Below are positions 1 to 64,000 of a stretch of DNA of 64,000 nt, piece after piece (position 1 is the first letter of the stretch; every line of letters begins with the position of its first letter). This DNA comes from Saccharomonospora azurea NA-128. GTDB taxonomy: Bacteria > Actinomycetota > Actinomycetes > Mycobacteriales > Pseudonocardiaceae. Where the stretch lies: NCBI RefSeq assembly GCF_000231055.2, contig NZ_CM001466.1, forward strand, positions 4,575,392 through 4,639,391, written 5' to 3'. Below the pieces are notes generated by a model. It was not told the origin of the DNA. It made no database searches and saw only the letters and a list, made by a program, of their open reading frames with translations. A program made the translations under genes and the position numbers.

Positions 1-1
1 G

Positions 2-874
2 ATGCGACCGACGCTGAGCTGGACGCCGACCGGCGTGAGCGCGCCGTGCACCACGGAGCTGACTGAGGTCGCGCGCGTGGTCGGCGATGGCGGTGTGGTG
101 GTGCTGAGCGGGGCCGGGTTGTCCACGGAGTCGGGCATCCCGGACTACCGCGGCGCGGACGGGACACTGACCCGGCACCTGCCGATGACCCACCAGGAGT
201 TCCTGTCCAGCGACGAGGGCCGACGCCGGTACTGGGCGCGCAGTCACCTCGGCTGGGCGGCGTTCTCGCGGGCCCGGCCCAACGCCGGTCACCGGGCGGT
301 GGCGGCGTTGCAGCGCAGCGGTCACGTCGCGGGCGTGATCACGCAGAACGTGGACGGGCTGCATCAGGCGGCGGGCGCCGAGGGAGTCGTGGAGCTGCAC
401 GGCAGCCTCGCGAGCGTCGTCTGCCTCGACTGCGGGCGCACCGGCTCCCGCAGGCAGCTCGAACAGCGGCTGCGCGCCGCCAATCCGGACTTCCGGGCCG
501 AGGTCACGCGCATCAACCCCGACGGCGACGTGGACCTGCCCGAGCACGTCGTGCGCGACTTCCGGTTGGTGCCGTGCTCGGCCTGCGGGACGGGGAGGCT
601 CAAACCGGATGTGGTGTTCTTCGGCGACAGCGTGCCGCGGGCCCGGGTCGACGAGTGCCGGAGGCTGGTCGACGACGCGCGGGCCGTCCTGGTTCTCGGG
701 TCGTCGCTGGCGGTGATGTCCGGACTGCGGTTCGTGCGCCAGGCCGCGAAGGCGGGCATTCCGGTGCTCATCGTCAACAGGGGTGAGACCCGCGGCGACG
801 CGCACGCCCGGGTGCGCGTCGACCGCCCGCTGGGCTCGGCGCTGACCGAGCTCGTCGCGCGGCTCGGCGGCTGA
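2..874 (+). CDS. Sir2-family NAD-dependent protein deacylase (sirtuin)
   Basis: Sirtuins remove acyl groups from lysine side chains, using NAD+ and releasing nicotinamide and O-acyl-ADP-ribose in the cytosol. The NAD-binding GAGLSTESGIPDYR lies at about residues 37-50, TQNVDGLH near 114, the catalytic histidine in ELHGS near 133, and zinc-binding cysteine pairs CLDC near 141 and CSAC near 192. The length of 290 residues is usual for bacterial class II sirtuins. The ATG at base 2 is the first in-frame start that can be seen; an upstream start outside the window cannot be excluded. No operon partner is visible; the next gene starts 273 bases downstream and belongs to a different kind of locus, so this gene probably marks the conserved flank of the defence island. 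Family assignment is secure; the substrate is unknown. Confidence 0.93.
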   Translation: MRPTLSWTPTGVSAPCTTELTEVARVVGDGGVVVLSGAGLSTESGIPDYRGADGTLTRHLPMTHQEFLSSDEGRRRYWARSHLGWAAFSRARPNAGHRAVAALQRSGHVAGVITQNVDGLHQAAGAEGVVELHGSLASVVCLDCGRTGSRRQLEQRLRAANPDFRAEVTRINPDGDVDLPEHVVRDFRLVPCSACGTGRLKPDVVFFGDSVPRARVDECRRLVDDARAVLVLGSSLAVMSGLRFVRQAAKAGIPVLIVNRGETRGDAHARVRVDRPLGSALTELVARLGG

Positions 875-1136
875 TCCCGATCACGAGGTCGACCGTCCCT
901 CCTCGGATTCCAGAGCCGGTCGTCGCTGGCAGCGGGTCTTCACCCAGTTCGATTCCCGTGGGCCCCTTAGCGCAGACGTGTTACGGCACCGGGTGCTACA
1001 TCGACCTGCTCTCGGCACCGAACATTGAGGATCGCTGTTGACTCTGTATGTAACGATCAGGTTGCTGAGGGTAAGCGTTGTTGCGAACGCTTGGCTGTAC
1101 TCGATGTAGCAATGGAGTACGCCTGGATTACGCCGT
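875..1136. other. Intergenic leader with tRNA-like fragments
   Basis: No gene was found in this stretch. Bases 947-966 resemble the T-loop and acceptor 3' end of a tRNA (GTTCGATTCCCGTGGGCCCC), and 961-975 resemble a tRNA 5' end (GGCCCCTTAGCGCAG). The T-stem does not pair and no cloverleaf can be folded across them. These could be remnants of a tRNA-linked attachment site at the edge of the island, or chance. A possible -35 box TTGACT is at 1038-1043, without a convincing -10. Confidence 0.3.
1073..1092. promoter_or_regulatory. Inverted repeat upstream of the defence operon
   Basis: A perfect 7-bp inverted repeat AAGCGTT-N6-AACGCTT lies 55 bases before the start of the kinase-helicase gene. 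Its size and position suit an operator for a dimeric repressor, or a small hairpin in the leader. No regulator gene lies next to it, so its role is inferred from position only. Confidence 0.4.
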
Positions 1137-1147
1137 AGGAGGGCTTG

Positions 1148-4100
1148 TTGTCAGTGCGACCGGGAATCGTGGCGGACCGCTTCCGCCTGCTTGGGCCTAT
1201 CGGCAAGGGCAATATGGGCGAGGTGTATCGGGCCGAGGACCAGGCTGCCGGGGACGTCGACGATCGCGTGGTCGCCGTGAAGCTCGTCCTCCGTACCCGT
1301 TCCGGCTCGCACATCGATTCATTAGCGGGGACGAAGGCCGGCGAGCGCTTTCAGCGAGAAGTGCGGATTATGCGCCGGCTGGACCACCCGAACCTGCCTC
1401 GCCTCGTCGACGGTGGTGTGGATGCCGAGGGGCTGCCTTACCTGGCGATGGAGTTCCTGGACGGGCGCACCCTGCGTGATCTGATCTCCGAACGAGCGCA
1501 GTCGCCCGTGTCCTGGGTCGTGGCTCTGGGTGCGCAGATCGCCGACGGACTGGCGGCCGCGCACGCCGAGAACGTCGTGCACCGTGATCTCAAGCCTTCG
1601 AATGTGATGGTGGTGCGCGGTGGCGTGGTCAAGGTCCTCGACTTCGGCATGGGGCGTATGGCCGACGACACCGACGCGGCACGGCTCACCAGCACCGGCG
1701 TCACGGTGGGAACGGCCCGCTACATGGCGCCCGAGCAGTTCCGCGCTTCGGCGGTCGGCCCGGCGGCCGACCTGTATGCGCTGGGGTGTGTGCTGTTCGA
1801 GTTGCTCACCGGCGTCCCGCCGTTCCACAGTGAATCGGCGCATGAACTCGGGCACAAGCACCTGACCGAAGAGGCGCCACCGTTGCTTCCCCTGCGGCCC
1901 GACGTGCCCGTGGAAGTGGCCAGGCTGATCGACAGCCTGCTGGCGAAGGACCCGGCGGACCGGCCGGTGGACGCGGGCGCGGTCCGTGACGCTCTTATTG
2001 CGCGGAGCACGGATGCGGACGAAGAAACCGTGTCGGGGTGGGAGGCGTTCAACCCGGTGACCCGCCTCATCGAGCTGCGCTCAGCCGGTACCTCGGTGCC
2101 AAACCCTGGCGCGGATACGAAGCCGGCCCCAGGGGCGGGGATGGACGTCTTCGGCGTGCACCGCAGGTTGATCGACGACTACCGGGCCTTCACCGAGGGT
2201 GGCACGGTCATTCGCGACCAGCGGATCGCCGCGTTCGTCCGTGACGATCTCGACGCCAAGTCGCAGTGGCCCGACCCGTGGCTGTCGCTGAACCCGTTCT
2301 TCGCCTCGGGCGGCACGGTGCTGGAACTTGCCAGGGACGGCGTGCTCCACGACGAGTGCACGCGGATCTTCCAGACCGGCAAGACCGAGGGCGGCACGGT
2401 ATGTAATGGACGGCCTCTCGCGTTCCACCGCCACCAGCGCGAGGCGATCGACATGGCACGCACCGGCGAGTCCTACGTCCTCACCACGGGAACCGGCTCG
2501 GGCAAGTCGCTGTCCTATCTCGTGCCCATCGTCGACACCGTGCTCAGGGCCCGCGATCAGGAGGGACCGAGCGCGCCGAAGCGGGTTCGCGCGATCGTCG
2601 TCTATCCGATGAACGCGCTGGCCAACAGCCAGCTCAAGGAGTTGGACAAGTTCCTGCTCGACGGCTACGGCCCCGGCAGGCAGCCGGTCACCTATGCCCG
2701 CTACACCGGTCAGGAGGGCGAGGAGCGGCGCAGGGACATCCAGAACAATCCGCCGGACATCCTGCTCACCAACTACGTGATGTTGGAGCTGATGCTCACT
2801 CGGCCCGACGACCGGCGTTCGCTGATCAGGATGGCCACCGGGTTGGAGTTCCTCGTCTTCGACGAGCTGCACACCTATCGTGGCCGTCAGGGCGCGGATG
2901 TGGCGTTGCTGATTCGCCGGGTGCGGGAGGCCTGCCGGGCCGAGAACCTGCAGTGCGTGGGTACTTCGGCCACGATGTCGAGCGAGGGCACCGAGGAGGA
3001 CCGCCGGGCGGTAGTCGCCCGGGTCGCTTCTACCCTTTTCGGCACGACGGTGCGGCCCGAGCACGTCATCGGGGAGACCTTGGTGCGTGCCACAGGTGAG
3101 GCGCCCCCAACAGTGCCTGCCGAGCGGCTCCGCGCGCTCGACGCCCCCCGCGCCTATGCGGACCTGGTGGCCGACCCGCTTGCACGGTGGATCGAGACAC
3201 GCTTCGGGCTGGCTACCGAGGAGGGCACCGGCAGGTTGGTCCGGCAGCGACCCGCGAGGATCGAGGACGCGGCGGCCGAGTTGGCGGCCGACAGCGGTGT
3301 GCCCGACGACGTCTGTGCTGAGGCCATCCGCCGGACGCTCGAAGCGGGTTCGCAGGCGAGGCATCCGGTGACCGACCGCCCGCTGTTCGCGTTCCGGCTG
3401 CACCAGTTCCTGTCCAAGGGCGACACGGTCTACGTCACCCTGGAAGACAAGGAGACCCGCCACCTGACCCGCGACTACCAGCGGGTTCAACCGGGCTCGG
3501 ACGGCAAGATCCTCCTGCCTCTGGCCTTCTGCCGCGAGTGCGGGCAGGAGTACCTCACGGTGTGGCGCAGGACCGGCCCCGAAGGCACCGTCTACGAGCC
3601 GCGCCGGGACACCACCGCGACAGGTGGCCGCGCCGGCGACGGCTACCTCTACATCGACCCGCACCGGCCGTGGCCCGCCACCACCGAGGAGGCGATCGCC
3701 GATCGGCGCCTGCCCGAGTCGTGGCTGGACGTCGACGCTCACGGCTACGACACGGTGCGCGATTCGTATCGCAAGCGGCTGCCCCAGGCCATTACCGTGG
3801 ACGCCTACGGCAACGAGGGCAAGGGGGACCTCGCCGCCGCTTTCATCCCGGCGCCCTTCGGATTCTGCCTGCACTGCGCGGTGAGTTACGAGCAGGTGCG
3901 CGGCAAGGACTTCGCCAAGCTGGCGACGCTCGACCAGGAGGGCCGCTCGTCGGCGACCTCGCTGGTGTCGGCGTCCATCGTGCGTTCGCTCAAGCAGGCC
4001 CCCGAAAGCGCGCTCGACGAGAAGGCCCGCAAGCTGCTGACGTTCGTGGACAATCGGCAGGACGCTTCGCTGCAGTCCGGGCACTTCAACGACTTCGTGC

Positions 4101-7100
4101 AGATCACGCAGCTTCGGGCGGCGCTGTACCAGGCGGTGGTCGACGCGGGTGAGGACGGCATCCGGCACGAGGAACTCGCCTCTCGCGTCACCGACGCTCT
4201 CGGGTTGAAGCCCGCCGACTACGCAGGTGCCACGGACCTACCGCCGTCGTTGGCCCGCAACGCGGCCAAGACGTTGCGCGACGTGATCGCGTTTCGGCTG
4301 TATCTCGACCTGCAACGCGGTTGGCGGGTCACCATGCCCAACCTGGAGCAGACCGGCCTGCTGCGGATCGACTACGAGGACCTGGACTGGCTGGCCGCGA
4401 ACGAGGAACGTTGGACGCGAACGCTGCCGGAGTTGCGGGCCGCCGAGCCGGGTCTGCGGATCGACATGATGCGGGTGCTGCTGGACGAGATGCGCCGGGC
4501 GCTCGCCGTGGACGTGCAGTACTTCCGCGATGAGTTCGACAGTCTTCAGCGCGCGAGCGAGGAACGGCTTGTCGAGCCGTGGGTGCTGTCCACGAATGAC
4601 AAGCCGAATGTCGGCACGGCGTATCCACGCGGCTCCAAACCCGGGATGGACCGCTCGGGGCTGTTCCTGTCGGGGCGCGGCAAGTTCGGTAAGTACCTGC
4701 GCAGGACCCACTTCTCAGGGCTGTCGACCGACGACACCCAGCAGGTGATCGCTGATCTGCTGGAGGTGCTGGCCGAAGCGCAATTGGTGCACCGGGTCGA
4801 GACGACACCGCAGCGGGGCGGCCGGTTCCGGCGCTCGGCGGGTCCGCCTATGACGGGCTACCGCATCGCGGCGAGAGCCCTGATCTGGCGGGCGGGCACG
4901 GGCGAGCGGGGCACCCACGATCCGCTGACCCGCACCTACGCCAGTGGGGAGGGGCCTCGGGTTAACCGGTTTTTCCGGGACCTCTACCGGAACGCGGCCG
5001 GGGTGCTCGGTGGGCTGGGGGCCAAGGAACACACCGCCCAGGTGGATCCCGCGGAGCGGGAGCGGCGCGAGGAGCTGTTCCGCAACGGGGCCCTGAGCCT
5101 GCTCTACTGCTCGCCGACGATGGAGCTGGGTGTCGACATCTCCGAGCTCAACGCCGTGATGATGCGCAACGTGCCGCCCACGCCCGCGAACTACGCCCAG
5201 CGCAGCGGCCGGGCGGGCCGGTCGGGGCAGCCCGCGCTCGTCACCACGTACTGCGCGACGGGCAACAGCCACGACCAGTACTATTTCCGCCGTTCCGACC
5301 GCATGGTCGCGGGCGCGGTGGCCCCGCCCCGGCTCGATCTCGCCAACGAGGATCTGGTGCGCTCGCATGTCCACGCGATCTGGCTGGCCGAGTCGGGACT
5401 CAAGCTCGGCCGTTCGATTCCCGACGTCATCGACATCGGCTACGCCGAGGACGCCCGGCGTCCAGACCCGGAGCTGCCCCTGCACGACCACGTGCGCACG
5501 TCCCTGCACGACGACGCCGCGCGCCGCCGTGCTGCTGCCGCCGCGCGCGAGGTACTCGGCGAGATGCTCGACGAGCTTGCCGACAGCGCGTGGTGGCACG
5601 ACACGTGGATCGACGACACGGTACGGGCCGCTGGGGAGCAGTTCGACCGCGCGCTGGACCGTTGGCGGGATCTGTTCCGCGCCGCGCTGGTGGATCAGGC
5701 GGAGCAGAACCGCAGGGTACTCGACCACACGCTGTCCGAGAACGACCGTAAAGCGGCCGTGCGGCGCCGCAGGGAGGCGGAGACCCAGCTCAACCTGCTG
5801 AAGAACGAGACCGCGGACGCGAAGTCGGTGCTGTCGGACTTCTACCCGTACCGCTATCTGGCGAGTGAGGGTTTCCTGCCGGGTTACTCGTTCCCCCGGC
5901 TGCCGCTGGCCGCCTACATCCCCGCGAGCGGCCGCAGGTTCGACGACGGCGACTACCTGCAGCGGCCCCGCTTCCTCGCGATCCGCGAGTTCGGCCCTGG
6001 CGCGCTCATCTATCACGAGGGCGCCCGCTACCAGGTGACGCGCATCCAGTTGCCGCCGGACGCGAGCGGCGACGTGGTCACTACCACCGCCAAGCGGTGT
6101 TCTTCCTGCGGCTACCACCACGAGGAGAAGGACAACGCCGATAGGTGCGAGATGTGTGACACGCCGCTGCGGGAGACGACCTCGGGGCTACTGCACCTCC
6201 ACACCGTCTACACCCGGCGCCGGGAGCGAATCTCCTCCGACGAGGAGGAACGCAGGCGGGCCGGGTTCCGGTTGGTCACCTCCTACCGCTTTCACGACCA
6301 CGGGGCGCGGCCCGGCCGCCGGGACGCCACCGTGTCCGACGACCGTGGAGCGCTGGCCACGCTCACCTACGGCGACTCCGCCACTGTGCGCATCACCAAC
6401 GTCGGCCGGCTACGGGCCGCCGAGAACGAACCGCCGGGGTTCTGGCTCGATCCGGCCGACGGCCGGTGGATGAACGAGCGCGACGCCGCCGAGGCCTCCG
6501 GTGACTCCAGCGAGATGCCCGTGGTGGACGCCGACGGCAACGAAAAGCGCCGCAAGAAGCGGGTGATCCCGTATGTGGAGGACCGCCGCAACATCCTGGT
6601 GGTCAAGCTTGCCGAGGCGTTGCCGGAGGCGACGGCGCTGTCGCTCATGTACGCGCTGGAACGCGGTATCGAGGCGGCTTTCGAGCTGGAGGACGCCGAG
6701 CTGACCAGCGAGCTGCTGCCGCCGGACGAGGGTGACCGCGACCGGATGCTGTTCACCGAGGCCGCCGAGGGCGGGGCTGGGGTACTGCGGCTGTTGCAGG
6801 CGGACCCGACAGCACTGAGGCAGGCCGTCCAGGCAGCCCTCGACATCTGTCACTTCACCCCGGACGGCACCGACCGGGGTGGACCGCACCCCGACCGCCC
6901 GTGTGCTCGCGGCTGCTACGAGTGCCTGCTCACCTACGGCAACCAGCCCGACCACGGGGCCATCGACCGGCACTCGGTGTGCGACTTGCTCGTCCGGTTC
7001 GCCGGGGCCAGGGTGCTCGCTGCCGGGCGGGGCGAGTCGCGCACGGAACAGCTGGAACGGCTGACCGCGCAGTCGGACACGGGGCTGGAAGCCAAGCTCA

Positions 7101-7387
7101 TCACATTCTTGAAGGAACGGGGTCTGCGCCTGCCCGACGAGGCGCAGACCTTCGTCTCCGAAGCACTGGCCCGCCCCGACTACGTCTACCGGCTCCGTGG
7201 AGTGAACGTGGCAGTGTTCGTCGATGGCCCCGTGCACGAGTATCCCGTGATCGCCGAACGCGACCGCGAGGCGGAGGACCGTCTGCTCGACAAGGGCTGG
7301 GACGTGGTCCGGTTCCCGCACGACGGGGACTGGGAGGCCATCGCCGACCAGTTCCAGCGCTATTTCGGCCCCGGCGTGGGCGCCTGA
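1148..7387 (+). CDS. Ser/Thr kinase - DUF1998 SF2 helicase - nuclease-like fusion (DrmAB/DruE-like)
   Basis: Giant protein of about 2,080 residues. Residues 10-285 form a Hanks-type kinase: GKGNMGEV glycine loop, AVK lysine, HRDLKPSN near 145, DFG and APEQ. No transmembrane segment follows, so it is cytosolic. Next comes an SF2 helicase: TGTGSGKS near 448, DELH near 572, GTSATM, and the motif VI region QRSGRAGRSG near 1351. CxxC pairs appear near 800, 915 and 1652-1670, then the DUF1998 cysteine cluster CARGCYECL near 1919. The last 100 residues (PDYVY, VFVDGPVHEYP, then GWDVVRF) look like a Vsr/DUF559-type nuclease fold. AGGAGG at 1137-1142 favours the TTG at 1148 over that at 1145; GTG 1154 is possible. 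It is the first gene of an operon with drmD-like and drmMI-like genes. DISARM has DrmA and DrmB as separate chains; Druantia DruE has helicase and DUF1998 in one. The kinase fusion is unusual. Domain calls are firm; the nuclease call is tentative. Confidence 0.85.
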   Translation: MSVRPGIVADRFRLLGPIGKGNMGEVYRAEDQAAGDVDDRVVAVKLVLRTRSGSHIDSLAGTKAGERFQREVRIMRRLDHPNLPRLVDGGVDAEGLPYLAMEFLDGRTLRDLISERAQSPVSWVVALGAQIADGLAAAHAENVVHRDLKPSNVMVVRGGVVKVLDFGMGRMADDTDAARLTSTGVTVGTARYMAPEQFRASAVGPAADLYALGCVLFELLTGVPPFHSESAHELGHKHLTEEAPPLLPLRPDVPVEVARLIDSLLAKDPADRPVDAGAVRDALIARSTDADEETVSGWEAFNPVTRLIELRSAGTSVPNPGADTKPAPGAGMDVFGVHRRLIDDYRAFTEGGTVIRDQRIAAFVRDDLDAKSQWPDPWLSLNPFFASGGTVLELARDGVLHDECTRIFQTGKTEGGTVCNGRPLAFHRHQREAIDMARTGESYVLTTGTGSGKSLSYLVPIVDTVLRARDQEGPSAPKRVRAIVVYPMNALANSQLKELDKFLLDGYGPGRQPVTYARYTGQEGEERRRDIQNNPPDILLTNYVMLELMLTRPDDRRSLIRMATGLEFLVFDELHTYRGRQGADVALLIRRVREACRAENLQCVGTSATMSSEGTEEDRRAVVARVASTLFGTTVRPEHVIGETLVRATGEAPPTVPAERLRALDAPRAYADLVADPLARWIETRFGLATEEGTGRLVRQRPARIEDAAAELAADSGVPDDVCAEAIRRTLEAGSQARHPVTDRPLFAFRLHQFLSKGDTVYVTLEDKETRHLTRDYQRVQPGSDGKILLPLAFCRECGQEYLTVWRRTGPEGTVYEPRRDTTATGGRAGDGYLYIDPHRPWPATTEEAIADRRLPESWLDVDAHGYDTVRDSYRKRLPQAITVDAYGNEGKGDLAAAFIPAPFGFCLHCAVSYEQVRGKDFAKLATLDQEGRSSATSLVSASIVRSLKQAPESALDEKARKLLTFVDNRQDASLQSGHFNDFVQITQLRAALYQAVVDAGEDGIRHEELASRVTDALGLKPADYAGATDLPPSLARNAAKTLRDVIAFRLYLDLQRGWRVTMPNLEQTGLLRIDYEDLDWLAANEERWTRTLPELRAAEPGLRIDMMRVLLDEMRRALAVDVQYFRDEFDSLQRASEERLVEPWVLSTNDKPNVGTAYPRGSKPGMDRSGLFLSGRGKFGKYLRRTHFSGLSTDDTQQVIADLLEVLAEAQLVHRVETTPQRGGRFRRSAGPPMTGYRIAARALIWRAGTGERGTHDPLTRTYASGEGPRVNRFFRDLYRNAAGVLGGLGAKEHTAQVDPAERERREELFRNGALSLLYCSPTMELGVDISELNAVMMRNVPPTPANYAQRSGRAGRSGQPALVTTYCATGNSHDQYYFRRSDRMVAGAVAPPRLDLANEDLVRSHVHAIWLAESGLKLGRSIPDVIDIGYAEDARRPDPELPLHDHVRTSLHDDAARRRAAAAAREVLGEMLDELADSAWWHDTWIDDTVRAAGEQFDRALDRWRDLFRAALVDQAEQNRRVLDHTLSENDRKAAVRRRREAETQLNLLKNETADAKSVLSDFYPYRYLASEGFLPGYSFPRLPLAAYIPASGRRFDDGDYLQRPRFLAIREFGPGALIYHEGARYQVTRIQLPPDASGDVVTTTAKRCSSCGYHHEEKDNADRCEMCDTPLRETTSGLLHLHTVYTRRRERISSDEEERRRAGFRLVTSYRFHDHGARPGRRDATVSDDRGALATLTYGDSATVRITNVGRLRAAENEPPGFWLDPADGRWMNERDAAEASGDSSEMPVVDADGNEKRRKKRVIPYVEDRRNILVVKLAEALPEATALSLMYALERGIEAAFELEDAELTSELLPPDEGDRDRMLFTEAAEGGAGVLRLLQADPTALRQAVQAALDICHFTPDGTDRGGPHPDRPCARGCYECLLTYGNQPDHGAIDRHSVCDLLVRFAGARVLAAGRGESRTEQLERLTAQSDTGLEAKLITFLKERGLRLPDEAQTFVSEALARPDYVYRLRGVNVAVFVDGPVHEYPVIAERDREAEDRLLDKGWDVVRFPHDGDWEAIADQFQRYFGPGVGA

Positions 7388-7408
7388 CGAGGGAGAGAAA
7401 CACAGCAC

Positions 7409-10309
7409 ATGAGCACCACCTTCACCGCAGGGTCCCTGGTGTCCGCGCGCGGGCGCGAGTGGGTCGTCCTGCCGGACAGCGCCGACGACATGCTGGTCCT
7501 GCGCCCGCTGGGCGGTGGCGACGACGACGTCGCGGCTGTCTTCCCCGCGTTCGAGGAGGTCCGCCACGCCGAGTTCACCCCGCCGTCACCGGACGACCTC
7601 GGCGACGCGCTCGCGGCGGGACTGCTGCGTTCGGCGTTGCGGATCGGGTTTCGTTCGGGGGCGGGGCCGTTCCGGTCGCTGGCGGGTATCGCCGTGGAGC
7701 CCCGCGCCTACCAGCTCGTGCCGCTGTTGATGGCGTTGCGGCAGCGGGTGGTGCGCATGCTGATCTCCGACGACGTCGGTATCGGCAAGACCGTCGAGGC
7801 AGGCCTGATCGCCAGTGAGCTGCTGGCGCAGGGCAGTGCACGCGGGCTGGCGGTGTTGTGCTCACCCGCGCTGGCCGAGCAGTGGCAGGACGAGCTGCGC
7901 ACGAAGTTCGGCATCGACGCCGAATTGGTACTGGCCTCCACGGTGTCCAAACTGGAGCGGAACCTCGATCTGGGGCAGTCGCTGTTCGACCGGTACCCGC
8001 ACGTGGTGGTGTCCACGGATTTCATCAAGTCCACGCGGCACCGCGACGACTTCGTCAAGCACTGCCCGGATCTGGTGATCGTCGACGAGGCTCACACCTG
8101 TGTCGCTGCGGACGAGAGGGCTTCCACGGCCAGCCAGCTCCGGCACGAGCTGCTGGAGAAGATCGCCGCCGACGCCGAGCGGCACCTGCTGCTGGTCACT
8201 GCCACGCCGCACAGCGGCAAGGAAAGTGCCTTCCGCGCGCTGCTGGGCCTGGTGCGGCCCGAGCTGGCCACAGTGGACCTGGACACCGAGGCGGGCCGCC
8301 GGATGCTCGCCGCGCACTTCGTGCACCGTAGGCGGGCCGACGTGCGGCAGTTCCTCACCAGGGAGAAGGACGGGCTGGCTGACGACAGCCTGCGCGAGGA
8401 CACCGCGTTCCCATCCGACCGCCACTTCAAGGACGAGACCTACAAGCTCACCCCCGCCTACCGCGCCCTGCTGGACGACGCCATCGCCTACGCGAGCGAG
8501 CGCGTGACCGCGGCGGGCGAGGAGGGCAAGCGGGAGGCGCGCATCGCCTGGTGGTCGGCGATCGCGCTGCTGCGGTCGCTGGTGTCCTCGCCGAGGGCTG
8601 CCGCGCAGACCCTGCGCACCCGCTCGGCGGCGGCGCGCGCGGCCACGGCGGAGGAGGCCGACCGGCTCGCCGCCCCGCTGACCAGGGACTCGGCCGACAG
8701 TGACGCCCTGGAGGGGCTGGACGTCGTCCCCGGCGCGGAGACCGAGCAGGCGGGCGCACGGCTGGCGGAGCTGGCCGAGCGGGCGGCCGGGTTGGAGGGC
8801 CCCGAGCAGGACCGCAAGCTCGCCGCCCTGGTCAAGCACGTCAAGGCGCTGCTCGCCGACGGCTACCACCCGATCGTCTTCTGCCGCTACATCCCCACGG
8901 CCGAATACGTCGCCGAGCACCTGGACGGCAAGCTCGGCAAGCGCACTCTGGTGCGCGCGGTCACCGGAACCCTGTCGCCGCAGCAGCGGCTGCAACGCAT
9001 CGAGGAGCTGGCCACCGAAGCGGGGGAGGACCCGGCCGCCCGAAGGGTGCTCGTCGCCACGGACTGCCTGTCGGAGGGCGTGAACCTCCAACACCACTTC
9101 GACGCCGTCGTGCACTACGACCTGGCCTGGAACCCCACGCGGCACGACCAGCGGGAGGGTCGCGTCGACCGCTACGGCCAGAAGCGGGACACCGTCAGGG
9201 TGATCACGCTCTACGGCAGTGACAACGGCATCGACGGCAAGGTGCTGGAAGTCCTGATCAAGAAGCACCGGCAGATCCAGAAGGACCTGGGCATCTCCGT
9301 GTCGGTCCCGGACGCCGCCTCCGCGGGCGTGACCGACGCGATCGTGGAATGGCTCTTGATGCGCAAGCAACAGCCGGAGCAGGCGAGCTTGTTCGAGGCG
9401 GACGCGTTGCAGAGCAAGGCGGCGGAGCTGGAGGCCGACTGGAAGTCGGCCGCCGAGCGCGAGAAGACGTCGCGTTCGCGGTTCGCCCAGCGCGCCATCC
9501 ACCCGGAGGAGGTGGCCCGCGAGGTCGCCGCGGTTCGTGACGTGCTGGGCCGCGCGGCCGAGGTGCGCGGCTTCGTCCGGCACGCGCTGTCGGCGCTGGA
9601 GGCCGTGTTGCGCGACGACGGCGCGGGCGGGTTCACCGCGGACCTCAGCGGCACGCCGGCCGGGCTGCGGGACGCGCTCGCCCCGCTGCTGGGCGGTGAT
9701 GTGGTGGAGGCGGGCAAACCGGTGCCGTTCCGTGACACGGCGGCGGTGGCGCGGGGTGAGGCCGCCCTGGTGCGCACCGATCCCGTGGTCGGTGCCGTCG
9801 CGGGATACGTGCTCAACGCCGCGCTCGACGAGAAGGCGAGCGGCCCCCGCCCCGCCCGCCGCTGCGGCGTGATCCGCACGAGGGCCGTGGACACTCGCAC
9901 GACGTTGCTGCTGGTGCGTTACCGCTTCCATCTCACGCTGCCGTCGCGGACGGGGGAGCGGCAGCTGGTGGCCGAGGACGCCCGCCTGCTCGCCTTCCAG
10001 GGTTCGCCGTCGAACGCGACGTGGCTGGTGGGCGACGACGCCGTGGCGCTGCTGGAGGCCTCCGCCGACGAGAACACCGATCCGGCGTTCGCCGAGCGCA
10101 CCATGCGGCGTGTGCTCGACGACCTGGACGCCACCACCGCGCACCTGGAGTCCTACGGCGACGAACTGGCCGCGGAGCTGCTGGCCTCGCATCGCCGCGT
10201 GCGCAGCGCTTCCGGTGAGATCGTGCGTGGCGTGAGCGTCACCGCCCAGAAACCCGCCGACGTCCTCGGCGCCTACGTCTACCTGCCCGCCTCAGGAGGA
10301 ACCGCCTGA
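7409..10309 (+). CDS. drmD: SNF2/RapA-like helicase (DrmD-like)
   Basis: SF2 ATPase of the SNF2/HepA type, expected to translocate on double-stranded DNA. Walker A DDVGIGKT lies near residues 121-128, DEAH box IVDEAHT near 225, motif III ATPHSG near 265, and the C-terminal lobe shows ATDCLSEGVNLQ and the arginine-finger motif QREGRVDRYGQKRDT near 581. The 966-residue length suits DrmD. The start is an ATG 21 bases after the kinase-helicase stop, preceded by GAGGGAG. The stop overlaps the next gene's start (TGATG), so it is co-translated with the methylase. In class 1 DISARM this protein works with the adenine methylase DrmMI and the DrmAB core, and that context is present here. A stand-alone RapA-like role is less likely given the operon. 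Confidence 0.88.
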   Translation: MSTTFTAGSLVSARGREWVVLPDSADDMLVLRPLGGGDDDVAAVFPAFEEVRHAEFTPPSPDDLGDALAAGLLRSALRIGFRSGAGPFRSLAGIAVEPRAYQLVPLLMALRQRVVRMLISDDVGIGKTVEAGLIASELLAQGSARGLAVLCSPALAEQWQDELRTKFGIDAELVLASTVSKLERNLDLGQSLFDRYPHVVVSTDFIKSTRHRDDFVKHCPDLVIVDEAHTCVAADERASTASQLRHELLEKIAADAERHLLLVTATPHSGKESAFRALLGLVRPELATVDLDTEAGRRMLAAHFVHRRRADVRQFLTREKDGLADDSLREDTAFPSDRHFKDETYKLTPAYRALLDDAIAYASERVTAAGEEGKREARIAWWSAIALLRSLVSSPRAAAQTLRTRSAAARAATAEEADRLAAPLTRDSADSDALEGLDVVPGAETEQAGARLAELAERAAGLEGPEQDRKLAALVKHVKALLADGYHPIVFCRYIPTAEYVAEHLDGKLGKRTLVRAVTGTLSPQQRLQRIEELATEAGEDPAARRVLVATDCLSEGVNLQHHFDAVVHYDLAWNPTRHDQREGRVDRYGQKRDTVRVITLYGSDNGIDGKVLEVLIKKHRQIQKDLGISVSVPDAASAGVTDAIVEWLLMRKQQPEQASLFEADALQSKAAELEADWKSAAEREKTSRSRFAQRAIHPEEVAREVAAVRDVLGRAAEVRGFVRHALSALEAVLRDDGAGGFTADLSGTPAGLRDALAPLLGGDVVEAGKPVPFRDTAAVARGEAALVRTDPVVGAVAGYVLNAALDEKASGPRPARRCGVIRTRAVDTRTTLLLVRYRFHLTLPSRTGERQLVAEDARLLAFQGSPSNATWLVGDDAVALLEASADENTDPAFAERTMRRVLDDLDATTAHLESYGDELAAELLASHRRVRSASGEIVRGVSVTAQKPADVLGAYVYLPASGGTA

Positions 10310-13300
10310 TGTCCGCCGTCACCCGAAACCAGGTTTTCTCCGCCGTGCACACGGTCGGTGGCCTGCTGCCCGCCGACATGCTGGCGCGCATCTCCGAGGG
10401 CAAGGACGTCAGCGGCAGCCTGCCGTCGGACTACCGCGTGGTGGGTTCGCGCTCGGTGAGCGACGAGGCGGAACGCCACTGGGACTACCTGCGCTCGGTG
10501 TGGGCGGAGCTGCGGCGGAAGCTGCCGCGCGCCCCGGAGTCGGAGACCCCGCAGGACGTCACCGGCCTGGCCGGCTCGCAGTGGCTCGCGCCGCTGTTCT
10601 CCGAACTCGGCTTCGGTGAACTCACCTCGCTCGGATCGTCGGGTATCCCGGCCGACGACCACGCCACCACGGGCAAGACCTTCCCCGTCAGCCACCGCTG
10701 GAACCACGTGCCCGTGCACCTGGCGGCGTGGCATCACCTGCTGGACCGCCGCCCCGGCGGCGCGGGCACGGTGCCGCCGCAGTCGCTGGTGCAGGAATGC
10801 CTCAACCGCACGGAGAACCACCTGTGGGGTGTGGTCACCAACGGCCGCCAGTTGCGGTTGTTGCGCGACTCCAGCGCCCTGGCCACCGCCTCCTACGTCG
10901 AGTTCGACCTGGAAGCCATCTTCGACGGCGAGCTGTTCAGCGAGTTCGTGCTGCTGTATCGGCTGCTGCACGTCTCCCGCTTCGCCGTCGCCGACGGCGC
11001 GTCCCCGGCCACGTGCTGGCTGGAACGCTGGCGACTCGACGCGATCACCTCGGGCACGCGGGCGCTGGACCAGCTCCGGGAGAGTGTGAGGCAGGCCATC
11101 ACCACGCTCGGCACGGGTTTCCTGCGGCACCCGGACAACACCCGGCTGCGCGAGAACGTCGACGTGCAGGCGCTGCACGCCGCCCTGCTGCGGCTGGTGT
11201 ACCGGCTGCTGTTCGTGTTCGTCGCCGAGGATCGCAAAGCCCTGCACCCGCAGGACGCGGACGAGTTGGCCAAGCAGCGCTACGCGAAGTACTTCTCGAC
11301 GGCGCGGCTGCGCGCGCACGCGCGGCGCCGCCGGGGCACCGCGCACGACGACCTGTATCGGGCGCTGCGGATCGTGCTGGACGCGCTCGGCGACGAGCAC
11401 GGCCGGCCGGAACTCGCTCTGCCCGGTCTCGGTGGCATCTTCGACGACACCGACGCCGACGCCCCGCTGCGTGGCCTGTCGTTGTCGAACGAGTATCTGC
11501 TGGCGGCCGTGCGGCACCTGGCGCAGATCCGCGATGTCGGTTCCCGCCGGGTGCGCCCGGTGGACTACCAGCACCTCGGCGCCGAGGAGCTCGGTTCCAT
11601 CTACGAGTCGCTGCTGGAACTGGTGCCGAAGCACAGCGCCATCGACCGCGAATTCACGCTGGAGGAGCTGGCGGGCAACGACCGCAAGACCACCGGCTCC
11701 TACTACACTCCGGCCTCGCTCATCGAGTGCCTGCTGGACTCCACCTTGGACCCGGTGATCGATGACGCGGTGAAGCGCGGCGAGCAGGCGGCCTCGGCCG
11801 CGGGCCAGGCGGACGCCACGGGGGCGATCACCCGTGAGCTGCTGTCGCTGACGGTGTGCGACCCGGCCTGCGGCTCCGGGCATTTCCTCGTGGCGGCGGC
11901 TCGGCGTATCGCCAAGCGGGTGGCTGCGGTACGGGAACGTAACCCGGAGCCGACGGTGGACGCCGTGCGTCATGCGCTGCACGAGGTGATCGCCCACTGC
12001 ATTTACGGCGTGGACCTCAACCCGATGGCCGTGGAGCTGACGAAGGTGTCGCTGTGGCTGGAGGCGCTGGAGCCGGGTAAGCCGCTGAGCTTCCTCGACG
12101 CGCACGTCAAGTGCGGCAACGCCCTGCTCGGCGCGACCCCGACGCTGCTGCGGAAAGGCATCCCGGACGAGGCGTTCAAGCCGATCGAGGGCGACGACAA
12201 GAAGTTCGCCAAAGCGCTGGAGAAGCAGAACAAGGCCGAACGCGTGGGCCAGCACAGCCTGTTCGATCTGGCGAGCGAGGCGAAAGTGGCGAACACGGCG
12301 TTCGCCACGGGCGTGCGCCGCATCACCGAGGCGCGCGCGGACGTGCTGGCCGACGTGCGTCGCCAGGAGTCGGCCTACCGCGAGTTCGCCGAGTCACCGG
12401 AGTACCGGCAGGCGCTGCACGTGGCCGATGCGTGGTGCGCGGCGTTCCTGTGGCGCAAGACGCCCGACGCGCCGCTCGCCGTGACCGAGGAGGTCTTCCG
12501 CAAGCTCCAGGACCCTGATGCCGACGCGGCCCCGCAGAGCACCCACGACGAGATCACCCGCCTGCGCGAGGCGTACAAGTTCTTCCACTGGCACCTGGAG
12601 TTCCCGGACGTGTTCACCGTGCCGGACAACGGCGCGGACGTGGCCGAGGACAGCGGCTGGTCGGGCGGCTTCTCGTGTGTGCTGGGGAACCCGCCGTGGG
12701 AACGCATCAAGCTTCAGGAGCAGGAGTTCTTCGCCCAGCGTGACGAGGAGATCGCCAAAGCGCGCAACGCCGCCGCTCGCAAGAAGCTTATCGCCGCGTT
12801 GAAGGACGACCCCGACCGCAGCGCGCTGTATGCGGAGTTCGAGGCGGCCAAGCGCAAGGCTGAGGGCGAGAGCCACTTCCTGCGCCTCGGCGGTCGCTAC
12901 CCGCTCACGGGCCGGGGTGACATCAACACCTACGCGGTCTTCGCGGAAGCCGACCGCATGCTGACCGGCCCACGAGGTCGCATGGGCGTGATCGTGCCGA
13001 CCGGCATCGCCACCGACGCCACGACGCAGTACTTCTTCAAGAATCTGGTCGAGCACGGTTCGCTGGCGGCGCTCTACGACTTCGAGAACGCCGCGCCGCT
13101 GTTTCCCGGTGTGCACCGTTCGTTCAAGTTCTGCATCCTGTCGCTCGCGGGCCGTGCGGTGCGTGAACCTGCCGCACGTTTCGCGTTCTTCCTGCACGAC
13201 CCGGCAGAGCTGGACGAGGCCGACAAGGCGTTCGCGCTGACACCGGAGGAGATCACCCTTCTCAACCCCAACACCGGCACCTGCCCGGTATTCCGCTCCC

Positions 13301-14418
13301 GCACCGACGCGGAGATCACCCTCGGCATCTACCGCCGTGTTGCCGTCCTGGTCAAGGAACCGGACGAGCACGGCCAGGGCGGCAGCAACCCGTGGGGCGT
13401 GTCGTTCATGACGATGTTCCACATGTCGAACGACTCCCACCTCTTCCACACCCGCGAAGACCTGGAAGCCGACGGCTGGACATTGTCCGGCAACGTCTTC
13501 ACCAAGGGTGCCCAACGCATGCTGCCGCTGTACGAGGCTAAGATGCTGCACCACTACGACCACCGCTGGGCCACCTACGATGAAAAAGGCGACGTCCACG
13601 ATCTCACCCTGGAGGAGAAGCAAGACCCGAGCGCAGTTGTCCTCCCCCGCTACTGGGTCTCCGAAGCCGACGTATCCACCGACCGCGTCGACAAGAACGG
13701 CAACCGCATCTACGAAGCTGGTGTAGCCACCCGGCTCGCGAACAAGCACTGGGAAAACGATTGGCTCCTTGGGTTCCGCAACGTGTGTAGAAGTACGGAT
13801 GAGCGCACCGTCATCGCCGGATGTTTTCGCCGATCTGCCGTAGGGCACAGTATGCCACTGTTAATAAGTGGCGAATCGCCGTTACTTCAGGCGGCTCTGA
13901 CTTCGGTAGCGTGCGACTATGTTCTTCGGCAGAAGCTAGGGGGAACCAATCTCACCTTCAACTATTTTCAGCAAATTCCAGTACCGGCCACCGATGCGCT
14001 CGCAATCTTCAAAATATTCATCGCCCCGCGAATTATCGAACTCACCTATACCTCCTATGACATGGAGCCGTTCGCGCGGGACCTCGGCGACACGGGTGCC
14101 CCGTTCCGGTGGGACGAGGAACGCCGGGCTGTCATCCGTGCCGAGTTGGATGCGTTGTTCTTCCACCTCTACGGCATCTCGCGCGAGGGCGCTGACTACA
14201 TCCTCGACACGTTCCCGATCGTCAAGCGCAAGGACGAGGCCAAGTACGGCACCTACCGCACCAAGGACCTGATCCTCGCTGAGTACGACCGCATGGCCGA
14301 AGCCGGAGTGAGCCTCGACAACCCGCTTGTCGACGGGGAGAACTACACCTCCACTCTCACCCCACCTCCCGGCCACGGCCCCCGCCACGCCCCCGCACCG
14401 AATGCTGGAAACGCCTGA
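10309..14418 (+). CDS. drmMI: N6-adenine DNA methyltransferase, Eco57I-like (DrmMI-like)
   Basis: Large SAM-dependent adenine methylase expected to mark self DNA for the defence system. SAM-binding motif I DPACGSGHF is near residue 518 and the catalytic NPPW near 794. The N-terminal 500 residues resemble the helical region of Eco57I/PglX-type enzymes, and the C-terminal 500 should hold target recognition. The ATG overlaps the SNF2 gene stop. The 1,369-residue length fits DrmMI and type IIG enzymes. No nuclease motif was recognised in the N-terminus, so it is called a methylase only. Bases 13,741-14,060 (about residues 1145-1251, inside the target-recognition part) are plainly more AT-rich than the rest, which suggests a recombined recognition module. 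PglX of BREX is an alternative relative, but no BREX partners are present. Confidence 0.85.
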   Translation: MSAVTRNQVFSAVHTVGGLLPADMLARISEGKDVSGSLPSDYRVVGSRSVSDEAERHWDYLRSVWAELRRKLPRAPESETPQDVTGLAGSQWLAPLFSELGFGELTSLGSSGIPADDHATTGKTFPVSHRWNHVPVHLAAWHHLLDRRPGGAGTVPPQSLVQECLNRTENHLWGVVTNGRQLRLLRDSSALATASYVEFDLEAIFDGELFSEFVLLYRLLHVSRFAVADGASPATCWLERWRLDAITSGTRALDQLRESVRQAITTLGTGFLRHPDNTRLRENVDVQALHAALLRLVYRLLFVFVAEDRKALHPQDADELAKQRYAKYFSTARLRAHARRRRGTAHDDLYRALRIVLDALGDEHGRPELALPGLGGIFDDTDADAPLRGLSLSNEYLLAAVRHLAQIRDVGSRRVRPVDYQHLGAEELGSIYESLLELVPKHSAIDREFTLEELAGNDRKTTGSYYTPASLIECLLDSTLDPVIDDAVKRGEQAASAAGQADATGAITRELLSLTVCDPACGSGHFLVAAARRIAKRVAAVRERNPEPTVDAVRHALHEVIAHCIYGVDLNPMAVELTKVSLWLEALEPGKPLSFLDAHVKCGNALLGATPTLLRKGIPDEAFKPIEGDDKKFAKALEKQNKAERVGQHSLFDLASEAKVANTAFATGVRRITEARADVLADVRRQESAYREFAESPEYRQALHVADAWCAAFLWRKTPDAPLAVTEEVFRKLQDPDADAAPQSTHDEITRLREAYKFFHWHLEFPDVFTVPDNGADVAEDSGWSGGFSCVLGNPPWERIKLQEQEFFAQRDEEIAKARNAAARKKLIAALKDDPDRSALYAEFEAAKRKAEGESHFLRLGGRYPLTGRGDINTYAVFAEADRMLTGPRGRMGVIVPTGIATDATTQYFFKNLVEHGSLAALYDFENAAPLFPGVHRSFKFCILSLAGRAVREPAARFAFFLHDPAELDEADKAFALTPEEITLLNPNTGTCPVFRSRTDAEITLGIYRRVAVLVKEPDEHGQGGSNPWGVSFMTMFHMSNDSHLFHTREDLEADGWTLSGNVFTKGAQRMLPLYEAKMLHHYDHRWATYDEKGDVHDLTLEEKQDPSAVVLPRYWVSEADVSTDRVDKNGNRIYEAGVATRLANKHWENDWLLGFRNVCRSTDERTVIAGCFRRSAVGHSMPLLISGESPLLQAALTSVACDYVLRQKLGGTNLTFNYFQQIPVPATDALAIFKIFIAPRIIELTYTSYDMEPFARDLGDTGAPFRWDEERRAVIRAELDALFFHLYGISREGADYILDTFPIVKRKDEAKYGTYRTKDLILAEYDRMAEAGVSLDNPLVDGENYTSTLTPPPGHGPRHAPAPNAGNA

Positions 14419-14532
14419 TGCCCGGTGGGCGCTTGCCGTTCCGGTGGCACTTGCCCGGCAGCAGGAATCTCGCCTATGTCCGAGCTTCGGGGCGAGTGGG
14501 ACCTTGGCTCACCGCCGCCGTGGGGGCACGTC

Positions 14533-15003
14533 GTGACGCTGCAAGTCCAGTTCTGGGTCCACGAGCAGGGGCAGCCGCCACGTGAACAGACCGTGGAACT
14601 CGCTGACGCCGATGATGTACGCGCGTTCATCAAGACGTTGGCTGGTGAGCAGGTCAGCGACGCCCTCCTCACTCACACCCGGCGGCCCCGTGTCGAGACG
14701 CTGATCCCCGACGAGGACAGCCCCGGCCAGTTCCTCACCACGCCGGATCACTCGGTGATCGTGGGCGTTCACGGTCGGCGAGGCGCGATCAGTTACCGGG
14801 GAGCGGACGGTCATCATGCCGAGCCCGTGCACCTGTACAGCCGCGGTGAGGAACCCGATCACCCCGTCGTCTACGAGACCGACGAGTTCCCGCCCCGCTG
14901 TGAACTCCCCGTCGAGTCCGTGACCCGGGCGCTGATCGAGTTCCTGGAGACGGCGGCACGACCATTGTCGATCACGTGGCAGCCGGGTGTGGAGGCGACG
15001 TAG
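14533..15003 (+). CDS. Imm1-family immunity protein
   Basis: Small cytosolic protein of the Imm1 family, whose members bind and neutralise polymorphic-toxin domains, in actinobacteria often deaminases or nucleases. Diagnostic features are the central SVIVGVHGRRGAISYRG strand, a P.VYETDEFPP segment, and the C-terminal PLSITW ending typical of Imm1. The GTG at 14,533 is chosen because family homology begins there and GGGGGC sits 6 bases upstream; ATG 14,476 is a longer alternative. It follows the methylase by 114 bases on the same strand and may be read with the operon, but no toxin gene is next to it, so it is probably an orphan immunity gene. A decayed second copy lies at 18.9 kb. Confidence 0.72.
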   Translation: MTLQVQFWVHEQGQPPREQTVELADADDVRAFIKTLAGEQVSDALLTHTRRPRVETLIPDEDSPGQFLTTPDHSVIVGVHGRRGAISYRGADGHHAEPVHLYSRGEEPDHPVVYETDEFPPRCELPVESVTRALIEFLETAARPLSITWQPGVEAT

Positions 15004-15061
15004 CGACGTTCGGCGATGAGTTCGCGGGACGTCGTCACTACGCGGAAGGGATCTCGGCGGG

Positions 15062-15529
15062 TCAGACGTCGCGCGCAGGCGCCTGATCGCTCCATCCCAG
15101 AACCGAGAACGAAACTCCCTGGCGGTAGGCGTCGATACCGGCGGCGAGGTACTCGATGAGGTCATCCGGTAGGTGGTGCAGGTCGAACCAGCCGAGGCCG
15201 CAGCACTTCCCCGGCTCGCGGTTCGACGGCTCACCGGCCCATCTGGCCGCGGCGAAGAACAGGCCGAGGCGGGGTTCGGGACCGGAGCCGTTGACGTGGA
15301 CGGTGTGGACATGGGTGAGGTCGTCAGGATTGACCAGCACGCCGACCTCTTCTTCGGCCTCACGTGCGGCGGCGGTGAGCACGTCCTCACCCGCGTCGAG
15401 CTTGCCGGAGGGCAGATGCCATCTGCCGTCGAAGGCTCCGCCCCGGCGTCTGGTGAGTAGCAGCTCGGTGCCGCGGAGCAGGAGAACGTGAACGTCAACA
15501 ATGTGGCGGTCCACGTGAGAGACGGTCAT
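15062..15529 (-). CDS. NUDIX hydrolase
   Basis: Hydrolyses nucleoside diphosphate-linked compounds with a divalent metal. A complete NUDIX box is present: GKLDAGE followed by seven residues and REAEEEVGV, at about residues 41-63. The 155-residue length is normal for a single-domain enzyme. The ATG at 15,529 (MTVSHVDRHIVDV) is preferred over an upstream in-frame ATG at 15,616 because the fold starts here. The gene is convergent with the Imm1 gene, 58 bases apart, without a clear terminator. Substrate cannot be told from sequence; housekeeping nucleotide clean-up is as likely as a defence role. Confidence 0.85.
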   Translation of the reverse strand: MTVSHVDRHIVDVHVLLLRGTELLLTRRRGGAFDGRWHLPSGKLDAGEDVLTAAAREAEEEVGVLVNPDDLTHVHTVHVNGSGPEPRLGLFFAAARWAGEPSNREPGKCCGLGWFDLHHLPDDLIEYLAAGIDAYRQGVSFSVLGWSDQAPARDV

Positions 15530-15651
15530 CGGCGAGTCACCGTTGCGTCTCTGGCCACCGGTCATGCGCGCCTTCGCCTGCTCTCCGAGACCACGACATT
15601 GGTGCCGTACCAACATCGTCGCATTCTTCCTTGACAGTGGCGTCCACCACT

Positions 15652-15830
15652 GGCTAGGGGAGTCGGCATAGTCCGTCGAGGACCTTCTGGAGAAGGTCGA
15701 GCGTTACCTTCGCCCAGTCATCGGCGACTTATGCCGGGGTGCCGGCTCTGGTTGAGACGCTGATCGCCGGGTGGCTGCGGGCGAGGAGGGGCCAAGGACG
15801 GTTGGTGGGCAGGTGTGTCGCCGGAAGTCG
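15652..15830 (-). pseudogene. Decayed minus-strand gene end, copy 1
   Basis: Read on the minus strand this stretch encodes a C-terminal peptide VADDWAKVTLDLLQKVLDGL ending at a stop near 15,652, preceded directly by an in-frame TAA. Further upstream, PGDQRLNQSR in a shifted frame matches PDDQRLTTRA of copy 2 at about 17.1 kb. The parent family was not recognised. It is a remnant, not a working gene. Confidence 0.45.
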
Positions 15831-15895
15831 CTGACCCGCTGTGGAGCGTTGGTTACGCTCGTGGTGATCTGGGGACGCAGTACGGGAGGGTGACG

Positions 15896-16360
15896 ATGGC
15901 TGAGGACTGGTACGAGGCTCTTTCCGATGAGATGGCCAACGGCGTCAGTGCCACCGATGCGGTCGGCGCGGTGCTGGGTGGCCCTGCCGGTATGGCGAAG
16001 TTGGGTATGTCGACGGCAGCGCGCATGATCGGAGAGGGAAACGGCGGATCGTGGTCTTTCGACAGAGAAGAGATCGACGCCGTCATCGCGGACTGAAAGG
16101 CGTTGGCTGAAGAACTCGAAGAAGATCGAAAAATTTTCTCTTCGGCGCAGCGAGTATCCGATGCTCCCTCTGGTGACCAGCCGTCTATCGGGTTTATGAA
16201 TTCGTTACATGAAGAAATGTCGGCGCTCGAAGATCTTAACAATTCAATGCGCGACTATGTTGCAGAGTTTGTGGATAAATTGGAAGCTGCCAAAAAGTCG
16301 ATCACCGAGTCGGATGGCGGTCATGCTGAGTCGTTCGGGGGAAGCAAGTCTGGTGCGTAA
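15896..16360 (+). pseudogene. ESX-like helical protein gene interrupted by in-frame TGA
   Basis: Reading from ATG 15,896 (GGGAGGG 6 bases upstream) gives 66 codons ending VIAD, a TGA at 16,094-16,096, then in the same frame KALAEELEED and 85 more codons to 16,360. Replacing TGA by TGG restores VIADWKALAEEL and a single 154-residue all-helical protein, much like the intact 161-residue gene at 17,765. Both are followed by a DUF3558 lipoprotein gene whose GTG lies in the last 8 bases of the helical gene. The second half could restart at TTG 16,103 (GAAAGG upstream), so two peptides may still be made. Similarity to WXG100/ESX partner proteins is in size and helicity only; function is unknown. Confidence 0.6.
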
Positions 16361-16988
16361 TCGCTCTGTCTGGTTTCGGATCGTTTCCTTGTTTGCTGTG
16401 GCTGCCATTGGTGTTTCCTGCTCGGCGGACACGGATGGTGTGGCTCAGCCCGCGACAGGCGAGTTGAGTGCGTCGAAGCCGAGTGCGGCTCCGGAACGTC
16501 GGGTCAGTGATCCGTTGGACGTCGCCCCGTATCTGTCTCGGCCTTGCGATCTTGTTTCCCCGGAGATGCTCGAAAAATTGGGGACTTCGCCGAGTGAGGC
16601 GACTCCGCGCCTGCCTGAGGATGACAAGATCACCGCCCAGACCGGTCCGGGTTGTAGCTGGACGGGGGAGAATGAGGGAAGCGTCGGTATCGGCATTGAT
16701 TCGGGAAACAAAGAACGCGGAGTAGGGGGACTGCGAGGGCTTGAGATCGCTCGTGATCAAGGTCGATACAAGTTGTGGGAGGAAACTTCGATCGCGGGCT
16801 ACCCCGCTGTGTACATGGGGATCAGCGACTCTCGCCATCGGGGAGACTGTGATCTTGTGGTGGGAATCGCCGACGACATGACCTTCGGGGTCGCGGCGGT
16901 CTCTTTCCGGGAGAACCCGCAGAAGGCCTGCCAGGTGGCCGCCGAGGTCGCTGCTGATGTGATCGAGACTCTGAAGGGGGGGAGCTGA
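16353..16988 (+). CDS. DUF3558 domain lipoprotein, copy 1
   Basis: Exported protein of a family common in Pseudonocardiaceae and mycobacteria; role unknown. GTG 16,353 starts inside the last 8 bases of the preceding helical-protein gene. The N-terminus RNRSVWFRIVSLF..GVSC is a signal peptide with a weak lipobox (Gly at -3), then a Ser/Ala/Pro-rich linker and the DUF3558 fold with its two hallmark cysteines in PCDLVS and GCSW. Length 211 residues is normal. The same gene pair recurs at 17,765-18,839. ATG 16,323 is a longer alternative start. Confidence 0.8.
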   Translation: MRNRSVWFRIVSLFAVAAIGVSCSADTDGVAQPATGELSASKPSAAPERRVSDPLDVAPYLSRPCDLVSPEMLEKLGTSPSEATPRLPEDDKITAQTGPGCSWTGENEGSVGIGIDSGNKERGVGGLRGLEIARDQGRYKLWEETSIAGYPAVYMGISDSRHRGDCDLVVGIADDMTFGVAAVSFRENPQKACQVAAEVAADVIETLKGGS

Positions 16989-16995
16989 ACTCGGC

Positions 16996-17240
16996 CGAGG
17001 TGCCGACCGGCGACTATCTGAGACGGTGTAGCCGTCGAGGACTTCGCGCAGAAGATCGAGCGTGACAGGTGCTCAATGATCGGGGACAGGTGCCGAAAGG
17101 TCGGCTCTGGTGGTGAGGCGCTGATCGTCGGGTGCTACAGGCGGGTCGCGGTCGATGACGGGCCAGGGCGGTAGGTCGGTGAGGTCGATGGCGGTGAGCT
17201 GGGTGGTGGGGTGCTCGTCGGTGAGGGGATCGAGGAGGAC
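16996..17240 (-). pseudogene. Decayed minus-strand gene end, copy 2
   Basis: The minus strand encodes LPPWPVIDRDPPVAPDDQRL, an in-frame TGA, then APVTLDLLREVLDGY. The last part matches the VTLDLLQKVLDGL ending of copy 1 at 15.65 kb, so both are relics of one unrecognised gene type. Together they bracket the first helical-protein/DUF3558 cassette, which suggests segmental duplication. Confidence 0.45.
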
Positions 17241-17280
17241 GGCGGGCGAGTCCGACCTCTGAGCGAGCACATCGGACACT
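17241..17280 (+). repeat. 40-bp direct repeat, copy 1 (DUF397 tail)
   Basis: This 40-bp block matches 19,263-19,302 with a single mismatch (TCC against TTC). It contains the last codons of a DUF397 gene (AGESDL then TGA) and 18 bases of downstream sequence ending CATCGGACACT. Here the upstream part of the DUF397 gene is missing. Confidence 0.7.
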
Positions 17281-17334
17281 AAGTGCTGTCCCAGGTGTTA
17301 CGCCACAAGTGCTTGATCGATGTCGACCAGATAC

Positions 17335-17381
17335 AGCGAGACGCTCGGTTGGATGCCCAGTCGAGCGTCTCGCTGATTTTC
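17335..17381 (+). terminator. Rho-independent terminator-like hairpin
   Basis: Perfect 13-bp inverted repeat AGCGAGACGCTCG (17,335-17,347) and CGAGCGTCTCGCT (17,362-17,374) with a 14-base loop, followed by GATTTT. It lies downstream of the DUF397 relic on the plus strand and separates the two helical/DUF3558 cassettes. Confidence 0.65.
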
Positions 17382-17764
17382 AGGGCTTTGCCGGGTGCTG
17401 CTCACTGCTCAGAACATGATTCGTGGCACCGTGGAAGGAGGGGATTCGGTTCAGGTTGATTCTCTCTACGAGAACTCAGGCGTGAGTTTTCAGGCTATTC
17501 TCGATGTTCTTTCGCAACCTATATTCCTGGGAGGGTTCGCCTGAAGAGGTAACTCCTGCCTGCGACAGCACCATGCTGGTCCGGCGTGGCCGTGGGCTTG
17601 CTGGGGTGCAACGTTGTGAGAGCCTGCTACCCGTGAGGCCAGCGTCATCGAACTTCAAAGGTCGGTACTCAGCGGGCGATCGAGTGAGGTAGTTCCACAT
17701 CGCGCGACCACGCTCTGCCGATACACCCTGGGCTGAACGGTCTCGCGTCGATGCTGGGGGAGAT
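17382..17764. other. Intergenic region before the second cassette
   Basis: About 380 bases of lower GC than the surroundings. A 42-codon ORF (17,416-17,544, MIRGTVEGGDSVQVD..) lacks a ribosome binding site and a 62-codon ORF overlaps it; neither is convincing. The stretch probably holds the promoter of the gene at 17,765, but no clear -35/-10 pair was found. Confidence 0.3.
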
Positions 17765-18250
17765 ATGGCTGAGGAGCTGAGGGGAATGAACAGCGCCGAG
17801 GAACCGTCCTCGGGCATAGGGAATGTGTTCTCGGCTGCGCAGGCTGCGTTCGGCTCGCAGAGTTCGATGAACCCGGAGGCGATGGCCGCTGCGGAGCGCT
17901 CAGCGAACAACCTTGTTGAGTCGGCGAAGTCTGGCGGGTTCCGGGTCACCAAGGAGGCCGCTGACCCCTTGATCAAGGTTCTCGAAGACTTCGTCAATCA
18001 GATCAAGGAAATGGACAGCACGTTCCGGGCTTTCGAAGCAGCTCCTCCTCTCGGTGATCATGACTACGGCCAACTTGTTTCCCGTCGCATGCAGGAAGCG
18101 GCTGCCGTAGGCCCTGGATCTGCCTTGGAAGTCATCAGACAGCTCGAAATCATCTTGAAGAAGAGTGCTGAAGCGCTTCTGCGGGCGTCGAACCAGTACG
18201 AGGAACAGGAGGAGAGCGTGAAAGACACTCTCCGTGGTCTAGGTGAATGA
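17765..18250 (+). CDS. ESX-like helical protein (intact copy)
   Basis: 161-residue, charged, predicted all-helical protein without signal peptide or membrane segment. ATG 17,765 follows GGGGGAGAT. It begins MAEELRGMNSAEE and has a helical pair either side of a Gly/Pro break (APPLGDHD). It is the intact counterpart of the TGA-interrupted gene at 15,896 and, like it, overlaps the downstream DUF3558 lipoprotein gene by exactly 8 bases. Small helical proteins beside exported lipoproteins in these bacteria are often type VII secretion related, but no WXG motif or C-terminal YxxxD/E signal was confirmed, so this is an inference from size and context. Confidence 0.65.
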   Translation: MAEELRGMNSAEEPSSGIGNVFSAAQAAFGSQSSMNPEAMAAAERSANNLVESAKSGGFRVTKEAADPLIKVLEDFVNQIKEMDSTFRAFEAAPPLGDHDYGQLVSRRMQEAAAVGPGSALEVIRQLEIILKKSAEALLRASNQYEEQEESVKDTLRGLGE

Positions 18251-18839
18251 GGCTGGTGTGAGGACGAAGAATTGTATCAGTGGAGTTTCGGTGCTTCTTG
18301 TGGCGCTGTGCGCCGTCTCGGCATGCTCTGGGATCACCGGTGAGGCACATCCGGGAGATGTGCCTGGTGCAGAGCAGAAGTCGGGTACCGTTCCATCGAC
18401 CGGCGCCACATCCAGCGCGTCGATCAGCGCTTCGCTGGATCCGTGTTCGTTGCTGAGTGTCGAGGATCTGACCGAGTACGGTGAGGTCAACGCTGGGGAA
18501 GCCCGAAACCTCAACGGTTCCAGGTCTTGCGCTTGGCAACGCGACTACGAAGCGGGGGGTCACGAAGGCTTTGTGATCTCTCTGGATGTATGGGGTGAGC
18601 ACTCCATCGACGATATGAAGTCTGTCAGTGACAACACTGCCGAGGTCGAGGTGAACGGGCGTCCGGCGGTCCGGTTGACGAACCCGGATCGCGGCTACTG
18701 CACCGTCGGACTGAAGCTGGACGACACGTCGCGAATCGACGTGGGAATCAACGGATTCTCGGATTACCAGGACTCATGCCAGGTCGCCGAAGACGTCGTC
18801 TATCTGGTCGAGCCACGGTTGCCGGACCTACCCTCATAG
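18243..18839 (+). CDS. DUF3558 domain lipoprotein, copy 2
   Basis: Predicted membrane-anchored lipoprotein of 198 residues. A positively charged N-terminus and hydrophobic stretch end in the lipobox VSAC near residue 28, then a Ser/Thr-rich linker and the DUF3558 domain with cysteines in DPCSLL and SCAW, plus a later pair YCTVG and SCQVAED. GTG 18,243 is chosen because it reproduces the 8-base GTGNNTRA overlap seen in copy 1; GTG 18,258 is possible. Translation is probably coupled to the helical-protein gene. Function of the family is unknown. Confidence 0.8.
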   Translation: MNEAGVRTKNCISGVSVLLVALCAVSACSGITGEAHPGDVPGAEQKSGTVPSTGATSSASISASLDPCSLLSVEDLTEYGEVNAGEARNLNGSRSCAWQRDYEAGGHEGFVISLDVWGEHSIDDMKSVSDNTAEVEVNGRPAVRLTNPDRGYCTVGLKLDDTSRIDVGINGFSDYQDSCQVAEDVVYLVEPRLPDLPS

Positions 18840-18896
18840 GCGTCACCGGATGAGGTGCACGTCGGGGAACTCATCGACACCGACGGCGTCCGCGTG

Positions 18897-19150
18897 GTCG
18901 GACGCCATCGTCACCCACACCTGACGCTCCCGTGTCGAGACGTTGCTTTCCGGCGAAGATAGACTGGGCAGTTTCTCACCCTGCTGGATCATTCGGTCCC
19001 TTTGGGTGTTCACGGCCATCGGGGACAACTATCGGGATCGGATGGCTACGGCGCTAGCCCGGGCAGATGTACAACCTCGGCAACGCGCCTGACCATCCCG
19101 TTCTGCAGGGCCGGCGAGTTCTCTCCGATGTCGAGGTCCCGTCCCAGGCG
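18897..19150 (+). pseudogene. Decayed Imm1 immunity gene
   Basis: DNA and peptide similarity to the intact Imm1 gene is plain: DAIVTHT-stop-RSRVETLLSGED..GSFLTLLDHSVPLGVHGHRG matches DALLTHTRRPRVETLIPDED..GQFLTTPDHSVIVGVHGRRG. A TGA interrupts the reading frame after THT and later frameshifts destroy the C-terminal half. The N-terminal third is gone. No product is expected. Confidence 0.7.
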
Positions 19151-19221
19151 TTGTTTGTTCCTGCATGAGCCGGAAAAGACCGAGGTCTACCAGGGGCTGT
19201 GGATAGGTGAAAGAGATCGCG

Positions 19222-19284
19222 ATGAGTGCCGAGGAGTCTGTGGCATTCATCGCCGGTGTGAAGGCGGGCGAGTTCGACCTCTGA
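19222..19284 (+). pseudogene. DUF397 gene C-terminal remnant
   Basis: The last 20 codons read MSAEESVAFIAGVKAGEFDL, the typical ending of DUF397 proteins; compare FVAGVKAGEFDM at the end of the intact gene at 61,932. The body of the domain is absent. A GTG at 19,207 gives five extra codons. Confidence 0.6.
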
Positions 19285-19302
19285 GCGAGCACATCGGACA
19301 CT
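19263..19302 (+). repeat. 40-bp direct repeat, copy 2 (DUF397 tail)
   Basis: Second copy of the 40-bp block at 17,241-17,280, one mismatch, about 2.0 kb apart. It covers the end of the DUF397 remnant and downstream bases. The conservation extends past the stop codon, which points to duplication of a DNA segment rather than protein selection. Confidence 0.7.
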
Positions 19303-19381
19303 CCTCGGTGTTCGGATCGCCACCGTGTCGCAACTGCCGCGGCCCGGAGCCGTCCACTGAATGTTGAGTGGTTCCGGCTGC

Positions 19382-19773
19382 GCGCATGTGCCTGGAGAGG
19401 GAGCGTCGGTGGCTGAGGGCGACGCGCAGGCGCTGGTGTTGGCTGACGAGCCCGCCACCACCGGCTACCTGCCTGAGCATCGGGTCTTCCCGCGCTGGCT
19501 CGCCGCCGACTCCGAGGCCGGACTGAGGGCCGCGGCCGAGACCGTCCTCGCGGACCTCACCACCGAGCGGGAGGAATGCGGCATGTGGGTCTCGGACGGC
19601 CCGGCCGTGCTCATGGACTCCGCCGAGGCGGGCGCTGACCTGGTCGTCGAGTATTCCTGGGGCGAGTTGCCGGACCAGGCACCGGTCCCGCTGCCCGTCG
19701 GCGGGCCATCCACATGGAGGTGGACGAGGACAACTGGGTCGGCGTGGTCCAGCTCCTGCCCGCCGACGACTGA
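19382..19773 (+). pseudogene. Truncated, frameshifted Imm21-family immunity gene
   Basis: The reading frame gives DAQALVLADEPATTGYLPEH, then FPRWLAADSEAGL, ECGMW and DGPAVLMDSAEAGADLVVEY, all characteristic of actinobacterial Imm21. About 50 N-terminal residues are missing. Near 19,700 the frame shifts: RAIHMEVDEDNWVGVVQLLP continues in another frame to a stop at 19,773, which is the natural Imm21 ending. It is therefore a relic, with no toxin gene nearby. Confidence 0.65.
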
Positions 19774-20003
19774 ACGGGAACCCGCGCCAGGCCCACCGAC
19801 CATGACGCTCAGAGCGCTGTGCGAAACGACCGCCGTCGGCCGGGTAATAGATACTGGTCTACTGCACGGCGCTGAAGCCGCAGAAGGACACCTCGTCGAC
19901 GCGAAGGGCAACGCGCCCCGCGACTCGCCTGATGTGTCGGCCGTGGGCGGACGAGCAACAGCGGGGCGCGGGGCGCGATCCGTGGGGCGAGAGCGGTCAG
20001 TGA
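19774..20003. other. Intergenic region
   Basis: No gene is seen. An inverted repeat CGCGCCCCGC (19,912-19,921) and GCGGGGCGCG (19,961-19,970) with a long loop might end transcription of the minus-strand GmrSD gene, but it lacks a T-run. Confidence 0.25.
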
Positions 20004-22115
20004 TCAGGCCGCTGGCTCCGACCCGTTTCCGATCTGCCGCTCCAACGACTGCCTGACCAGGCCGAGAACATAGGGGATGTCGTCCTCGTGACTCAGCCCG
20101 ACCTCCACGTCACCGTTGCCCCACCGACCGAGGTTGGTGATGTCCCTGGCCATACCTTTCGGGTCCCACAGCTCCGGGAACGGCATGTTGAGGGACAGCC
20201 GCAGCCGGCCGGCCTGCGGAACGATGTCCACGACGTTGGTCTCCGCCTTGTAAGCGATGTAGAGCTTGAGGATTTCCTCGGTGATGTTGGGATCGAGGGC
20301 CAGCAACTGGGGCCGCAGCGTGTCGAACAGGGCGCGCATCGGCCGGTCGGCAGCCAGGTTCGGGTGATCGTCGAGGCTGTAGTGCGGTGCGGTCGTCCCG
20401 TTCCTCGGACTGTAGGCGGCCAGTATCTCGTCTTCCAGCGCCGGGGGCGTCCAGACAGCTGTCGCGAGCTCGGCGAGGCGGTTGGCCCGAGCGTCGATGG
20501 CGGCCTCGTCCCAACGCTCGGCCATGCCCAGACCCTGGTTCAACCGCAGCGGACTTTCCCGGAAGCCGCCCGGCATGTCTCGCTTCTCGGTGAACGGCCG
20601 GTCGCTGTATTCGCTGTTGTAGCCGGTCAGCGTGAGATTGCCGACGTTGTGCAGCTTGGTCGCGTGGACACGTTCCCAGTCGGGCCCGAGTTCCTGCCGC
20701 CAGTCTGCGGGCAGGTTCGCGTTCTGCGGCATGATGTGCTCGACGGTGTACTCGTCGACGAAAACCCTTTCCTTGCGCCCGTGGTTCTCAAGCCGGCGGA
20801 GCCAGTACGAACGGCGCGGCAGGTTGTACATGTCGCGGGTCGTGAACTCGCGCATGAACTCGTCGTCATTGGGAAAGCGGCGGTACGACGGCAGCGACAG
20901 GAAAGCGGCCTGGAGGCTTTCCAGATACCGGTCCTTCTTGAGTGACCGGCCGAACGTCGCGAAGGTCTTGTTGAGAGAGTTCGTCGGGATCGCGCAGATC
21001 GCGCGGCGGAAAACGTAGGACTCGATCAACCGCAGCGCCTTCAGGAAGTCGTCCCGGGACAACAGCTCGGTGGCGTAGTCGTGGTAGAGCTCCAAGAGCA
21101 GCGGGTAAGCGACATCGACCCGGAGATCGCGCAGGTCGGCGAAGGCCTCTCCGAGTTCCTTGTCGGTTTCCCGCTTCAAAGCCATGGCACAGTAGTAGCC
21201 GGCGTAAGCGTGGACGTCCGCGACCAAGGAGTCGACGTCGTCGGTGATGGCATCGTTACGGCGGGCGTAGGCCTTGAAAGCGTCGTAAACCGACCTGATT
21301 TTCGGAATCTCTCCTGTCTTGAGCGTCAGGTAATGGCGCATGAACGAATCGAAGTGGGCCCCGTATCCTTCCTGGCCGAACCCCAGCTCCATCGGGCGCC
21401 AATGCCTCTTGTACAGCTCCTCCTGGTGTTTGGGCTCCAAGCCCATCAGCACGTAGTTGCGGATGAGGTCGGCCTGACTGAGTTCCCGGCCGGTGGAGTT
21501 CATGCTCTCGAAGATGAGCTGCGGGTTGTCCTGGTCGCGATTGAGTGAAACATCGACGATCACGAGTTTGCTCAACCCCTGGCAGAGCGGAGCGAGGTCG
21601 TCGCCCAGACCCTTGACCTGTTCGCTGAAGAACTCGAAGTTCTGCTTGATACGAACGGAGTGGTCGGCAGGGAGGTTCTGCTGCTGGACCAGTGCCGTCA
21701 AACTGTCCTTGTCGGTCTGTGTCAACAGAAGCTTGAAAGCCTTGTCGCCGTCCTCCTCCGGGTTGAGCAGGAAGTAATTGCGTACTTTCCTGGCCGAGAA
21801 CCCCGGGACCGGTTCGTCGCTGCCCAGATGGCGAGCCAGAGCCTCCAGCAGAAGGCTGACCGTTGTCAGACGTTGCTGGCCGTCGATGACCAGCAGCGGG
21901 GACTGGTTGGAAACCTGGGAGAGACCCTGCTCGACGTAGACCACCGAGCCAACGAAGTGAGCTTTGACGGCGTCGTCCCGGCCTGCTCTCAGGATGTCGC
22001 GCCACAACTGCAGGCACTCATCGCGGTGCCAACTGTAGGTCCGCTGGTAGATCGGGATGACGAACTGCGGCGATTTCCTGAAAAACTGGAGAAGGGAGGT
22101 CTCTGTCGCCTTCAT
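20004..22115 (-). CDS. GmrSD-like type IV restriction enzyme (DUF262-DUF1524-DUF5655)
   Basis: Single-chain GmrSD enzymes cut DNA carrying modified (often glucosylated) cytosines, using NTP. The N-terminal DUF262 domain shows PIYQRTYSW near residues 21-29 and the nucleotide-binding DGQQR at 78-82. The DUF1524 HNH-like nuclease shows VEHIMPQN near 460 and NLTLTG. The C-terminal part, from about residue 590 (LFDTLRP..), matches the DUF5655 type often seen at the end of these proteins. Length 703 residues. ATG 22,115 (MKATETSLLQFF) is chosen because DUF262 begins there; the frame stays open far upstream without homology. The gene stands alone and is divergent from the helicase gene at 22,408. 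It complements a methylation-based system because it attacks foreign modified DNA. Confidence 0.88.
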   Translation of the reverse strand: MKATETSLLQFFRKSPQFVIPIYQRTYSWHRDECLQLWRDILRAGRDDAVKAHFVGSVVYVEQGLSQVSNQSPLLVIDGQQRLTTVSLLLEALARHLGSDEPVPGFSARKVRNYFLLNPEEDGDKAFKLLLTQTDKDSLTALVQQQNLPADHSVRIKQNFEFFSEQVKGLGDDLAPLCQGLSKLVIVDVSLNRDQDNPQLIFESMNSTGRELSQADLIRNYVLMGLEPKHQEELYKRHWRPMELGFGQEGYGAHFDSFMRHYLTLKTGEIPKIRSVYDAFKAYARRNDAITDDVDSLVADVHAYAGYYCAMALKRETDKELGEAFADLRDLRVDVAYPLLLELYHDYATELLSRDDFLKALRLIESYVFRRAICAIPTNSLNKTFATFGRSLKKDRYLESLQAAFLSLPSYRRFPNDDEFMREFTTRDMYNLPRRSYWLRRLENHGRKERVFVDEYTVEHIMPQNANLPADWRQELGPDWERVHATKLHNVGNLTLTGYNSEYSDRPFTEKRDMPGGFRESPLRLNQGLGMAERWDEAAIDARANRLAELATAVWTPPALEDEILAAYSPRNGTTAPHYSLDDHPNLAADRPMRALFDTLRPQLLALDPNITEEILKLYIAYKAETNVVDIVPQAGRLRLSLNMPFPELWDPKGMARDITNLGRWGNGDVEVGLSHEDDIPYVLGLVRQSLERQIGNGSEPAA

Positions 22116-22407
22116 GTTCGTAGTGCTCCACGGGGTTCGCTTCGGGATGTCGACTGGCTGCCCGGTGACTCTAGTCGTGCAAGTGGGGCCCGTTCGTAAC
22201 GCTGTGTGGGCAGTCGGCGTCCGTTCGCTTCGTCCGTCAGCTCCCACGAGCGGTCGATGTGCCTGGTCGCCGCCACTATGCCCTTGCGCTCTGATGACGT
22301 GACCCTCGACACGTTCACGACTTGATAAAGGTTGTTCACACTTCAACGTCTCCGGACGACGCACCGGGTGGTCGTCGAACAGGTTTCTCGAATCACTGGT
22401 AGGTCGG
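22116..22407. promoter_or_regulatory. Divergent promoter region gmrSD / SF1 helicase
   Basis: 292 bases between two divergent defence genes. No ORF is supported. Two CGTTCAC/TGTTCAC motifs lie near 22,312 and 22,335 either side of an AT-rich TTGATAAAGG, which could be part of the promoter for the helicase gene. No regulator is adjacent. Confidence 0.35.
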
Positions 22408-25400
22408 ATGAACAACACGATGGTGGAGCGCGCCCGGAATCTCTTCGAGTTCCTGCAGCGCGCGCAGGAACTGAAGACGACGGCGCCGCGCACGACCGAC
22501 AGGTACCAGCGTGAAGGCGAGGTGCTGTGGTTCGCCGACTTCCCGGAACACCCGGCGGTGCAGCACGCCAACGGGCTCACGAGTCCCGCGAGCGACAGCC
22601 CCCTGCTCACCGTCGATCGGATACCGCGCAGGACGCCACCGCAGCCCGGCACCGGCCTCGAACGGTGGCTGCTGGGCCGCTGGGACGACCCGGACCGGGC
22701 GCCGGAACTGCGGGAGTCGCTCACGATCGCCGTGCGGGACGGGGCGGAGGGCGACCAGGTCACCCGGCAGGTGAGGGTGACCGAGTATCCCCACATCCGC
22801 GAGGCCTACGAATCGTGGCGTGCCGAGTGGGCGGCCTGGGCGGAGGAGGAGCTGCGGGACCGCCCGGCCAGGGACTTCTACAACCTCCTGTTCAGCCTGT
22901 TCCTCAAGGTCAAGGACAGCCCTGAAGAGGTCGAACTGGTGGCGGGCACGGCATGCCTGTCCTGGCGCCCGGAGGGACATCCGGAGGTGTCCAGACACGT
23001 TTTCACCAGCCCGTTGATCGTCGAGTTCGATGACGCGACAGGGCGGCTGGCGGTGGTTGTCGGTGACACGCCGGAGGCGTTCAAGACGGAACTCGACATG
23101 CTGGACCCCGGTCTGATCAAAGCGACCGAGACCGTCAACGAAGTCCGCGCGGCAGTGCGGGCCCTGCACGTGCATCCCCTCGACCGGGAAGAGCTGGGGC
23201 TCTTCGGCCGGCGGCTCGTGCATGCGCTGGACGCCGACGGCGAGTACCGGGACGAGGACAGGCCCGCGGCGGCGACCGAGGACGCGACGGTCACGTTCGC
23301 TCCGGCGCTGATTCTCCGCAAGCGCTCACAACGCGGTCTCGTGGAGGTCTTCCAGACTCTCACGGGACAGCTGGCGGGAGCCGAGACCGTGCCCGACGGC
23401 ATCCTGCCGCTGCTCGACCCCGACCAGGTTCCCGCGGTGGAGCCGACGACGACCGGTGGCGCTCTGGTGACGGTGGACGACGAGTCCTTCCTTCCCATGC
23501 CGGTCAACGAACGGCAACGGGAGATCATCGAGCGGGTCGACCGGCAGGCGCAGGTTCTTGTGCAGGGGCCGCCCGGAACGGGGAAGACACACACCGCGGC
23601 GGCGCTCATCTCCCACCTGCTCGCCCAGGGCAAGCGGGTTCTCGTGACGGCGCAGACCGACCGAGCCCTGCGCGAGGTCCGGGACAAGCTTCCCGACCAG
23701 ATCAAGCCCCTGTCGGTCGCGGTGGTGGGGACCTCCCGAGACGACATGGCGGATCTCAAGGTCGCGGTGCAGGAGATCGCGGCGGCGGCGCACGACCACG
23801 ACACCAAACGCAACGCCCGCGAGATCGAAGGCTGCCTCGCCGAGATCGACCGGTTGCGCAGGGAACGGGCCGAGGTGTATCGCGACCTGCTCGCTGCTCG
23901 CGAGAGCGAGGTCCGGCAACACGACCGCGGTGACTACCGCGGCACGCTCGCCGACATCGCGAAGCAGATCGAGGACCAGGAGCGCGAGTACGGATGGGTG
24001 CTCGAACACGTTCCGGAGGGCATGGCGGACGAACCTCCCCTCACCGGCCAGGAGGTACTCGAATGGCGGCAGCACCTTCTCGACGGGGAGCTGGCCGCTG
24101 ACGAGCCGGAAGCCCGGCAGCAACTGGTGGCACTCGACGCACTGCCGTCACCGGCGCGGTTCGCCACCTTCGTGACAGCCGAACGCGGTGCCGAGGCCCG
24201 CCGCCGGGAACGGGAGGAACTCCGGCACCATCCGGCGTTTCCCGCCATTCTGCGCCTGGACGCCTCCCAGCGTGACGAACTGCGGAAACGGCTGGGGCGC
24301 ATCGCGGACGAACAGACAGTCCTCGCCGGAGGGCCGGAACAATGGATCCCTGCCGCGCTGGCCGACGTGTGTGCCGGCCGAGAGGCGGCCTGGCGAGCAC
24401 AGGCGGAACAACTCGCCGCGCTGATCGAACAGACCGCGCAGCACGTGCAGCGGCTCGGGGCGCTCACCGAGGTCGAGCTTCCCGACGACGACGCCGCCCG
24501 GATGGTGGCGTTGGCGCGCGAGGTGCTGCGTTATCTCGAAGAGGGACACCGCGTCAAGACGGCGGCGGACGGCACCCCGAAGGTGGGCCGGTTGGCGCCG
24601 AAGGTGCTCAAGCAAGCGCAACCGTTGTTCGATTCCGTCAAGGTCGACGGCCTACCTCCGACGAACACGGGGCAACTGCTGGCTGTCGTGACGTGGTTCG
24701 AGGCGTCGAAGATGCTCGCCGCGCTCGACCGCACATGGCCGGGTCGCGGGGATTCGAAGACGGACCCGCTCCACGTGCGCCTGCAGTGGCACCGGACGGA
24801 ACTCGGGCAGTTGTGGCGGGTCCTGAGGCTGGCCGAGGAGTTACGGGCCGAGGAAAGGCGACTGGCCGAACTCGGGATACCGCTGCCCGACTGGAGTGAC
24901 GCGACGGCGCTGAACACCTGTCAGGCACTGTGTGACACGGTCGAGGTCGAGAAGGCCTGGGCCGCCGCGCAGGAGCCGTTGGCCGTGCTCACGACCACGC
25001 TGGCGGAGATCGTGGGCGACGATGTGGCACCGGTGGTGCGCCGGTTACGGGCGGCCGTCGACGAACGGGACGCCGACGAGTACGGGGTGGCGCATGCGCG
25101 TCTCGCGCGGCTCTGGGCGATCAGGGAGCAGGCTTCTCGGCGCGACGATCTCGGCCGACGCTTGGCAAGCGCTGTGCCGGGTCTTTTCCGGGCGGTGGCA
25201 GCAGCACCGGAGGACGCCACATGGACGGGCCGTCTCGAACGTTTCGAATCCGCATGGGCCTGGGCTGCGACCCGCTCTTGGGTTCGGACACAGGAATCCC
25301 TGGACGTGAATGCGTTGCAACAGCGCACTGGCCGGATCGACGACCGGATTCGGCGGCAGGTGGAAACACTGGCGGCTCGGCGAGCGTGGGACTACGCCGC

Positions 25401-27618
25401 TTCACCGGAGCGGCTCAACGGTTCGGCTCGGGCCGATCTGACCCAGTACGCGCAGTTGGTGCAGCGGGCGGGGAAGCTGACGGGCAAATACGCCGCTGTT
25501 CAGCGTGCGGGTATCCGGCAGGCCATGGAGCGCTGTCGTCCCTCGGTGCCGGCGTGGATCATGCCGATCTACCGCATCGCGGAACAGCTCCGGATCACGC
25601 CCGACATGTTCGACGTCGTCATCGTCGACGAGGCTTCGCAAGCAGGAATGGAGGCGACCTTCCTCCAGTACCTCGCGCCGAAGATCGTGGTGATCGGCGA
25701 CGACAAGCAGGTCTCGCCCTCCGCTGTCGGTGTGGACCAGCAGCAATTGCGAGACCTCGCAGGCCAGTATCTGGCCGGGGATCGTTACCGGGAGTCCTGG
25801 CAGGACCCGCAACGAAGCTTGTTCGACGAGGCGAAAATGCGCTACGGCGGTGTGATCACGCTGACCGAGCACCGGCGCTGCGTCCCGGAGATCATCGGTT
25901 TCTCCAACAGGATCGCATACGAGCCGGACAACATCCGTCTGATTCCGGTGCGGCAGTACGGCGCGGACCGACTCGATCCCGTCAAAGCCGTGTACTTGCC
26001 CGACGGGTATCAACGCGGAACCACTAACAAGATCAACCCGGTGGAAGCGGAGGCGATCGTCGACCAGATCGAGAAGTGCCTGGCCGACCCCGCCTACGAG
26101 AACCGGACCTTCGGGGTCATCTCACTGCTGGGGCCGGCGCAGGCGCGCTACATCGAGTCGAAACTCCTCGATCGCATCGGCAAGGAACAGTGGACGGCCC
26201 GAGACCTGCGGTGTGGCGATGCTTCGGACTTCCAGGGTTCAGAGCGCGACGTGGTCTTCCTGTCGATGGTGGCCGTGCCGGAGGAAGGTCGTCGGCTGGC
26301 GGCGTTGACCGCGGATCGCTATGTCCAGCGCTACAACGTCGCGGTATCGCGGGCCAAGGATCAGGTGTGGTTGTACCACTCCGTCGAGAGGCAGGCGCTG
26401 AACAACAAGGAGGACATGCGATTCCAGTTGCTCGACTACTGCTACGGCGTCATCGAACGAGGACGCTCATCGGACCAGCGCGCGAGTGACCTCGTGCCCG
26501 AGGACGAGCGGGTGCCGCCGTTCGACTCACTGTTCGAGCAGCGGGTGCACAACCGGATCGTCACCCGCGGATACACGGTCGTCCCGCAGTACGAGTCAGC
26601 GGGCTATCGGATCGACCTCGTCGTGGTCGGTGGGGGAGACCGGCTGGCGGTCGAATGCGACGGGGACCGGTGGCATGGTCCGGAGGCTTTCGAACGTGAC
26701 CTCGCGCGGCAACGGGAATTGGAGCGGTGCGGGTGGTCGTTCTTCCGGGTCCGGGAGTCGCTGTTCTACGTCGATCCTGCGGGAGCGCTCGACGGATTGT
26801 GGAAGATGCTCGACGATCGGGACATCCGCCCCGTGGGCGAGTTGAGAGAACCCCCTTGTCGCGCGGAACTTGAGAGCACGACGATCGAGAATCCCGAGCT
26901 CGCGGGCACGTTCGAGCAGACCGGTGGTGAGTCCCCTCCGGAGACGAAGGAGGGGAAGGACGGGACGCCGGAGTCGGCATGGCTTGGGGCACACCTCGGA
27001 GCTGCCACCACGACCGCCGAGAACAGCGACGACACCAGGCACGCGTCGGAAGCCGTCGAGCATGGGGAGGCGGAGGAAGTACGGACACCTGAGCCTCTGG
27101 GCGATGAGACGGTGCCGTACGAGGAGTTCAGCGGGGTCGTGCCACCAGTGGACACTGGGCTGCGTGCCGACATTATTGAAGGTCTCCGCTCGATTGTCGC
27201 GGTCGAAGGGCCGGTTCTGGGTGAGCGGTTGCAGGCGGTGTACGTGAAGGCATCCGGGAAACAGCGTGTCGGCAAGCAGATTGCGAAAAAGCTGAACTCG
27301 GTCATCTCCGATGCCGTGCGTCGTGGTGTGCTGGCCTGCGACAACCCGTTGCAGGTGTCCGGGGTGAAGTACCGGACCTATCGTTTGCCCGGTCAACAAG
27401 TCCGGATACGCGAGCGCGGTCCGCGGAAGCTGGACCAGGTGCCGCCGGACGAACTCGCCGCAATGATGCGGGCTGTAACGCACGAACGTGGCTCGCACGA
27501 CGAGGAGGAGGTCCTGCGGGGCACGGCTGAGCGTTTGGGGGTCGGTCGGCTCACTGAGCAGGTCCGCACGCACCTGCTCTCAGTCCTTCCGTTGGCGCGA
27601 AAAGGAGTCGAGCAATGA
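22408..27618 (+). CDS. UPF1-like SF1 helicase with C-terminal nuclease domain
   Basis: 1,736-residue SF1 helicase. Walker A GPPGTGKTHT lies near residue 388, Walker B VIVDEASQAG near 1071, motif III GDDKQVSP just after, and the RYNVAVSRAKDQ motif VI near 1310. Between the helicase halves, residues 450-1000, is a long helical insertion. A nuclease-like domain follows at about 1375-1470: YRIDLVVV, LAVECDGDRWHG, then WSFFRVRE, the pattern of Vsr/DUF559 PD-(D/E)XK folds. After an acidic linker, the last 180 residues resemble the DUF3320 winged-helix tail of DUF4011-type helicases. This layout suggests unwinding and cutting of invading DNA. The first ATG at 22,408 is used; ATG 22,420 is possible. 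The stop overlaps the start of a 68-codon ORF (ATGA). Domain calls are firm; role in defence is inferred from architecture and context. Confidence 0.85.
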   Translation: MNNTMVERARNLFEFLQRAQELKTTAPRTTDRYQREGEVLWFADFPEHPAVQHANGLTSPASDSPLLTVDRIPRRTPPQPGTGLERWLLGRWDDPDRAPELRESLTIAVRDGAEGDQVTRQVRVTEYPHIREAYESWRAEWAAWAEEELRDRPARDFYNLLFSLFLKVKDSPEEVELVAGTACLSWRPEGHPEVSRHVFTSPLIVEFDDATGRLAVVVGDTPEAFKTELDMLDPGLIKATETVNEVRAAVRALHVHPLDREELGLFGRRLVHALDADGEYRDEDRPAAATEDATVTFAPALILRKRSQRGLVEVFQTLTGQLAGAETVPDGILPLLDPDQVPAVEPTTTGGALVTVDDESFLPMPVNERQREIIERVDRQAQVLVQGPPGTGKTHTAAALISHLLAQGKRVLVTAQTDRALREVRDKLPDQIKPLSVAVVGTSRDDMADLKVAVQEIAAAAHDHDTKRNAREIEGCLAEIDRLRRERAEVYRDLLAARESEVRQHDRGDYRGTLADIAKQIEDQEREYGWVLEHVPEGMADEPPLTGQEVLEWRQHLLDGELAADEPEARQQLVALDALPSPARFATFVTAERGAEARRREREELRHHPAFPAILRLDASQRDELRKRLGRIADEQTVLAGGPEQWIPAALADVCAGREAAWRAQAEQLAALIEQTAQHVQRLGALTEVELPDDDAARMVALAREVLRYLEEGHRVKTAADGTPKVGRLAPKVLKQAQPLFDSVKVDGLPPTNTGQLLAVVTWFEASKMLAALDRTWPGRGDSKTDPLHVRLQWHRTELGQLWRVLRLAEELRAEERRLAELGIPLPDWSDATALNTCQALCDTVEVEKAWAAAQEPLAVLTTTLAEIVGDDVAPVVRRLRAAVDERDADEYGVAHARLARLWAIREQASRRDDLGRRLASAVPGLFRAVAAAPEDATWTGRLERFESAWAWAATRSWVRTQESLDVNALQQRTGRIDDRIRRQVETLAARRAWDYAASPERLNGSARADLTQYAQLVQRAGKLTGKYAAVQRAGIRQAMERCRPSVPAWIMPIYRIAEQLRITPDMFDVVIVDEASQAGMEATFLQYLAPKIVVIGDDKQVSPSAVGVDQQQLRDLAGQYLAGDRYRESWQDPQRSLFDEAKMRYGGVITLTEHRRCVPEIIGFSNRIAYEPDNIRLIPVRQYGADRLDPVKAVYLPDGYQRGTTNKINPVEAEAIVDQIEKCLADPAYENRTFGVISLLGPAQARYIESKLLDRIGKEQWTARDLRCGDASDFQGSERDVVFLSMVAVPEEGRRLAALTADRYVQRYNVAVSRAKDQVWLYHSVERQALNNKEDMRFQLLDYCYGVIERGRSSDQRASDLVPEDERVPPFDSLFEQRVHNRIVTRGYTVVPQYESAGYRIDLVVVGGGDRLAVECDGDRWHGPEAFERDLARQRELERCGWSFFRVRESLFYVDPAGALDGLWKMLDDRDIRPVGELREPPCRAELESTTIENPELAGTFEQTGGESPPETKEGKDGTPESAWLGAHLGAATTTAENSDDTRHASEAVEHGEAEEVRTPEPLGDETVPYEEFSGVVPPVDTGLRADIIEGLRSIVAVEGPVLGERLQAVYVKASGKQRVGKQIAKKLNSVISDAVRRGVLACDNPLQVSGVKYRTYRLPGQQVRIRERGPRKLDQVPPDELAAMMRAVTHERGSHDEEEVLRGTAERLGVGRLTEQVRTHLLSVLPLARKGVEQ

Positions 27619-27821
27619 AAAGTTGGGCCGCGCCCGAGTCGCTGAGTGACCCTGGAGCAACCGCCGGCGTGACCTGCGTCGAGCGGGTCCGGTATCCGAT
27701 GACGTTCGGAAACGAGATCGTGTGCTGCGCCGAGGACGTGCAGGGTAGGGGCGGCCCGTCAACCTGCTGGAAACAGGACAGCTCCTGCAGTCTCGCCCAA
27801 ACGCTCGTTCAGCCAATATGA
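27615..27821 (+). CDS. Small ORF coupled to the helicase gene
   Basis: 68 codons. The ATG overlaps the helicase stop (ATGA), and AAAGGAG at 27,601-27,607 sits at ideal 7-base spacing. Its stop is 9 bases before the next gene. The peptide (MKSWAAPESLSDPG..) has four cysteines and no recognisable domain, signal or membrane segment. The translation signals are good but composition is unremarkable; it could be a real small partner, or a leader that keeps ribosomes on the mRNA between two helicase genes. Confidence 0.4.
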   Translation: MKSWAAPESLSDPGATAGVTCVERVRYPMTFGNEIVCCAEDVQGRGGPSTCWKQDSSCSLAQTLVQPI

Positions 27822-27830
27822 TCGGCAACC

Positions 27831-29987
27831 ATGCCCGCACTCGCGTTCGCCAGCAGCTTCTGGGAGACCTACGACGTACTCGACAAGCAGGTCAAGGCCG
27901 GCGTCCGGAAGGCGATGGCCAAATTTCAGCAGCTGTCCATCGCCCAGCTGCACGCGGACAAGGGGCTGCACCTGGAATCCGTGGAGAATGCTCGCGACCC
28001 GCGGATGCGGACCATTCGAGTCACCCAGTTCTGGCGTGGCGTCGTTCTCGCTCCGGACGACGGCAGCGATACCTTCCTGCTGCTCAGCGTCGTCCCGCAT
28101 GACGAAGCTTACGGGTGGGCAGCCAAGCGCCTCTACACCGTCAACACCGCGACCCGCGCGCTGGAAGTGCGTAACGTCGTCGCCATCGAACAACTCACGC
28201 CCTCGCTGGAGGAGGCCTCCGCGCAGGTGCCGACCCGGCTGTTCGCCCGCCACTCCGACACCGTGTTGCGCGACCTCGGCATCGACGATCAGGTGTTGCG
28301 TGCCGCCAGGGCGATCACCGACACAGCCCAGCTCGACGCCTTCGGCGGGGTACTGCCCGAGGACCAGTTCGAGGTGCTCCAGTTCCTCGCCGAGGGCTTC
28401 TCGCCCGAGGAGGTCTACCGAGACGTCGTCACCGTGCGGCGGCCCGTCGAGGTCCCGGCCGAGGCCGGTACCGAGGACAGCCTCGAAATGGCCATCCGCA
28501 ACACCACCAGCCGCATCACCCTCGTTACCGGTCCCGACGAGCTCGCCGACATCCTCGACAAGCCGTTCGCGGCATGGCGGGTGTTTCTGCACCCGTCACA
28601 GCGCCGCGTTGCCTACCGCCCCTCCTACAGCGGGCCCGCACAGGTCAGCGGCGGACCGGGTACCGGAAAGACCGTCGTCGCTCTGCACCGGGTCAAACAT
28701 CTGCTGTCCCGGTCGCCCGACAGCCGCATCCTGCTGACCACCTTCACCAACGCGCTGGCCGACATGCTGCGCGAGAACCTGGCGCTGTTGCTCGACCGCG
28801 ACGAGACGGAATTGGCCCGAGTGCACGTGACCACTGTGGACGCGTTCGCCAACCGGGTCGTGCGCGACTCCACGGGGCGAGCTCAGAATCCCATCACCGA
28901 TATCGACGAGCGGCAACGTTGGCGGCGGATCAGTCGGCGCCTCGGCCTTCCGTGGGGTGATCAGTTCCTCGCCCAGGAGTTCCGGCACGTCATCCTGGCC
29001 CAGAACATCACGAGCGAACGGGATTACCTCCGGGCCACCCGGAGGGGACGCGGCTCCGCGCTGCGGTCGACGCAGCGGCGGCAGCTCTGGCGTGCTGTGG
29101 AGGAGTTTCGTGCCGAGCTGCGGTCGGAAGGCAAGACCACGCACCTCCAGATCTGCGCCCACGCGGCCGATCTGCTCGGCGGAGCCTCCGGCTCGCACCA
29201 CTACGACCACGCCGTCGTCGACGAAGCCCAGGACCTGCACCCGGTGCAGTGGCGGGTGGTGCGCGCCGCCGTCGCCGAGGGACCGGACGACCTGTTCATT
29301 ACCGGGGACCCCCACCAGCGCATCTACGACTCCCGCGTGTCACTGCGGGCTCTCGGCATTCCCGTGGCCGGGCGCAGTAGTCGCTTGCGGATCAACTATC
29401 GAAGCACGGCCGAGATCCTGTCCTGGTCGGTCGGGGTGCTCGCCCACACCAACGTCGAGAATCTGGGTGGGGACGGCGACGACACCCTGATCGGTTATCG
29501 CTCGCTGCTGCGCGGCACCCGCCCCGTGATCGGTGGCTATGTGAGCGAGCAGGACGAAATCGCCGCGCTATCGGAGCATGTGCAGGCCTGGCTGAGGCAG
29601 GGAGTCCGCGCTGACGAGATCGCCGTGTGCACGCGGTTCAACGTCCTACTGGACAAAGTGCGCGACCGGTTGGCGGCCGAGGGCATTCCAGCCGTCAAGG
29701 TCAAAGACCGGCCGGGCGCGCACGTCGACGGCGTGCGGCTGGCGAGTATGCACGCCATGAAGGGCCTGGAGTTCCGCTGCGTGGCTGTCGTCGGAGTCAC
29801 CGCCGGAGCCGTTCCGTTCACCAGGGACGTCACACCTGTGGAGGTGGACAGTGTCGCGCACGCCGGCGACCTACTGAAGGAACGCTGCCTGCTCTTCGTC
29901 GCGTGCACACGGGCCAGGGAGCGGCTCGTGGTGTCGTGGAGCGGTGAGAGCAGCCCGTTCCTGTCGGCGGTGACCGGCGGGCCGTGA
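27831..29987 (+). CDS. UvrD-like SF1 helicase with RelE/ParE-like N-terminus
   Basis: 718-residue SF1A helicase. Residues 1-110 look like a RelE/ParE-type fold (WRGVVLAP, LLLSVVPHDEAYGWAAKR). The helicase follows: Walker A GGPGTGKTVV near 274, DEAQD near 463, GDPHQRIYD near 485, HAMKGLEF, and VACTRARERL close to the C-terminus. This layout is known among bacterial UvrD-like proteins found in defence islands. ATG 27,831 starts the RelE-like part. It probably forms an operon with the larger helicase gene upstream. What the RelE-like part does (RNA or protein binding) is unknown. Confidence 0.83.
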   Translation: MPALAFASSFWETYDVLDKQVKAGVRKAMAKFQQLSIAQLHADKGLHLESVENARDPRMRTIRVTQFWRGVVLAPDDGSDTFLLLSVVPHDEAYGWAAKRLYTVNTATRALEVRNVVAIEQLTPSLEEASAQVPTRLFARHSDTVLRDLGIDDQVLRAARAITDTAQLDAFGGVLPEDQFEVLQFLAEGFSPEEVYRDVVTVRRPVEVPAEAGTEDSLEMAIRNTTSRITLVTGPDELADILDKPFAAWRVFLHPSQRRVAYRPSYSGPAQVSGGPGTGKTVVALHRVKHLLSRSPDSRILLTTFTNALADMLRENLALLLDRDETELARVHVTTVDAFANRVVRDSTGRAQNPITDIDERQRWRRISRRLGLPWGDQFLAQEFRHVILAQNITSERDYLRATRRGRGSALRSTQRRQLWRAVEEFRAELRSEGKTTHLQICAHAADLLGGASGSHHYDHAVVDEAQDLHPVQWRVVRAAVAEGPDDLFITGDPHQRIYDSRVSLRALGIPVAGRSSRLRINYRSTAEILSWSVGVLAHTNVENLGGDGDDTLIGYRSLLRGTRPVIGGYVSEQDEIAALSEHVQAWLRQGVRADEIAVCTRFNVLLDKVRDRLAAEGIPAVKVKDRPGAHVDGVRLASMHAMKGLEFRCVAVVGVTAGAVPFTRDVTPVEVDSVAHAGDLLKERCLLFVACTRARERLVVSWSGESSPFLSAVTGGP

Positions 29988-30040
29988 GCCCCGGCGAAGG
30001 CGCGGCCACACCGCTGGTCGCTAGCCGTGCCATCCCACTC

Positions 30041-31291
30041 TCACGGTTCGTCGGTGGAGTGTCCGGAAGTGTTCCCGGATGCCGCGTGGCGCGCCAGATC
30101 GGCCAGGAGGTCGGTGGCCACACTCTCCTCAACCACCGCTTGGTCGTGGGCGAGAATGGTGCCCGCGAGATCGGGATCCCACGGTGCTTCGGTGACGCGT
30201 CCTGGGGCAGGGGCCTGGGCACCCGGGCGGAGACCGCGCAGGTAGTCGCCGGTGGTCATCCGCCACGGCCGCGCGCCCGTCTTCTCCATGACATACGCGG
30301 CGATGCGCAGGCCCTCGCCGTCGAAGTCCCCGTGGTAGTGCAGCCGGGTGCCGAGAGCCGTCATACCGCGCAGGAGCAGCACCACCGCGGTGTTGGGCCA
30401 GCCCGATGTGCACACGATCGGCGGACAGGTAGTGCCGAATTCGCGAAGCGCCATCGCGATAATGCTGGGATTTTCCACCACCCACACTCGCTTCGGTGCC
30501 GCGTGTAGTTCGGTCGCGCGAAGCTGTGCCAGGGTGAGCGTCACGGCGTGCCCGGCCTCGGTGCAGCACCTCACGAGGTCGCAGACCACGCCACGTCCAC
30601 CCAGTCGCAAGCCGGCCGTCAGGGCGACGCTGGACAGCTCGTCCGCGGCTACGCCCGCCCGCTCCCACAACACCCGGCGCTCGTAGGCGGTGTCGGGGAC
30701 CGGGGCGTCGAAGATCGTGGCCAACGCACGCAGGACGAGATTGCCGAGGCGGGTGCCGTCGTCCAGCGCGTGCGGATCGCCCGTGACCTCACTCGCGAAG
30801 GTGGGCAGCGGTTGCCCCTCGGCGGGAAGCCGGGCCAGCACACTCAGCACCGTCGAAAGGATCTCGCGTGTTCTGTCGACGGATCCGTTGATCAGTCCCG
30901 CGCGGCGCACTTGTGCAGCCCAACTCGACAGTGTGGGTTGGCGCCGTATCTCGGGATGGGTGTCCAGCCAGTCCCACAACTCCGCGCGGCGAGCCTCGGC
31001 ACGGGCGCGTTCCGCGGCTCGGTCGGCGATCGGGCCGACCAGCGCGGTGACGACCGTGGAGATGTCCGTGCCAGCCTCGGCCAGCACCGTTTTCAGCGCT
31101 GTCATCGACACCGTGTAGTGCTCGTCCGGCGTCCGGTCCAGCCCCAACAGGTCGGCCACAGCCGCGCGCTGCTCGCGATTCAGCGGTCCGATGCGGACAC
31201 GCGTGACGGCGCGACCCGACGAGAGCCGCGTGTGCACCGTCTCCCAAAGAGGACGTAGAGCCGCTGCGCGCAACGGGTCGGGCACAGTCAA
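30041..31291 (-). CDS. jetD: Wadjet JetD, DUF2399 Toprim nuclease subunit
   Basis: JetD is the nuclease of Wadjet, cutting plasmids extruded by the JetABC SMC motor. This 416-residue protein matches the TIGR02679/DUF2399 type: VVENPS near residue 280, TSGWPN, and the Toprim-like HGDFDGEG at about 320-327 with the DxD metal site. The TTG start overlaps the upstream jetC stop (TTGA). It is the last gene of the minus-strand jetABCD operon and is convergent with the UvrD-like gene, 53 bases apart. All expected acidic residues are visible, so it should be active. Confidence 0.87.
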   Translation of the reverse strand: MTVPDPLRAAALRPLWETVHTRLSSGRAVTRVRIGPLNREQRAAVADLLGLDRTPDEHYTVSMTALKTVLAEAGTDISTVVTALVGPIADRAAERARAEARRAELWDWLDTHPEIRRQPTLSSWAAQVRRAGLINGSVDRTREILSTVLSVLARLPAEGQPLPTFASEVTGDPHALDDGTRLGNLVLRALATIFDAPVPDTAYERRVLWERAGVAADELSSVALTAGLRLGGRGVVCDLVRCCTEAGHAVTLTLAQLRATELHAAPKRVWVVENPSIIAMALREFGTTCPPIVCTSGWPNTAVVLLLRGMTALGTRLHYHGDFDGEGLRIAAYVMEKTGARPWRMTTGDYLRGLRPGAQAPAPGRVTEAPWDPDLAGTILAHDQAVVEESVATDLLADLARHAASGNTSGHSTDEP

Positions 31292-32217
31292 CGTTCTTCA
31301 CCCGCCCAATCCATGCCGGTCCAGACAAATCGCGCCGTGGTCACGGCATCATCGTCGTCGTCGGTCACGAGCTGGTGGATGGCGATACCCGGTAGCTCCC
31401 GGTAGGCGCACCATTCGTGGTCGGAGGTCAGCACCAGGTCGAGGTCGAGGGAAGCGAGCAGCTCGAACACCTGGCCGCGGTTGCTGGAATCGACGCCGAC
31501 GAACACCTCGTCCAGCAGAATCAGCCTCGGCGCGGACGGCACCGCCTGGTAGTGCGCCGCCACAGCGGCGAATAGCGGCAGGTGCAGCGCGATCGCCTTC
31601 TCACCACCGGACAGGGCGCCATGCAGTTTCTTCGTCAGCGGCTGCCATCCTTTGCCGTCGGCACGGTCGAGCTTCACCACGAACCGATGCCAGGCGGTGT
31701 AGTCGAAGACCTGCGCGAGTTGTTCCCGCCAGTTCGACGAGGTGTTGTCGGCCCTGGCCGCTTCGATTCGTTCCCGGAAGAACCGGTGCAGAGATTCCCG
31801 GTCGGTTTCCGAGAGCCACACCGGGTCCTTGAGCAGTAGTTGCCGGGCGTCCTTGGTGCCGGCGGGAAGATCCTGATCGACCTGCCACACCAGTCGCACG
31901 GCCACCCGGGAAGCGGTGCGGACCCGTTCGAGCCGCGCGTTCATCGCGTCGACTAGCTCGCCTGCCTGCCGGATTCGGTCGGCCAGTTGACGCCGCGTGT
32001 CACCGGTGAGGGTTCGGTCGAACAGCTCCCGCTCCGCTTCGGTGAGGTCGTCGCGACTGCGTTCGGCCTCGGCACGCAAGGTCTCGAGCAGCTCGTGCGC
32101 ACCCACTCGCGTGCCGTCCAGGACAGCGGTGAACACCCGCACTTCGTTGTCCGCTTCCAACTCGAGGTCGGCACGACCACTGAGCACGTCCCGGCACGCA
32201 TACACGGTCTCGTTCAA
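31288..32217 (-). CDS. jetC: Wadjet JetC, C-terminal part (signature and Walker B)
   Basis: 309 codons holding the C-terminal ATPase half of the SMC-like JetC (TIGR02680 type): ABC signature LSGGEKAIALHLPL at 202-215, Walker B RLILLDEVFVGVD at 231-243, and the D-loop/switch LVLTSDHEW. Walker A is in the preceding ORF. The frame stays open and sensible upstream of the TTG (PTLPHEPKHINDALHRLNET), showing that the two ORFs were once one gene; a one-base loss in GGCCCACCC near 32,266-32,274 explains the split. The TTG overlaps the previous stop as TTGA, so translational coupling could still supply this half. Confidence 0.85.
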   Translation of the reverse strand: MNETVYACRDVLSGRADLELEADNEVRVFTAVLDGTRVGAHELLETLRAEAERSRDDLTEAERELFDRTLTGDTRRQLADRIRQAGELVDAMNARLERVRTASRVAVRLVWQVDQDLPAGTKDARQLLLKDPVWLSETDRESLHRFFRERIEAARADNTSSNWREQLAQVFDYTAWHRFVVKLDRADGKGWQPLTKKLHGALSGGEKAIALHLPLFAAVAAHYQAVPSAPRLILLDEVFVGVDSSNRGQVFELLASLDLDLVLTSDHEWCAYRELPGIAIHQLVTDDDDDAVTTARFVWTGMDWAGEER

Positions 32218-35200
32218 CCGGTGTAGAGCATCGTTGATGTGTTTCGGCTCATGCGGAAGGGTGGGCCACTTCGATGCACCGCTCGCGCGGCTTCCAGCGC
32301 CGCGGTGACTGCGCCGGAACCTGTGAAGTCGGCTTCAAGGTCGGCATCATCGATCAGAGTGCTCGTGGCCAGCCGGTGGAACCGATCAGCGGCGTTGTCG
32401 CGTGCCAGGACAGCCTCGTTCCGGCGCTCAGCGTCCTGTGCGAGGCGTGCTTCGAGGCCGCCGATCCGCCCGTGCAGCTTCATGAGTTGCTCACCCGCCT
32501 GCTCGTCCTGTTCGACGAGTTGCTGCCGCAGGCACCGCTGTTGCTCCAGCTCCTCCACGATCTGCCGTAGATCGTCGGCATCGACCAGGCGTTCCAGAGT
32601 GCGAAGCTTTCCAGCGAGGATCTCCGCGTCCTCGGCGGTGCGTTCGGCAGTGGCTTGGTGCTCGGCGGCCTCGGCCTCCGACCGTCCCGCCGCATCGAGG
32701 AGCAGTTCGGCACGCGACCGGGCGGTGACCAGACTGGTGTGCTGGTCGAACCAGATTTGGGCACGCTCGTGGAACGCCTCCAACGCGTGACCGAGCTTCT
32801 CCAGGGCCTCCCGCCCGGTCGGCATGCCGTATTCCGTGCCCGCGAGGTGTAGTGCATGTTGGGCGTGCCGCACGGACTCCTCGTGATCGTGCAGGCGTTG
32901 CGAGGCCGCATGGACCAGGCTGTCGGCGGTGGCCACTGCGCTTTCTGCGTCATTCAGTTCCTTCCGGACCTGATCGACCCGGGTGTGCGGAGGCCGGCGT
33001 TCGCGTTCGACGGCCAGTGTGCGGCGGCGCTGCGCGAGTCGCTCGGACCATGCCTTCAAGCCGGCAAGCTCCCGATCCGCGTCGTCGAGCTGCTCGGTCA
33101 GTTCGGTGATACGACGTTGCCTGCTCCGCTCGCGGGCCGCGGCGCCGATGTGTTCGACGTCGTTTTTGGCCCAGCTACCGGTGGCTGCACCCAGCCGCCA
33201 CCGTCCGTCGGCTCCACATGCCGCGGGGTGCTCATCCGGTAGTGTGTCCCCGAACGCGATCCTCGTCAGCAACTCCTCGATCCGCTCGACAGGCACGGGG
33301 CCGCCCGCTTCGGCAACTAGAACCTCACGCAGGGAACGGCCTGGTGCCGGTTTGAGCAGGGTGCCGTCAACGAATGTGTCGTGGCCGTCGACCACCAGCA
33401 CCCCCGACGGACTCATCCAGGCATCCAGCAGGCCCGCTGCCTGCAGAGCGGCCTCGACGGCCGCCTGGACCGGGGCCGTGACGTGGTCGGCGAAAGCGAC
33501 AAGCCGCCACAGCGGCGCGCCCGCCATCCGGGTGCGGTCGGCGGTGCGGTGCGGCGGAGCCTTCGGCGGGAGGTCAACCTCCTTCTGCAGCTTCTCAAGG
33601 CGCATCACCAGCTCGGCTCGCGTGGTTTCGACCTGTTGCCGTCGCCCAGCGAGGGTGGTCTCCTCGACCGTGAGGTCGTGCTGACGCCGCTCGGCCGCCT
33701 CGGCGATACGAGTCAGAATCGCTGCCTCGGAGTCAGCGATCCCCACCAGTACTGTGGTGTCGTCGAAAACCAGTTCCCTGCACGCACTCGCCCACTCCAG
33801 GAGCGCTCGCTCGTGCTCCTTCAGCACGTCGTCGTACCGGTCGGCCAGCGTGTCCTTGAGGTTGTTCGCTCGGGACAGCTCCGTCCGGGCGGCTTCCAGC
33901 CCGTGCTCCGCCTCCGTGCGCGCGTCGACGGCCCGCTCGTGCTCGTCCAGCGCTCGGCGCACCGACTCGATCGCCTTCCGCCGGCCCCGTACTGCTGCCC
34001 GCAGCAGTTGCCTGCTGTGGGCGTTCGGCTGTTCCAGCGTGTCGACCAACTCGCCGTAGGCGGAGTCGAGTCCCGCACGCCTGGCAACACCAGCGCACTC
34101 CTCCGCCGCTACACGGACTCGTTCCACCCACTGTTCTACGGCCTGCGCCGCATCGTCGGCCGCGTCGCGGTCGGTGGCGGCGGCCGTGGACTTCCGCTCG
34201 GCTACCGCGGCCTGCTCGCGAGCCGCTCGTTGAGCTTTTCCAGTGCGGCGGCGTAGGTCGTCGAGCTCTTCGCCTTTTTCGTACAGGTCGTGTTTCGTCA
34301 AACCCTCGATGCTGGCATCGGTTTGCCGGATCGCCGCAGCAAGATCCTTGCGTTGTTGTTGGGCAGCCGTCCTCGCGACGACAGCCTCCTGGTGTTCGGT
34401 TTCCGATTGCCGGGCGGCCCGGGTTACCTCGGTCATTCTCGTGGTGGCAGCTATCAGGTCGGCCGACGCCGCGCGCAGCACGCGTTGGGCGTAGGAGCGC
34501 TGCCGGGCGGAGATCTTCCGTGCAGCCTCCACCTCCTCGTCCAGCTTCTTCAATCGCTCGCCTTGCTGGTCAAGGCGTTCAAAGCCCTCCGCCAGCTCCG
34601 TGATGTCCTCCTGATCCAGCGGCGGCAACGCCCGGGACAGCAGCGAGGACAGCAGGCCAGGGTCGAGACGCTGCGACAGTTTCGGTGTGCGTAGTTGCAG
34701 CAACGCGGTGATCAACGCTTCGTAGCGTTGCTCCGACAGCCCGGGAAACAGCAGCTGCCGCACCGCGGCGCGATATTCCGACGCGTTCGAATGGACCGTT
34801 CCACGGCCGTGCAATTGTTCGGCCAGTACAGCCTTGGTCAACGGCTGGCCGGAGGCGTTGGTCAGCGAGAGATCCGTGCCGATCCGCAGCGAGGTCGTGA
34901 AGTAGTCAGCGGTGACGCCGGTGGTGCGGGTGGTGGCTTGCAGTCTAGCTCCGCAGGTGACGTACTCGTCGTGGTCAGAATTCCGGGCGAACTCGAGCCA
35001 CACGTAGCCGACCCGGGTGGTACCCGAGGCGCCCTCTCCCATGAGGTTCCAGTGCATGGTCCGCTCGGAGGTGCCGAACGTGGACAGGCGGTTGGGGCGA
35101 AGGCTCGCGTCGAACAGGTACGGCAACAACAGTTCGAGCACCTTCGATTTGCCGCTGCCGTTCGGCCCCCGTAACAGCAGCCGACCGTTGTGGAATTCGA

Positions 35201-35303
35201 ATACCTCGTCGTAGTAGCGCCAGACATTGAGGATGCCGGCTCGCGTGGGCTGCCAGCGACCGGCTTCCGCGGCGGCTTTGGTGGGCAGTTCGGCGATGGT
35301 CAC
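32214..35303 (-). CDS. jetC: Wadjet JetC, N-terminal part (Walker A and coiled coil)
   Basis: 1,029 codons with the N-terminal ATPase lobe of an SMC-like protein: RGPNGSGKSK at about 45-54, then very long heptad-rich coiled coils, a central hinge-like region around residues 610-700, and a returning coil. The combined 1,029 plus 309 residues equal a normal single-chain JetC of this type. The reading frame ends early at GPPFRMSRNT..LYTG after a frameshift. The start is GTG, overlapping the jetB stop (GTGA). JetC is the loop-extruding motor of Wadjet; without the C-terminal half it cannot hydrolyse ATP. Confidence 0.86.
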   Translation of the reverse strand: MTIAELPTKAAAEAGRWQPTRAGILNVWRYYDEVFEFHNGRLLLRGPNGSGKSKVLELLLPYLFDASLRPNRLSTFGTSERTMHWNLMGEGASGTTRVGYVWLEFARNSDHDEYVTCGARLQATTRTTGVTADYFTTSLRIGTDLSLTNASGQPLTKAVLAEQLHGRGTVHSNASEYRAAVRQLLFPGLSEQRYEALITALLQLRTPKLSQRLDPGLLSSLLSRALPPLDQEDITELAEGFERLDQQGERLKKLDEEVEAARKISARQRSYAQRVLRAASADLIAATTRMTEVTRAARQSETEHQEAVVARTAAQQQRKDLAAAIRQTDASIEGLTKHDLYEKGEELDDLRRRTGKAQRAAREQAAVAERKSTAAATDRDAADDAAQAVEQWVERVRVAAEECAGVARRAGLDSAYGELVDTLEQPNAHSRQLLRAAVRGRRKAIESVRRALDEHERAVDARTEAEHGLEAARTELSRANNLKDTLADRYDDVLKEHERALLEWASACRELVFDDTTVLVGIADSEAAILTRIAEAAERRQHDLTVEETTLAGRRQQVETTRAELVMRLEKLQKEVDLPPKAPPHRTADRTRMAGAPLWRLVAFADHVTAPVQAAVEAALQAAGLLDAWMSPSGVLVVDGHDTFVDGTLLKPAPGRSLREVLVAEAGGPVPVERIEELLTRIAFGDTLPDEHPAACGADGRWRLGAATGSWAKNDVEHIGAAARERSRQRRITELTEQLDDADRELAGLKAWSERLAQRRRTLAVERERRPPHTRVDQVRKELNDAESAVATADSLVHAASQRLHDHEESVRHAQHALHLAGTEYGMPTGREALEKLGHALEAFHERAQIWFDQHTSLVTARSRAELLLDAAGRSEAEAAEHQATAERTAEDAEILAGKLRTLERLVDADDLRQIVEELEQQRCLRQQLVEQDEQAGEQLMKLHGRIGGLEARLAQDAERRNEAVLARDNAADRFHRLATSTLIDDADLEADFTGSGAVTAALEAARAVHRSGPPFRMSRNTSTMLYTG

Positions 35304-36526
35304 GAGCTCTCCTTGCTGGTTCGGATCTCGGTGACGGAATAGCGCGCGGCTGCAGGCAGCGCACGTACCTGGCTTCCGGTGTGCTCAACGAGCCGGAACG
35401 ATGCCAGCACGTCGAGCGCGTCGTGCACGAGTCGTTCGGTGCCGTCCTCACCTCGGTACGTTTTTGCCCACCGCGGGAACCGGGTCAGCAACCTTGCCGC
35501 CTCGGCGTGAAGCTGCTCCACGGTCAGACCTAGGGGAGCGCTGACGAGTGTGTCGAGGAGCAGCAGACCCGCGACGTTTGCCGTGCCCGAGTCGTCGGGG
35601 AACTTGCGGTCCGTCGCGATCGCGTCAGGATCGACGAGCAGATAACCCTCGGCACGCTCCTCCAGCACGAACCCCGCCTGCTCGGCTGCGCGTTGCACCA
35701 CCTGCCGCCCGGTGAGAGAGGCCAGATAGTGGCTCTGTTCCTCACTGAGTTCACACCGGTAGAGAACTGGCTCGTCGAACAATCTCCGACAGATCGAGTG
35801 CCGTAACCATAGATTGCGTTGCACATCGGAGGCCGACATTTCCCCGTCACCGTAACGGGTTTCCCGAGTCAACCCCGTGAGCAGCTCCGCCCAGCGCTGC
35901 ACGACCTCGTCCGGCGAGGGGGCAAGCTGTGAAGGACCTCTCGGTGCGGACAACAACCGCAGTAGCAACGTGGTGTCGACCCGGTAGAGCACCTTGGCCT
36001 CACGGGAATCCACGAACGTATCCGTACTGCCATCGACAGTGTCGAGCACGCCATAGGACTCCAATAGCCGGAGTGCGTCGACATAGGCCATGCGTTCGGA
36101 CCGCGCCGCGGTGTCAAAGGTTTCCAACACCGGATCGGTGGCAGTCGCGTACTTCACGCGATCGGCGAGCAACCCGATTGTCGTGACGGGCCCGGACAGT
36201 AGTTCGGCCGCGATCACACACAGCAACGTGTACCGTCTGCGGTCGAATGGGACTCGGCCGGACCGTGAGCGGCGTGCAGGCCGGGTGTGATCGTGCTCGC
36301 TGGTCACCTTGGCAAGGCGGGCATAACCGAACCTCGGTTCCACCACCAGTCGCCATCCGCACGTGTAGTCGAACCACTTCGCGATGGGACCATGTCGTCT
36401 GCGGACCAGATCGAATGCGTCCGGTGCTGTTCTCACGCTGATCAGCGGTGTCGCCAGCAGCAACCGGACTCCTCTCGCGACATCCTGTTTCTCTGAGATG
36501 ACAAGCTGGTTGGCAAGATTGCTCAT
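35300..36526 (-). CDS. jetB: Wadjet JetB, DUF2398 (kite-like) subunit
   Basis: 408-residue protein of the DUF2398/TIGR02678 type, the winged-helix dimer that binds the SMC motor in this Wadjet class. Recognisable features are the N-terminal ARGVRLLLATPLI, WFDYTCGWRL, and FDRRRYTLLCVIAAEL segments. It overlaps jetA by ATGA and jetC by GTGA, so all subunits are translated together. No enzymatic motif is expected or seen. Confidence 0.85.
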   Translation of the reverse strand: MSNLANQLVISEKQDVARGVRLLLATPLISVRTAPDAFDLVRRRHGPIAKWFDYTCGWRLVVEPRFGYARLAKVTSEHDHTRPARRSRSGRVPFDRRRYTLLCVIAAELLSGPVTTIGLLADRVKYATATDPVLETFDTAARSERMAYVDALRLLESYGVLDTVDGSTDTFVDSREAKVLYRVDTTLLLRLLSAPRGPSQLAPSPDEVVQRWAELLTGLTRETRYGDGEMSASDVQRNLWLRHSICRRLFDEPVLYRCELSEEQSHYLASLTGRQVVQRAAEQAGFVLEERAEGYLLVDPDAIATDRKFPDDSGTANVAGLLLLDTLVSAPLGLTVEQLHAEAARLLTRFPRWAKTYRGEDGTERLVHDALDVLASFRLVEHTGSQVRALPAAARYSVTEIRTSKESS

Positions 36527-38064
36527 GCCGTCGCTTCCTCCACGGTGTCGTCGCTGTCGTCGGCGACGGAGGTACTGACGTCGACGAGGTAGTCGGGCCC
36601 GGTGAACACACCTCGAGGTGTGCGGAGCGAGGCTCGTGCTCCGTCGTGCGGCGGACGCAGCACGATCTCCACCCTGCCGTCGGTGGTAGCAGCGCGGCGC
36701 GCACCGGAGGTGTCCGGTCGCGTGGCCAGTGCCCGGCCGAGCAGGTCGAGCAGCCGTTCGAACGTATCGTGGTCGAGCTCGGCGAAGGTGGAGAGCCTAA
36801 CCGGCCCTCCTGTGGCGAGTTGTCGCCAGGCGCGGCGCAGCTGCATCCGTTGAGCGCGGGCGCGTTCTGCTCTCTCGCGTTTGAGCGCGGCGACATCGCG
36901 TACCCTGCCGGTGCGGGCGACCTTTTCAGTCCGGCCTGCGGTTCGCAGCAGAGGTGATACCGGAACCGGTGGGCCCTCGTGCCAGGAGGTCGACGAACTG
37001 ACGAGCTCCGGATCTGGTTGGGCCAGGTGTGCGTGGCGGGCGGAGCCGAGCCCGAACGCCGCTGAGAACAGCCGATGCAGGTCGTTCTCCGTCGGCGCCA
37101 GGGTGAACCAACGGGCCAGTTCCCGGAAATCAGCGACCGCACTGCCGGCCCGGTGGCGCGATTCCGCGATCCGGTCGAGTACCTGCAGCAGGGTCACGAT
37201 AGCCCGTCGCGCGACCACATGGAGCTGCTCCACTCGCGGGGGTGTGTCGTCCTCGGGCAGGAACCATGCACGCAGGCCGGCCCAACGGCTGCGTCGGAGT
37301 GCCAGCCAGCTTGCTCGGACCTCATTCCCGGGTGATGGGGGCAGGTCGGCCCCTGTCAGTGCGCGCTCGTGCAGGGTGTTCAGACCGTGTTTCTCGAGGT
37401 GGCCTATACCATCCGCGATCGCCTGTGCTCGCCGCTCCAAATTGGTCAGGAACTCCTCCAGATAAGCCACTGTGGCGGTCTTGACCTCGCGGAAGGTCGT
37501 GAGGTCGGCGCTTTCCGCCCGCAGCAGCCGTTGCAGCTCGCTGTTGAACTGCTTCGTGTTGGTGCGCAGGGCGTCCAGGTGGTTCTCCAGCTCGGTGAGC
37601 GTGGTGAATATCTTCCGATCACTCGCCGCAGCGTCCGTGAGTAGCTTGTGCAGCTCTGCCAGTCGGTCGGCAATGGCATCCAGCACGGCTGTTTGCAACG
37701 CCCCGGTGGAGGCCAGCACGGTTAACGCGTGCTGGACACCGGCGAAGGCAGCCTCACCACGTTTGGTGAGGGAGTACTGCAGGTTACGGCGCTCGTATTC
37801 CTCGGCTGTACGGTAGTTCTCCGCGTGGTTCTGGATGACGTCGACGAGTTGCCAGTCCCGCAGCTTCTGTAAATCGCGAGCGAGGTCGTCGTTGGTCAGG
37901 GCGCCGAACCAGCCCACCGTGCGCAACCGCTGTTGCACTTCGTCGAGGCTCAGCGAGGTCTCCAGCCGTTCGTTGGCCTCCGCGAATGCGCGCAGAATCG
38001 CTGTGTAGGTGTCGGCGTTCTCGCCGACGCTGAACCGGAACAATTCCGGGGGGATCCGCTCCAT
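36523..38064 (-). CDS. jetA: Wadjet JetA, DUF2397 (kleisin-like) subunit
   Basis: 513-residue DUF2397/TIGR02677 protein, the kleisin-like first subunit of this Wadjet class that bridges the motor heads. It begins MERIPPELFRF, has a long helical middle, and ends with an acidic tail after ELDHDTFERLLDLLGRAL. ATG 38,064 is chosen because GGAGG precedes it by 6 bases and the family starts at this residue; an upstream ATG at 38,142 adds 26 residues with no homology. First gene of jetABCD. Confidence 0.87.
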   Translation of the reverse strand: MERIPPELFRFSVGENADTYTAILRAFAEANERLETSLSLDEVQQRLRTVGWFGALTNDDLARDLQKLRDWQLVDVIQNHAENYRTAEEYERRNLQYSLTKRGEAAFAGVQHALTVLASTGALQTAVLDAIADRLAELHKLLTDAAASDRKIFTTLTELENHLDALRTNTKQFNSELQRLLRAESADLTTFREVKTATVAYLEEFLTNLERRAQAIADGIGHLEKHGLNTLHERALTGADLPPSPGNEVRASWLALRRSRWAGLRAWFLPEDDTPPRVEQLHVVARRAIVTLLQVLDRIAESRHRAGSAVADFRELARWFTLAPTENDLHRLFSAAFGLGSARHAHLAQPDPELVSSSTSWHEGPPVPVSPLLRTAGRTEKVARTGRVRDVAALKRERAERARAQRMQLRRAWRQLATGGPVRLSTFAELDHDTFERLLDLLGRALATRPDTSGARRAATTDGRVEIVLRPPHDGARASLRTPRGVFTGPDYLVDVSTSVADDSDDTVEEATA

Positions 38065-38146
38065 CACACCTCCAGCGCGGGCCAGCGTAGGGGCTCGGTC
38101 CGACGGAATCCCGAATCTTTCGTGGCCGTTGGAACACGCCATCGGA

Positions 38147-38812
38147 TCATGTCGGAGAAGAGCTCGGAAGCCCGGCTGTCATGCCGTGCGAAGTCAACGG
38201 CCGGTGTCTTGCCACCTGAAGGGCGTCGGCACGCAGGGGACGCATGGTTCCTGCATCGCCTCCGTCGAGATGGCGGCGCAGCCGCTGGAGTGCGCGGTGC
38301 TGCGCCACCCGCACCGCCGCCGGGGTCGAACCCACGATCGTGGCCGTTTCGGCTGCGCTCAGGCCCGCGGCCACGCGCAGCACGAGGATCTCGCGCTGTG
38401 CCTCGGTCAGCAGTCCGAGCAGCTCACGCATCCGCTCGCCGAGTTCGGCGCGCAACACCCGCTGTTCCGGGCCGGGCTGCGGATCGGCACTGTCCACCGG
38501 GTCGGCGGCCAGGTGGGCGCGGTCCCGGCTGCGGGCCCGGTGGTGGTCGGCCACCTTGTTGGCGGCGATGCCGAAGACGAACGACAGGAAACTGGCCTCC
38601 TGGCCCCGGAAGCGGTGCAGTGAGGCCAGGACCGCCGCGAAAACCTCCTGGGCGACGTCGTCGGCGGCCGTGTGGTCGTGCCCGTTCGGGCGGATGCGGG
38701 CACGGCAGTAGCGGATGACCTTCGGTCGCAACGCCGTGAAGAGGGCGTTCGTGGCGTCCCTGTCCCCGGCGCGGGCGGCTGCGACCTGTTCCGCGAGCTG
38801 GTTCATCTGCAT
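38147..38812 (-). CDS. ECF-type RNA polymerase sigma factor (ShbA-like)
   Basis: Alternative sigma factor of 221 residues with sigma-70 region 2 (TAADDVAQEVFAAV, then FLSFVFGIAANKVADHH) and region 4 (LTEAQREILVLRVAAGLSA, VRVAQHRALQRLRRH). It is closest in character to the actinobacterial ShbA group, from memory. ATG 38,812 follows GGGGGACC; earlier in-frame codons carry no homology. About 40 residues after region 4 (to the stop) are a variable tail. It is 82 bases upstream of jetA on the same strand and divergent from the methylase gene. No anti-sigma gene is adjacent, so its targets are unknown; it might transcribe the Wadjet operon, but that is only suggested by position. Confidence 0.82.
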   Translation of the reverse strand: MQMNQLAEQVAAARAGDRDATNALFTALRPKVIRYCRARIRPNGHDHTAADDVAQEVFAAVLASLHRFRGQEASFLSFVFGIAANKVADHHRARSRDRAHLAADPVDSADPQPGPEQRVLRAELGERMRELLGLLTEAQREILVLRVAAGLSAAETATIVGSTPAAVRVAQHRALQRLRRHLDGGDAGTMRPLRADALQVARHRPLTSHGMTAGLPSSSPT

Positions 38813-38937
38813 GGAAGGTCCCCCGGTGAAGCGTTTCGGACGAACGGGTCCGGTCGTGGGCTGCCAGCTCGGTGGAGGGAGGCCGGAGCGTCGTGGACCC
38901 GAGACTCGTTGTGAACGAGCAAAGTGAAGCATGTGCT

Positions 38938-38979
38938 GTGAACATAGTCAACAACGAGATTGGTGTGTGGTATGTTCAC
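38938..38979. promoter_or_regulatory. Inverted repeat between sigma factor and methylase genes
   Basis: GTGAACATA (38,938-38,946) and TATGTTCAC (38,971-38,979) form a perfect 9-bp inverted repeat with 24 bases between. A third GTGAAC half-site is at 38,911. The right arm covers the proposed ATG of the methylase gene. The layout suits a DNA-binding site controlling both divergent genes, possibly autoregulation through the HTH at the methylase N-terminus. Confidence 0.5.
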
Positions 38980-40909
38980 GCTGGTGAATGGGGGTGCGGT
39001 GCACGGCGAAGAGAACCTGGTGAGCGCGGCGGACGTGGCGCGGCTGGCGGGAGTCGGACGGGCGGCGGTCAGTAACTGGCGGCGTCGCCATCCAGACTTC
39101 CCGGAACCGGTGAGTGGTTCGGCGGGAAGCAGATTCCGGCTGGCCGAGGTCGAGCGATGGCTACGGAGCCAGGGAAAGCTTCGCGCCGCGGACGGGGAGG
39201 ACACCTTGTGGCGGGCCGTCTCCGTCGGGCGCGACGACACGGAGATCACCCGACTGCTCGGGGACGTGCTCGAACACCTGCACGGTCATTCCGGAGTCGA
39301 CCTCCCCGCCCCGGTGCGGGACGAGGTCGACCGGATCGAGGCAGCTGCCCGCGCCGACACCGCCGAACAGCTCTGCCTGCGTCACGTCGAGGCGTCGAGG
39401 CGGCGGCACTCCGCCACCACCGTCGAACTCGCGGAACTGATGGCGGAACTGTCCGATCCGCACGGAGTCGTACTCGACCCGGCCTGCGGTATCGGCAACG
39501 CGCTTCGGGCCGCCGCCGGGCGCGGTGCGGAAAGAGTCCTCGGCCAGGAACTCGATCCGGACCTCGCGCGGCTCGCGCAGGCACGACTGCGGTTCCACGC
39601 GCCCGCCTCCGTGGTCGCGGGCGACGCGCTGCGTGCCGACGGCCATCCCGACATGCGGGCCGACGTCGTGTTCTGCGAGCCGCCCTTCGGCTATCGCGAC
39701 TGGGGCTACGAGGAGCTCGGCGTCGACCGGCGCTGGGACTACGGGCTTCCGGTGAAGAACGAGCCGGAGCTGGCCTGGCTTCAGCACTGCCTGGCACACG
39801 TCCGTCCCGGCGGGTTCGTGGTCGGGTTGCTGCCCGCCGCCGTCGCCTCCCGCCGTTCCGGGCGGCTCGTCCGCAAGGAACTCGTCCGCCGGGGAGTGGT
39901 GCGCGCCGTGTTCGCCCTGCCCGCCGGATTGCTCGCCACCACGGGAATACCGCTGCATCTCTGGTTGCTCCGAGCGCCCGCCGACGACGACACACCGATG
40001 TCCGTCCTGCTGGTGGACGCGAGCGAGCACGGGGGCCGGGCACGCGGTGAAGCCGACTGGCCCGCGCTACGCTCCGCCGTCCTGGAACCGTGGAAGGCGT
40101 TCCGCGGCGGCGCGTTCGAACCGGTGCCGGGCCGCCACGACATCGTGCAGGCGATCGACCTCCTCGACGAGGACGTCGACCTGACTCCGGCACGCCACCT
40201 GCCCATGCCGCGCGCGGTCGTCGACCCGGCAGAGCTGGACGTCCGGCGGCGCCGGTTGCGGGAGGTGTTGACAGACGCGGCCGAACTACTGCCCACCGTC
40301 ACGGCACAGCCGCCGGGGACGCACCCGACCCTGACGATCTCCGAGCTCGCCAAGGCCGGAGCGTTGACTGTGCGGCAGCACACCGGCAAGCTCGAACTGT
40401 CCGATTCGGACGAAGTTGCCGGTGAGCTGGTACTGACCGGCCGGGATGTCGCCGACGGCGTGGGCCCGACACTGCGGCTGGCGCGAACCGTGGACACCGA
40501 ACTCGTGCACCTCGTGCCGGGTGACGTCGTCGTTCCCACCCTCGTCGCAGGCGGCACGCATGCCGTGGCGGGCGTCGTCGAGGAGCCGGGGCTGATCCTG
40601 GGCCCCAACCTGCACCTGCTCCGGGTCGATCCGGCCCGCCTCGACGCCGAATTCCTCGCGGGCTACCTGTCCGCGAGCCGCACGACCGCGGCGGGCGGCA
40701 CCACGGTGTCCGGGGCGAGGCGACTCGACGTCCGGCGCGTCGGAGTGCCGTTGCTGCCCATTGCCGAGCAACAACGGCTGGGCAGGGCCTTCCGGGCCGT
40801 GCGCTTGTTCCGGGAGCGGCTGCGGGAGGCGGGCGAACTCGCGGACCTGCTCGGCAGGCAACTTGTTGACGGTCTGGCCGACGGGCTGCTCGACGTTCCG
40901 GACCGGTAG
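38972..40909 (+). CDS. HTH - N6-adenine methylase - HsdS-like specificity fusion
   Basis: 645-residue DNA methylase. Residues 17-65 form a MerR/AlpA-like helix-turn-helix (SAADVARLAGVGRAAVSNW). The methylase core shows SAM motif I DPACGIGNA near 170 and motif IV CEPPFGYRDWG near 237, where NPPY/F is usual; the acidic first residue is atypical. Residues 440-620 resemble a type I HsdS target-recognition domain (LIAEQQRLGRAF-like LPIAEQQRLGRAF end). No hsdR or separate hsdS is adjacent, so it is an orphan modification enzyme. Start is uncertain: TTG 38,960, ATG 38,972, GTG 38,999 and GTG 39,020 all fit. Such proteins occur in actinobacterial genomes; their targets are generally unknown. Confidence 0.8.
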   Translation: MFTLVNGGAVHGEENLVSAADVARLAGVGRAAVSNWRRRHPDFPEPVSGSAGSRFRLAEVERWLRSQGKLRAADGEDTLWRAVSVGRDDTEITRLLGDVLEHLHGHSGVDLPAPVRDEVDRIEAAARADTAEQLCLRHVEASRRRHSATTVELAELMAELSDPHGVVLDPACGIGNALRAAAGRGAERVLGQELDPDLARLAQARLRFHAPASVVAGDALRADGHPDMRADVVFCEPPFGYRDWGYEELGVDRRWDYGLPVKNEPELAWLQHCLAHVRPGGFVVGLLPAAVASRRSGRLVRKELVRRGVVRAVFALPAGLLATTGIPLHLWLLRAPADDDTPMSVLLVDASEHGGRARGEADWPALRSAVLEPWKAFRGGAFEPVPGRHDIVQAIDLLDEDVDLTPARHLPMPRAVVDPAELDVRRRRLREVLTDAAELLPTVTAQPPGTHPTLTISELAKAGALTVRQHTGKLELSDSDEVAGELVLTGRDVADGVGPTLRLARTVDTELVHLVPGDVVVPTLVAGGTHAVAGVVEEPGLILGPNLHLLRVDPARLDAEFLAGYLSASRTTAAGGTTVSGARRLDVRRVGVPLLPIAEQQRLGRAFRAVRLFRERLREAGELADLLGRQLVDGLADGLLDVPDR

Positions 40910-40934
40910 TCGTGCCGGTCTTCGGCGTCCGACC

Positions 40935-42116
40935 TCAACTGCGCCCCGCGAACGGCCCGTCGGCGAAGGCCCACGCCGCGAAACGGTCGCCGATGCGGCG
41001 GTGGGTCTCGGCATCGGGATGGAGTGCGTCGGGCAAAGGGAGTTCGGTGGCGTCCGACTCGCCGTAGAGGGTCCGGCCGTCGAGGTAGTGCAGGTTCGGG
41101 TCCGATCGGCGGGCCACGATGTCGGCGAGCTCGTCGCGGATGACCGTGAGCGTCAGCTTGCCCGCGGCCCGCTCGGCGGGGTCGCCCGTGGCGCGGAAGC
41201 GCACGACGCCCTCGCGCAGGGCGGCGGTGTCGAACTCGCCCGGGCCCGGCGTGTTTTCGTGCATCGGACACAGCAGCGGCGAGACGACGAGCAGCGGAGT
41301 CGTGGGATGACCCTCGCGAATGGTGTCGAGGAAACCGTGCACCGCCGGGACGAAGGCGCGGCGGCGCATCACGTCGGCGTTGACCACGTTGATCCCGATC
41401 TTGACGCTGATCAGGTCGGCGGGCGTGTCGCGCAGAGCGCGGGCGGTGAACGGGTCGAGCAGGGCGCTGCCGCTGAACCCGAGGTTGATCAAGTCCACGT
41501 CGCCGAGCGATGCGGCGAGCGCGGGCCACGTCGTGCTCGGGCTCGCGGCGTTGGAGCCCTGGCTGATGGAGCTGCCGTGGTGCAGCCAGATCCTGCGGCT
41601 TCCGCTCGCCGCGGGCTCGACGGGAGCGTCGGTGCGCAGTGCGGCGAGGCGCGTGCTTTCGTTGTGCGGCAACCAGATCTCCACCCGCTTGTCGTGCGGG
41701 GCGAGTCCGTCGAAGCGGACGGTGCTCACCGGGCCGGGGCGGGTCTCGGTGGCTCCGGTACTCGGGTCGATGCTGACGACCGTGCCGCCGGTCGCGCTCG
41801 CCTGCGCGGCGAGAACGCCGTCGACGCGCAGGTCGTGCACGCCGCGTGGACGTGGTGGAACGCCTCGGTACTCGACGCGGGTGGAGTACGTGTCGAGCTC
41901 GACGACCGTGGCCCGCGTGCGGAACACGAGCCGCACACCCGAGGGTTGGCTTTCCGCCAGGTGCAGCTGAGGATCCGCGCATTGCGCGCGGGCGCGGGCG
42001 GGCAGCCGATGGGGCAGCAGCCCGTGTTCCGTGCGCTCCAGCTCGATCGCGCCGTGCACGAGGTCCTCGGTGACGGGAACGGTGTGCCACGCGGACGGCT
42101 CGTGCTCGTCATCCAT
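40935..42116 (-). CDS. SGNH/GDSL-family hydrolase
   Basis: 393-residue esterase-type enzyme. A beta-rich N-terminal domain (to about residue 170) precedes the SGNH fold: HHGSSISQGS with the nucleophilic serine, NLGFSGSA with the oxyanion glycine, KIGINVVNAD with the asparagine, and DALHPD with the catalytic Asp-His near residue 370. No signal peptide is visible, so it is probably cytosolic. ATG 42,116. It is convergent with the methylase gene and marks the change from defence to metabolic genes. Substrate unknown; the two-domain layout resembles SsfX3-type acyltransferases/esterases. Confidence 0.85.
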   Translation of the reverse strand: MDDEHEPSAWHTVPVTEDLVHGAIELERTEHGLLPHRLPARARAQCADPQLHLAESQPSGVRLVFRTRATVVELDTYSTRVEYRGVPPRPRGVHDLRVDGVLAAQASATGGTVVSIDPSTGATETRPGPVSTVRFDGLAPHDKRVEIWLPHNESTRLAALRTDAPVEPAASGSRRIWLHHGSSISQGSNAASPSTTWPALAASLGDVDLINLGFSGSALLDPFTARALRDTPADLISVKIGINVVNADVMRRRAFVPAVHGFLDTIREGHPTTPLLVVSPLLCPMHENTPGPGEFDTAALREGVVRFRATGDPAERAAGKLTLTVIRDELADIVARRSDPNLHYLDGRTLYGESDATELPLPDALHPDAETHRRIGDRFAAWAFADGPFAGRS

Positions 42117-42229
42117 GGCCCCAGCATGTCAGCCGGGCTCCGGCCCGCGCACACCTTTTTCAGGGCGTCGCGGCAGCGGTGGATAATGCGGACGTCGAGG
42201 GCGAAGTGCCGGGAGAAGGGACGACGAGT

Positions 42230-43105
42230 ATGGCGGGCAGCGGTCCGGGTGGGACGTTCACGATGGCCGGAGGTCCCACCGTGTCCCGGATGGGATACGG
42301 CGCGATGCAGCTGGCCGGGCCCGGCGTGTTCGGGCCGCCGAAGGATCGTGACGAGGCGATCGCCGTGCTGCGCACCGCCGTGGAACTCGGTGTCGACCAC
42401 ATCGACACCGCCGACTTCTACGGCCCGCACGTCACCAACGAGCTGATCCGCGAGGCGCTCGCGCCGTTCGGCGAGGACCTGCACATCGTCACCAAGGTCG
42501 GGGCCGTGCGCGACGAGAACGGTGGTTGGCCGCACGCGCGCTCGCCCGAGCAGCTCCGCCAGCAGGTCGAGTCGAACCTGCGCACGCTGGGCGTGGACGT
42601 GCTCGACGTCGTCAACCTGCGCGTCGGTGGCGGTCCCGACGGGCACTCGCCCGTGCCCGGTTCGCTCGCCGAACCGTTCGGTGCGCTGGCCGAGATGCGG
42701 GAGCAGGGGCTGATCCGGCACCTCGGGGTCAGTGTCGTCGACGAGGAGCAGGTGCGGGAGGCGCAGTCGATCGCGCCGGTCGTCACCGTGCAGAACTGGT
42801 ACAACGTCGCGCACCGGGGTGACGAGGCGCTCATCGCGTCGCTGGCCGAGCAGGGCATCTCCTACGTGCCGTTCTGGCCGCTGGGCGGCTTCAGCCCGAT
42901 CCAGTCCGACACCCTGACCAGCGTGGCGAAGGACCTCGGCGCCTCGCCGCAGGCGGTGGCGCTCGCGTGGTTGCTACACCAGTCGCCCAACATCTGCGTC
43001 ATCCCCGGCACGTCGTCGGTGGCGCACCTGCGCGAGAACGTCGCCGCGGCGGCGCTGGAGCTGCCGGACGACGCGCTCGCGGCCCTCGACGGCATCGCCG
43101 GCTGA
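42230..43105 (+). CDS. pdxI: Aldo/keto reductase, PdxI-like pyridoxal reductase
   Basis: NADPH-dependent (beta/alpha)8 reductase. It resembles E. coli YdbC/PdxI closely along its length: RMGYGAMQLAGPGVFGPP, HIDTADFYGPHVTNELIREA, LDVVNLRV, VPFWPLGGFSP and VIPGTSSVAHLREN. Catalytic Asp and Tyr lie in DTADFYG and Lys in VTKVG; the usual His is replaced by Asn in NLR, as in PdxI. PdxI reduces pyridoxal to pyridoxine in vitamin B6 salvage. ATG 42,230 follows GGGAGAAGGG and starts where homology begins; an upstream ATG at 42,179 is less likely. Monocistronic. Confidence 0.88.
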   Translation: MAGSGPGGTFTMAGGPTVSRMGYGAMQLAGPGVFGPPKDRDEAIAVLRTAVELGVDHIDTADFYGPHVTNELIREALAPFGEDLHIVTKVGAVRDENGGWPHARSPEQLRQQVESNLRTLGVDVLDVVNLRVGGGPDGHSPVPGSLAEPFGALAEMREQGLIRHLGVSVVDEEQVREAQSIAPVVTVQNWYNVAHRGDEALIASLAEQGISYVPFWPLGGFSPIQSDTLTSVAKDLGASPQAVALAWLLHQSPNICVIPGTSSVAHLRENVAAAALELPDDALAALDGIAG

Positions 43106-43120
43106 CGGCCCGGGCGCGGG

Positions 43121-43993
43121 TCAGGCGTCGCGGCGCAAATCCCGGATGTCCGGACGAGGTCGGAATCCGGCCGAGGTGTAGGTGGCGAGGGCGCCGACGT
43201 TCGCGGTCGGTGTGGCCACGATCGCGCTGGACGCGCCCAGCTTCACCAGCGCCGCGACGGCGGCGACGGTGATCGCACGCCCGTGACCACGCCCGCGATG
43301 GTCCTGATGCACGCCCATCGGCTCCACGAGTCCCGGCCGTCCCGGACCCGCGGACCACACCGTGACCACCGCGACGGCGTCGTCTTCCTTGTCCCCGTCG
43401 AAGGCGAGCAGGCACCGCGCGTCGGAGTACGGGACGCCGGAAGCCATGGCGTGCCAGCGCTCGGCCGTGAACGTCGACCCGGAGAACGCCGCCCGCTGGA
43501 CGGCGGCGCGCACGTCCGCGTGCTCGCGACCGACCACCTCGACCCGCACACCGGGATCCGGAACCGGCTGCGTGAGGTCGTGTCTCAGGGACGTCCACGA
43601 CTCGTCGGCGCTCCAGCCGCGTTCGGGCAACAGGTCCCGCACCAGGGAGTTCGCCGGTGCTTCGAGGGAGACCGGCCCGTCCGGCAGCACGCCGCGCCGC
43701 GGATCGCCGAGGTCGTCCACCAGCCGGTGCGCGAGCTCCTCGTCCCGCAGAGCGTCCGGCGCGAGGGCCAGCCGCAACAGGGCCGGACCGTCCTGCAGGC
43801 CGACGGCGAGAATCCGCGCGCCGCGGCGCCAGGTCCGTAGCGCGGCGGCCGTGGCGTCGGCGCCGAACCGCCAGTACCAGCCGACGTCACCCGGGTGCAG
43901 CTGCCACGGTGCGTCGTCGTCCTGCCAGTGCCGGAGCGCGTCCACCGCCGCGGGCAGGCCGCCGACCGCGGGGATGCTCAAGGTGATCGTCAT
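43121..43993 (-). CDS. GNAT-family N-acetyltransferase
   Basis: 290-residue protein. The C-terminal half is a GNAT domain with the acetyl-CoA loop HRGRGHGRAI near residue 232 and NVGALATYTSAGFRPR at the end, where Asn-x-x-Ala and Tyr-x-x-x-Gly are standard. The N-terminal half (QDDGPALLRL-like) is probably a decayed or divergent second GNAT fold. ATG 43,993 lacks a Shine-Dalgarno site; ATG 44,011 is an alternative. It is convergent with pdxI with 15 bases between. Substrate unknown. Confidence 0.8.
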   Translation of the reverse strand: MTITLSIPAVGGLPAAVDALRHWQDDDAPWQLHPGDVGWYWRFGADATAAALRTWRRGARILAVGLQDGPALLRLALAPDALRDEELAHRLVDDLGDPRRGVLPDGPVSLEAPANSLVRDLLPERGWSADESWTSLRHDLTQPVPDPGVRVEVVGREHADVRAAVQRAAFSGSTFTAERWHAMASGVPYSDARCLLAFDGDKEDDAVAVVTVWSAGPGRPGLVEPMGVHQDHRGRGHGRAITVAAVAALVKLGASSAIVATPTANVGALATYTSAGFRPRPDIRDLRRDA

Positions 43994-44097
43994 GTCGCGA
44001 CTACACACCATGCGCCGACCGGGCGCAGCCGGTTTTCGTCGGTGCAGGTGGCCACAATGGGCGGCACGACGGGACGGACAGCGAGGGCGGACCAGGC

Positions 44098-44174
44098 GCT
44101 ACGAGACGACGGTGTCGATCGACGCGGATCCCCGCCGCGTGTGGGACGACGCCGACACCGGGGTGGCCCGCTGA
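44098..44174 (+). pseudogene. SRPBCC N-terminal fragment
   Basis: The peptide RYETTVSIDADPRRVW resembles the first strand and helix of SRPBCC (polyketide cyclase/START-like) proteins, and is followed after a few residues by a stop. No start or remaining domain is present. This may be a short relic, or coincidence. Confidence 0.25.
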
Positions 44175-44196
44175 CGGGCCCGACCGCCTCGGAGGT

Positions 44197-45174
44197 TCAG
44201 TCGTCGAGGCGGCCGTCGGCGCGGCCGAGCCAGTACCGTTTGCGGACCTCGTGCACCACGGACACGTCGAACGACGCGATGCCCGGAAGGTGGGCGAGGT
44301 CCTCGGTCAGCAGTGCGGCCAGGGCGTCCTCGTGTTCGAAGACGCCGTGGTGCACCACCGAGGAGCTGCCCGCGACGACGGTCACGTAGCGGGCGGAGGG
44401 ATGTTCGGCCAGGGCCTCGGCGACGGGTTTGATGGCCGAGGGCGTGACGGTGAGTGCCACGATGGCTTCGAGCGTGTAGCCGAGGACACTCGGTTCGATC
44501 TCCACGCGCGGGCGCACGATCCCGCGCCGCAGCAGTGACTGCACCATGCGGTAGGCGGTGGACTGGCCGACACCGAGCTCGCGGGCCACCTGGGCCGTCG
44601 CGATGCGACCGTTCCGCCGCAGCAGACGCAGAGTCGCCCACAGCTCGTCGTCGAGTGCGACCGGCTCGTCGAGGCCCTCGCCGTCGTCCTGGGACAGTGC
44701 CGCCACCTGTTCCTCGGTGAGCCGCGGGAGCCGCCACGAGTCGGCTTTCGTCACCCCGCGCAGGACGAGTTCGGTGTGGGTGGAGCGCACGCCGTCGAGG
44801 GTGGGAGCGCGGTCCAGCAGCGCCGGTATGCCGTCGGCCTGAGCGGCCTGCATCGTGCAGAAGACGTCGGCGCGTCCCGCGGTGGTCGCCACGAACTGGG
44901 TCGCGGACAGCTCGGCGAGGGCGCTCGCCACCTTGTCCGCCTCGCCCGGTGCGGTGTCGACCCACACGTGCCAGGGATTGCCGTGCCCGGTGAGTGACCA
45001 GTCGAGCTGCCCGATGACCCGCAGCAGCCGGGCCGCCTCCAGGCGCGCGAGCCGACGGCTCACCGTGCTCGACGACCAGCCGAGCACCTCGGAGAGCCGG
45101 GACAGCGGGGCGCGGGGGGCCACCTGAAGGGCCGCGACGAGGTCCAAGTCCTCGGCGTCGAGGGACGCGCTCAT
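44197..45174 (-). CDS. Lrp/AsnC-type regulator with two AsnC modules
   Basis: 325-residue tandem Lrp protein. An N-terminal AsnC helix-turn-helix (LVAALQVAPRAPLSRLSEVL, VSRRLARLE) and a ligand-binding RAM-like region are followed by a second HTH (LLRRNGRIATAQVARELGV, AYRMVQSLLRRG) and second sensing region ending in SFDVSVVHEVRKRYW. ATG 45,174 is used since homology starts there; GTG or ATG codons further up add only a few residues. It is divergent from abgT, so it likely controls the transporter-peptidase operon, perhaps in response to an aminoacylated ligand such as glutamate or p-aminobenzoyl-glutamate. Confidence 0.87.
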   Translation of the reverse strand: MSASLDAEDLDLVAALQVAPRAPLSRLSEVLGWSSSTVSRRLARLEAARLLRVIGQLDWSLTGHGNPWHVWVDTAPGEADKVASALAELSATQFVATTAGRADVFCTMQAAQADGIPALLDRAPTLDGVRSTHTELVLRGVTKADSWRLPRLTEEQVAALSQDDGEGLDEPVALDDELWATLRLLRRNGRIATAQVARELGVGQSTAYRMVQSLLRRGIVRPRVEIEPSVLGYTLEAIVALTVTPSAIKPVAEALAEHPSARYVTVVAGSSSVVHHGVFEHEDALAALLTEDLAHLPGIASFDVSVVHEVRKRYWLGRADGRLDD

Positions 45175-45233
45175 GCACGGAATGTAGCACCGACCCACCA
45201 CTTCTGAATAGATATGGCATTTTCGGGCGCCTC

Positions 45234-45262
45234 TTGACTAATCTGCCCAGTCGGCTTGTAAT
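45234..45262 (+). promoter_or_regulatory. Promoter of abgT operon
   Basis: TTGACT at 45,234-45,239 and TGTAAT at 45,257-45,262 are separated by exactly 17 bases, a near-consensus housekeeping sigma promoter. Transcription would start near 45,269, giving a leader of about 38 bases. An AT-rich stretch just upstream (45,203-45,222) would suit Lrp-type binding. Confidence 0.65.
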
Positions 45263-45306
45263 TCTCGGAACTTCCTTCCAGCCCGACCCGAACGGACTCA
45301 TCGACC

Positions 45307-46863
45307 GTGGCCGAGACGACAGAGACGGTCTCCACAGAGAAGACCTCCCGCACCGTGCGCGTGACACTGCGAGTGCTCGCGGGCATCGAGCGGCTGGGCA
45401 ACAAGCTGCCGCACCCCTTCTGGCTGTTCGTGATCATGGCCGGGGTCGTGGTGGCCCTCAGCGCGATCCTGGACGCGCTGGGCGCGTTCGCGATCTCCCC
45501 GGCCGACGGCGAACGCGTCGAGATCAAGAGCCTGCTCTCCGCCGAGGGCCTGCACATGATGGTGGGCGACGCGGTGGAGAACTTCGCGACGTTCCCACCG
45601 CTGGCGCTCATCATCGTGGTGATGCTCGGCGTCTCGGTCGCCGAGCGCAGCGGCATGCTCTCCGCGCTGCTGCGCCGCACCGTGACCCGCGTGCCGGCGA
45701 AGTACCTGACCTTCGCGTTGGCGTTCACCGGCGTGTGCGCGAGCGTGCTCTCCGACGCCGCCTACGTGGTGCTCATCCCGCTGGGCGCGCTCGTGTTCAA
45801 GGCGGCGGGGCGCAGCCCCATCCTCGGCACGGTCGTGGCGTTCGGCTCGATCTCGGCCGGCTACGACGCCTCGGTGCTCGTCACGGCGAGCGACGTCCTG
45901 TTCGCGGGCATCACCACGAGCGCGGTCGGGCTGATCGACCCGGACCACGTGGTCAACCCGCTGGCGAACTACTTCTTCACGGCGGTGTCGGCGGTCGTCC
46001 TCGCGCTGGTCATCACGCTGGTCACCGAGTTCCTGCTCAGCAAGCGCACGGCGAACATGTCCGTCGACGGCGACGGCGTCGACCAGAGCCTCGGCGAGAT
46101 GGAACTGACCGCCCAGGAACGCAAGGGCCTGCGCTACTCCGGTCTGGCTCTGCTGGTCTTGGCGGCGCTCGTGGCCGCCGCGCTCATCCCGCCCGCGTCG
46201 CCGTTCCGCGGCGAGGACGGCGGTGTGCTGAGCTCGCCGATCATCACCGGGATCGCGGTGGTGCTGGGGCTGGCGTTCCTGCTCATGGGCGCCGTCTACG
46301 GCCGGGTCGTCGGCACGCTGCCCAAGGCAGGCGACATCCCGGCGGCGATGGCCGTCGGCGTGCGGGACCTGGCGCCGGTGATGGTGCTCTTCTTCGCGGC
46401 GAGCCAGTTCATCGCCTACTTCAAGTGGACCTCGATGGGCGAGGTCATCGCCGTGCGGGGCGCGGACCTGCTCGACGCCCTCGGCGTGCACCCGCTGGCG
46501 ATGCTCATCGGCATGATCCTCGTCGCCGCGGTGATGAACATCTTCATCACGAGCGGGTCGGCGCAGTGGACTCTGATCGCGCCGGTGTTCGTGCCGATGT
46601 TCATGCTGCTGGACGTGCCGCCGGAGACCACGCAGGCCGTCTTCCGCATCGCCGACTCCGCGACCAACCTGATCAGCCCCATGAGCCCGTACTTCGTGAT
46701 GGCGCTGGGCTTCCTGCAGCGTTACCGCAAGCAGGCGGGCATCGGCACGCTGATGTCGCTGACGCTGCCCATCTCGATGGTGGTGCTGGTGTCGTGGACG
46801 TTGCTGTTCGTCGCCTGGTGGCTGCTCGGTATCCCGCTGGGTCCGGGCGTGGACGTCCGCTGA
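45307..46863 (+). CDS. abgT: AbgT-family p-aminobenzoyl-glutamate transporter
   Basis: 518-residue integral membrane protein of the AbgT family, which moves p-aminobenzoyl-glutamate (and, in some members, sulfonamides) across the cell membrane by ion coupling. Typical features are the N-terminal GIERLGNKLPHPFWLF, VSVAERSGMLSAL, SVLSDAAYVVLIPLGAL, ITSGSAQWTLIAPVFVPM and LISPMSPYFVMAL; about ten hydrophobic segments are visible. Start is GTG 45,307. The M20 peptidase gene follows 26 bases later in the same operon, which supports import and cleavage of aminobenzoyl-glutamate. A regulator gene is divergent. Confidence 0.92.
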   Translation: MAETTETVSTEKTSRTVRVTLRVLAGIERLGNKLPHPFWLFVIMAGVVVALSAILDALGAFAISPADGERVEIKSLLSAEGLHMMVGDAVENFATFPPLALIIVVMLGVSVAERSGMLSALLRRTVTRVPAKYLTFALAFTGVCASVLSDAAYVVLIPLGALVFKAAGRSPILGTVVAFGSISAGYDASVLVTASDVLFAGITTSAVGLIDPDHVVNPLANYFFTAVSAVVLALVITLVTEFLLSKRTANMSVDGDGVDQSLGEMELTAQERKGLRYSGLALLVLAALVAAALIPPASPFRGEDGGVLSSPIITGIAVVLGLAFLLMGAVYGRVVGTLPKAGDIPAAMAVGVRDLAPVMVLFFAASQFIAYFKWTSMGEVIAVRGADLLDALGVHPLAMLIGMILVAAVMNIFITSGSAQWTLIAPVFVPMFMLLDVPPETTQAVFRIADSATNLISPMSPYFVMALGFLQRYRKQAGIGTLMSLTLPISMVVLVSWTLLFVAWWLLGIPLGPGVDVR

Positions 46864-46889
46864 GCCTTCGACACCGAGGAGAACGAAAG

Positions 46890-48044
46890 ATGTCACTGGA
46901 CGACGTGGCCGCCTGGACGAAACGGGCGCTGCCGGAGCTGACCGACGACCTCCGCATGCTCGTGGAGCTGGAGACCCCCAGCGACGACAAGGTGCTGCTG
47001 GACCGCGGTCTCGACGCGCTCTCGCGCTGGCTGGTCGAGCGGCTGGGTGAGCCGGACGAGACGACCCGGTACGACGGCGGGGAGTGGGGCGACGCGCTCC
47101 ACGCCACCTACACCGGAACCTGCCCGGGCACGGTGCTGATCCTCTGCCACTACGACACCGTGTGGCCCGCGGGCACGCTCGCCGAGTGGCCCTTCGAGGT
47201 CCGGGACGGGCGCGCGACCGGACCGGGCGTGTTCGACATGAAGCACGGCATCGTGCAGGCGGTGTGGGCGCTGCGGTGTCTGCGCGAGCTCGACCTGCCG
47301 AGGCCGACGGTGCGGCTGCTGTTCAACGGCGACGAGGAGATCGGCAGCCCGGCCGCCCGCCCCCACATCGAACGGCTCAGCGAGGACACGCTCGCCACGC
47401 TCGTCCTGGAGGCGTCGGCCGACGGCGCGTTGAAGACGGTGCGCAAGGGTGTCGGCCTCTTCGACGTCACCGTGGAGGGCATCGAGTCGCACGCGGGCCT
47501 GGACCCGGATGCCGGTGTCAGTGCCATCCACCAGCTCGCCGAACTCGTTCCCGCCATCGTCGGTGCCGCGGCGCCGGAGAAGGGCACGACGATCAACGTC
47601 GGGCTGATCCGGGGCGGCACCGGCCGCAACGTCGTGGCCCGGCACGCGACGTGCGGCATCGACATCCGCGTCTCCGACCCGGCGGAGCTGGAGCGGCTCG
47701 ACGCGGTGTTCGCCGGGCTGCGCCTGTCCGACCCCCGCGCGCAGCTCACCGTGAACGGGGAGTGGAACCGGCCGCCCATGGTCGCGCACGACGCGTCCCG
47801 GGCGCTGTTCGCGGTGGCGCGGGGCGTGGCGGAGGAACTCGGCTGGGCGGAGCTCGACGGCGTCGCCGTCGGCGGTGCGAGCGACGGCAACTTCGTGTCG
47901 GCGCTCGGCCGTCCTGTGCTGGACGGACTCGGCGCGGTCGGTTCGGGAGCGCACGCTCGGCACGAGCACGTGCTGCTCGACCACCTTCCCGGCAGGACCG
48001 CGCTGGTGGCCGGCATCCTGAGCGCGCTGGCCGAGCGGAGCTGA
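46890..48044 (+). CDS. M20 zinc metallopeptidase, glutamate carboxypeptidase (CPG2)-like
   Basis: 384-residue M20 enzyme. Metal ligands are seen in LCHYDTVWP (His), GVFDMKHG (Asp), NGDEEIGSP (Glu-Glu), and a late HARHEHV (His). The motif order and lack of signal peptide resemble carboxypeptidase G2-type enzymes that remove C-terminal glutamate from folate fragments. ATG 46,890 with GAGGA upstream. Since it shares an operon with abgT, the probable substrate is p-aminobenzoyl-glutamate, giving p-aminobenzoate for folate synthesis, and glutamate. This is an inference from context. Confidence 0.85.
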   Translation: MSLDDVAAWTKRALPELTDDLRMLVELETPSDDKVLLDRGLDALSRWLVERLGEPDETTRYDGGEWGDALHATYTGTCPGTVLILCHYDTVWPAGTLAEWPFEVRDGRATGPGVFDMKHGIVQAVWALRCLRELDLPRPTVRLLFNGDEEIGSPAARPHIERLSEDTLATLVLEASADGALKTVRKGVGLFDVTVEGIESHAGLDPDAGVSAIHQLAELVPAIVGAAAPEKGTTINVGLIRGGTGRNVVARHATCGIDIRVSDPAELERLDAVFAGLRLSDPRAQLTVNGEWNRPPMVAHDASRALFAVARGVAEELGWAELDGVAVGGASDGNFVSALGRPVLDGLGAVGSGAHARHEHVLLDHLPGRTALVAGILSALAERS

Positions 48045-48065
48045 CGGGTTGTGGGGTCGGCGCCG

Positions 48066-49313
48066 TCAGTGCGCGCCGACCTCCACGCCGTCGAGCGGCA
48101 CCGACGGATCGGCGAGCCGCGCGGCGTCCACGGTGGCGCGGCTGCGGATGAGCCGTTTGGCGGGCTCGATGCCGTCGGACCACCGGTTGACATGCATGCC
48201 CGCCACCACGCGGCCGTCCGCGAGCCAGAACGTGTGGAAGCTGTTCTCCTCCATGTCGCCCCGAACCACCAGGTCGTGGGACGCACGCGGATCCAGCAGC
48301 CCGATGAACTCCATCCCGATGTCGTACTGGTCGGTGTAGAAGAAGGGCAACTCGTCGTAGGGTTGCCCACGCCCCTGCAGAGTGCGCGCCGCCGCGGGGC
48401 CCATGCCCAGCGCGTTGGCCCAGTGCTCCACCCGCACGTGCCTGCCGTAGAACGGGTGGCGCGCGGAGGCGACGTCACCCGCCGCGGCGATCGTGGGGTC
48501 GGCCGTGCGCAGGTACTCGTCCACCACGATGCCGTGATTCGCGTCGTCCAGCGGCAGGCCACCGCCTCGCGCCAGAGCCGTGTTGGGTGACGCGCCGACG
48601 GCGATCAGCACGGTGTCGGCCTCGATCTCCTCACCCGCGTCCGTCGTGACCCCCATGACGTGGCCGGACCCGATGAGGGAGCGTGGTCGCTGCCCGGTCA
48701 GCACCCTGACGCCGTGCCTGCGGTGCGCGTCGGCGAAGTACTGCCCGACCTCCGTGCCCAGCGTGGACCCCAACGGCACGGTCTGCGGCTCCACCACCGT
48801 CACCGGGCAGCCGTACTGCCAGGCAGCCGCAGCCACTTCGAGCCCGATCCAGCCCCCGCCGATCACGGCGACCGGGTTGCCGGTGCGCAGTGCCGCGCGG
48901 ATCCGGTCGGAGTCGCGCAGTTCGCGCAGGTAGTACACGCCCTTCAGCTCGGCGCCCGGCAACGACAGGCGGCGCGGGCTCGCCCCCGTGGCGAGGATCA
49001 GGTGCGTGTACGCGAGGCGCCGCCCGCCCGCCAGCTCCACGTCACGGGTGTCGCGGTGGACGTCGACCGCCGCCGTGCCGAGCAGGAGATCCACCTCGTT
49101 GTCGGCGTACCAACCGGATTCGTGGACGGCCGTGCTCGCGCGCTCGGCGTCGCCGAGTAGATAGTCCTTCGACAACGGCGGACGCTCGTACGGCAGTTCC
49201 TCCTCGGCACCCACGAGCCGGATCGCGCCGGAGAACCCCTCGGCGCGCAAGGTCTCGGCGGCCTTCGCGCCCGCGAGCCCCGCTCCGACGATGACGACGG
49301 TGTCGTCCGCCAT
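48066..49313 (-). CDS. FAD-dependent ferredoxin/rubredoxin-type reductase
   Basis: 415-residue flavoprotein with two Rossmann folds: FAD motif VIVGAGLAGAKAAETL at 6-21, NAD motif VIGGGWIGLEVAA near 147, the ATG-type ILATGASPRRL and IAAAGDVAS with the FAD-binding aspartate. A C-terminal reductase dimerisation domain completes the length. It matches putidaredoxin/rhodocoxin reductases that pass electrons from NAD(P)H to a ferredoxin, often for a P450; no such partner is beside it. ATG 49,313 (MADDTVVIVG) is clear from the start of the fold. It is convergent with the M20 gene. Confidence 0.9.
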   Translation of the reverse strand: MADDTVVIVGAGLAGAKAAETLRAEGFSGAIRLVGAEEELPYERPPLSKDYLLGDAERASTAVHESGWYADNEVDLLLGTAAVDVHRDTRDVELAGGRRLAYTHLILATGASPRRLSLPGAELKGVYYLRELRDSDRIRAALRTGNPVAVIGGGWIGLEVAAAAWQYGCPVTVVEPQTVPLGSTLGTEVGQYFADAHRRHGVRVLTGQRPRSLIGSGHVMGVTTDAGEEIEADTVLIAVGASPNTALARGGGLPLDDANHGIVVDEYLRTADPTIAAAGDVASARHPFYGRHVRVEHWANALGMGPAAARTLQGRGQPYDELPFFYTDQYDIGMEFIGLLDPRASHDLVVRGDMEENSFHTFWLADGRVVAGMHVNRWSDGIEPAKRLIRSRATVDAARLADPSVPLDGVEVGAH

Positions 49314-49515
49314 GCCCTCACCGCCTTCGTGTGGTGCGCGCCCGTGGGCCGTGAGTACCCGGCCTCCGGTGGTGTTACGCACGGGCCTTTCCCCGATGAC
49401 GTCCGCGTCCCGGGTCGGTAACGCTTCGTCTCGGTGATCGTCTTTCGGGCGCCGGCGTGGGCACCGCCGCGTAAGTTCCCGGCTCGTTGTGTCGTGATCG
49501 AGCGGAAAGGTCGTT

Positions 49516-51273
49516 GTGTCTTACTCTCGAAGATCCGGGCGAGTCTCCCGGGTGCTGGCGGGTCTCGCCGCCGTTCTGGTTCTGGGAACCGTCACCGTCC
49601 CTGCGGCCGTCGCCGACGAGGAGGACGTGACCGCAGTGCCGTCGACGTCGTCCACGACGGCACCCCCGTCGACGACGACGCCCACCACGCCCGTCGAGTC
49701 GGACGAACCACCGGTGAGCGGCGCGGACCTCGCGGTCGATGCGTCGGTGGGCGACGGGCAGTACCTCCTCGGTGAGGAGATGCCCGTGACGGTGACCGTC
49801 AGCAACATCGGTGACGCCGATGCCCATGAAGTCATCGTCTATCTCCACGGCGAGGACGATTTCTCCGTCAGCGTGCCCCGCGAGCAGTGGAAGGGGTTCA
49901 CCTGGCCTGACGGCGCGACGTTGCGCGCCGGGGCGACCGTCACGTTCGATCTGGCGGTCACACCCAAGTCCTGGGAGAGCGGTGAGGTCGCGGCGATCAG
50001 GGTGTCCGCCCAGAGTCCGGACGAGGTGCGCTGGAGCAACAACGAGATCGGCGGCATCGTGGTGCCGGTCGTTCCTCCGACCCCGACCCATCCCGTGACC
50101 GGAACGGTCTACGGGGACGGCAACGGCAACGGAGTGCTGGACGATGGTGAAGGCCTGGCGGGGGTCACCATCCAGTTGAATCGTTTTCCGGGAAACCATT
50201 TCCGGAAGGTCAAGACCGGCTCCGACGGACGTTTCGCCTTCGACGACGTGTCCGCAGGTCTTTACGAGCTCAGTGTGAGCGGCACTGACTGGATCGGGCC
50301 GTACTCGATCCCTGTCCGCGTCGACGGTTCAGGCGACCACACCGACCTTCAGTTCCGCCGTACGCGCCCGGTTTCCGACGTTCTCGTGCCCACCGTGAAG
50401 TTCACCCAGGACACCTACCGGCCCGGTGACACAGCGCAGGTGACAGTCACGTTGACCAACAACGGTGACGAGCCGCTGCGGGGCGTCACAGCGTTCTGCT
50501 CGGGTGCCGGTAGCAGCGACGAACTCGGCGGAGTCGAGGATGCCGAGCACTGGGGCGACCTGGTGTGGGGATCGAAGGGGGTCACCGTCCCAGCGCACAC
50601 CACGAAGACCTATCAGGTCACCGGTGTCGTGCGCGACGGTGCCGCCGACTACGGGTTCGTCACACTCGGCTGCGACTTCGGCCCGGGCGAGGACATCAGC
50701 GGCCACCCGCACGCTCTGGATCGGGCGAAGGTACCGGGACGGACCGCTGATGCGGCGGTCAAGGTGTTCCACGACCGCGACGAGGACGGCGTTGTGGACG
50801 ACGACGAATATCTGTCGGGCGTGACTGTCGGGTTGCGCGACCGCGATGCGGACACCCCGATGGTGACGGCGGAGACCGACGAACGGGGCCGGGCAGCGTT
50901 CGCCGACCACCAGGCCGGGATGTATCACATCGAGGTCTTCGGGCCGTGGCAACGCGCGGACGGTGCGGCCTTGCACCTTCTGGTGCATGCCGAGTACAGC
51001 CTGTATTACAACACCAACACCGTCGAAGTCGTCCCGGGGCCGAACAAGCCGTTGCCCGGTGCCGGGGGAGACGGTGGGGATGCGCCGACGGGGTCGACTC
51101 CCGCCGACTCGGCCGATCCCGTATCGAAGCAGGCTCAGGACGTCGACGAGCTCGCCTCCACCGGGGTCGACGCGGTGACTCTCGGCGGTGTCGGGCTGGC
51201 TGTGGTGCTCGCCGGTGCCGTGACGCTGGTGGTCGCGCGTCGTCGTCGGGCGGAAGGCTCGACCGAATCCTGA
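49516..51273 (+). CDS. Cell-wall surface protein with SdrD B-like repeats and LAXTG sorting signal
   Basis: 585-residue exported protein. A signal peptide (residues 1-33, cleavage near AVADE) leads to a Thr/Pro-rich linker (35-65), a CARDB-like domain (70-190), a SdrD B-like domain with EF-hand-like loop DGNGNGVLDDGE near 200, a second CARDB-like domain (about 290-400), a second SdrD B-like domain (DRDEDGVVDDDE near 420), then a Gly/Pro linker, LASTG sorting motif at about 553, a hydrophobic segment and RRRR tail. The LAXTG form is recognised by class E sortases of high-GC Gram-positives. GTG 49,516 follows GGAAAGG. It should be covalently anchored to peptidoglycan and bind calcium; ligand unknown. 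Confidence 0.85.
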   Translation: MSYSRRSGRVSRVLAGLAAVLVLGTVTVPAAVADEEDVTAVPSTSSTTAPPSTTTPTTPVESDEPPVSGADLAVDASVGDGQYLLGEEMPVTVTVSNIGDADAHEVIVYLHGEDDFSVSVPREQWKGFTWPDGATLRAGATVTFDLAVTPKSWESGEVAAIRVSAQSPDEVRWSNNEIGGIVVPVVPPTPTHPVTGTVYGDGNGNGVLDDGEGLAGVTIQLNRFPGNHFRKVKTGSDGRFAFDDVSAGLYELSVSGTDWIGPYSIPVRVDGSGDHTDLQFRRTRPVSDVLVPTVKFTQDTYRPGDTAQVTVTLTNNGDEPLRGVTAFCSGAGSSDELGGVEDAEHWGDLVWGSKGVTVPAHTTKTYQVTGVVRDGAADYGFVTLGCDFGPGEDISGHPHALDRAKVPGRTADAAVKVFHDRDEDGVVDDDEYLSGVTVGLRDRDADTPMVTAETDERGRAAFADHQAGMYHIEVFGPWQRADGAALHLLVHAEYSLYYNTNTVEVVPGPNKPLPGAGGDGGDAPTGSTPADSADPVSKQAQDVDELASTGVDAVTLGGVGLAVVLAGAVTLVVARRRRAEGSTES

Positions 51274-51289
51274 CCACCGGGTCGGTGGT
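51273..51289. terminator. Short bidirectional hairpin between convergent genes
   Basis: ACCACCG-GGT-CGGTGGT is a perfect 7-bp stem with a 3-base loop, lying exactly between the stops of the surface protein and IclR genes. It lacks a T-run, as is common for actinobacterial terminators. Confidence 0.5.
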
Positions 51290-52066
51290 TCAGCCGCCGA
51301 CTCGCGCCGTGAGCTCGGCGGCCGAGGCGCGCACCTCGGCCGCCAGTTCCGGCCACCGCCGCCCGCACTCGCCGTCGCCGTCGCACTCGTGCCGGAACGT
51401 CACGCTGATCGCGGCGATCGGTCTGCCGTCCGGGTTGACGACCGGCGCGGCGACGGAGGCGAAGCCCGGGGTCACGTAGCCGTCCTCGACGGCCCATCCC
51501 CTGCGGCGCTCCTCGGACAGCACGCGGCGCAGGCGCGGCAGATCGGTGGGCCCGCGCCCGGTGCGGAGGACGAAACTCCGGGCGTGGGGAAACAGCGCCC
51601 GCACCTGGGCCGCGGGCAGATGGGCGAGGATCGCGCGGCCCGACGCGGGCAGGTGCGCGGGCAGGCGCACCCCGACCTCGGTCACGAGTCCCAGCGGCCA
51701 CCGAGGTTGCTCCCGCAGCAGGTAGAGCGTCTCGGCGCCGTGCAGAACGCCCAGGTGGGCGGTGAGCCCGATCCGCTCGGTGAGGGCGCGCAGCAGCGGG
51801 CGGGCCAGCTCCTCCAGCGGGTTGTGCCGCAGGTAGGCCGAGCCCACCTCGAACGCCGCCACCCCGAGGCCGTAGCGGCGCTGCTCCGGCAGGTGAGTGA
51901 CGAACCCGGCCGCCACCAGCTCGGACAACAGGTGGTAGGTCGTGGAACGCGGCAGCTGCAACTCGCGGGCCACGGCGCTCGCCGTCATCGGCTCCGCCTT
52001 CGCCGCCAGCAGACGCAGCAGGGCCAACCCCCGCCGCAACGCGGGCACGTCACTGCTTCGCCCCAC
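51290..52066 (-). CDS. IclR-family regulator of histidine utilisation
   Basis: 258-residue IclR protein: N-terminal winged HTH (ALRRGLALLRLL, MTASAVARELQLPRSTTYHLL) and C-terminal effector domain (GLTAHLGVLHGAETLYL, ASVAAPVVNPDGRPIAAISV). GTG 52,066 follows GGGAGG. It is divergent from hutH with 85 bases between, which contain a 13-bp palindrome, so it is very likely the hut regulator, probably sensing urocanate or histidine. Confidence 0.88.
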   Translation of the reverse strand: MGRSSDVPALRRGLALLRLLAAKAEPMTASAVARELQLPRSTTYHLLSELVAAGFVTHLPEQRRYGLGVAAFEVGSAYLRHNPLEELARPLLRALTERIGLTAHLGVLHGAETLYLLREQPRWPLGLVTEVGVRLPAHLPASGRAILAHLPAAQVRALFPHARSFVLRTGRGPTDLPRLRRVLSEERRRGWAVEDGYVTPGFASVAAPVVNPDGRPIAAISVTFRHECDGDGECGRRWPELAAEVRASAAELTARVGG

Positions 52067-52091
52067 GCGTCACCTCCCACCGTCTGGTATC

Positions 52092-52104
52092 CGAGACAGT
52101 CTCG
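52092..52104. promoter_or_regulatory. Palindrome, candidate hut operator
   Basis: CGAGACAGTCTCG is a perfect 13-bp palindrome between the divergent IclR and hutH genes, 48 bases before hutH. IclR-type operators are palindromes of this size. A partial GTCTCG copy follows at about 52,114. Confidence 0.55.
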
Positions 52105-52151
52105 CTCGCCGTGGTCTCGCTCGCGAGCCTCGCGCGCGGTGTGATGGGAGC

Positions 52152-53687
52152 ATGCGAGCTGTTGCCATCGGACTCACGCCGCTGTCGCGTGAGGAGGTCG
52201 TCGCCGTCGCCCGCCAGGGCGCGCCCGTGGAGCTGACGACCGAGGCGTTGAAGGCCGTCACGGCGGCGAGAGCCCACATCGACGCGCTGGCCGCCTCCGA
52301 ACGGCCCGTCTACGGCGTGTCCACCGGCTTCGGTGCGCTGGCGGTGAAGTACATCCCCGGCGAGCGCCGGGCCGCCCTGCAGCGATCCCTCGTGCGCTCG
52401 CACGCCGCGGGAGCCGGGCCCGAGGTGGAGCGGGAGGTGGTGCGCGCGTTGACGTTGCTGCGGTTGCGCACGCTCACCACCGGCCACACCGGCGTGCGGC
52501 CGTCCACGGTGCGGGCCATGGCCGGCCTGCTCAACGCCGGGCTCGCGCCGGTGGTGCACGAGTACGGCTCGCTCGGCTGCTCGGGCGACCTCGCGCCGCT
52601 GTCGTCGATCGCTCTGGCGCTCACCGGGGAGGGCCAGGTGCGCGACGCGCACGGCGAGCTCCGCCCGGCGGCGCAGGCGCTGGCCGACGCGGGCCTGGAG
52701 CCCGTCGAACTGGGGGAGAAGGAAGGGCTCGCCCTCATCAACGGCACCGACGGCATGCTCGGCATGCTCGTGCTGGCGCTCGCCGACCTCCACCGCCTGC
52801 TCGACACCGCCGACCTCACCGCGGCCATGAGCGTGGAGAGCCTGCTGGGCACCGACCGCGTGTTCGCCGACGACCTCCAGCAGCTGCGTCCCCACCCCGG
52901 CCAGGCTCACTCGGCCCGCCGGATGCGGCGCTTCCTCGCGTGCTCGGAGATCGTGGCCAGTCACCGCGGCCCCGACTGCACCCGGGTGCAGGACGCCTAC
53001 TCGCTGCGGTGCGCGCCGCAGGTGCACGGCGCGGCACGCGACACGGTGGCGCACGCCGAGGTGGTCGCCGACCGGGAACTCGGGTCCGTCGTCGACAACC
53101 CGGTGGTGCTGGCCGACGGCCGCGTCGAGTCCAACGGCAACTTCCACGGCGCGCCGCTGGCCTACGTGCTGGACTTCCTCGCCATCGCCGTCGCCGACGT
53201 GGCGAGCATGGCGGAGCGCCGCACCGACCGGCTGCTCGACGTCGCACGCTCCCACGGTCTGCCGCCGTTCCTCGCCGACGATCCCGGCGTCGACTCCGGG
53301 CACATGATCGCCCACTACACGCAGGCGTCCGTGGTCGCCGAGTTGAAGCGGCTGGCCGTGCCCGCCTCCGTGGACTCCATTCCCACCAGCGCCATGCAGG
53401 AGGACCACGTGTCCATGGGCTGGGCGGCCGCCCGCAAACTGCGCCGGGCCATCGACGGCCTGACCACCGTGCTCGCCGTCGAACTGCTCACCGCCGCCCG
53501 CGCCCTCGATCTGCGCGCGCCGCTGGCTCCGGCCCCGGCCACGGCGGCCGCACTCGCGGAACTACGCCGCCACGTCGCCGGGCCCGGACCCGACCGGCAC
53601 CTCGCTCCCGAACTCGCCGACGCACACGAGCTGATCCGCTCCGGCAGCGCATTACGCGCTGCCGAAACCGCTGGGGAGGAATCATGA
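52152..53687 (+). CDS. hutH: Histidine ammonia-lyase
   Basis: Converts L-histidine to urocanate and ammonia, the first step of histidine breakdown. 511 residues. The MIO prosthetic group forms from Cys143-Ser144-Gly145 in [11 protein letters not shown]; Ala-Ser-Gly is commoner but Cys occurs in actinobacterial enzymes. Other landmarks are the tyrosine region VYGVSTGFG near 54, [18 protein letters not shown] and GNFHG. ATG 52,152 follows GGGAG; the frame is open upstream but has no homology there. The stop overlaps hutU (ATGA). First gene of a five-gene operon. Confidence 0.95.
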
Positions 53688-55345
53688 CCACATCCGTGCG
53701 AGCCGCCCGCGGCACCGCGTTGACCGCGCGGTCCTGGGCCACCGAGGCACCACTGCGCATGCTGCACAACAACCTCGATCCCGAGGTGGCCGAACGGCCC
53801 GAGGACCTCGTCGTCTACGGCGGCACCGGCAAGGCGGCGCGCGACTGGCCCAGCTTCCACGCCATCACCGCCGAACTCGCCGACCTCCGCGACGACGAGA
53901 CGCTGCTCGTGCAGTCGGGCCGGCCGGTGGGCGTGCTGCGCACCCACGAGTGGGCTCCGCGGGTGCTCATCGCGAACTCCAACCTGGTGCCCGACTGGGC
54001 GAGTTGGCCCGAGTTCCGCCGGCTCGACGCACTCGGACTGACGATGTACGGGCAGATGACCGCCGGGTCGTGGATCTACATCGGCACGCAGGGGATTCTC
54101 CAGGGCACGTACGAGACGTTCGCGGCCGTGGCGGAGAAGCGGTTCGGCGGTTCGCTGCGGGGCACGCTCACCGTCACCGCGGGTCTCGGCGGGATGGGCG
54201 GCGCCCAACCCCTGGCGGTCACCATGAACGACGGCGTGGCGCTCGTGGTCGAGTGCGACGCCGAGCGCGCCCGCCGCCGGGTCGAGACACGGTACCTGGA
54301 CGAGGTCGCGACTGATCTGGACAGTGCGATCAGGACGGTTGAGCGGGCGAAGCGCGAGGGCACGCCGCTGTCGGTTGCCGTGATCGGTAACGCCGCCGAG
54401 GTGCTGCCGGAGCTGCTGCGGCGTGGTGTGGAGGTCGACGTCGTCACCGACCAGACCTCCGCCCACGACCCGCTCGCCTACCTGCCGAAGGGCGTCGCCG
54501 TCGACGACTGGCACGACTACGCCGAGACCAAACCCGACGAGTTCACCGACCGCGCCCGCGAGTCGATGGCCGAGCACGTCGAGGCGATGGTCGGGTTCCT
54601 CGACGCGGGCGCGGAGGTCTTCGACTACGGCAACTCGCTGCGCAGTGAGGCGAAACTCGGCGGCTACGAGCGCGCGTTCGACTATCCCGGGTTCGTGCCC
54701 GCCTACATCCGGCCGCTGTTCTGCGAGGGCAAGGGCCCGTTCCGCTGGGCCGCGTTGTCGGGTGAGGCGTCGGACATCGCCGCCACCGACCGCGCGGTGC
54801 TGGACCTCTTCGGCGACAACGAGAGACTGGCCCGTTGGATCCGCCTCGCGGGGGAGCGCGTGGCGTTCCAGGGACTGCCCGCGCGCATCTGCTGGCTCGG
54901 CTACGGCGAGCGGCACCTCGCGGGGGAGCGGTTCAACGAGATGGTCGCGCGCGGCGAGCTGGCCGCCCCGGTCGTGATCGGGCGGGACCACCTGGACTGC
55001 GGGTCGGTCGCCTCGCCGTACCGGGAGACGGAGGGCATGGCCGACGGCTCCGACGCCGTCGCCGACTGGCCGCTGCTGAACGCCCTGGTCAACACGGCGT
55101 CGGGAGCGACGTGGGTGTCTATCCACCACGGCGGCGGGGTCGGGATGGGCCGGTCGATCCATGCCGGTCAGGTCACCGTCGCCGACGGCACCGAGCTCTC
55201 GGCCCGCAAGATCGAGCGCGTCCTCACCAACGACCCCGCCACGGGAGTGCTGCGCCACGCCGACGCGGGCTACGAGCGAGCCCGGCAGGTCGCCGACGAA
55301 CGAGGACTGCGCATTCCCGCGCGGGAGTCGGAGGTGACCGCGTGA
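53684..55345 (+). CDS. hutU: Urocanate hydratase
   Basis: Converts urocanate to 4-imidazolone-5-propanoate with tightly bound NAD+. 553 residues, the usual length. Motifs include [64 protein letters not shown] (with the catalytic region) and [18 protein letters not shown] 53,684 overlaps the hutH stop, with GGGGAGGA ideally placed upstream. The stop overlaps the next gene as GTGA. Confidence 0.96.
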
Positions 55346-56553
55346 CGAGCGCGACCTCGTTGCTCGGCGCCCTCGCCGACGTGGGCGCCGACCGTGTCCG
55401 CGGCGGCTACTCCCGGCACGGGTTCGACCGTGTCGATGTGGAGCTGCGCGAGTGGTTCACCGCCGAGGCCGGGGCAAGGGGACTCGGGGTGGAGACCGAC
55501 CGCAACGGCAACCTCTGGGCGTGGTGGGGAGCGCCCGGGCCGAACGCCGTGGTCACGGGAAGCCACCTCGACTCGGTGCCGGGCGGCGGGGCGTTCGACG
55601 GCCCGCTCGGCGTGGTGTCGGCGCTCGCGGCCGTCGACGCGTTGCGGGCTCAGGGCTTCCGTCCAGCCCGGCCTCTGGCGGTGGTCGTGTTCGCGGAGGA
55701 GGAAGGCGGCCGGTTCGGCGTGCCGTGCCTGGGGTCGCGGTTGCTGGCGGGCACGCTCGACGCCGACCGGGCCCGGGAGCTGAAAGACCCGGACGGCACC
55801 ACGCTCGCCGAGGCGGTGCGGGCGGCGGGGCTCGACCCCCGGTGGCTCGGGCCCGAACCCGACCTGTTGTCGCTTGTCGGGTGTTTCGTCGAACTGCACG
55901 TGGAGCAGGGGCGCGGGTTGGTGGACCTCGACGCGCCCGTGGGCGTGGCGAGCTCGATCCTCGCGCACGGCCGGTGGCGGTTGACCTTCCACGGCGAGGG
56001 CAACCACGCCGGAGCCACCCCGCTCGCCGACCGCCGCGATCCGATGATGCCCGCGGCTTCGCTCGTGCTGGCCGCGCGGAGGGCCGCGGGGTCGGTTCCC
56101 GGCGCCCGGGCCACCGTGGGACGGCTCGTGCCCACGCCGGGCGGGACGAACGTCATCCCGTCCACGGTGGACGTGTGGTTGGACGCGAGGGCCCCCGGAG
56201 ACGCCGACACGCGCCGGGTCGTCGACGACGTCGTCGCGGCGGCACACGAAGCCGCCGAGGCCGAGGGTTGCACCGTGACCGTCCGCGAGGAGTCCTACGG
56301 CGACACGGTGGTCTTCGACAGCGGGCTGCGGGACGAGCTGGCCGGTGTGCTCGGCGGTGTGCCCGCGCTGCCGACGGGAGCCGGTCACGACGCGGGTGTG
56401 CTCGCGCAGCGCATCCCCACGGCGATGCTGTTCGTGCGCAACCCCACCGGAGTCAGCCACGCCCCCGCCGAGCACGCCGAGGCCGCCGACTGCGAGTCCG
56501 GGGTGAGCGCGCTGGCCCGGGTCCTCGCCCACCTCGCGGGGTCACCGTGCTGA
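55342..56553 (+). CDS. M20 amidohydrolase of allantoate/N-carbamoyl type in hut operon
   Basis: 403-residue binuclear zinc amidohydrolase. Ligands are seen in [15 protein letters not shown] (His, Asp), FAEEEGGRF (Glu), ELHVEQG (His) and SHAPAEH (His). It belongs to the allantoate amidohydrolase/N-carbamoyl-amino acid hydrolase group. It overlaps hutU (GTGA) and hutF. Its position between hutU and hutF, and the absence of a hutG gene, suggest it completes the pathway by hydrolysing N-formylglutamate made by HutF. Annotation as allantoate amidohydrolase would be by family only; no purine genes are near. Confidence 0.85.
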
Positions 56554-57884
56554 GCTACTGGTGTGCCCGCGCGTGGTTGCCCGACGGGCTGACGGACGGC
56601 GTGCTCGTCACGGTCTCCGATGCGGGACTGATCGCCGACGTGCGGCAGGCGCGTCCGCGTCCCGAGTCGCGCAGGCTGCCCGGTGTCGTGGTGCCCGGCT
56701 TCGCCAACGCGCACTCCCACGCGTTCCACCGGGCGCTGCGGGGTCGCACGCACGGCGGTGACGCGTCCGGCGGCACGTTCTGGACCTGGCGCGAGACGAT
56801 GTACGAGGTGGCGGGGCGGCTCGACCCCGACTCCTACCACCGCCTCGCGCGCGCCGTCTACGCCGAGATGGTGGTGGCCGGGGTGACGTGCGTGGGGGAG
56901 TTCCACTACCTGCACCACGGGCCAAACGGACGCCCCTACGCCGATCCGAACGCGATGGGCCACGCCCTGCGGCAGGCCGCCGCCGACGCGGGACTGCGCC
57001 TCACGCTGCTCGACACGTGCTACCTCACCGGTGGCATCGGCGAGCCGCTCGACGGGGTGCAGCGGCGGTTCGGGGACGGCAGCGTGGCGGGCTGGGGTGA
57101 GCGGGTGGAGAAGCTGGTCGCCGAAGGTGGCGAAGGGGCTGACGCCACGACGCGCATCGGTGCCGCCGTGCACTCGGTGCGCGCCGTGCCCGCGCGGGAT
57201 CTTCCCGAGCTCGCGGCGGCCCTGCCGGGGCGGCCGTTGCACGTCCACGTGTCCGAGCAGCCCGCCGAGAACACCGCGTGCCAGGCGGCGTACGGGCGCA
57301 GCCCCGTGGCGCTGCTGCACGACACCGGGGTGCTCTCTCCGCGGACGACCGCCGTCCACGCGACCCACCTGAGCGCCGAGGACGTGGCCCTGCTGGGGAG
57401 CAGCGGCGCGGCGGTGTGTTGCTGCCCGAGCACGGAGGCCGACCTCGCCGACGGGCTCGGTCCGATGCGCGAGCTGGCCGACGCGGGATGCCGGATTTGT
57501 CTCGGCAGCGACCAGCACGCCGTCGTGGACCTGCTCGCCGAGGCCCGCGCGCTCGAACACGGTGAACGCCTGCGCTCCGGGCACCGGGGGCGGTTCACTC
57601 CCGACGAGCTCCTCCGAGCGGCCACTGTGGACGGGCATGCCGCGCTGGGGTGGCCCGAGGCCGGGAGGATCTCCGCAGGCGCGCCCTGCGACCTCGTGGC
57701 GGTGCGCGACGACACCGTGCGCACGGCGGGTGCGAGCCCCGACCAGCTGCCGCTGGTGGCCTCGGGCAGCGACGTCGCCACGGTGGTCGTCGGCGGCCGC
57801 GTGATCGCCGAGGACGGACGACACGCCACACTCGGCGACGTGGGCGCCCTGCTGGCACGGGAGATCGGAGAGTTGTGGGCATGA
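56547..57884 (+). CDS. hutF: Formimidoylglutamate deiminase
   Basis: Amidohydrolase that turns N-formimidoyl-L-glutamate into N-formyl-L-glutamate and ammonia. 445 residues. Metal site: [14 protein letters not shown] near 55, [11 protein letters not shown] near 230 and [11 protein letters not shown] near 320. FWTWRETMY and EFHYLHHGP are typical of HutF. Start GTG 56,547 overlaps the previous stop; stop TGA overlaps the hutI ATG. Presence of HutF means the five-step pathway via formylglutamate rather than direct HutG formiminoglutamase. Confidence 0.93.
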
Positions 57885-59041
57885 CAGCCACACTGATCAC
57901 GGGCATCGCCGAACTCACGACGAACGACGAGGAACTCGGCACTCTCCCCGACGCGGCGCTGGTGCTGCGGGGCGCGCGCGTCGAGTGGGTCGGGCCGGCG
58001 GCGCACGCCCCGGACGCGGACGACCGCATCGACGTCGAGGGACGCGCCGTGCTGCCCGGCTGGGTGGACAGCCACACGCACCTGGTGTTCGCGGGCGACC
58101 GGTCGGCGGAGTTCGCCGCGAGGCTCGCCGGGCGCCCGTACGACGCGGGCGGCATCGCCGTCACCGTGGAGGCCACGCGTTCCGCTCCCGACTACGTGCT
58201 GGTGGCGACGCTGCGGCGACTGGTGCGCGAGGCGGTGAACCAGGGCACGACCTACCTCGAGACCAAGACCGGGTACGGACTCACGGTCGCCGACGAAGCC
58301 CGGTCGGCTCGGCTGGCGAGCGGGCTCGTCGACGAGGTCACGTTCCTGGGCGCCCACGTGGTGCCGCCGGGGTGGAACGCCGACGACTACGTCGACCTCG
58401 TGTGCGGGGAGATGCTCGACGCCGTGGCGCCGTACGCGCGGTGGGCCGACGTGTTCTGCGAGCGCGGCGCGTTCGACGCGGAACTCTCCCGGGACGTGCT
58501 GACGGCGGCGGCGAAGGCGGGCCTCGGCCTGCGCGTCCACGGCAACCAGCTCGGCCCCGGCCCGGGCGTGCGCCTCGCGGTGGAACACGGTGCCGCGAGT
58601 GTGGACCACTGCACGTACCTCACCGAGTCCGATGTGGACGCGCTGGCGGCGTCCGACACGGTGGCGACGCTGCTGCCCGCGTGCGACCTGTCCACCCGCC
58701 AGCCACTGCCGGACGCGCGTGCCCTGCTCGACGCCGGGGCGACCGTCGCGCTGGCGTCGAACTGCAATCCCGGCTCCTCGTACACGACGTCCATGGCGTT
58801 CTGCGTGGCCACGGCCGTCCTGCAGATGGGAATGACGGTGGAGGAAGCCGTGCGCGCCGCGACGTGGGGAGGCGCACGAGCCCTGCGCCGCGAGTCGGGT
58901 GAGGGCGCCGTGGGCGTGCTCAGGCCGGGCGCGCGGGCGGACGTGCACGTGCTCGACGCGCCGTCGGCGGCGCATCTCGCCTACCGCCCCGGAGTCCCCC
59001 TGACCCACGCGGTGTGGCGAGCGGGCCGCAGGGCCCGCTGA
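57881..59041 (+). CDS. hutI: Imidazolonepropionase
   Basis: Opens the imidazolone ring to give N-formimidoyl-L-glutamate. 386 residues. Metal ligands lie in [11 protein letters not shown] near 65-75, the ETKTGYGL and FLGAHVVP motifs are present, as are [10 protein letters not shown] and ASNCNPGSS near 290. ATG 57,881 overlaps the hutF stop. Last gene of the operon; no clear hairpin follows, only a set of 21-bp tandem repeats. Confidence 0.95.
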
Positions 59042-59046
59042 ACATC

Positions 59047-59109
59047 GTGTCCGCGCCTCCCGCACGCGTGTCCGCACTTCCCGCACGCGTGTCCGCGCCT
59101 CACGTACGC
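59047..59109 (+). repeat. Three 21-bp tandem repeats
   Basis: Units at 59,047-59,067, 59,068-59,088 and 59,089-59,109 each begin GTGTCCGC and end ACGC, with 2-3 substitutions between them; a partial fourth unit follows (CCGTCCGCGG). They fill the gap after hutI and run into the end of the convergent TetR gene. Confidence 0.75.
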
Positions 59110-59939
59110 CCGTCCGCGGAGGTCTCCAGGACCACCCCCACGCCGTCGAGCACGCGATCGAGTCCGAAGCCGAACCACCGGTCGAGCTCGACGGCGGTCG
59201 GCTCGGACGCGGGGCTGGTCTCGAACAGCTCGGTGAGCCACGGGTAGCGCCCGGAGTCGATCACAGCGGACAGTCGCCGATGCTGCACAGCCCACCAACG
59301 CCGTCCGTTGACGTCCCCCGCCGCATCATCGTCCACAGTGAGCAGAGCCATGCCCTGCACGTAGCCGCTGACCAGGAGATACAGCGACAACTGCGTCCGC
59401 CGATCGAGTCCCGCGCCGTCGAGCGCGGTGAAGTAGTGGTCCACCGTCCACACCATCGACGGCGAGAGCGTGGGACGGCTGGTGGCGAGGACGCGCAGCA
59501 GCCACGGATGCCGTCGGTAGAGGGCCCACTCCTGACGGGCCGCGTCCTCGATCCGCTCACGCCACCCGGTGGCAGGCGGCCGCTGGTGGGCGATCTCGGC
59601 GAAGACCGCGTCGACCATCGCCGTCACGAGCTCCGACCTGCTGCCGATGTGGTGGTACAGCGACATGGCGGCCACGTCCAGGTGTGCCGCGAGTCGGCGC
59701 AGCGAGACCGCCGACAGCCCCTCCGCGTCGGCGAGTTCGATCGCGTTCGCCACGATGTCGGCGCGCGTGAGCGGTGTGGCGGGGCCGGTGCGCGAGGGAG
59801 ATCGACCGCGGCGCGGCGGTGGTGCCCCGCCGTCCCGCCGCGCCCGGTACGCCCGGGCCTGGCAGGCGCGCCCGCAGTAGCGTCGCGGCCTGCCGCGGTC
59901 ACGCTGCACCAGGGGCGATCCGCACTGTGCGCACCTCAA
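59100..59939 (-). CDS. TetR-family regulator with N-terminal zinc-ribbon-like segment
   Basis: 279 residues. The first 35 (LRCAQCGSPLVQ, YCGRACQARAYRAR) have the spaced cysteines of a zinc ribbon, then an Arg/Pro linker and a normal TetR HTH (IVANAIELADAEGLSAVSLR, YHHIGSRSEL) with a TetR_C-type sensor domain. The TTG at 59,939 is preferred because AAGGAG lies 8 bases upstream; the longer open frame to 60,044 has no homology and would overlap the divergent gene's start. Divergent from the GNAT gene, with two inverted repeats between. Confidence 0.82.
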   Translation of the reverse strand: MRCAQCGSPLVQRDRGRPRRYCGRACQARAYRARRDGGAPPPRRGRSPSRTGPATPLTRADIVANAIELADAEGLSAVSLRRLAAHLDVAAMSLYHHIGSRSELVTAMVDAVFAEIAHQRPPATGWRERIEDAARQEWALYRRHPWLLRVLATSRPTLSPSMVWTVDHYFTALDGAGLDRRTQLSLYLLVSGYVQGMALLTVDDDAAGDVNGRRWWAVQHRRLSAVIDSGRYPWLTELFETSPASEPTAVELDRWFGFGLDRVLDGVGVVLETSADGRT

Positions 59940-59976
59940 CGCGAGCTCCTTTTCGTCACGCCCGATTGCGTGATGA

Positions 59977-60031
59977 AACAACGCTGCCGCAGGACGTTGT
60001 TCCGGGACCCTACGGCGTACGACCAACGTAC
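59977..60031. promoter_or_regulatory. Two inverted repeats in TetR/GNAT divergent region
   Basis: AACAACG-N11-CGTTGTT (59,977-60,001) and GTACG-N5-CGTAC (60,017-60,031) lie in the 103-base gap between the divergent TetR and GNAT genes. Both have the shape of TetR-family operators. Confidence 0.5.
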
Positions 60032-60042
60032 TGGAGGTGCTC

Positions 60043-60693
60043 ATGAACGACCCGGTGATTCGCGTCGCGCGGCCGGGCGAGGCGGAGCGGGTCGCCGACG
60101 CCTACCGCGCGGCCTGCGCCGACGAGGCCGTCACGAGGTGGGTGCTCGCGGCCGACCCCGAGGCCGGCATCGACGTGGTGGCGGACTCGTTGTCCCGGAC
60201 CGTGCGCGACGGTGCCGTCGTCATCGCGGAGGCGCCCGACGGCCGGATCGACGGAGTGTCGACGTGGCTGGACGTGGAGTCGGCGCAGCCGGTGCGGGAG
60301 GACGCAGCCGCACTCGCGGCGAACGCGGCAGCCTCCTCGAACGCGGTGACGCGACGCATGGCGAGCGTGCTGACGCTGACGGCGGCCCGGCACCCGGACC
60401 CGCCGCATCGATACCTCGCCTCGATGGGCGTGCGGACGACGATGCGGGGGCGGGGCATCGGGGGAGCGCTCCTGCGTTTCGGGCTCGCCCACGCCGACGC
60501 CGGGCGCCGTCCCGTCTACCTGGAGGCGAGCACCGAGCGCAACGCCGCGCTCTATGTCCGGCACGGTTTCCGCCCGTGCGGCGACCCGATCGCCCTTCCC
60601 GACGGTGGTCCGCTGCTGCGACCGCTGTGGCGGGAGCCGCGGGCCCCCCGTCGTCGTGCCGGCCGCGGCGAACCCGGCGGCGTGCACCCGTGA
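60043..60693 (+). CDS. GNAT-family N-acetyltransferase
   Basis: 216 residues. The GNAT fold shows LASMGVRTTMRGRGIGGALLRF, cut short here, with the acetyl-CoA loop MRGRGIGG near 135, and LEASTERNAALYVRHGF near 170, typical of the domain. ATG 60,043 follows GGAGG by 6 bases. Probably under control of the divergent TetR protein, which hints at detoxification, but substrate is unknown. Confidence 0.87.
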   Translation: MNDPVIRVARPGEAERVADAYRAACADEAVTRWVLAADPEAGIDVVADSLSRTVRDGAVVIAEAPDGRIDGVSTWLDVESAQPVREDAAALAANAAASSNAVTRRMASVLTLTAARHPDPPHRYLASMGVRTTMRGRGIGGALLRFGLAHADAGRRPVYLEASTERNAALYVRHGFRPCGDPIALPDGGPLLRPLWREPRAPRRRAGRGEPGGVHP

Positions 60694-60715
60694 CGGTGTC
60701 GAAGGCGACGCCGGC

Positions 60716-60961
60716 TCAGGCCTTCGGCAGCGGAGGGATGTCGTGGTCGGGGAAGCCCGCGCGGACGCGCCACTCGCGATCGCACGACCAGCAGGTCGGG
60801 TCGTGCCACCAGCCGGACAGCTCGATGAAGTCCCGTTCCTCGGGGGTGACCTCGGCCCCGCACAGCGCGGCGAACGCGATGCCCGGATGGGGCGTGGCGG
60901 TCTTCTCGACGTGGTAGGCGTGCCGCCGTCCCTCTGCCTGCTGCCAACGAAATGGTCCCAT
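60716..60961 (-). CDS. Small zinc-finger-like protein
   Basis: 81 residues, MGPFRWQQAEGRRHAYHVEK. It carries HAYHVE, ALCG and WHDPTCWSCDREW, a His/Cys pattern that could bind zinc. This type is common in Pseudonocardiaceae beside XRE-DUF5753/DUF397 genes, as here. ATG 60,961 has GGGGGAG upstream. Function unknown; DNA or protein binding is possible. Confidence 0.65.
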   Translation of the reverse strand: MGPFRWQQAEGRRHAYHVEKTATPHPGIAFAALCGAEVTPEERDFIELSGWWHDPTCWSCDREWRVRAGFPDHDIPPLPKA

Positions 60962-61065
60962 TCGACTCCCCCTGTCGCCGATCACTGCTGATCAGGCTGT
61001 CTGTCTACTGCCTGTAGTTGCAATCTCCCGATCGTGTGACTTGCTGTGCTGGGGCAGGCCCTCGC

Positions 61066-61071
61066 TACGAT
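61066..61071 (+). promoter_or_regulatory. -10 element for leaderless DUF5753 mRNA
   Basis: TACGAT ends 6 bases before the GTG at 61,078, so transcription would begin at or next to the start codon. Leaderless mRNAs are frequent in actinobacteria, and no ribosome binding site is seen here. No good -35 was found. Confidence 0.5.
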
Positions 61072-61077
61072 CCGCGC

Positions 61078-61932
61078 GTGGCATGGGACACCAATGGGCT
61101 GACCACGCGTGCGCGTGCCTTGACCGCGGCGATCCGCAGACTCGTCGACGAATCGGGAATGAGCGGGAGGGAGATCTCCCTGCGGCTGGGGTTCAGCCAC
61201 GGCACCGTGTCGCACTGGGCGACGGGGCGACGCCTGCCGAGCCCTGAGGACATGGCGTCGTTGCTGACCGTGCTGGGCATCACCGGGGCGGAGAAGCAAC
61301 GGCTCGTCGACATGGCGCGACACGCCGCGGAACCGAACTGGCTCGTGGTGGGCATGCCGGGCATCCCGCAACAACTCGCGGGTGCCATCGAGTCGGAACG
61401 GCAGGCGTCGGCCGTGGTGGAGTGGTCCCGCGACGTGGTGCCCGGGCTGTTGCAGACGGCGGACTACGCACGTGCGCTCGCGGTCGCGAACCGGTTGCCG
61501 CAGCACGAGGTCGACGCGCGGGTGTCGCTCCGGGTGGGCCGCTCGGAGGTCCTCACCCGGCCGAACCCGCTGTCCATGCTCGCGCTCGTGGCGGAGGACG
61601 CGGTGCGCGAGGTCGTGGGTTCGCCCGTGGCGATGGCGGACCAACTGCGGCACCTCGTGGCGATGGGCCGACGCGACAACATCACGATCCAGATCGTGCC
61701 GCCCCGGGTCGGCTGGCATCCGGGGTGGGCGGGGCCGTTCGTGTTGTACGAGTTCCCCGACGCGCCACCGATGGTCCATTTCGAACACTACAGCTCCGGC
61801 GCCTTCGTCATAGACGAGGACGACGTCGAAGCGTACCGGCAGGCGGTGGACGTCATCCGTGGTCTCGCGAGAAGCCCCGCTGACTCGGCCGACCTCGTGA
61901 TGACGATCGCTCAGGAACTGGAGGCAGCGTGA
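61078..61932 (+). CDS. XRE-family regulator with DUF5753 domain
   Basis: 284 residues: N-terminal helix-turn-helix (SGREISLRLGFSHGTVSHW) and C-terminal DUF5753 domain (VVPGLLQTADYARA, PVAMADQLRHLV, IQIVPPRVGWHPG). Such proteins are numerous in actinobacteria and are paired with small DUF397 proteins, as here, where the stop overlaps the next start. In Streptomyces similar pairs affect development, and they have been viewed as toxin-antitoxin-like. GTG 61,078 is probably leaderless; ATG 61,084 is an alternative. Confidence 0.9.
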   Translation: MAWDTNGLTTRARALTAAIRRLVDESGMSGREISLRLGFSHGTVSHWATGRRLPSPEDMASLLTVLGITGAEKQRLVDMARHAAEPNWLVVGMPGIPQQLAGAIESERQASAVVEWSRDVVPGLLQTADYARALAVANRLPQHEVDARVSLRVGRSEVLTRPNPLSMLALVAEDAVREVVGSPVAMADQLRHLVAMGRRDNITIQIVPPRVGWHPGWAGPFVLYEFPDAPPMVHFEHYSSGAFVIDEDDVEAYRQAVDVIRGLARSPADSADLVMTIAQELEAA

Positions 61933-62129
61933 TGCGCGGAACGATGTGGAAGAAAAGCAGCTTCAGCAACCCGAACGGCAACTGCGTCGAGTTCGCCCCC
62001 GCGGACGACGACAGCGGTGACGTGCTGATCCGGCACTCGCAGCGTCCGGACGACGCCACCATCCGCTACACGGCGGCGGAGTGGCGGGCGTTCGTCGCGG
62101 GCGTGAAGGCGGGCGAGTTCGACATGTAG
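61932..62129 (+). CDS. DUF397 protein
   Basis: 65 residues: MRGTMWKKSSFSNPNGNCVE, the standard start of DUF397, to FVAGVKAGEFDM at the end. It is the small partner of the DUF5753 regulator, overlapping it at TGATG. GGAGG is 7 bases before ATG 61,932. Two relic DUF397 tails lie at 17.2 and 19.2 kb of this window. Confidence 0.9.
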   Translation: MRGTMWKKSSFSNPNGNCVEFAPADDDSGDVLIRHSQRPDDATIRYTAAEWRAFVAGVKAGEFDM

Positions 62130-62319
62130 GTCGCGAGGCGCGACGCAACCGTGTTCGCCGCACCTTCCACTACGGATGTTCGGGCGTTGGCGTGGCGGCG
62201 GAGGTGGCCGGGCATCCGGATACGCTGTGTCCCGCCGGTCTTGCGGCCACGAAGGTCGACGACCAGCGCTGCGAGCAGCATCACCACGACGACGGCTGCC
62301 GGCCCGTACCAGAACCCAT
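62066..62319 (-). pseudogene. Frameshifted small membrane protein (tentative)
   Basis: ATG 62,319 has a perfect AGGAGG (62,326-62,331) at 6-base spacing, but its frame closes after 12 codons. One extra G after the ATG would give MGFWYGPAAVVVVMLLAALV followed by DLRGRK, a well-formed single membrane helix with a positive inside end. The open frame then runs to 62,066 against the DUF397 gene. It may be a real small membrane gene with an indel or a base-call error. Confidence 0.3.
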
Positions 62320-62517
62320 GGCGAGCCTCCTGTCCCCAGCGTCCAGACTACGACGCCGACCGCCACGCGTCACTGCGTCAGGTGGGTGAGCCTGCGGTCT
62401 TCGTCACGCCGCTGGGACCACAATGTCCACTGTGGTCGGACAGTGCGATGTGCTCGTTCACCACCCGGTGGAGGGCTGCGTCCCCGTGTCCCCGGGTCCC
62501 GCTGAGCGCTCTCACGA
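62130..62517. other. Intergenic region after DUF397 gene
   Basis: Apart from the tentative frameshifted membrane ORF on the minus strand (end at 62,319), nothing with coding character was found. Bases 62,415-62,450 contain CCACAATGTCCACTGTGG-type short inverted sequence, possibly a regulatory site. Confidence 0.3.
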
Positions 62518-62558
62518 CCGACGGCCGGTGCCCGCAGTGTCGGGGCACCGGCCGTCGG
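62518..62558 (-). terminator. Strong hairpin terminator for symporter operon
   Basis: A perfect 16-bp stem (CCGACGGCCGGTGCCC at 62,518-62,533 with its complement at 62,543-62,558) and a 9-base loop, 24 bases after the stop of the small membrane gene. No T-run follows on the minus strand. Confidence 0.75.
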
Positions 62559-62582
62559 CCTGTCAGCGTGTCGGCGAGGGCG

Positions 62583-62861
62583 TCAGTCGTGCTTGCGCTC
62601 CTGCTCCAGCCGTTCGGCCTCCTCGGCCGGGACGGTCACGGGACGCAGCCTCGCCCACAGGACGAACGCGCCCGCGAAGACGAGCATGGCGACGCCCGCC
62701 CAGAGGTTGATGTTGATGTCGGCCGCCTTGGCGATGTCCTCGTCGCTGGTGAAGCCGACCCCCATCACCGTCAACACGACGCCGTAGACGCCGATCAGCA
62801 AGGCGATGATCAGACGGATGTCGAAAGCCTTGGCACCGTGGCTCTCGGAGGAGTTCGTCAT
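62583..62861 (-). CDS. Small membrane protein paired with symporter
   Basis: 92 residues with two membrane helices (LIIALLIGVYGVVLTVMGVG and AGVAMLVFAGAFVLWARL) and a charged C-terminus. The gene begins 12 bases after the symporter stop, with GGAGGC upstream. This kind of short two-helix protein is regularly encoded next to SSS-family symporters in actinobacteria and may be an accessory subunit. No catalytic residues. Confidence 0.75.
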   Translation of the reverse strand: MTNSSESHGAKAFDIRLIIALLIGVYGVVLTVMGVGFTSDEDIAKAADININLWAGVAMLVFAGAFVLWARLRPVTVPAEEAERLEQERKHD

Positions 62862-62873
62862 GGTTACCGCCTC

Positions 62874-64000
62874 CTAGAAGATGATGTTGAACAGGATGGT
62901 GACGGCCAGCACGATGCCCGCCAGCAGGCCCGGACGGCGGTACCAGCCCGCGTCCTCGCCGGTGGTGGAGTGCTTCAAATCCTCCTTGGGAGTCAGAGAG
63001 TAGACGAGCCCCACCAGCTGCGCTTCCGGCTTCGGTTGCGTGGCGTAGGTGACGGCGACACTCACCACGATGTCGACCACGAACGCCGCACCCGCGCCGA
63101 CGAACGACGCGCCCTGCCCGGGCAGGTCCCACACGCCGGTCTCGGCCAGGAGGAACACGCCGACGGCCGCCGCGGTACCGCTGACCAGACCGGTCCAACC
63201 GGCGGTGGGCGTCATGCGCTTCCAGAACATACCGAGGATGAACGTGGCGAACAGCGGCGCGTTGAAGAACGAGAACAGCTGCTGCAGGTAGTCCATCAGG
63301 TTGGCGTAGGAGGCGGCGATGAACGCCGTGCCGATCGCCAGCACCGTCGCGATCACGGTGACGAGGCGGCCCGCGCGCAGGTAGTAGCCGTCGGTGCGGT
63401 CCTTGACGACGTAGGCCTGCCAGATGTCGTAGGTGAAGACCGTGTTGAACGAACTGAGGTTCGCCGCCATACCGGCCATGAACGACGCCAGCAGACCGGC
63501 GATCGCGATACCGAGCATGCCGTTGGGCAGCAGGTCGCGCATCAACAGCAGCAGTGCGTCGTTGAACGTCGCACCGCTGGGCGCGGACTCACCGGCGAGC
63601 AGCGCGGCCTTGTTCTCGCCCGCCAGCTCGGTCACCGTCACGCCCGCGATCATGCCCGGGATGATGACGATGAACGGGATGAGCATCTTCGGGATCGCGC
63701 CGATGATCGGGGTCCGGCGCGCCGCCGACATGCTCTTCGACGCCATGGCGCGCTGCACCTCGACGAAGTTCGTCGTCCAGTAGCCGAAGGAGAGCACGAA
63801 GCCCAGACCGAACACGATGCCGAGCACCGACAGGAAATTGCTGCCGAAGCCGGTGAGCTGGTTACCGGGCCAGGAGTCGAGCTGTTCCGGACCACCCGGG
63901 CTCGCCGACACCTTGTCGACGAGTCCCTGCCAGCCGCCCACCTTGGCGAGGCCCACGATCGTCAACGGCAGCAGAGCCGCCACGATGACGAAGAACTGGA
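62874..64000 (-). CDS. Sodium:solute symporter (SSS family), 5' part outside window
   Basis: The C-terminal 375 residues of an SSS/SGLT-type transporter. About eight membrane helices are visible, with landmarks GYWTTNFVEVQRAMASKS, LIPFIVIIPGMIAG, GLLASFMAGMAANLSSFNTV, and FFNAPLFATFILGMFWKR, typical of the family. The start lies beyond base 64,000. Likely sugar or organic-solute import driven by sodium; substrate cannot be told from this part. Confidence 0.88.
   Translation of the reverse strand, partial: QFFVIVAALLPLTIVGLAKVGGWQGLVDKVSASPGGPEQLDSWPGNQLTGFGSNFLSVLGIVFGLGFVLSFGYWTTNFVEVQRAMASKSMSAARRTPIIGAIPKMLIPFIVIIPGMIAGVTVTELAGENKAALLAGESAPSGATFNDALLLLMRDLLPNGMLGIAIAGLLASFMAGMAANLSSFNTVFTYDIWQAYVVKDRTDGYYLRAGRLVTVIATVLAIGTAFIAASYANLMDYLQQLFSFFNAPLFATFILGMFWKRMTPTAGWTGLVSGTAAAVGVFLLAETGVWDLPGQGASFVGAGAAFVVDIVVSVAVTYATQPKPEAQLVGLVYSLTPKEDLKHSTTGEDAGWYRRPGLLAGIVLAVTILFNIIF

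Follow-up and report, generated by a model that had tools for sequence, protein, structure and literature searches.

JetA, JetB and JetC of the Wadjet systems are a kleisin, a KITE and an SMC protein, and, according to the available part of PMC10586767, plasmid suppression needs all four subunits and DNA cleavage requires ATP and a functioning JetC ATPase. The complex of Neobacillus vireti, a type II system, cuts naked circular DNA, and a type I JetC core without the elbow-to-hinge part, its coils joined by a nine-residue linker, retained plasmid cleavage (PMC12647877, in the part available). A null mutation of EptABCD in a laboratory strain of Mycobacterium smegmatis is associated with greatly improved plasmid uptake (PMC10586767, same part). 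A frameshifted jetC is already known in print: Figure 3G-H of the PADLOC paper, as far as its accessible text goes, uses a frameshifted type I jetC as a worked example and treats it as a pseudogene (PMC9252829).

Here we describe a jet operon of Saccharomonospora azurea NA-128, found in a window of 64,000 nucleotides (the whole stretch of DNA that was analysed). As in the PADLOC example, a jetC frameshift interrupts the Wadjet operon, although that example is of type I and from another locus (PMC9252829, accessible text). The M. smegmatis EptABCD null is likewise the loss of a Wadjet operon, as is proposed here for S. azurea (PMC10586767, available part). The type II Wadjet with a solved JetC (PDB 9qe0/9qe1) shares with our locus the A-B-C-D order and the family models of all four proteins, but its JetC is one chain of 1371 residues, whereas S. 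azurea jetC lies in two frames. This 9qe0 chain is probably the JetC of nvJET from Neobacillus vireti, to judge from a reference in the available part of PMC12647877. The operon of S. xinjiangensis XJ-54 (G011:C2, ~85.4-97.8 kb) encodes JetA-D proteins with 82-96% identity to those of S. azurea; its jetC reads through as one frame of 1342 aa where S. azurea has two, and the block lies in a different chromosomal neighbourhood.

A type II jet operon with jetC in two frames

The jet genes of the window are contiguous on the minus strand (38142-30041), overlap by 4 bases and each match their own type II model in the order JetA-B-C-D, that of a type II Wadjet (Table 1). From the gene layout, jetABCD is predicted to be one operon. 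The frames of JetA, JetB and JetD are uninterrupted and come close to the full length of their models, and JetD, which has the DUF2399 domain, retains VVEN and DFDGEG, presumably the Toprim catalytic motifs.

Table 1. Features of the S. azurea jet operon (window coordinates)
Feature	Position	Strand	Evidence
JetA type II (TIGR02677, DUF2397), 539 aa	36523..38142	-	NCBIfam 4.7e-149; JetA2 6.2e-265; PF09660
JetB type II (TIGR02678, DUF2398), 408 aa	35300..36526	-	NCBIfam 4.2e-103; JetB2 2.3e-134; PF09661
JetC N-terminal frame, 1029 aa, GTG start	32214..35303	-	TIGR02680 5.5e-218; JetC2 3.8e-289; 9qe0_A 4.8e-52
JetC C-terminal ORF, 309 aa, TTG start	31288..32217	-	TIGR02680 3e-115; PF13558 SbcC_Walker_B 1.4e-22
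JetD type II (TIGR02679, DUF3323 + DUF2399), 416 aa	30041..31291	-	NCBIfam 6.9e-102; JetD2 2.8e-141; PF11796, PF09664
Frame-change site, window one base short relative to intact orthologues	32269..32279	-	S. xinjiangensis alignment; composition change point
20 C-terminal-frame codons upstream of the TTG, conserved as JetC	32218..32277	-	5/5 differences synonymous

The preliminary description had proposed that the two ORFs together equal one JetC, and the profile searches, in which the C-terminal frame was taken from 32289, bear this out. The N- and C-terminal ORFs consecutively cover positions 1-1027 and 1027-1353 of TIGR02680 (1356 positions), and positions 5-1030 and 1028-1353 of the JetC2 model PDLC00553 (1361 positions). 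In both halves type II is preferred over type I (JetC2 3.8e-289 vs JetC1 2.9e-07 for the N-terminal half, 1e-127 vs 4.6e-08 for the C-terminal half), and both match chain A (JetC) of 9qe0, in order. The N-terminal ORF carries GPNGSGKS; this is probably followed by a coil, the hinge and the larger part of the returning coil, and the final residues, past ~32,277, are outside the homologous frame. The C-terminal ORF carries LSGGEK, LILLDEVF and the remainder of the head lobe. The three motifs, which we take to be the Walker A, signature and Walker B of JetC, are all present and identical to those of S. xinjiangensis in a motif alignment, with Walker A and Walker B in separate halves. Since JetC is not encoded as a single continuous polypeptide (its two frames are offset by the base missing near 32,278), the locus is classed from its sequence as a Wadjet II with an interrupted jetC rather than as an intact system.

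One base is missing from jetC

When jetC was aligned with its S. xinjiangensis orthologue (86.5% nucleotide identity), the sole uncompensated frame-changing difference was a single base that the window lacks near 32,278. All other gaps of 1 or 2 bases form cancelling pairs, and one 12-base gap preserves the frame. Codon-position composition, which uses no homologue, switches frame at 32272, and positions 32269-32277 score within 1.75 log units of that optimum. The C-terminal frame stays open upstream of its TTG to 32334, as expected from the earlier remark that the homologous frame continues upstream of the second start. The same remark had placed the lost base near 32,270. The loss itself is supported by the alignment, the composition and the open frames of the relatives, whereas the position was about 8 bases off; the comparison with orthologues that had been suggested yields a single-frame S. 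xinjiangensis gene with one base more near 32,278.

Between 32,201 and 32,340 no homopolymer reaches four bases, no in-frame slippery heptamer X XXY YYZ occurs in 32,210-32,340, and the window is free of N runs. An AlphaFold2 model (27 sequences; mean pLDDT 70.2 and pTM 0.39, hence of moderate quality) was built for the last 498 residues of the S. xinjiangensis protein. In this model the frame change corresponds to about residue 170, near the end of a helix (159-175) and past a long coil. The TTG corresponds to L190, which lies within a predicted helix (180-201) and is invariant in the 27 sequences.

jetC is open across the site in relatives

From a scan of named genomes the best 80 of 193 loci were taken. 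In all 80 of them the frame is open across the break site, and in 74 it stays open over 991 or more residues upstream of it. Of the remaining six of these best 80, L065 and L072, which belong to S. iraqiensis and S. saliphila, are interrupted by 100-N gaps and L080 runs into the end of its contig; the frames of L063, L110 and L126 are broken without N and away from the site of the window. A broken jetC frame was thus found in 3 of the 77 assessable named relatives among the best 80 of 193, and some of these could be errors. No gap was present around the break column in any of 75 intact orthologues, and the short frames of S. iraqiensis and S. saliphila end at 100-N scaffold gaps or where a contig stops.

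In a family-wide search, at least 257 of 390 genomes had a JetC match. The short frames examined in this set were those of G004, G007, G233 and G250 (among those left out were G205, G298, G299, G327 and one G029 copy). In G004 and G007 they are assembly gaps. Expressed in approximate residues of the 1342-residue orthologue, the N-free breaks fall at 505-777 (L063), 602 (L110), 163-234 (L126), 885-900 (G233), and 772-789 and 779-831 (two G250 copies); some of them may themselves be sequence errors. Loci L132, L133 and L134, which are G233 and the two G250 copies, likewise have jetC frames broken at other places. The break position was examined at 13 loci, the window included. A recurrent natural split was rejected among these loci: the other breaks are gaps or a contig end, or are not at ~residue 1010. 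Within the relatives examined, the split is private to the S. azurea record.

Recent mutation or an error in the record

We consider it very probable that the locus is an ordinary type II Wadjet operon whose jetC has suffered a single-base loss, this being either a null mutation of very recent date or a mistake in the record. Lineage-private changes were polarised with outgroups by parsimony, excluding the codons with an unassignable ancestor (94 in JetA, 71 in JetB, 219 in JetC-N, 41 in JetC-C and 68 in JetD). JetC-C accumulated 2 N/19 S changes in the window and 2 N/21 S in the sister, S. xinjiangensis (Fisher P = 1.0). The N/S counts were 47/62 vs 36.8/56.2 in JetC-N (Fisher P = 0.67) and 24.5/27.5 vs 18/23 in JetD, so that the ratio is marginally above that of the sister in JetC-N (0.76 vs 0.65) and JetD (0.89 vs 0.78), but not significantly. 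For JetC-C, the counts speak against neutral evolution over 0.1 of the branch (P = 0.023) and permit a share of 0.05 (P = 0.167); the bounds are looser for JetC-N, which allows 0.1 (P = 0.19), and for JetD, which allows 0.2 (P = 0.09). From these substitutions, the neutral time for JetC-C would be at most about a tenth of the branch. No decay, together with codons that are still constrained, implies that the loss is very young, or that full-length protein is still made, or that the loss is not in the organism.

The last of these cases, a living strain whose jetC is in one frame and whose type II Wadjet works, hidden by a sequencing or assembly error, is possible but rather unlikely. It would account for the absence of significant decay in either JetC half or JetD and for the conservation of the frame on both sides of the break site. 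Furthermore, NA-128 is represented by a draft in which 96 contigs make up one scaffold (PMC7990883, available part). Against it stand the sequence around the site, which offers neither the homopolymer nor the N run mentioned above, and the following control.

Proteins of S. xinjiangensis were compared with a syntenic 400-kb region of the same S. azurea genome (198 orthologous queries, 72,232 aa). With a strict codon-position filter, raw frame changes were seen in 5 of 198 queries in S. azurea and in 5 of 200 in the sister. One of the five S. azurea cases spans 100 N, and in the other four, which we judge to be over-extended starts, the first piece has a non-coding-like composition; the five of the sister are in our judgement alike, two or three of them less clearly. 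By this judgement, there was no clean frame change among the 198 queries of that one region. A laxer gene filter gave apparent frame changes in 12 of 193 queries (S. azurea) and 14 of 162 (sister). In non-syntenic regions, 11 orthologous queries gave one frame change in S. azurea, that of jetC, and 9 gave one in the sister.

From the control we estimate an error rate below ~3 per 217 kb, or below ~6% per 4 kb gene. The clean control mildly counts against a single-slip error. The ~6% bound is close to the rate of broken jetC frames among relatives (3/77), so that error and mutation would both fit the data; we lean towards a fresh null mutation in preference to an error.

The TTGA junction and the translation of the two halves

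The preliminary description had also observed that the TTGA junction between the two JetC frames is like the other coupled starts of the operon. As an observation this is correct, the junctions being ATGA (JetA/B), GTGA (JetB/C) and TTGA (JetC/D). The two halves could then be made by coupled termination and restart at the TTGA and reassemble as one SMC head that drives plasmid restriction, a split motor that would fit the retention of every ATPase motif, the absence of visible decay and the shared form of the overlaps. In the moderate AlphaFold2 model, moreover, the break appears to fall at the end of the coil, ahead of the head lobe. We regard such a motor as improbable, on the following grounds.

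The same one-base loss was imposed on 75 intact orthologues in the alignment, without counting the row of the window. The first stop then encountered was an NTGA in 74 of 75, and it overlapped an ATG, GTG or TTG start in the homologous frame in 40 of 75. Since an NTGA is expected in 74/75 orthologues after the same loss, the TTGA overlap is no evidence of coupling. The TTG itself is the conserved leucine codon of the predicted helix 180-201, followed by A, and in S. xinjiangensis it is CTG. Furthermore, the 20 codons before the TTG, which would be absent from any restarted protein, are still under JetC constraint: five of them differ from S. xinjiangensis, and the differences are synonymous in 5/5 cases in the joined frame and in 0/5 in the other. 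By eye, a Shine-Dalgarno sequence is present at the jetB and jetC starts and absent before the TTG; this is a weak argument, since none is clear for jetA or jetD. None of the best 80 of 193 loci from named relatives is broken at the site, and in ecJET(core) the coils remained joined by a nine-residue linker (PMC12647877, available part). More generally, these results caution that NTGA overlaps in G+C-rich genomes do not prove translational coupling.

Programmed -1 frameshifting, which would yield full-length JetC from the two-frame gene, is very improbable. The second frame, open to 32334, would leave ~120 bases for the shift, and the absence of decay would be accounted for; but that interval contains no in-frame X XXY YYZ heptamer and no homopolymer of four or more, and the two-frame layout is not conserved, the sister and 80/80 of the named relatives (best 80 of 193) being open without any shift. 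That the broken frame marks a long-dead Wadjet remnant is scarcely credible, for the frames of the other three genes are open and close to full length, and the JetC halves evolve like those of the intact sister, unless the parsimony polarisation is badly wrong. Of the three outcomes first offered for this island (a dead Wadjet, a split but working motor or a sequence error), a long-dead system is thus disfavoured and the split motor has lost its main argument, while a recent null mutation and an error both fit the data.

A probable mobile defence block around the operon

Positions 29049-40909 of the window are collinear with the S. xinjiangensis Wadjet block, and the flanks match S. xinjiangensis elsewhere (598.9-614.6 kb, 219.4-227.3 kb and other places). 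A collinear block whose flanks match other places points to a mobile defence block, and the operon probably sits in one.

Several neighbouring genes were recorded. Divergent from the jet operon, at 38960-40909, lies a gene for an HTH and N6-methyltransferase-like protein, which accompanies the Wadjet block in S. xinjiangensis. On the other side, a gene at 27831-29987 codes for a UvrD-like helicase whose top PADLOC matches are GajB. Its collinearity with the S. xinjiangensis Wadjet block is confined to the final part (29049-29991), and judging from this alignment a recombination junction may lie inside the gene. A further helicase of 1736 aa, encoded at 22408-27618, carries an MTES_1575 nuclease domain at its C-terminus and corresponds to the PADLOC candidate PDC-S37; its S. 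xinjiangensis relative maps to 220-225 kb, apart from the Wadjet block. In addition, a G+C-rich unit of 21 bases is repeated in 3.5 copies at 59046-59118. This stretch has more than 50 matching places in S. xinjiangensis, several of them in 42-base steps, and belongs to a dispersed repeat family.

Consequences of the frame break

An SMC head requires both lobes, and a JetC without the signature and Walker B lobe forms no working head; because of this, the operon as written should be inactive. Under our preferred reading, a fresh null mutation, the single-base loss would lie about three quarters along jetC, where the returning coiled coil approaches the head. Ribosomes beginning at the normal start would make the Walker A lobe with the greater part of the coil before leaving the frame and stopping ~64 bases on, and the signature and Walker B lobe would be encoded in a separate frame. 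The incomplete SMC head would be expected to support neither ATP hydrolysis nor DNA extrusion nor activation of the JetD nuclease, so that the operon as written would have lost its function and be plasmid-permissive.

If the frameshift is an error, the sequence record needs correction. If it is real: i) S. azurea NA-128 provides its genus with a naturally Wadjet-negative strain, which would be a useful plasmid-permissive host, and ii) the locus is a fresh case of defence-system turnover, with an intact sister at hand.
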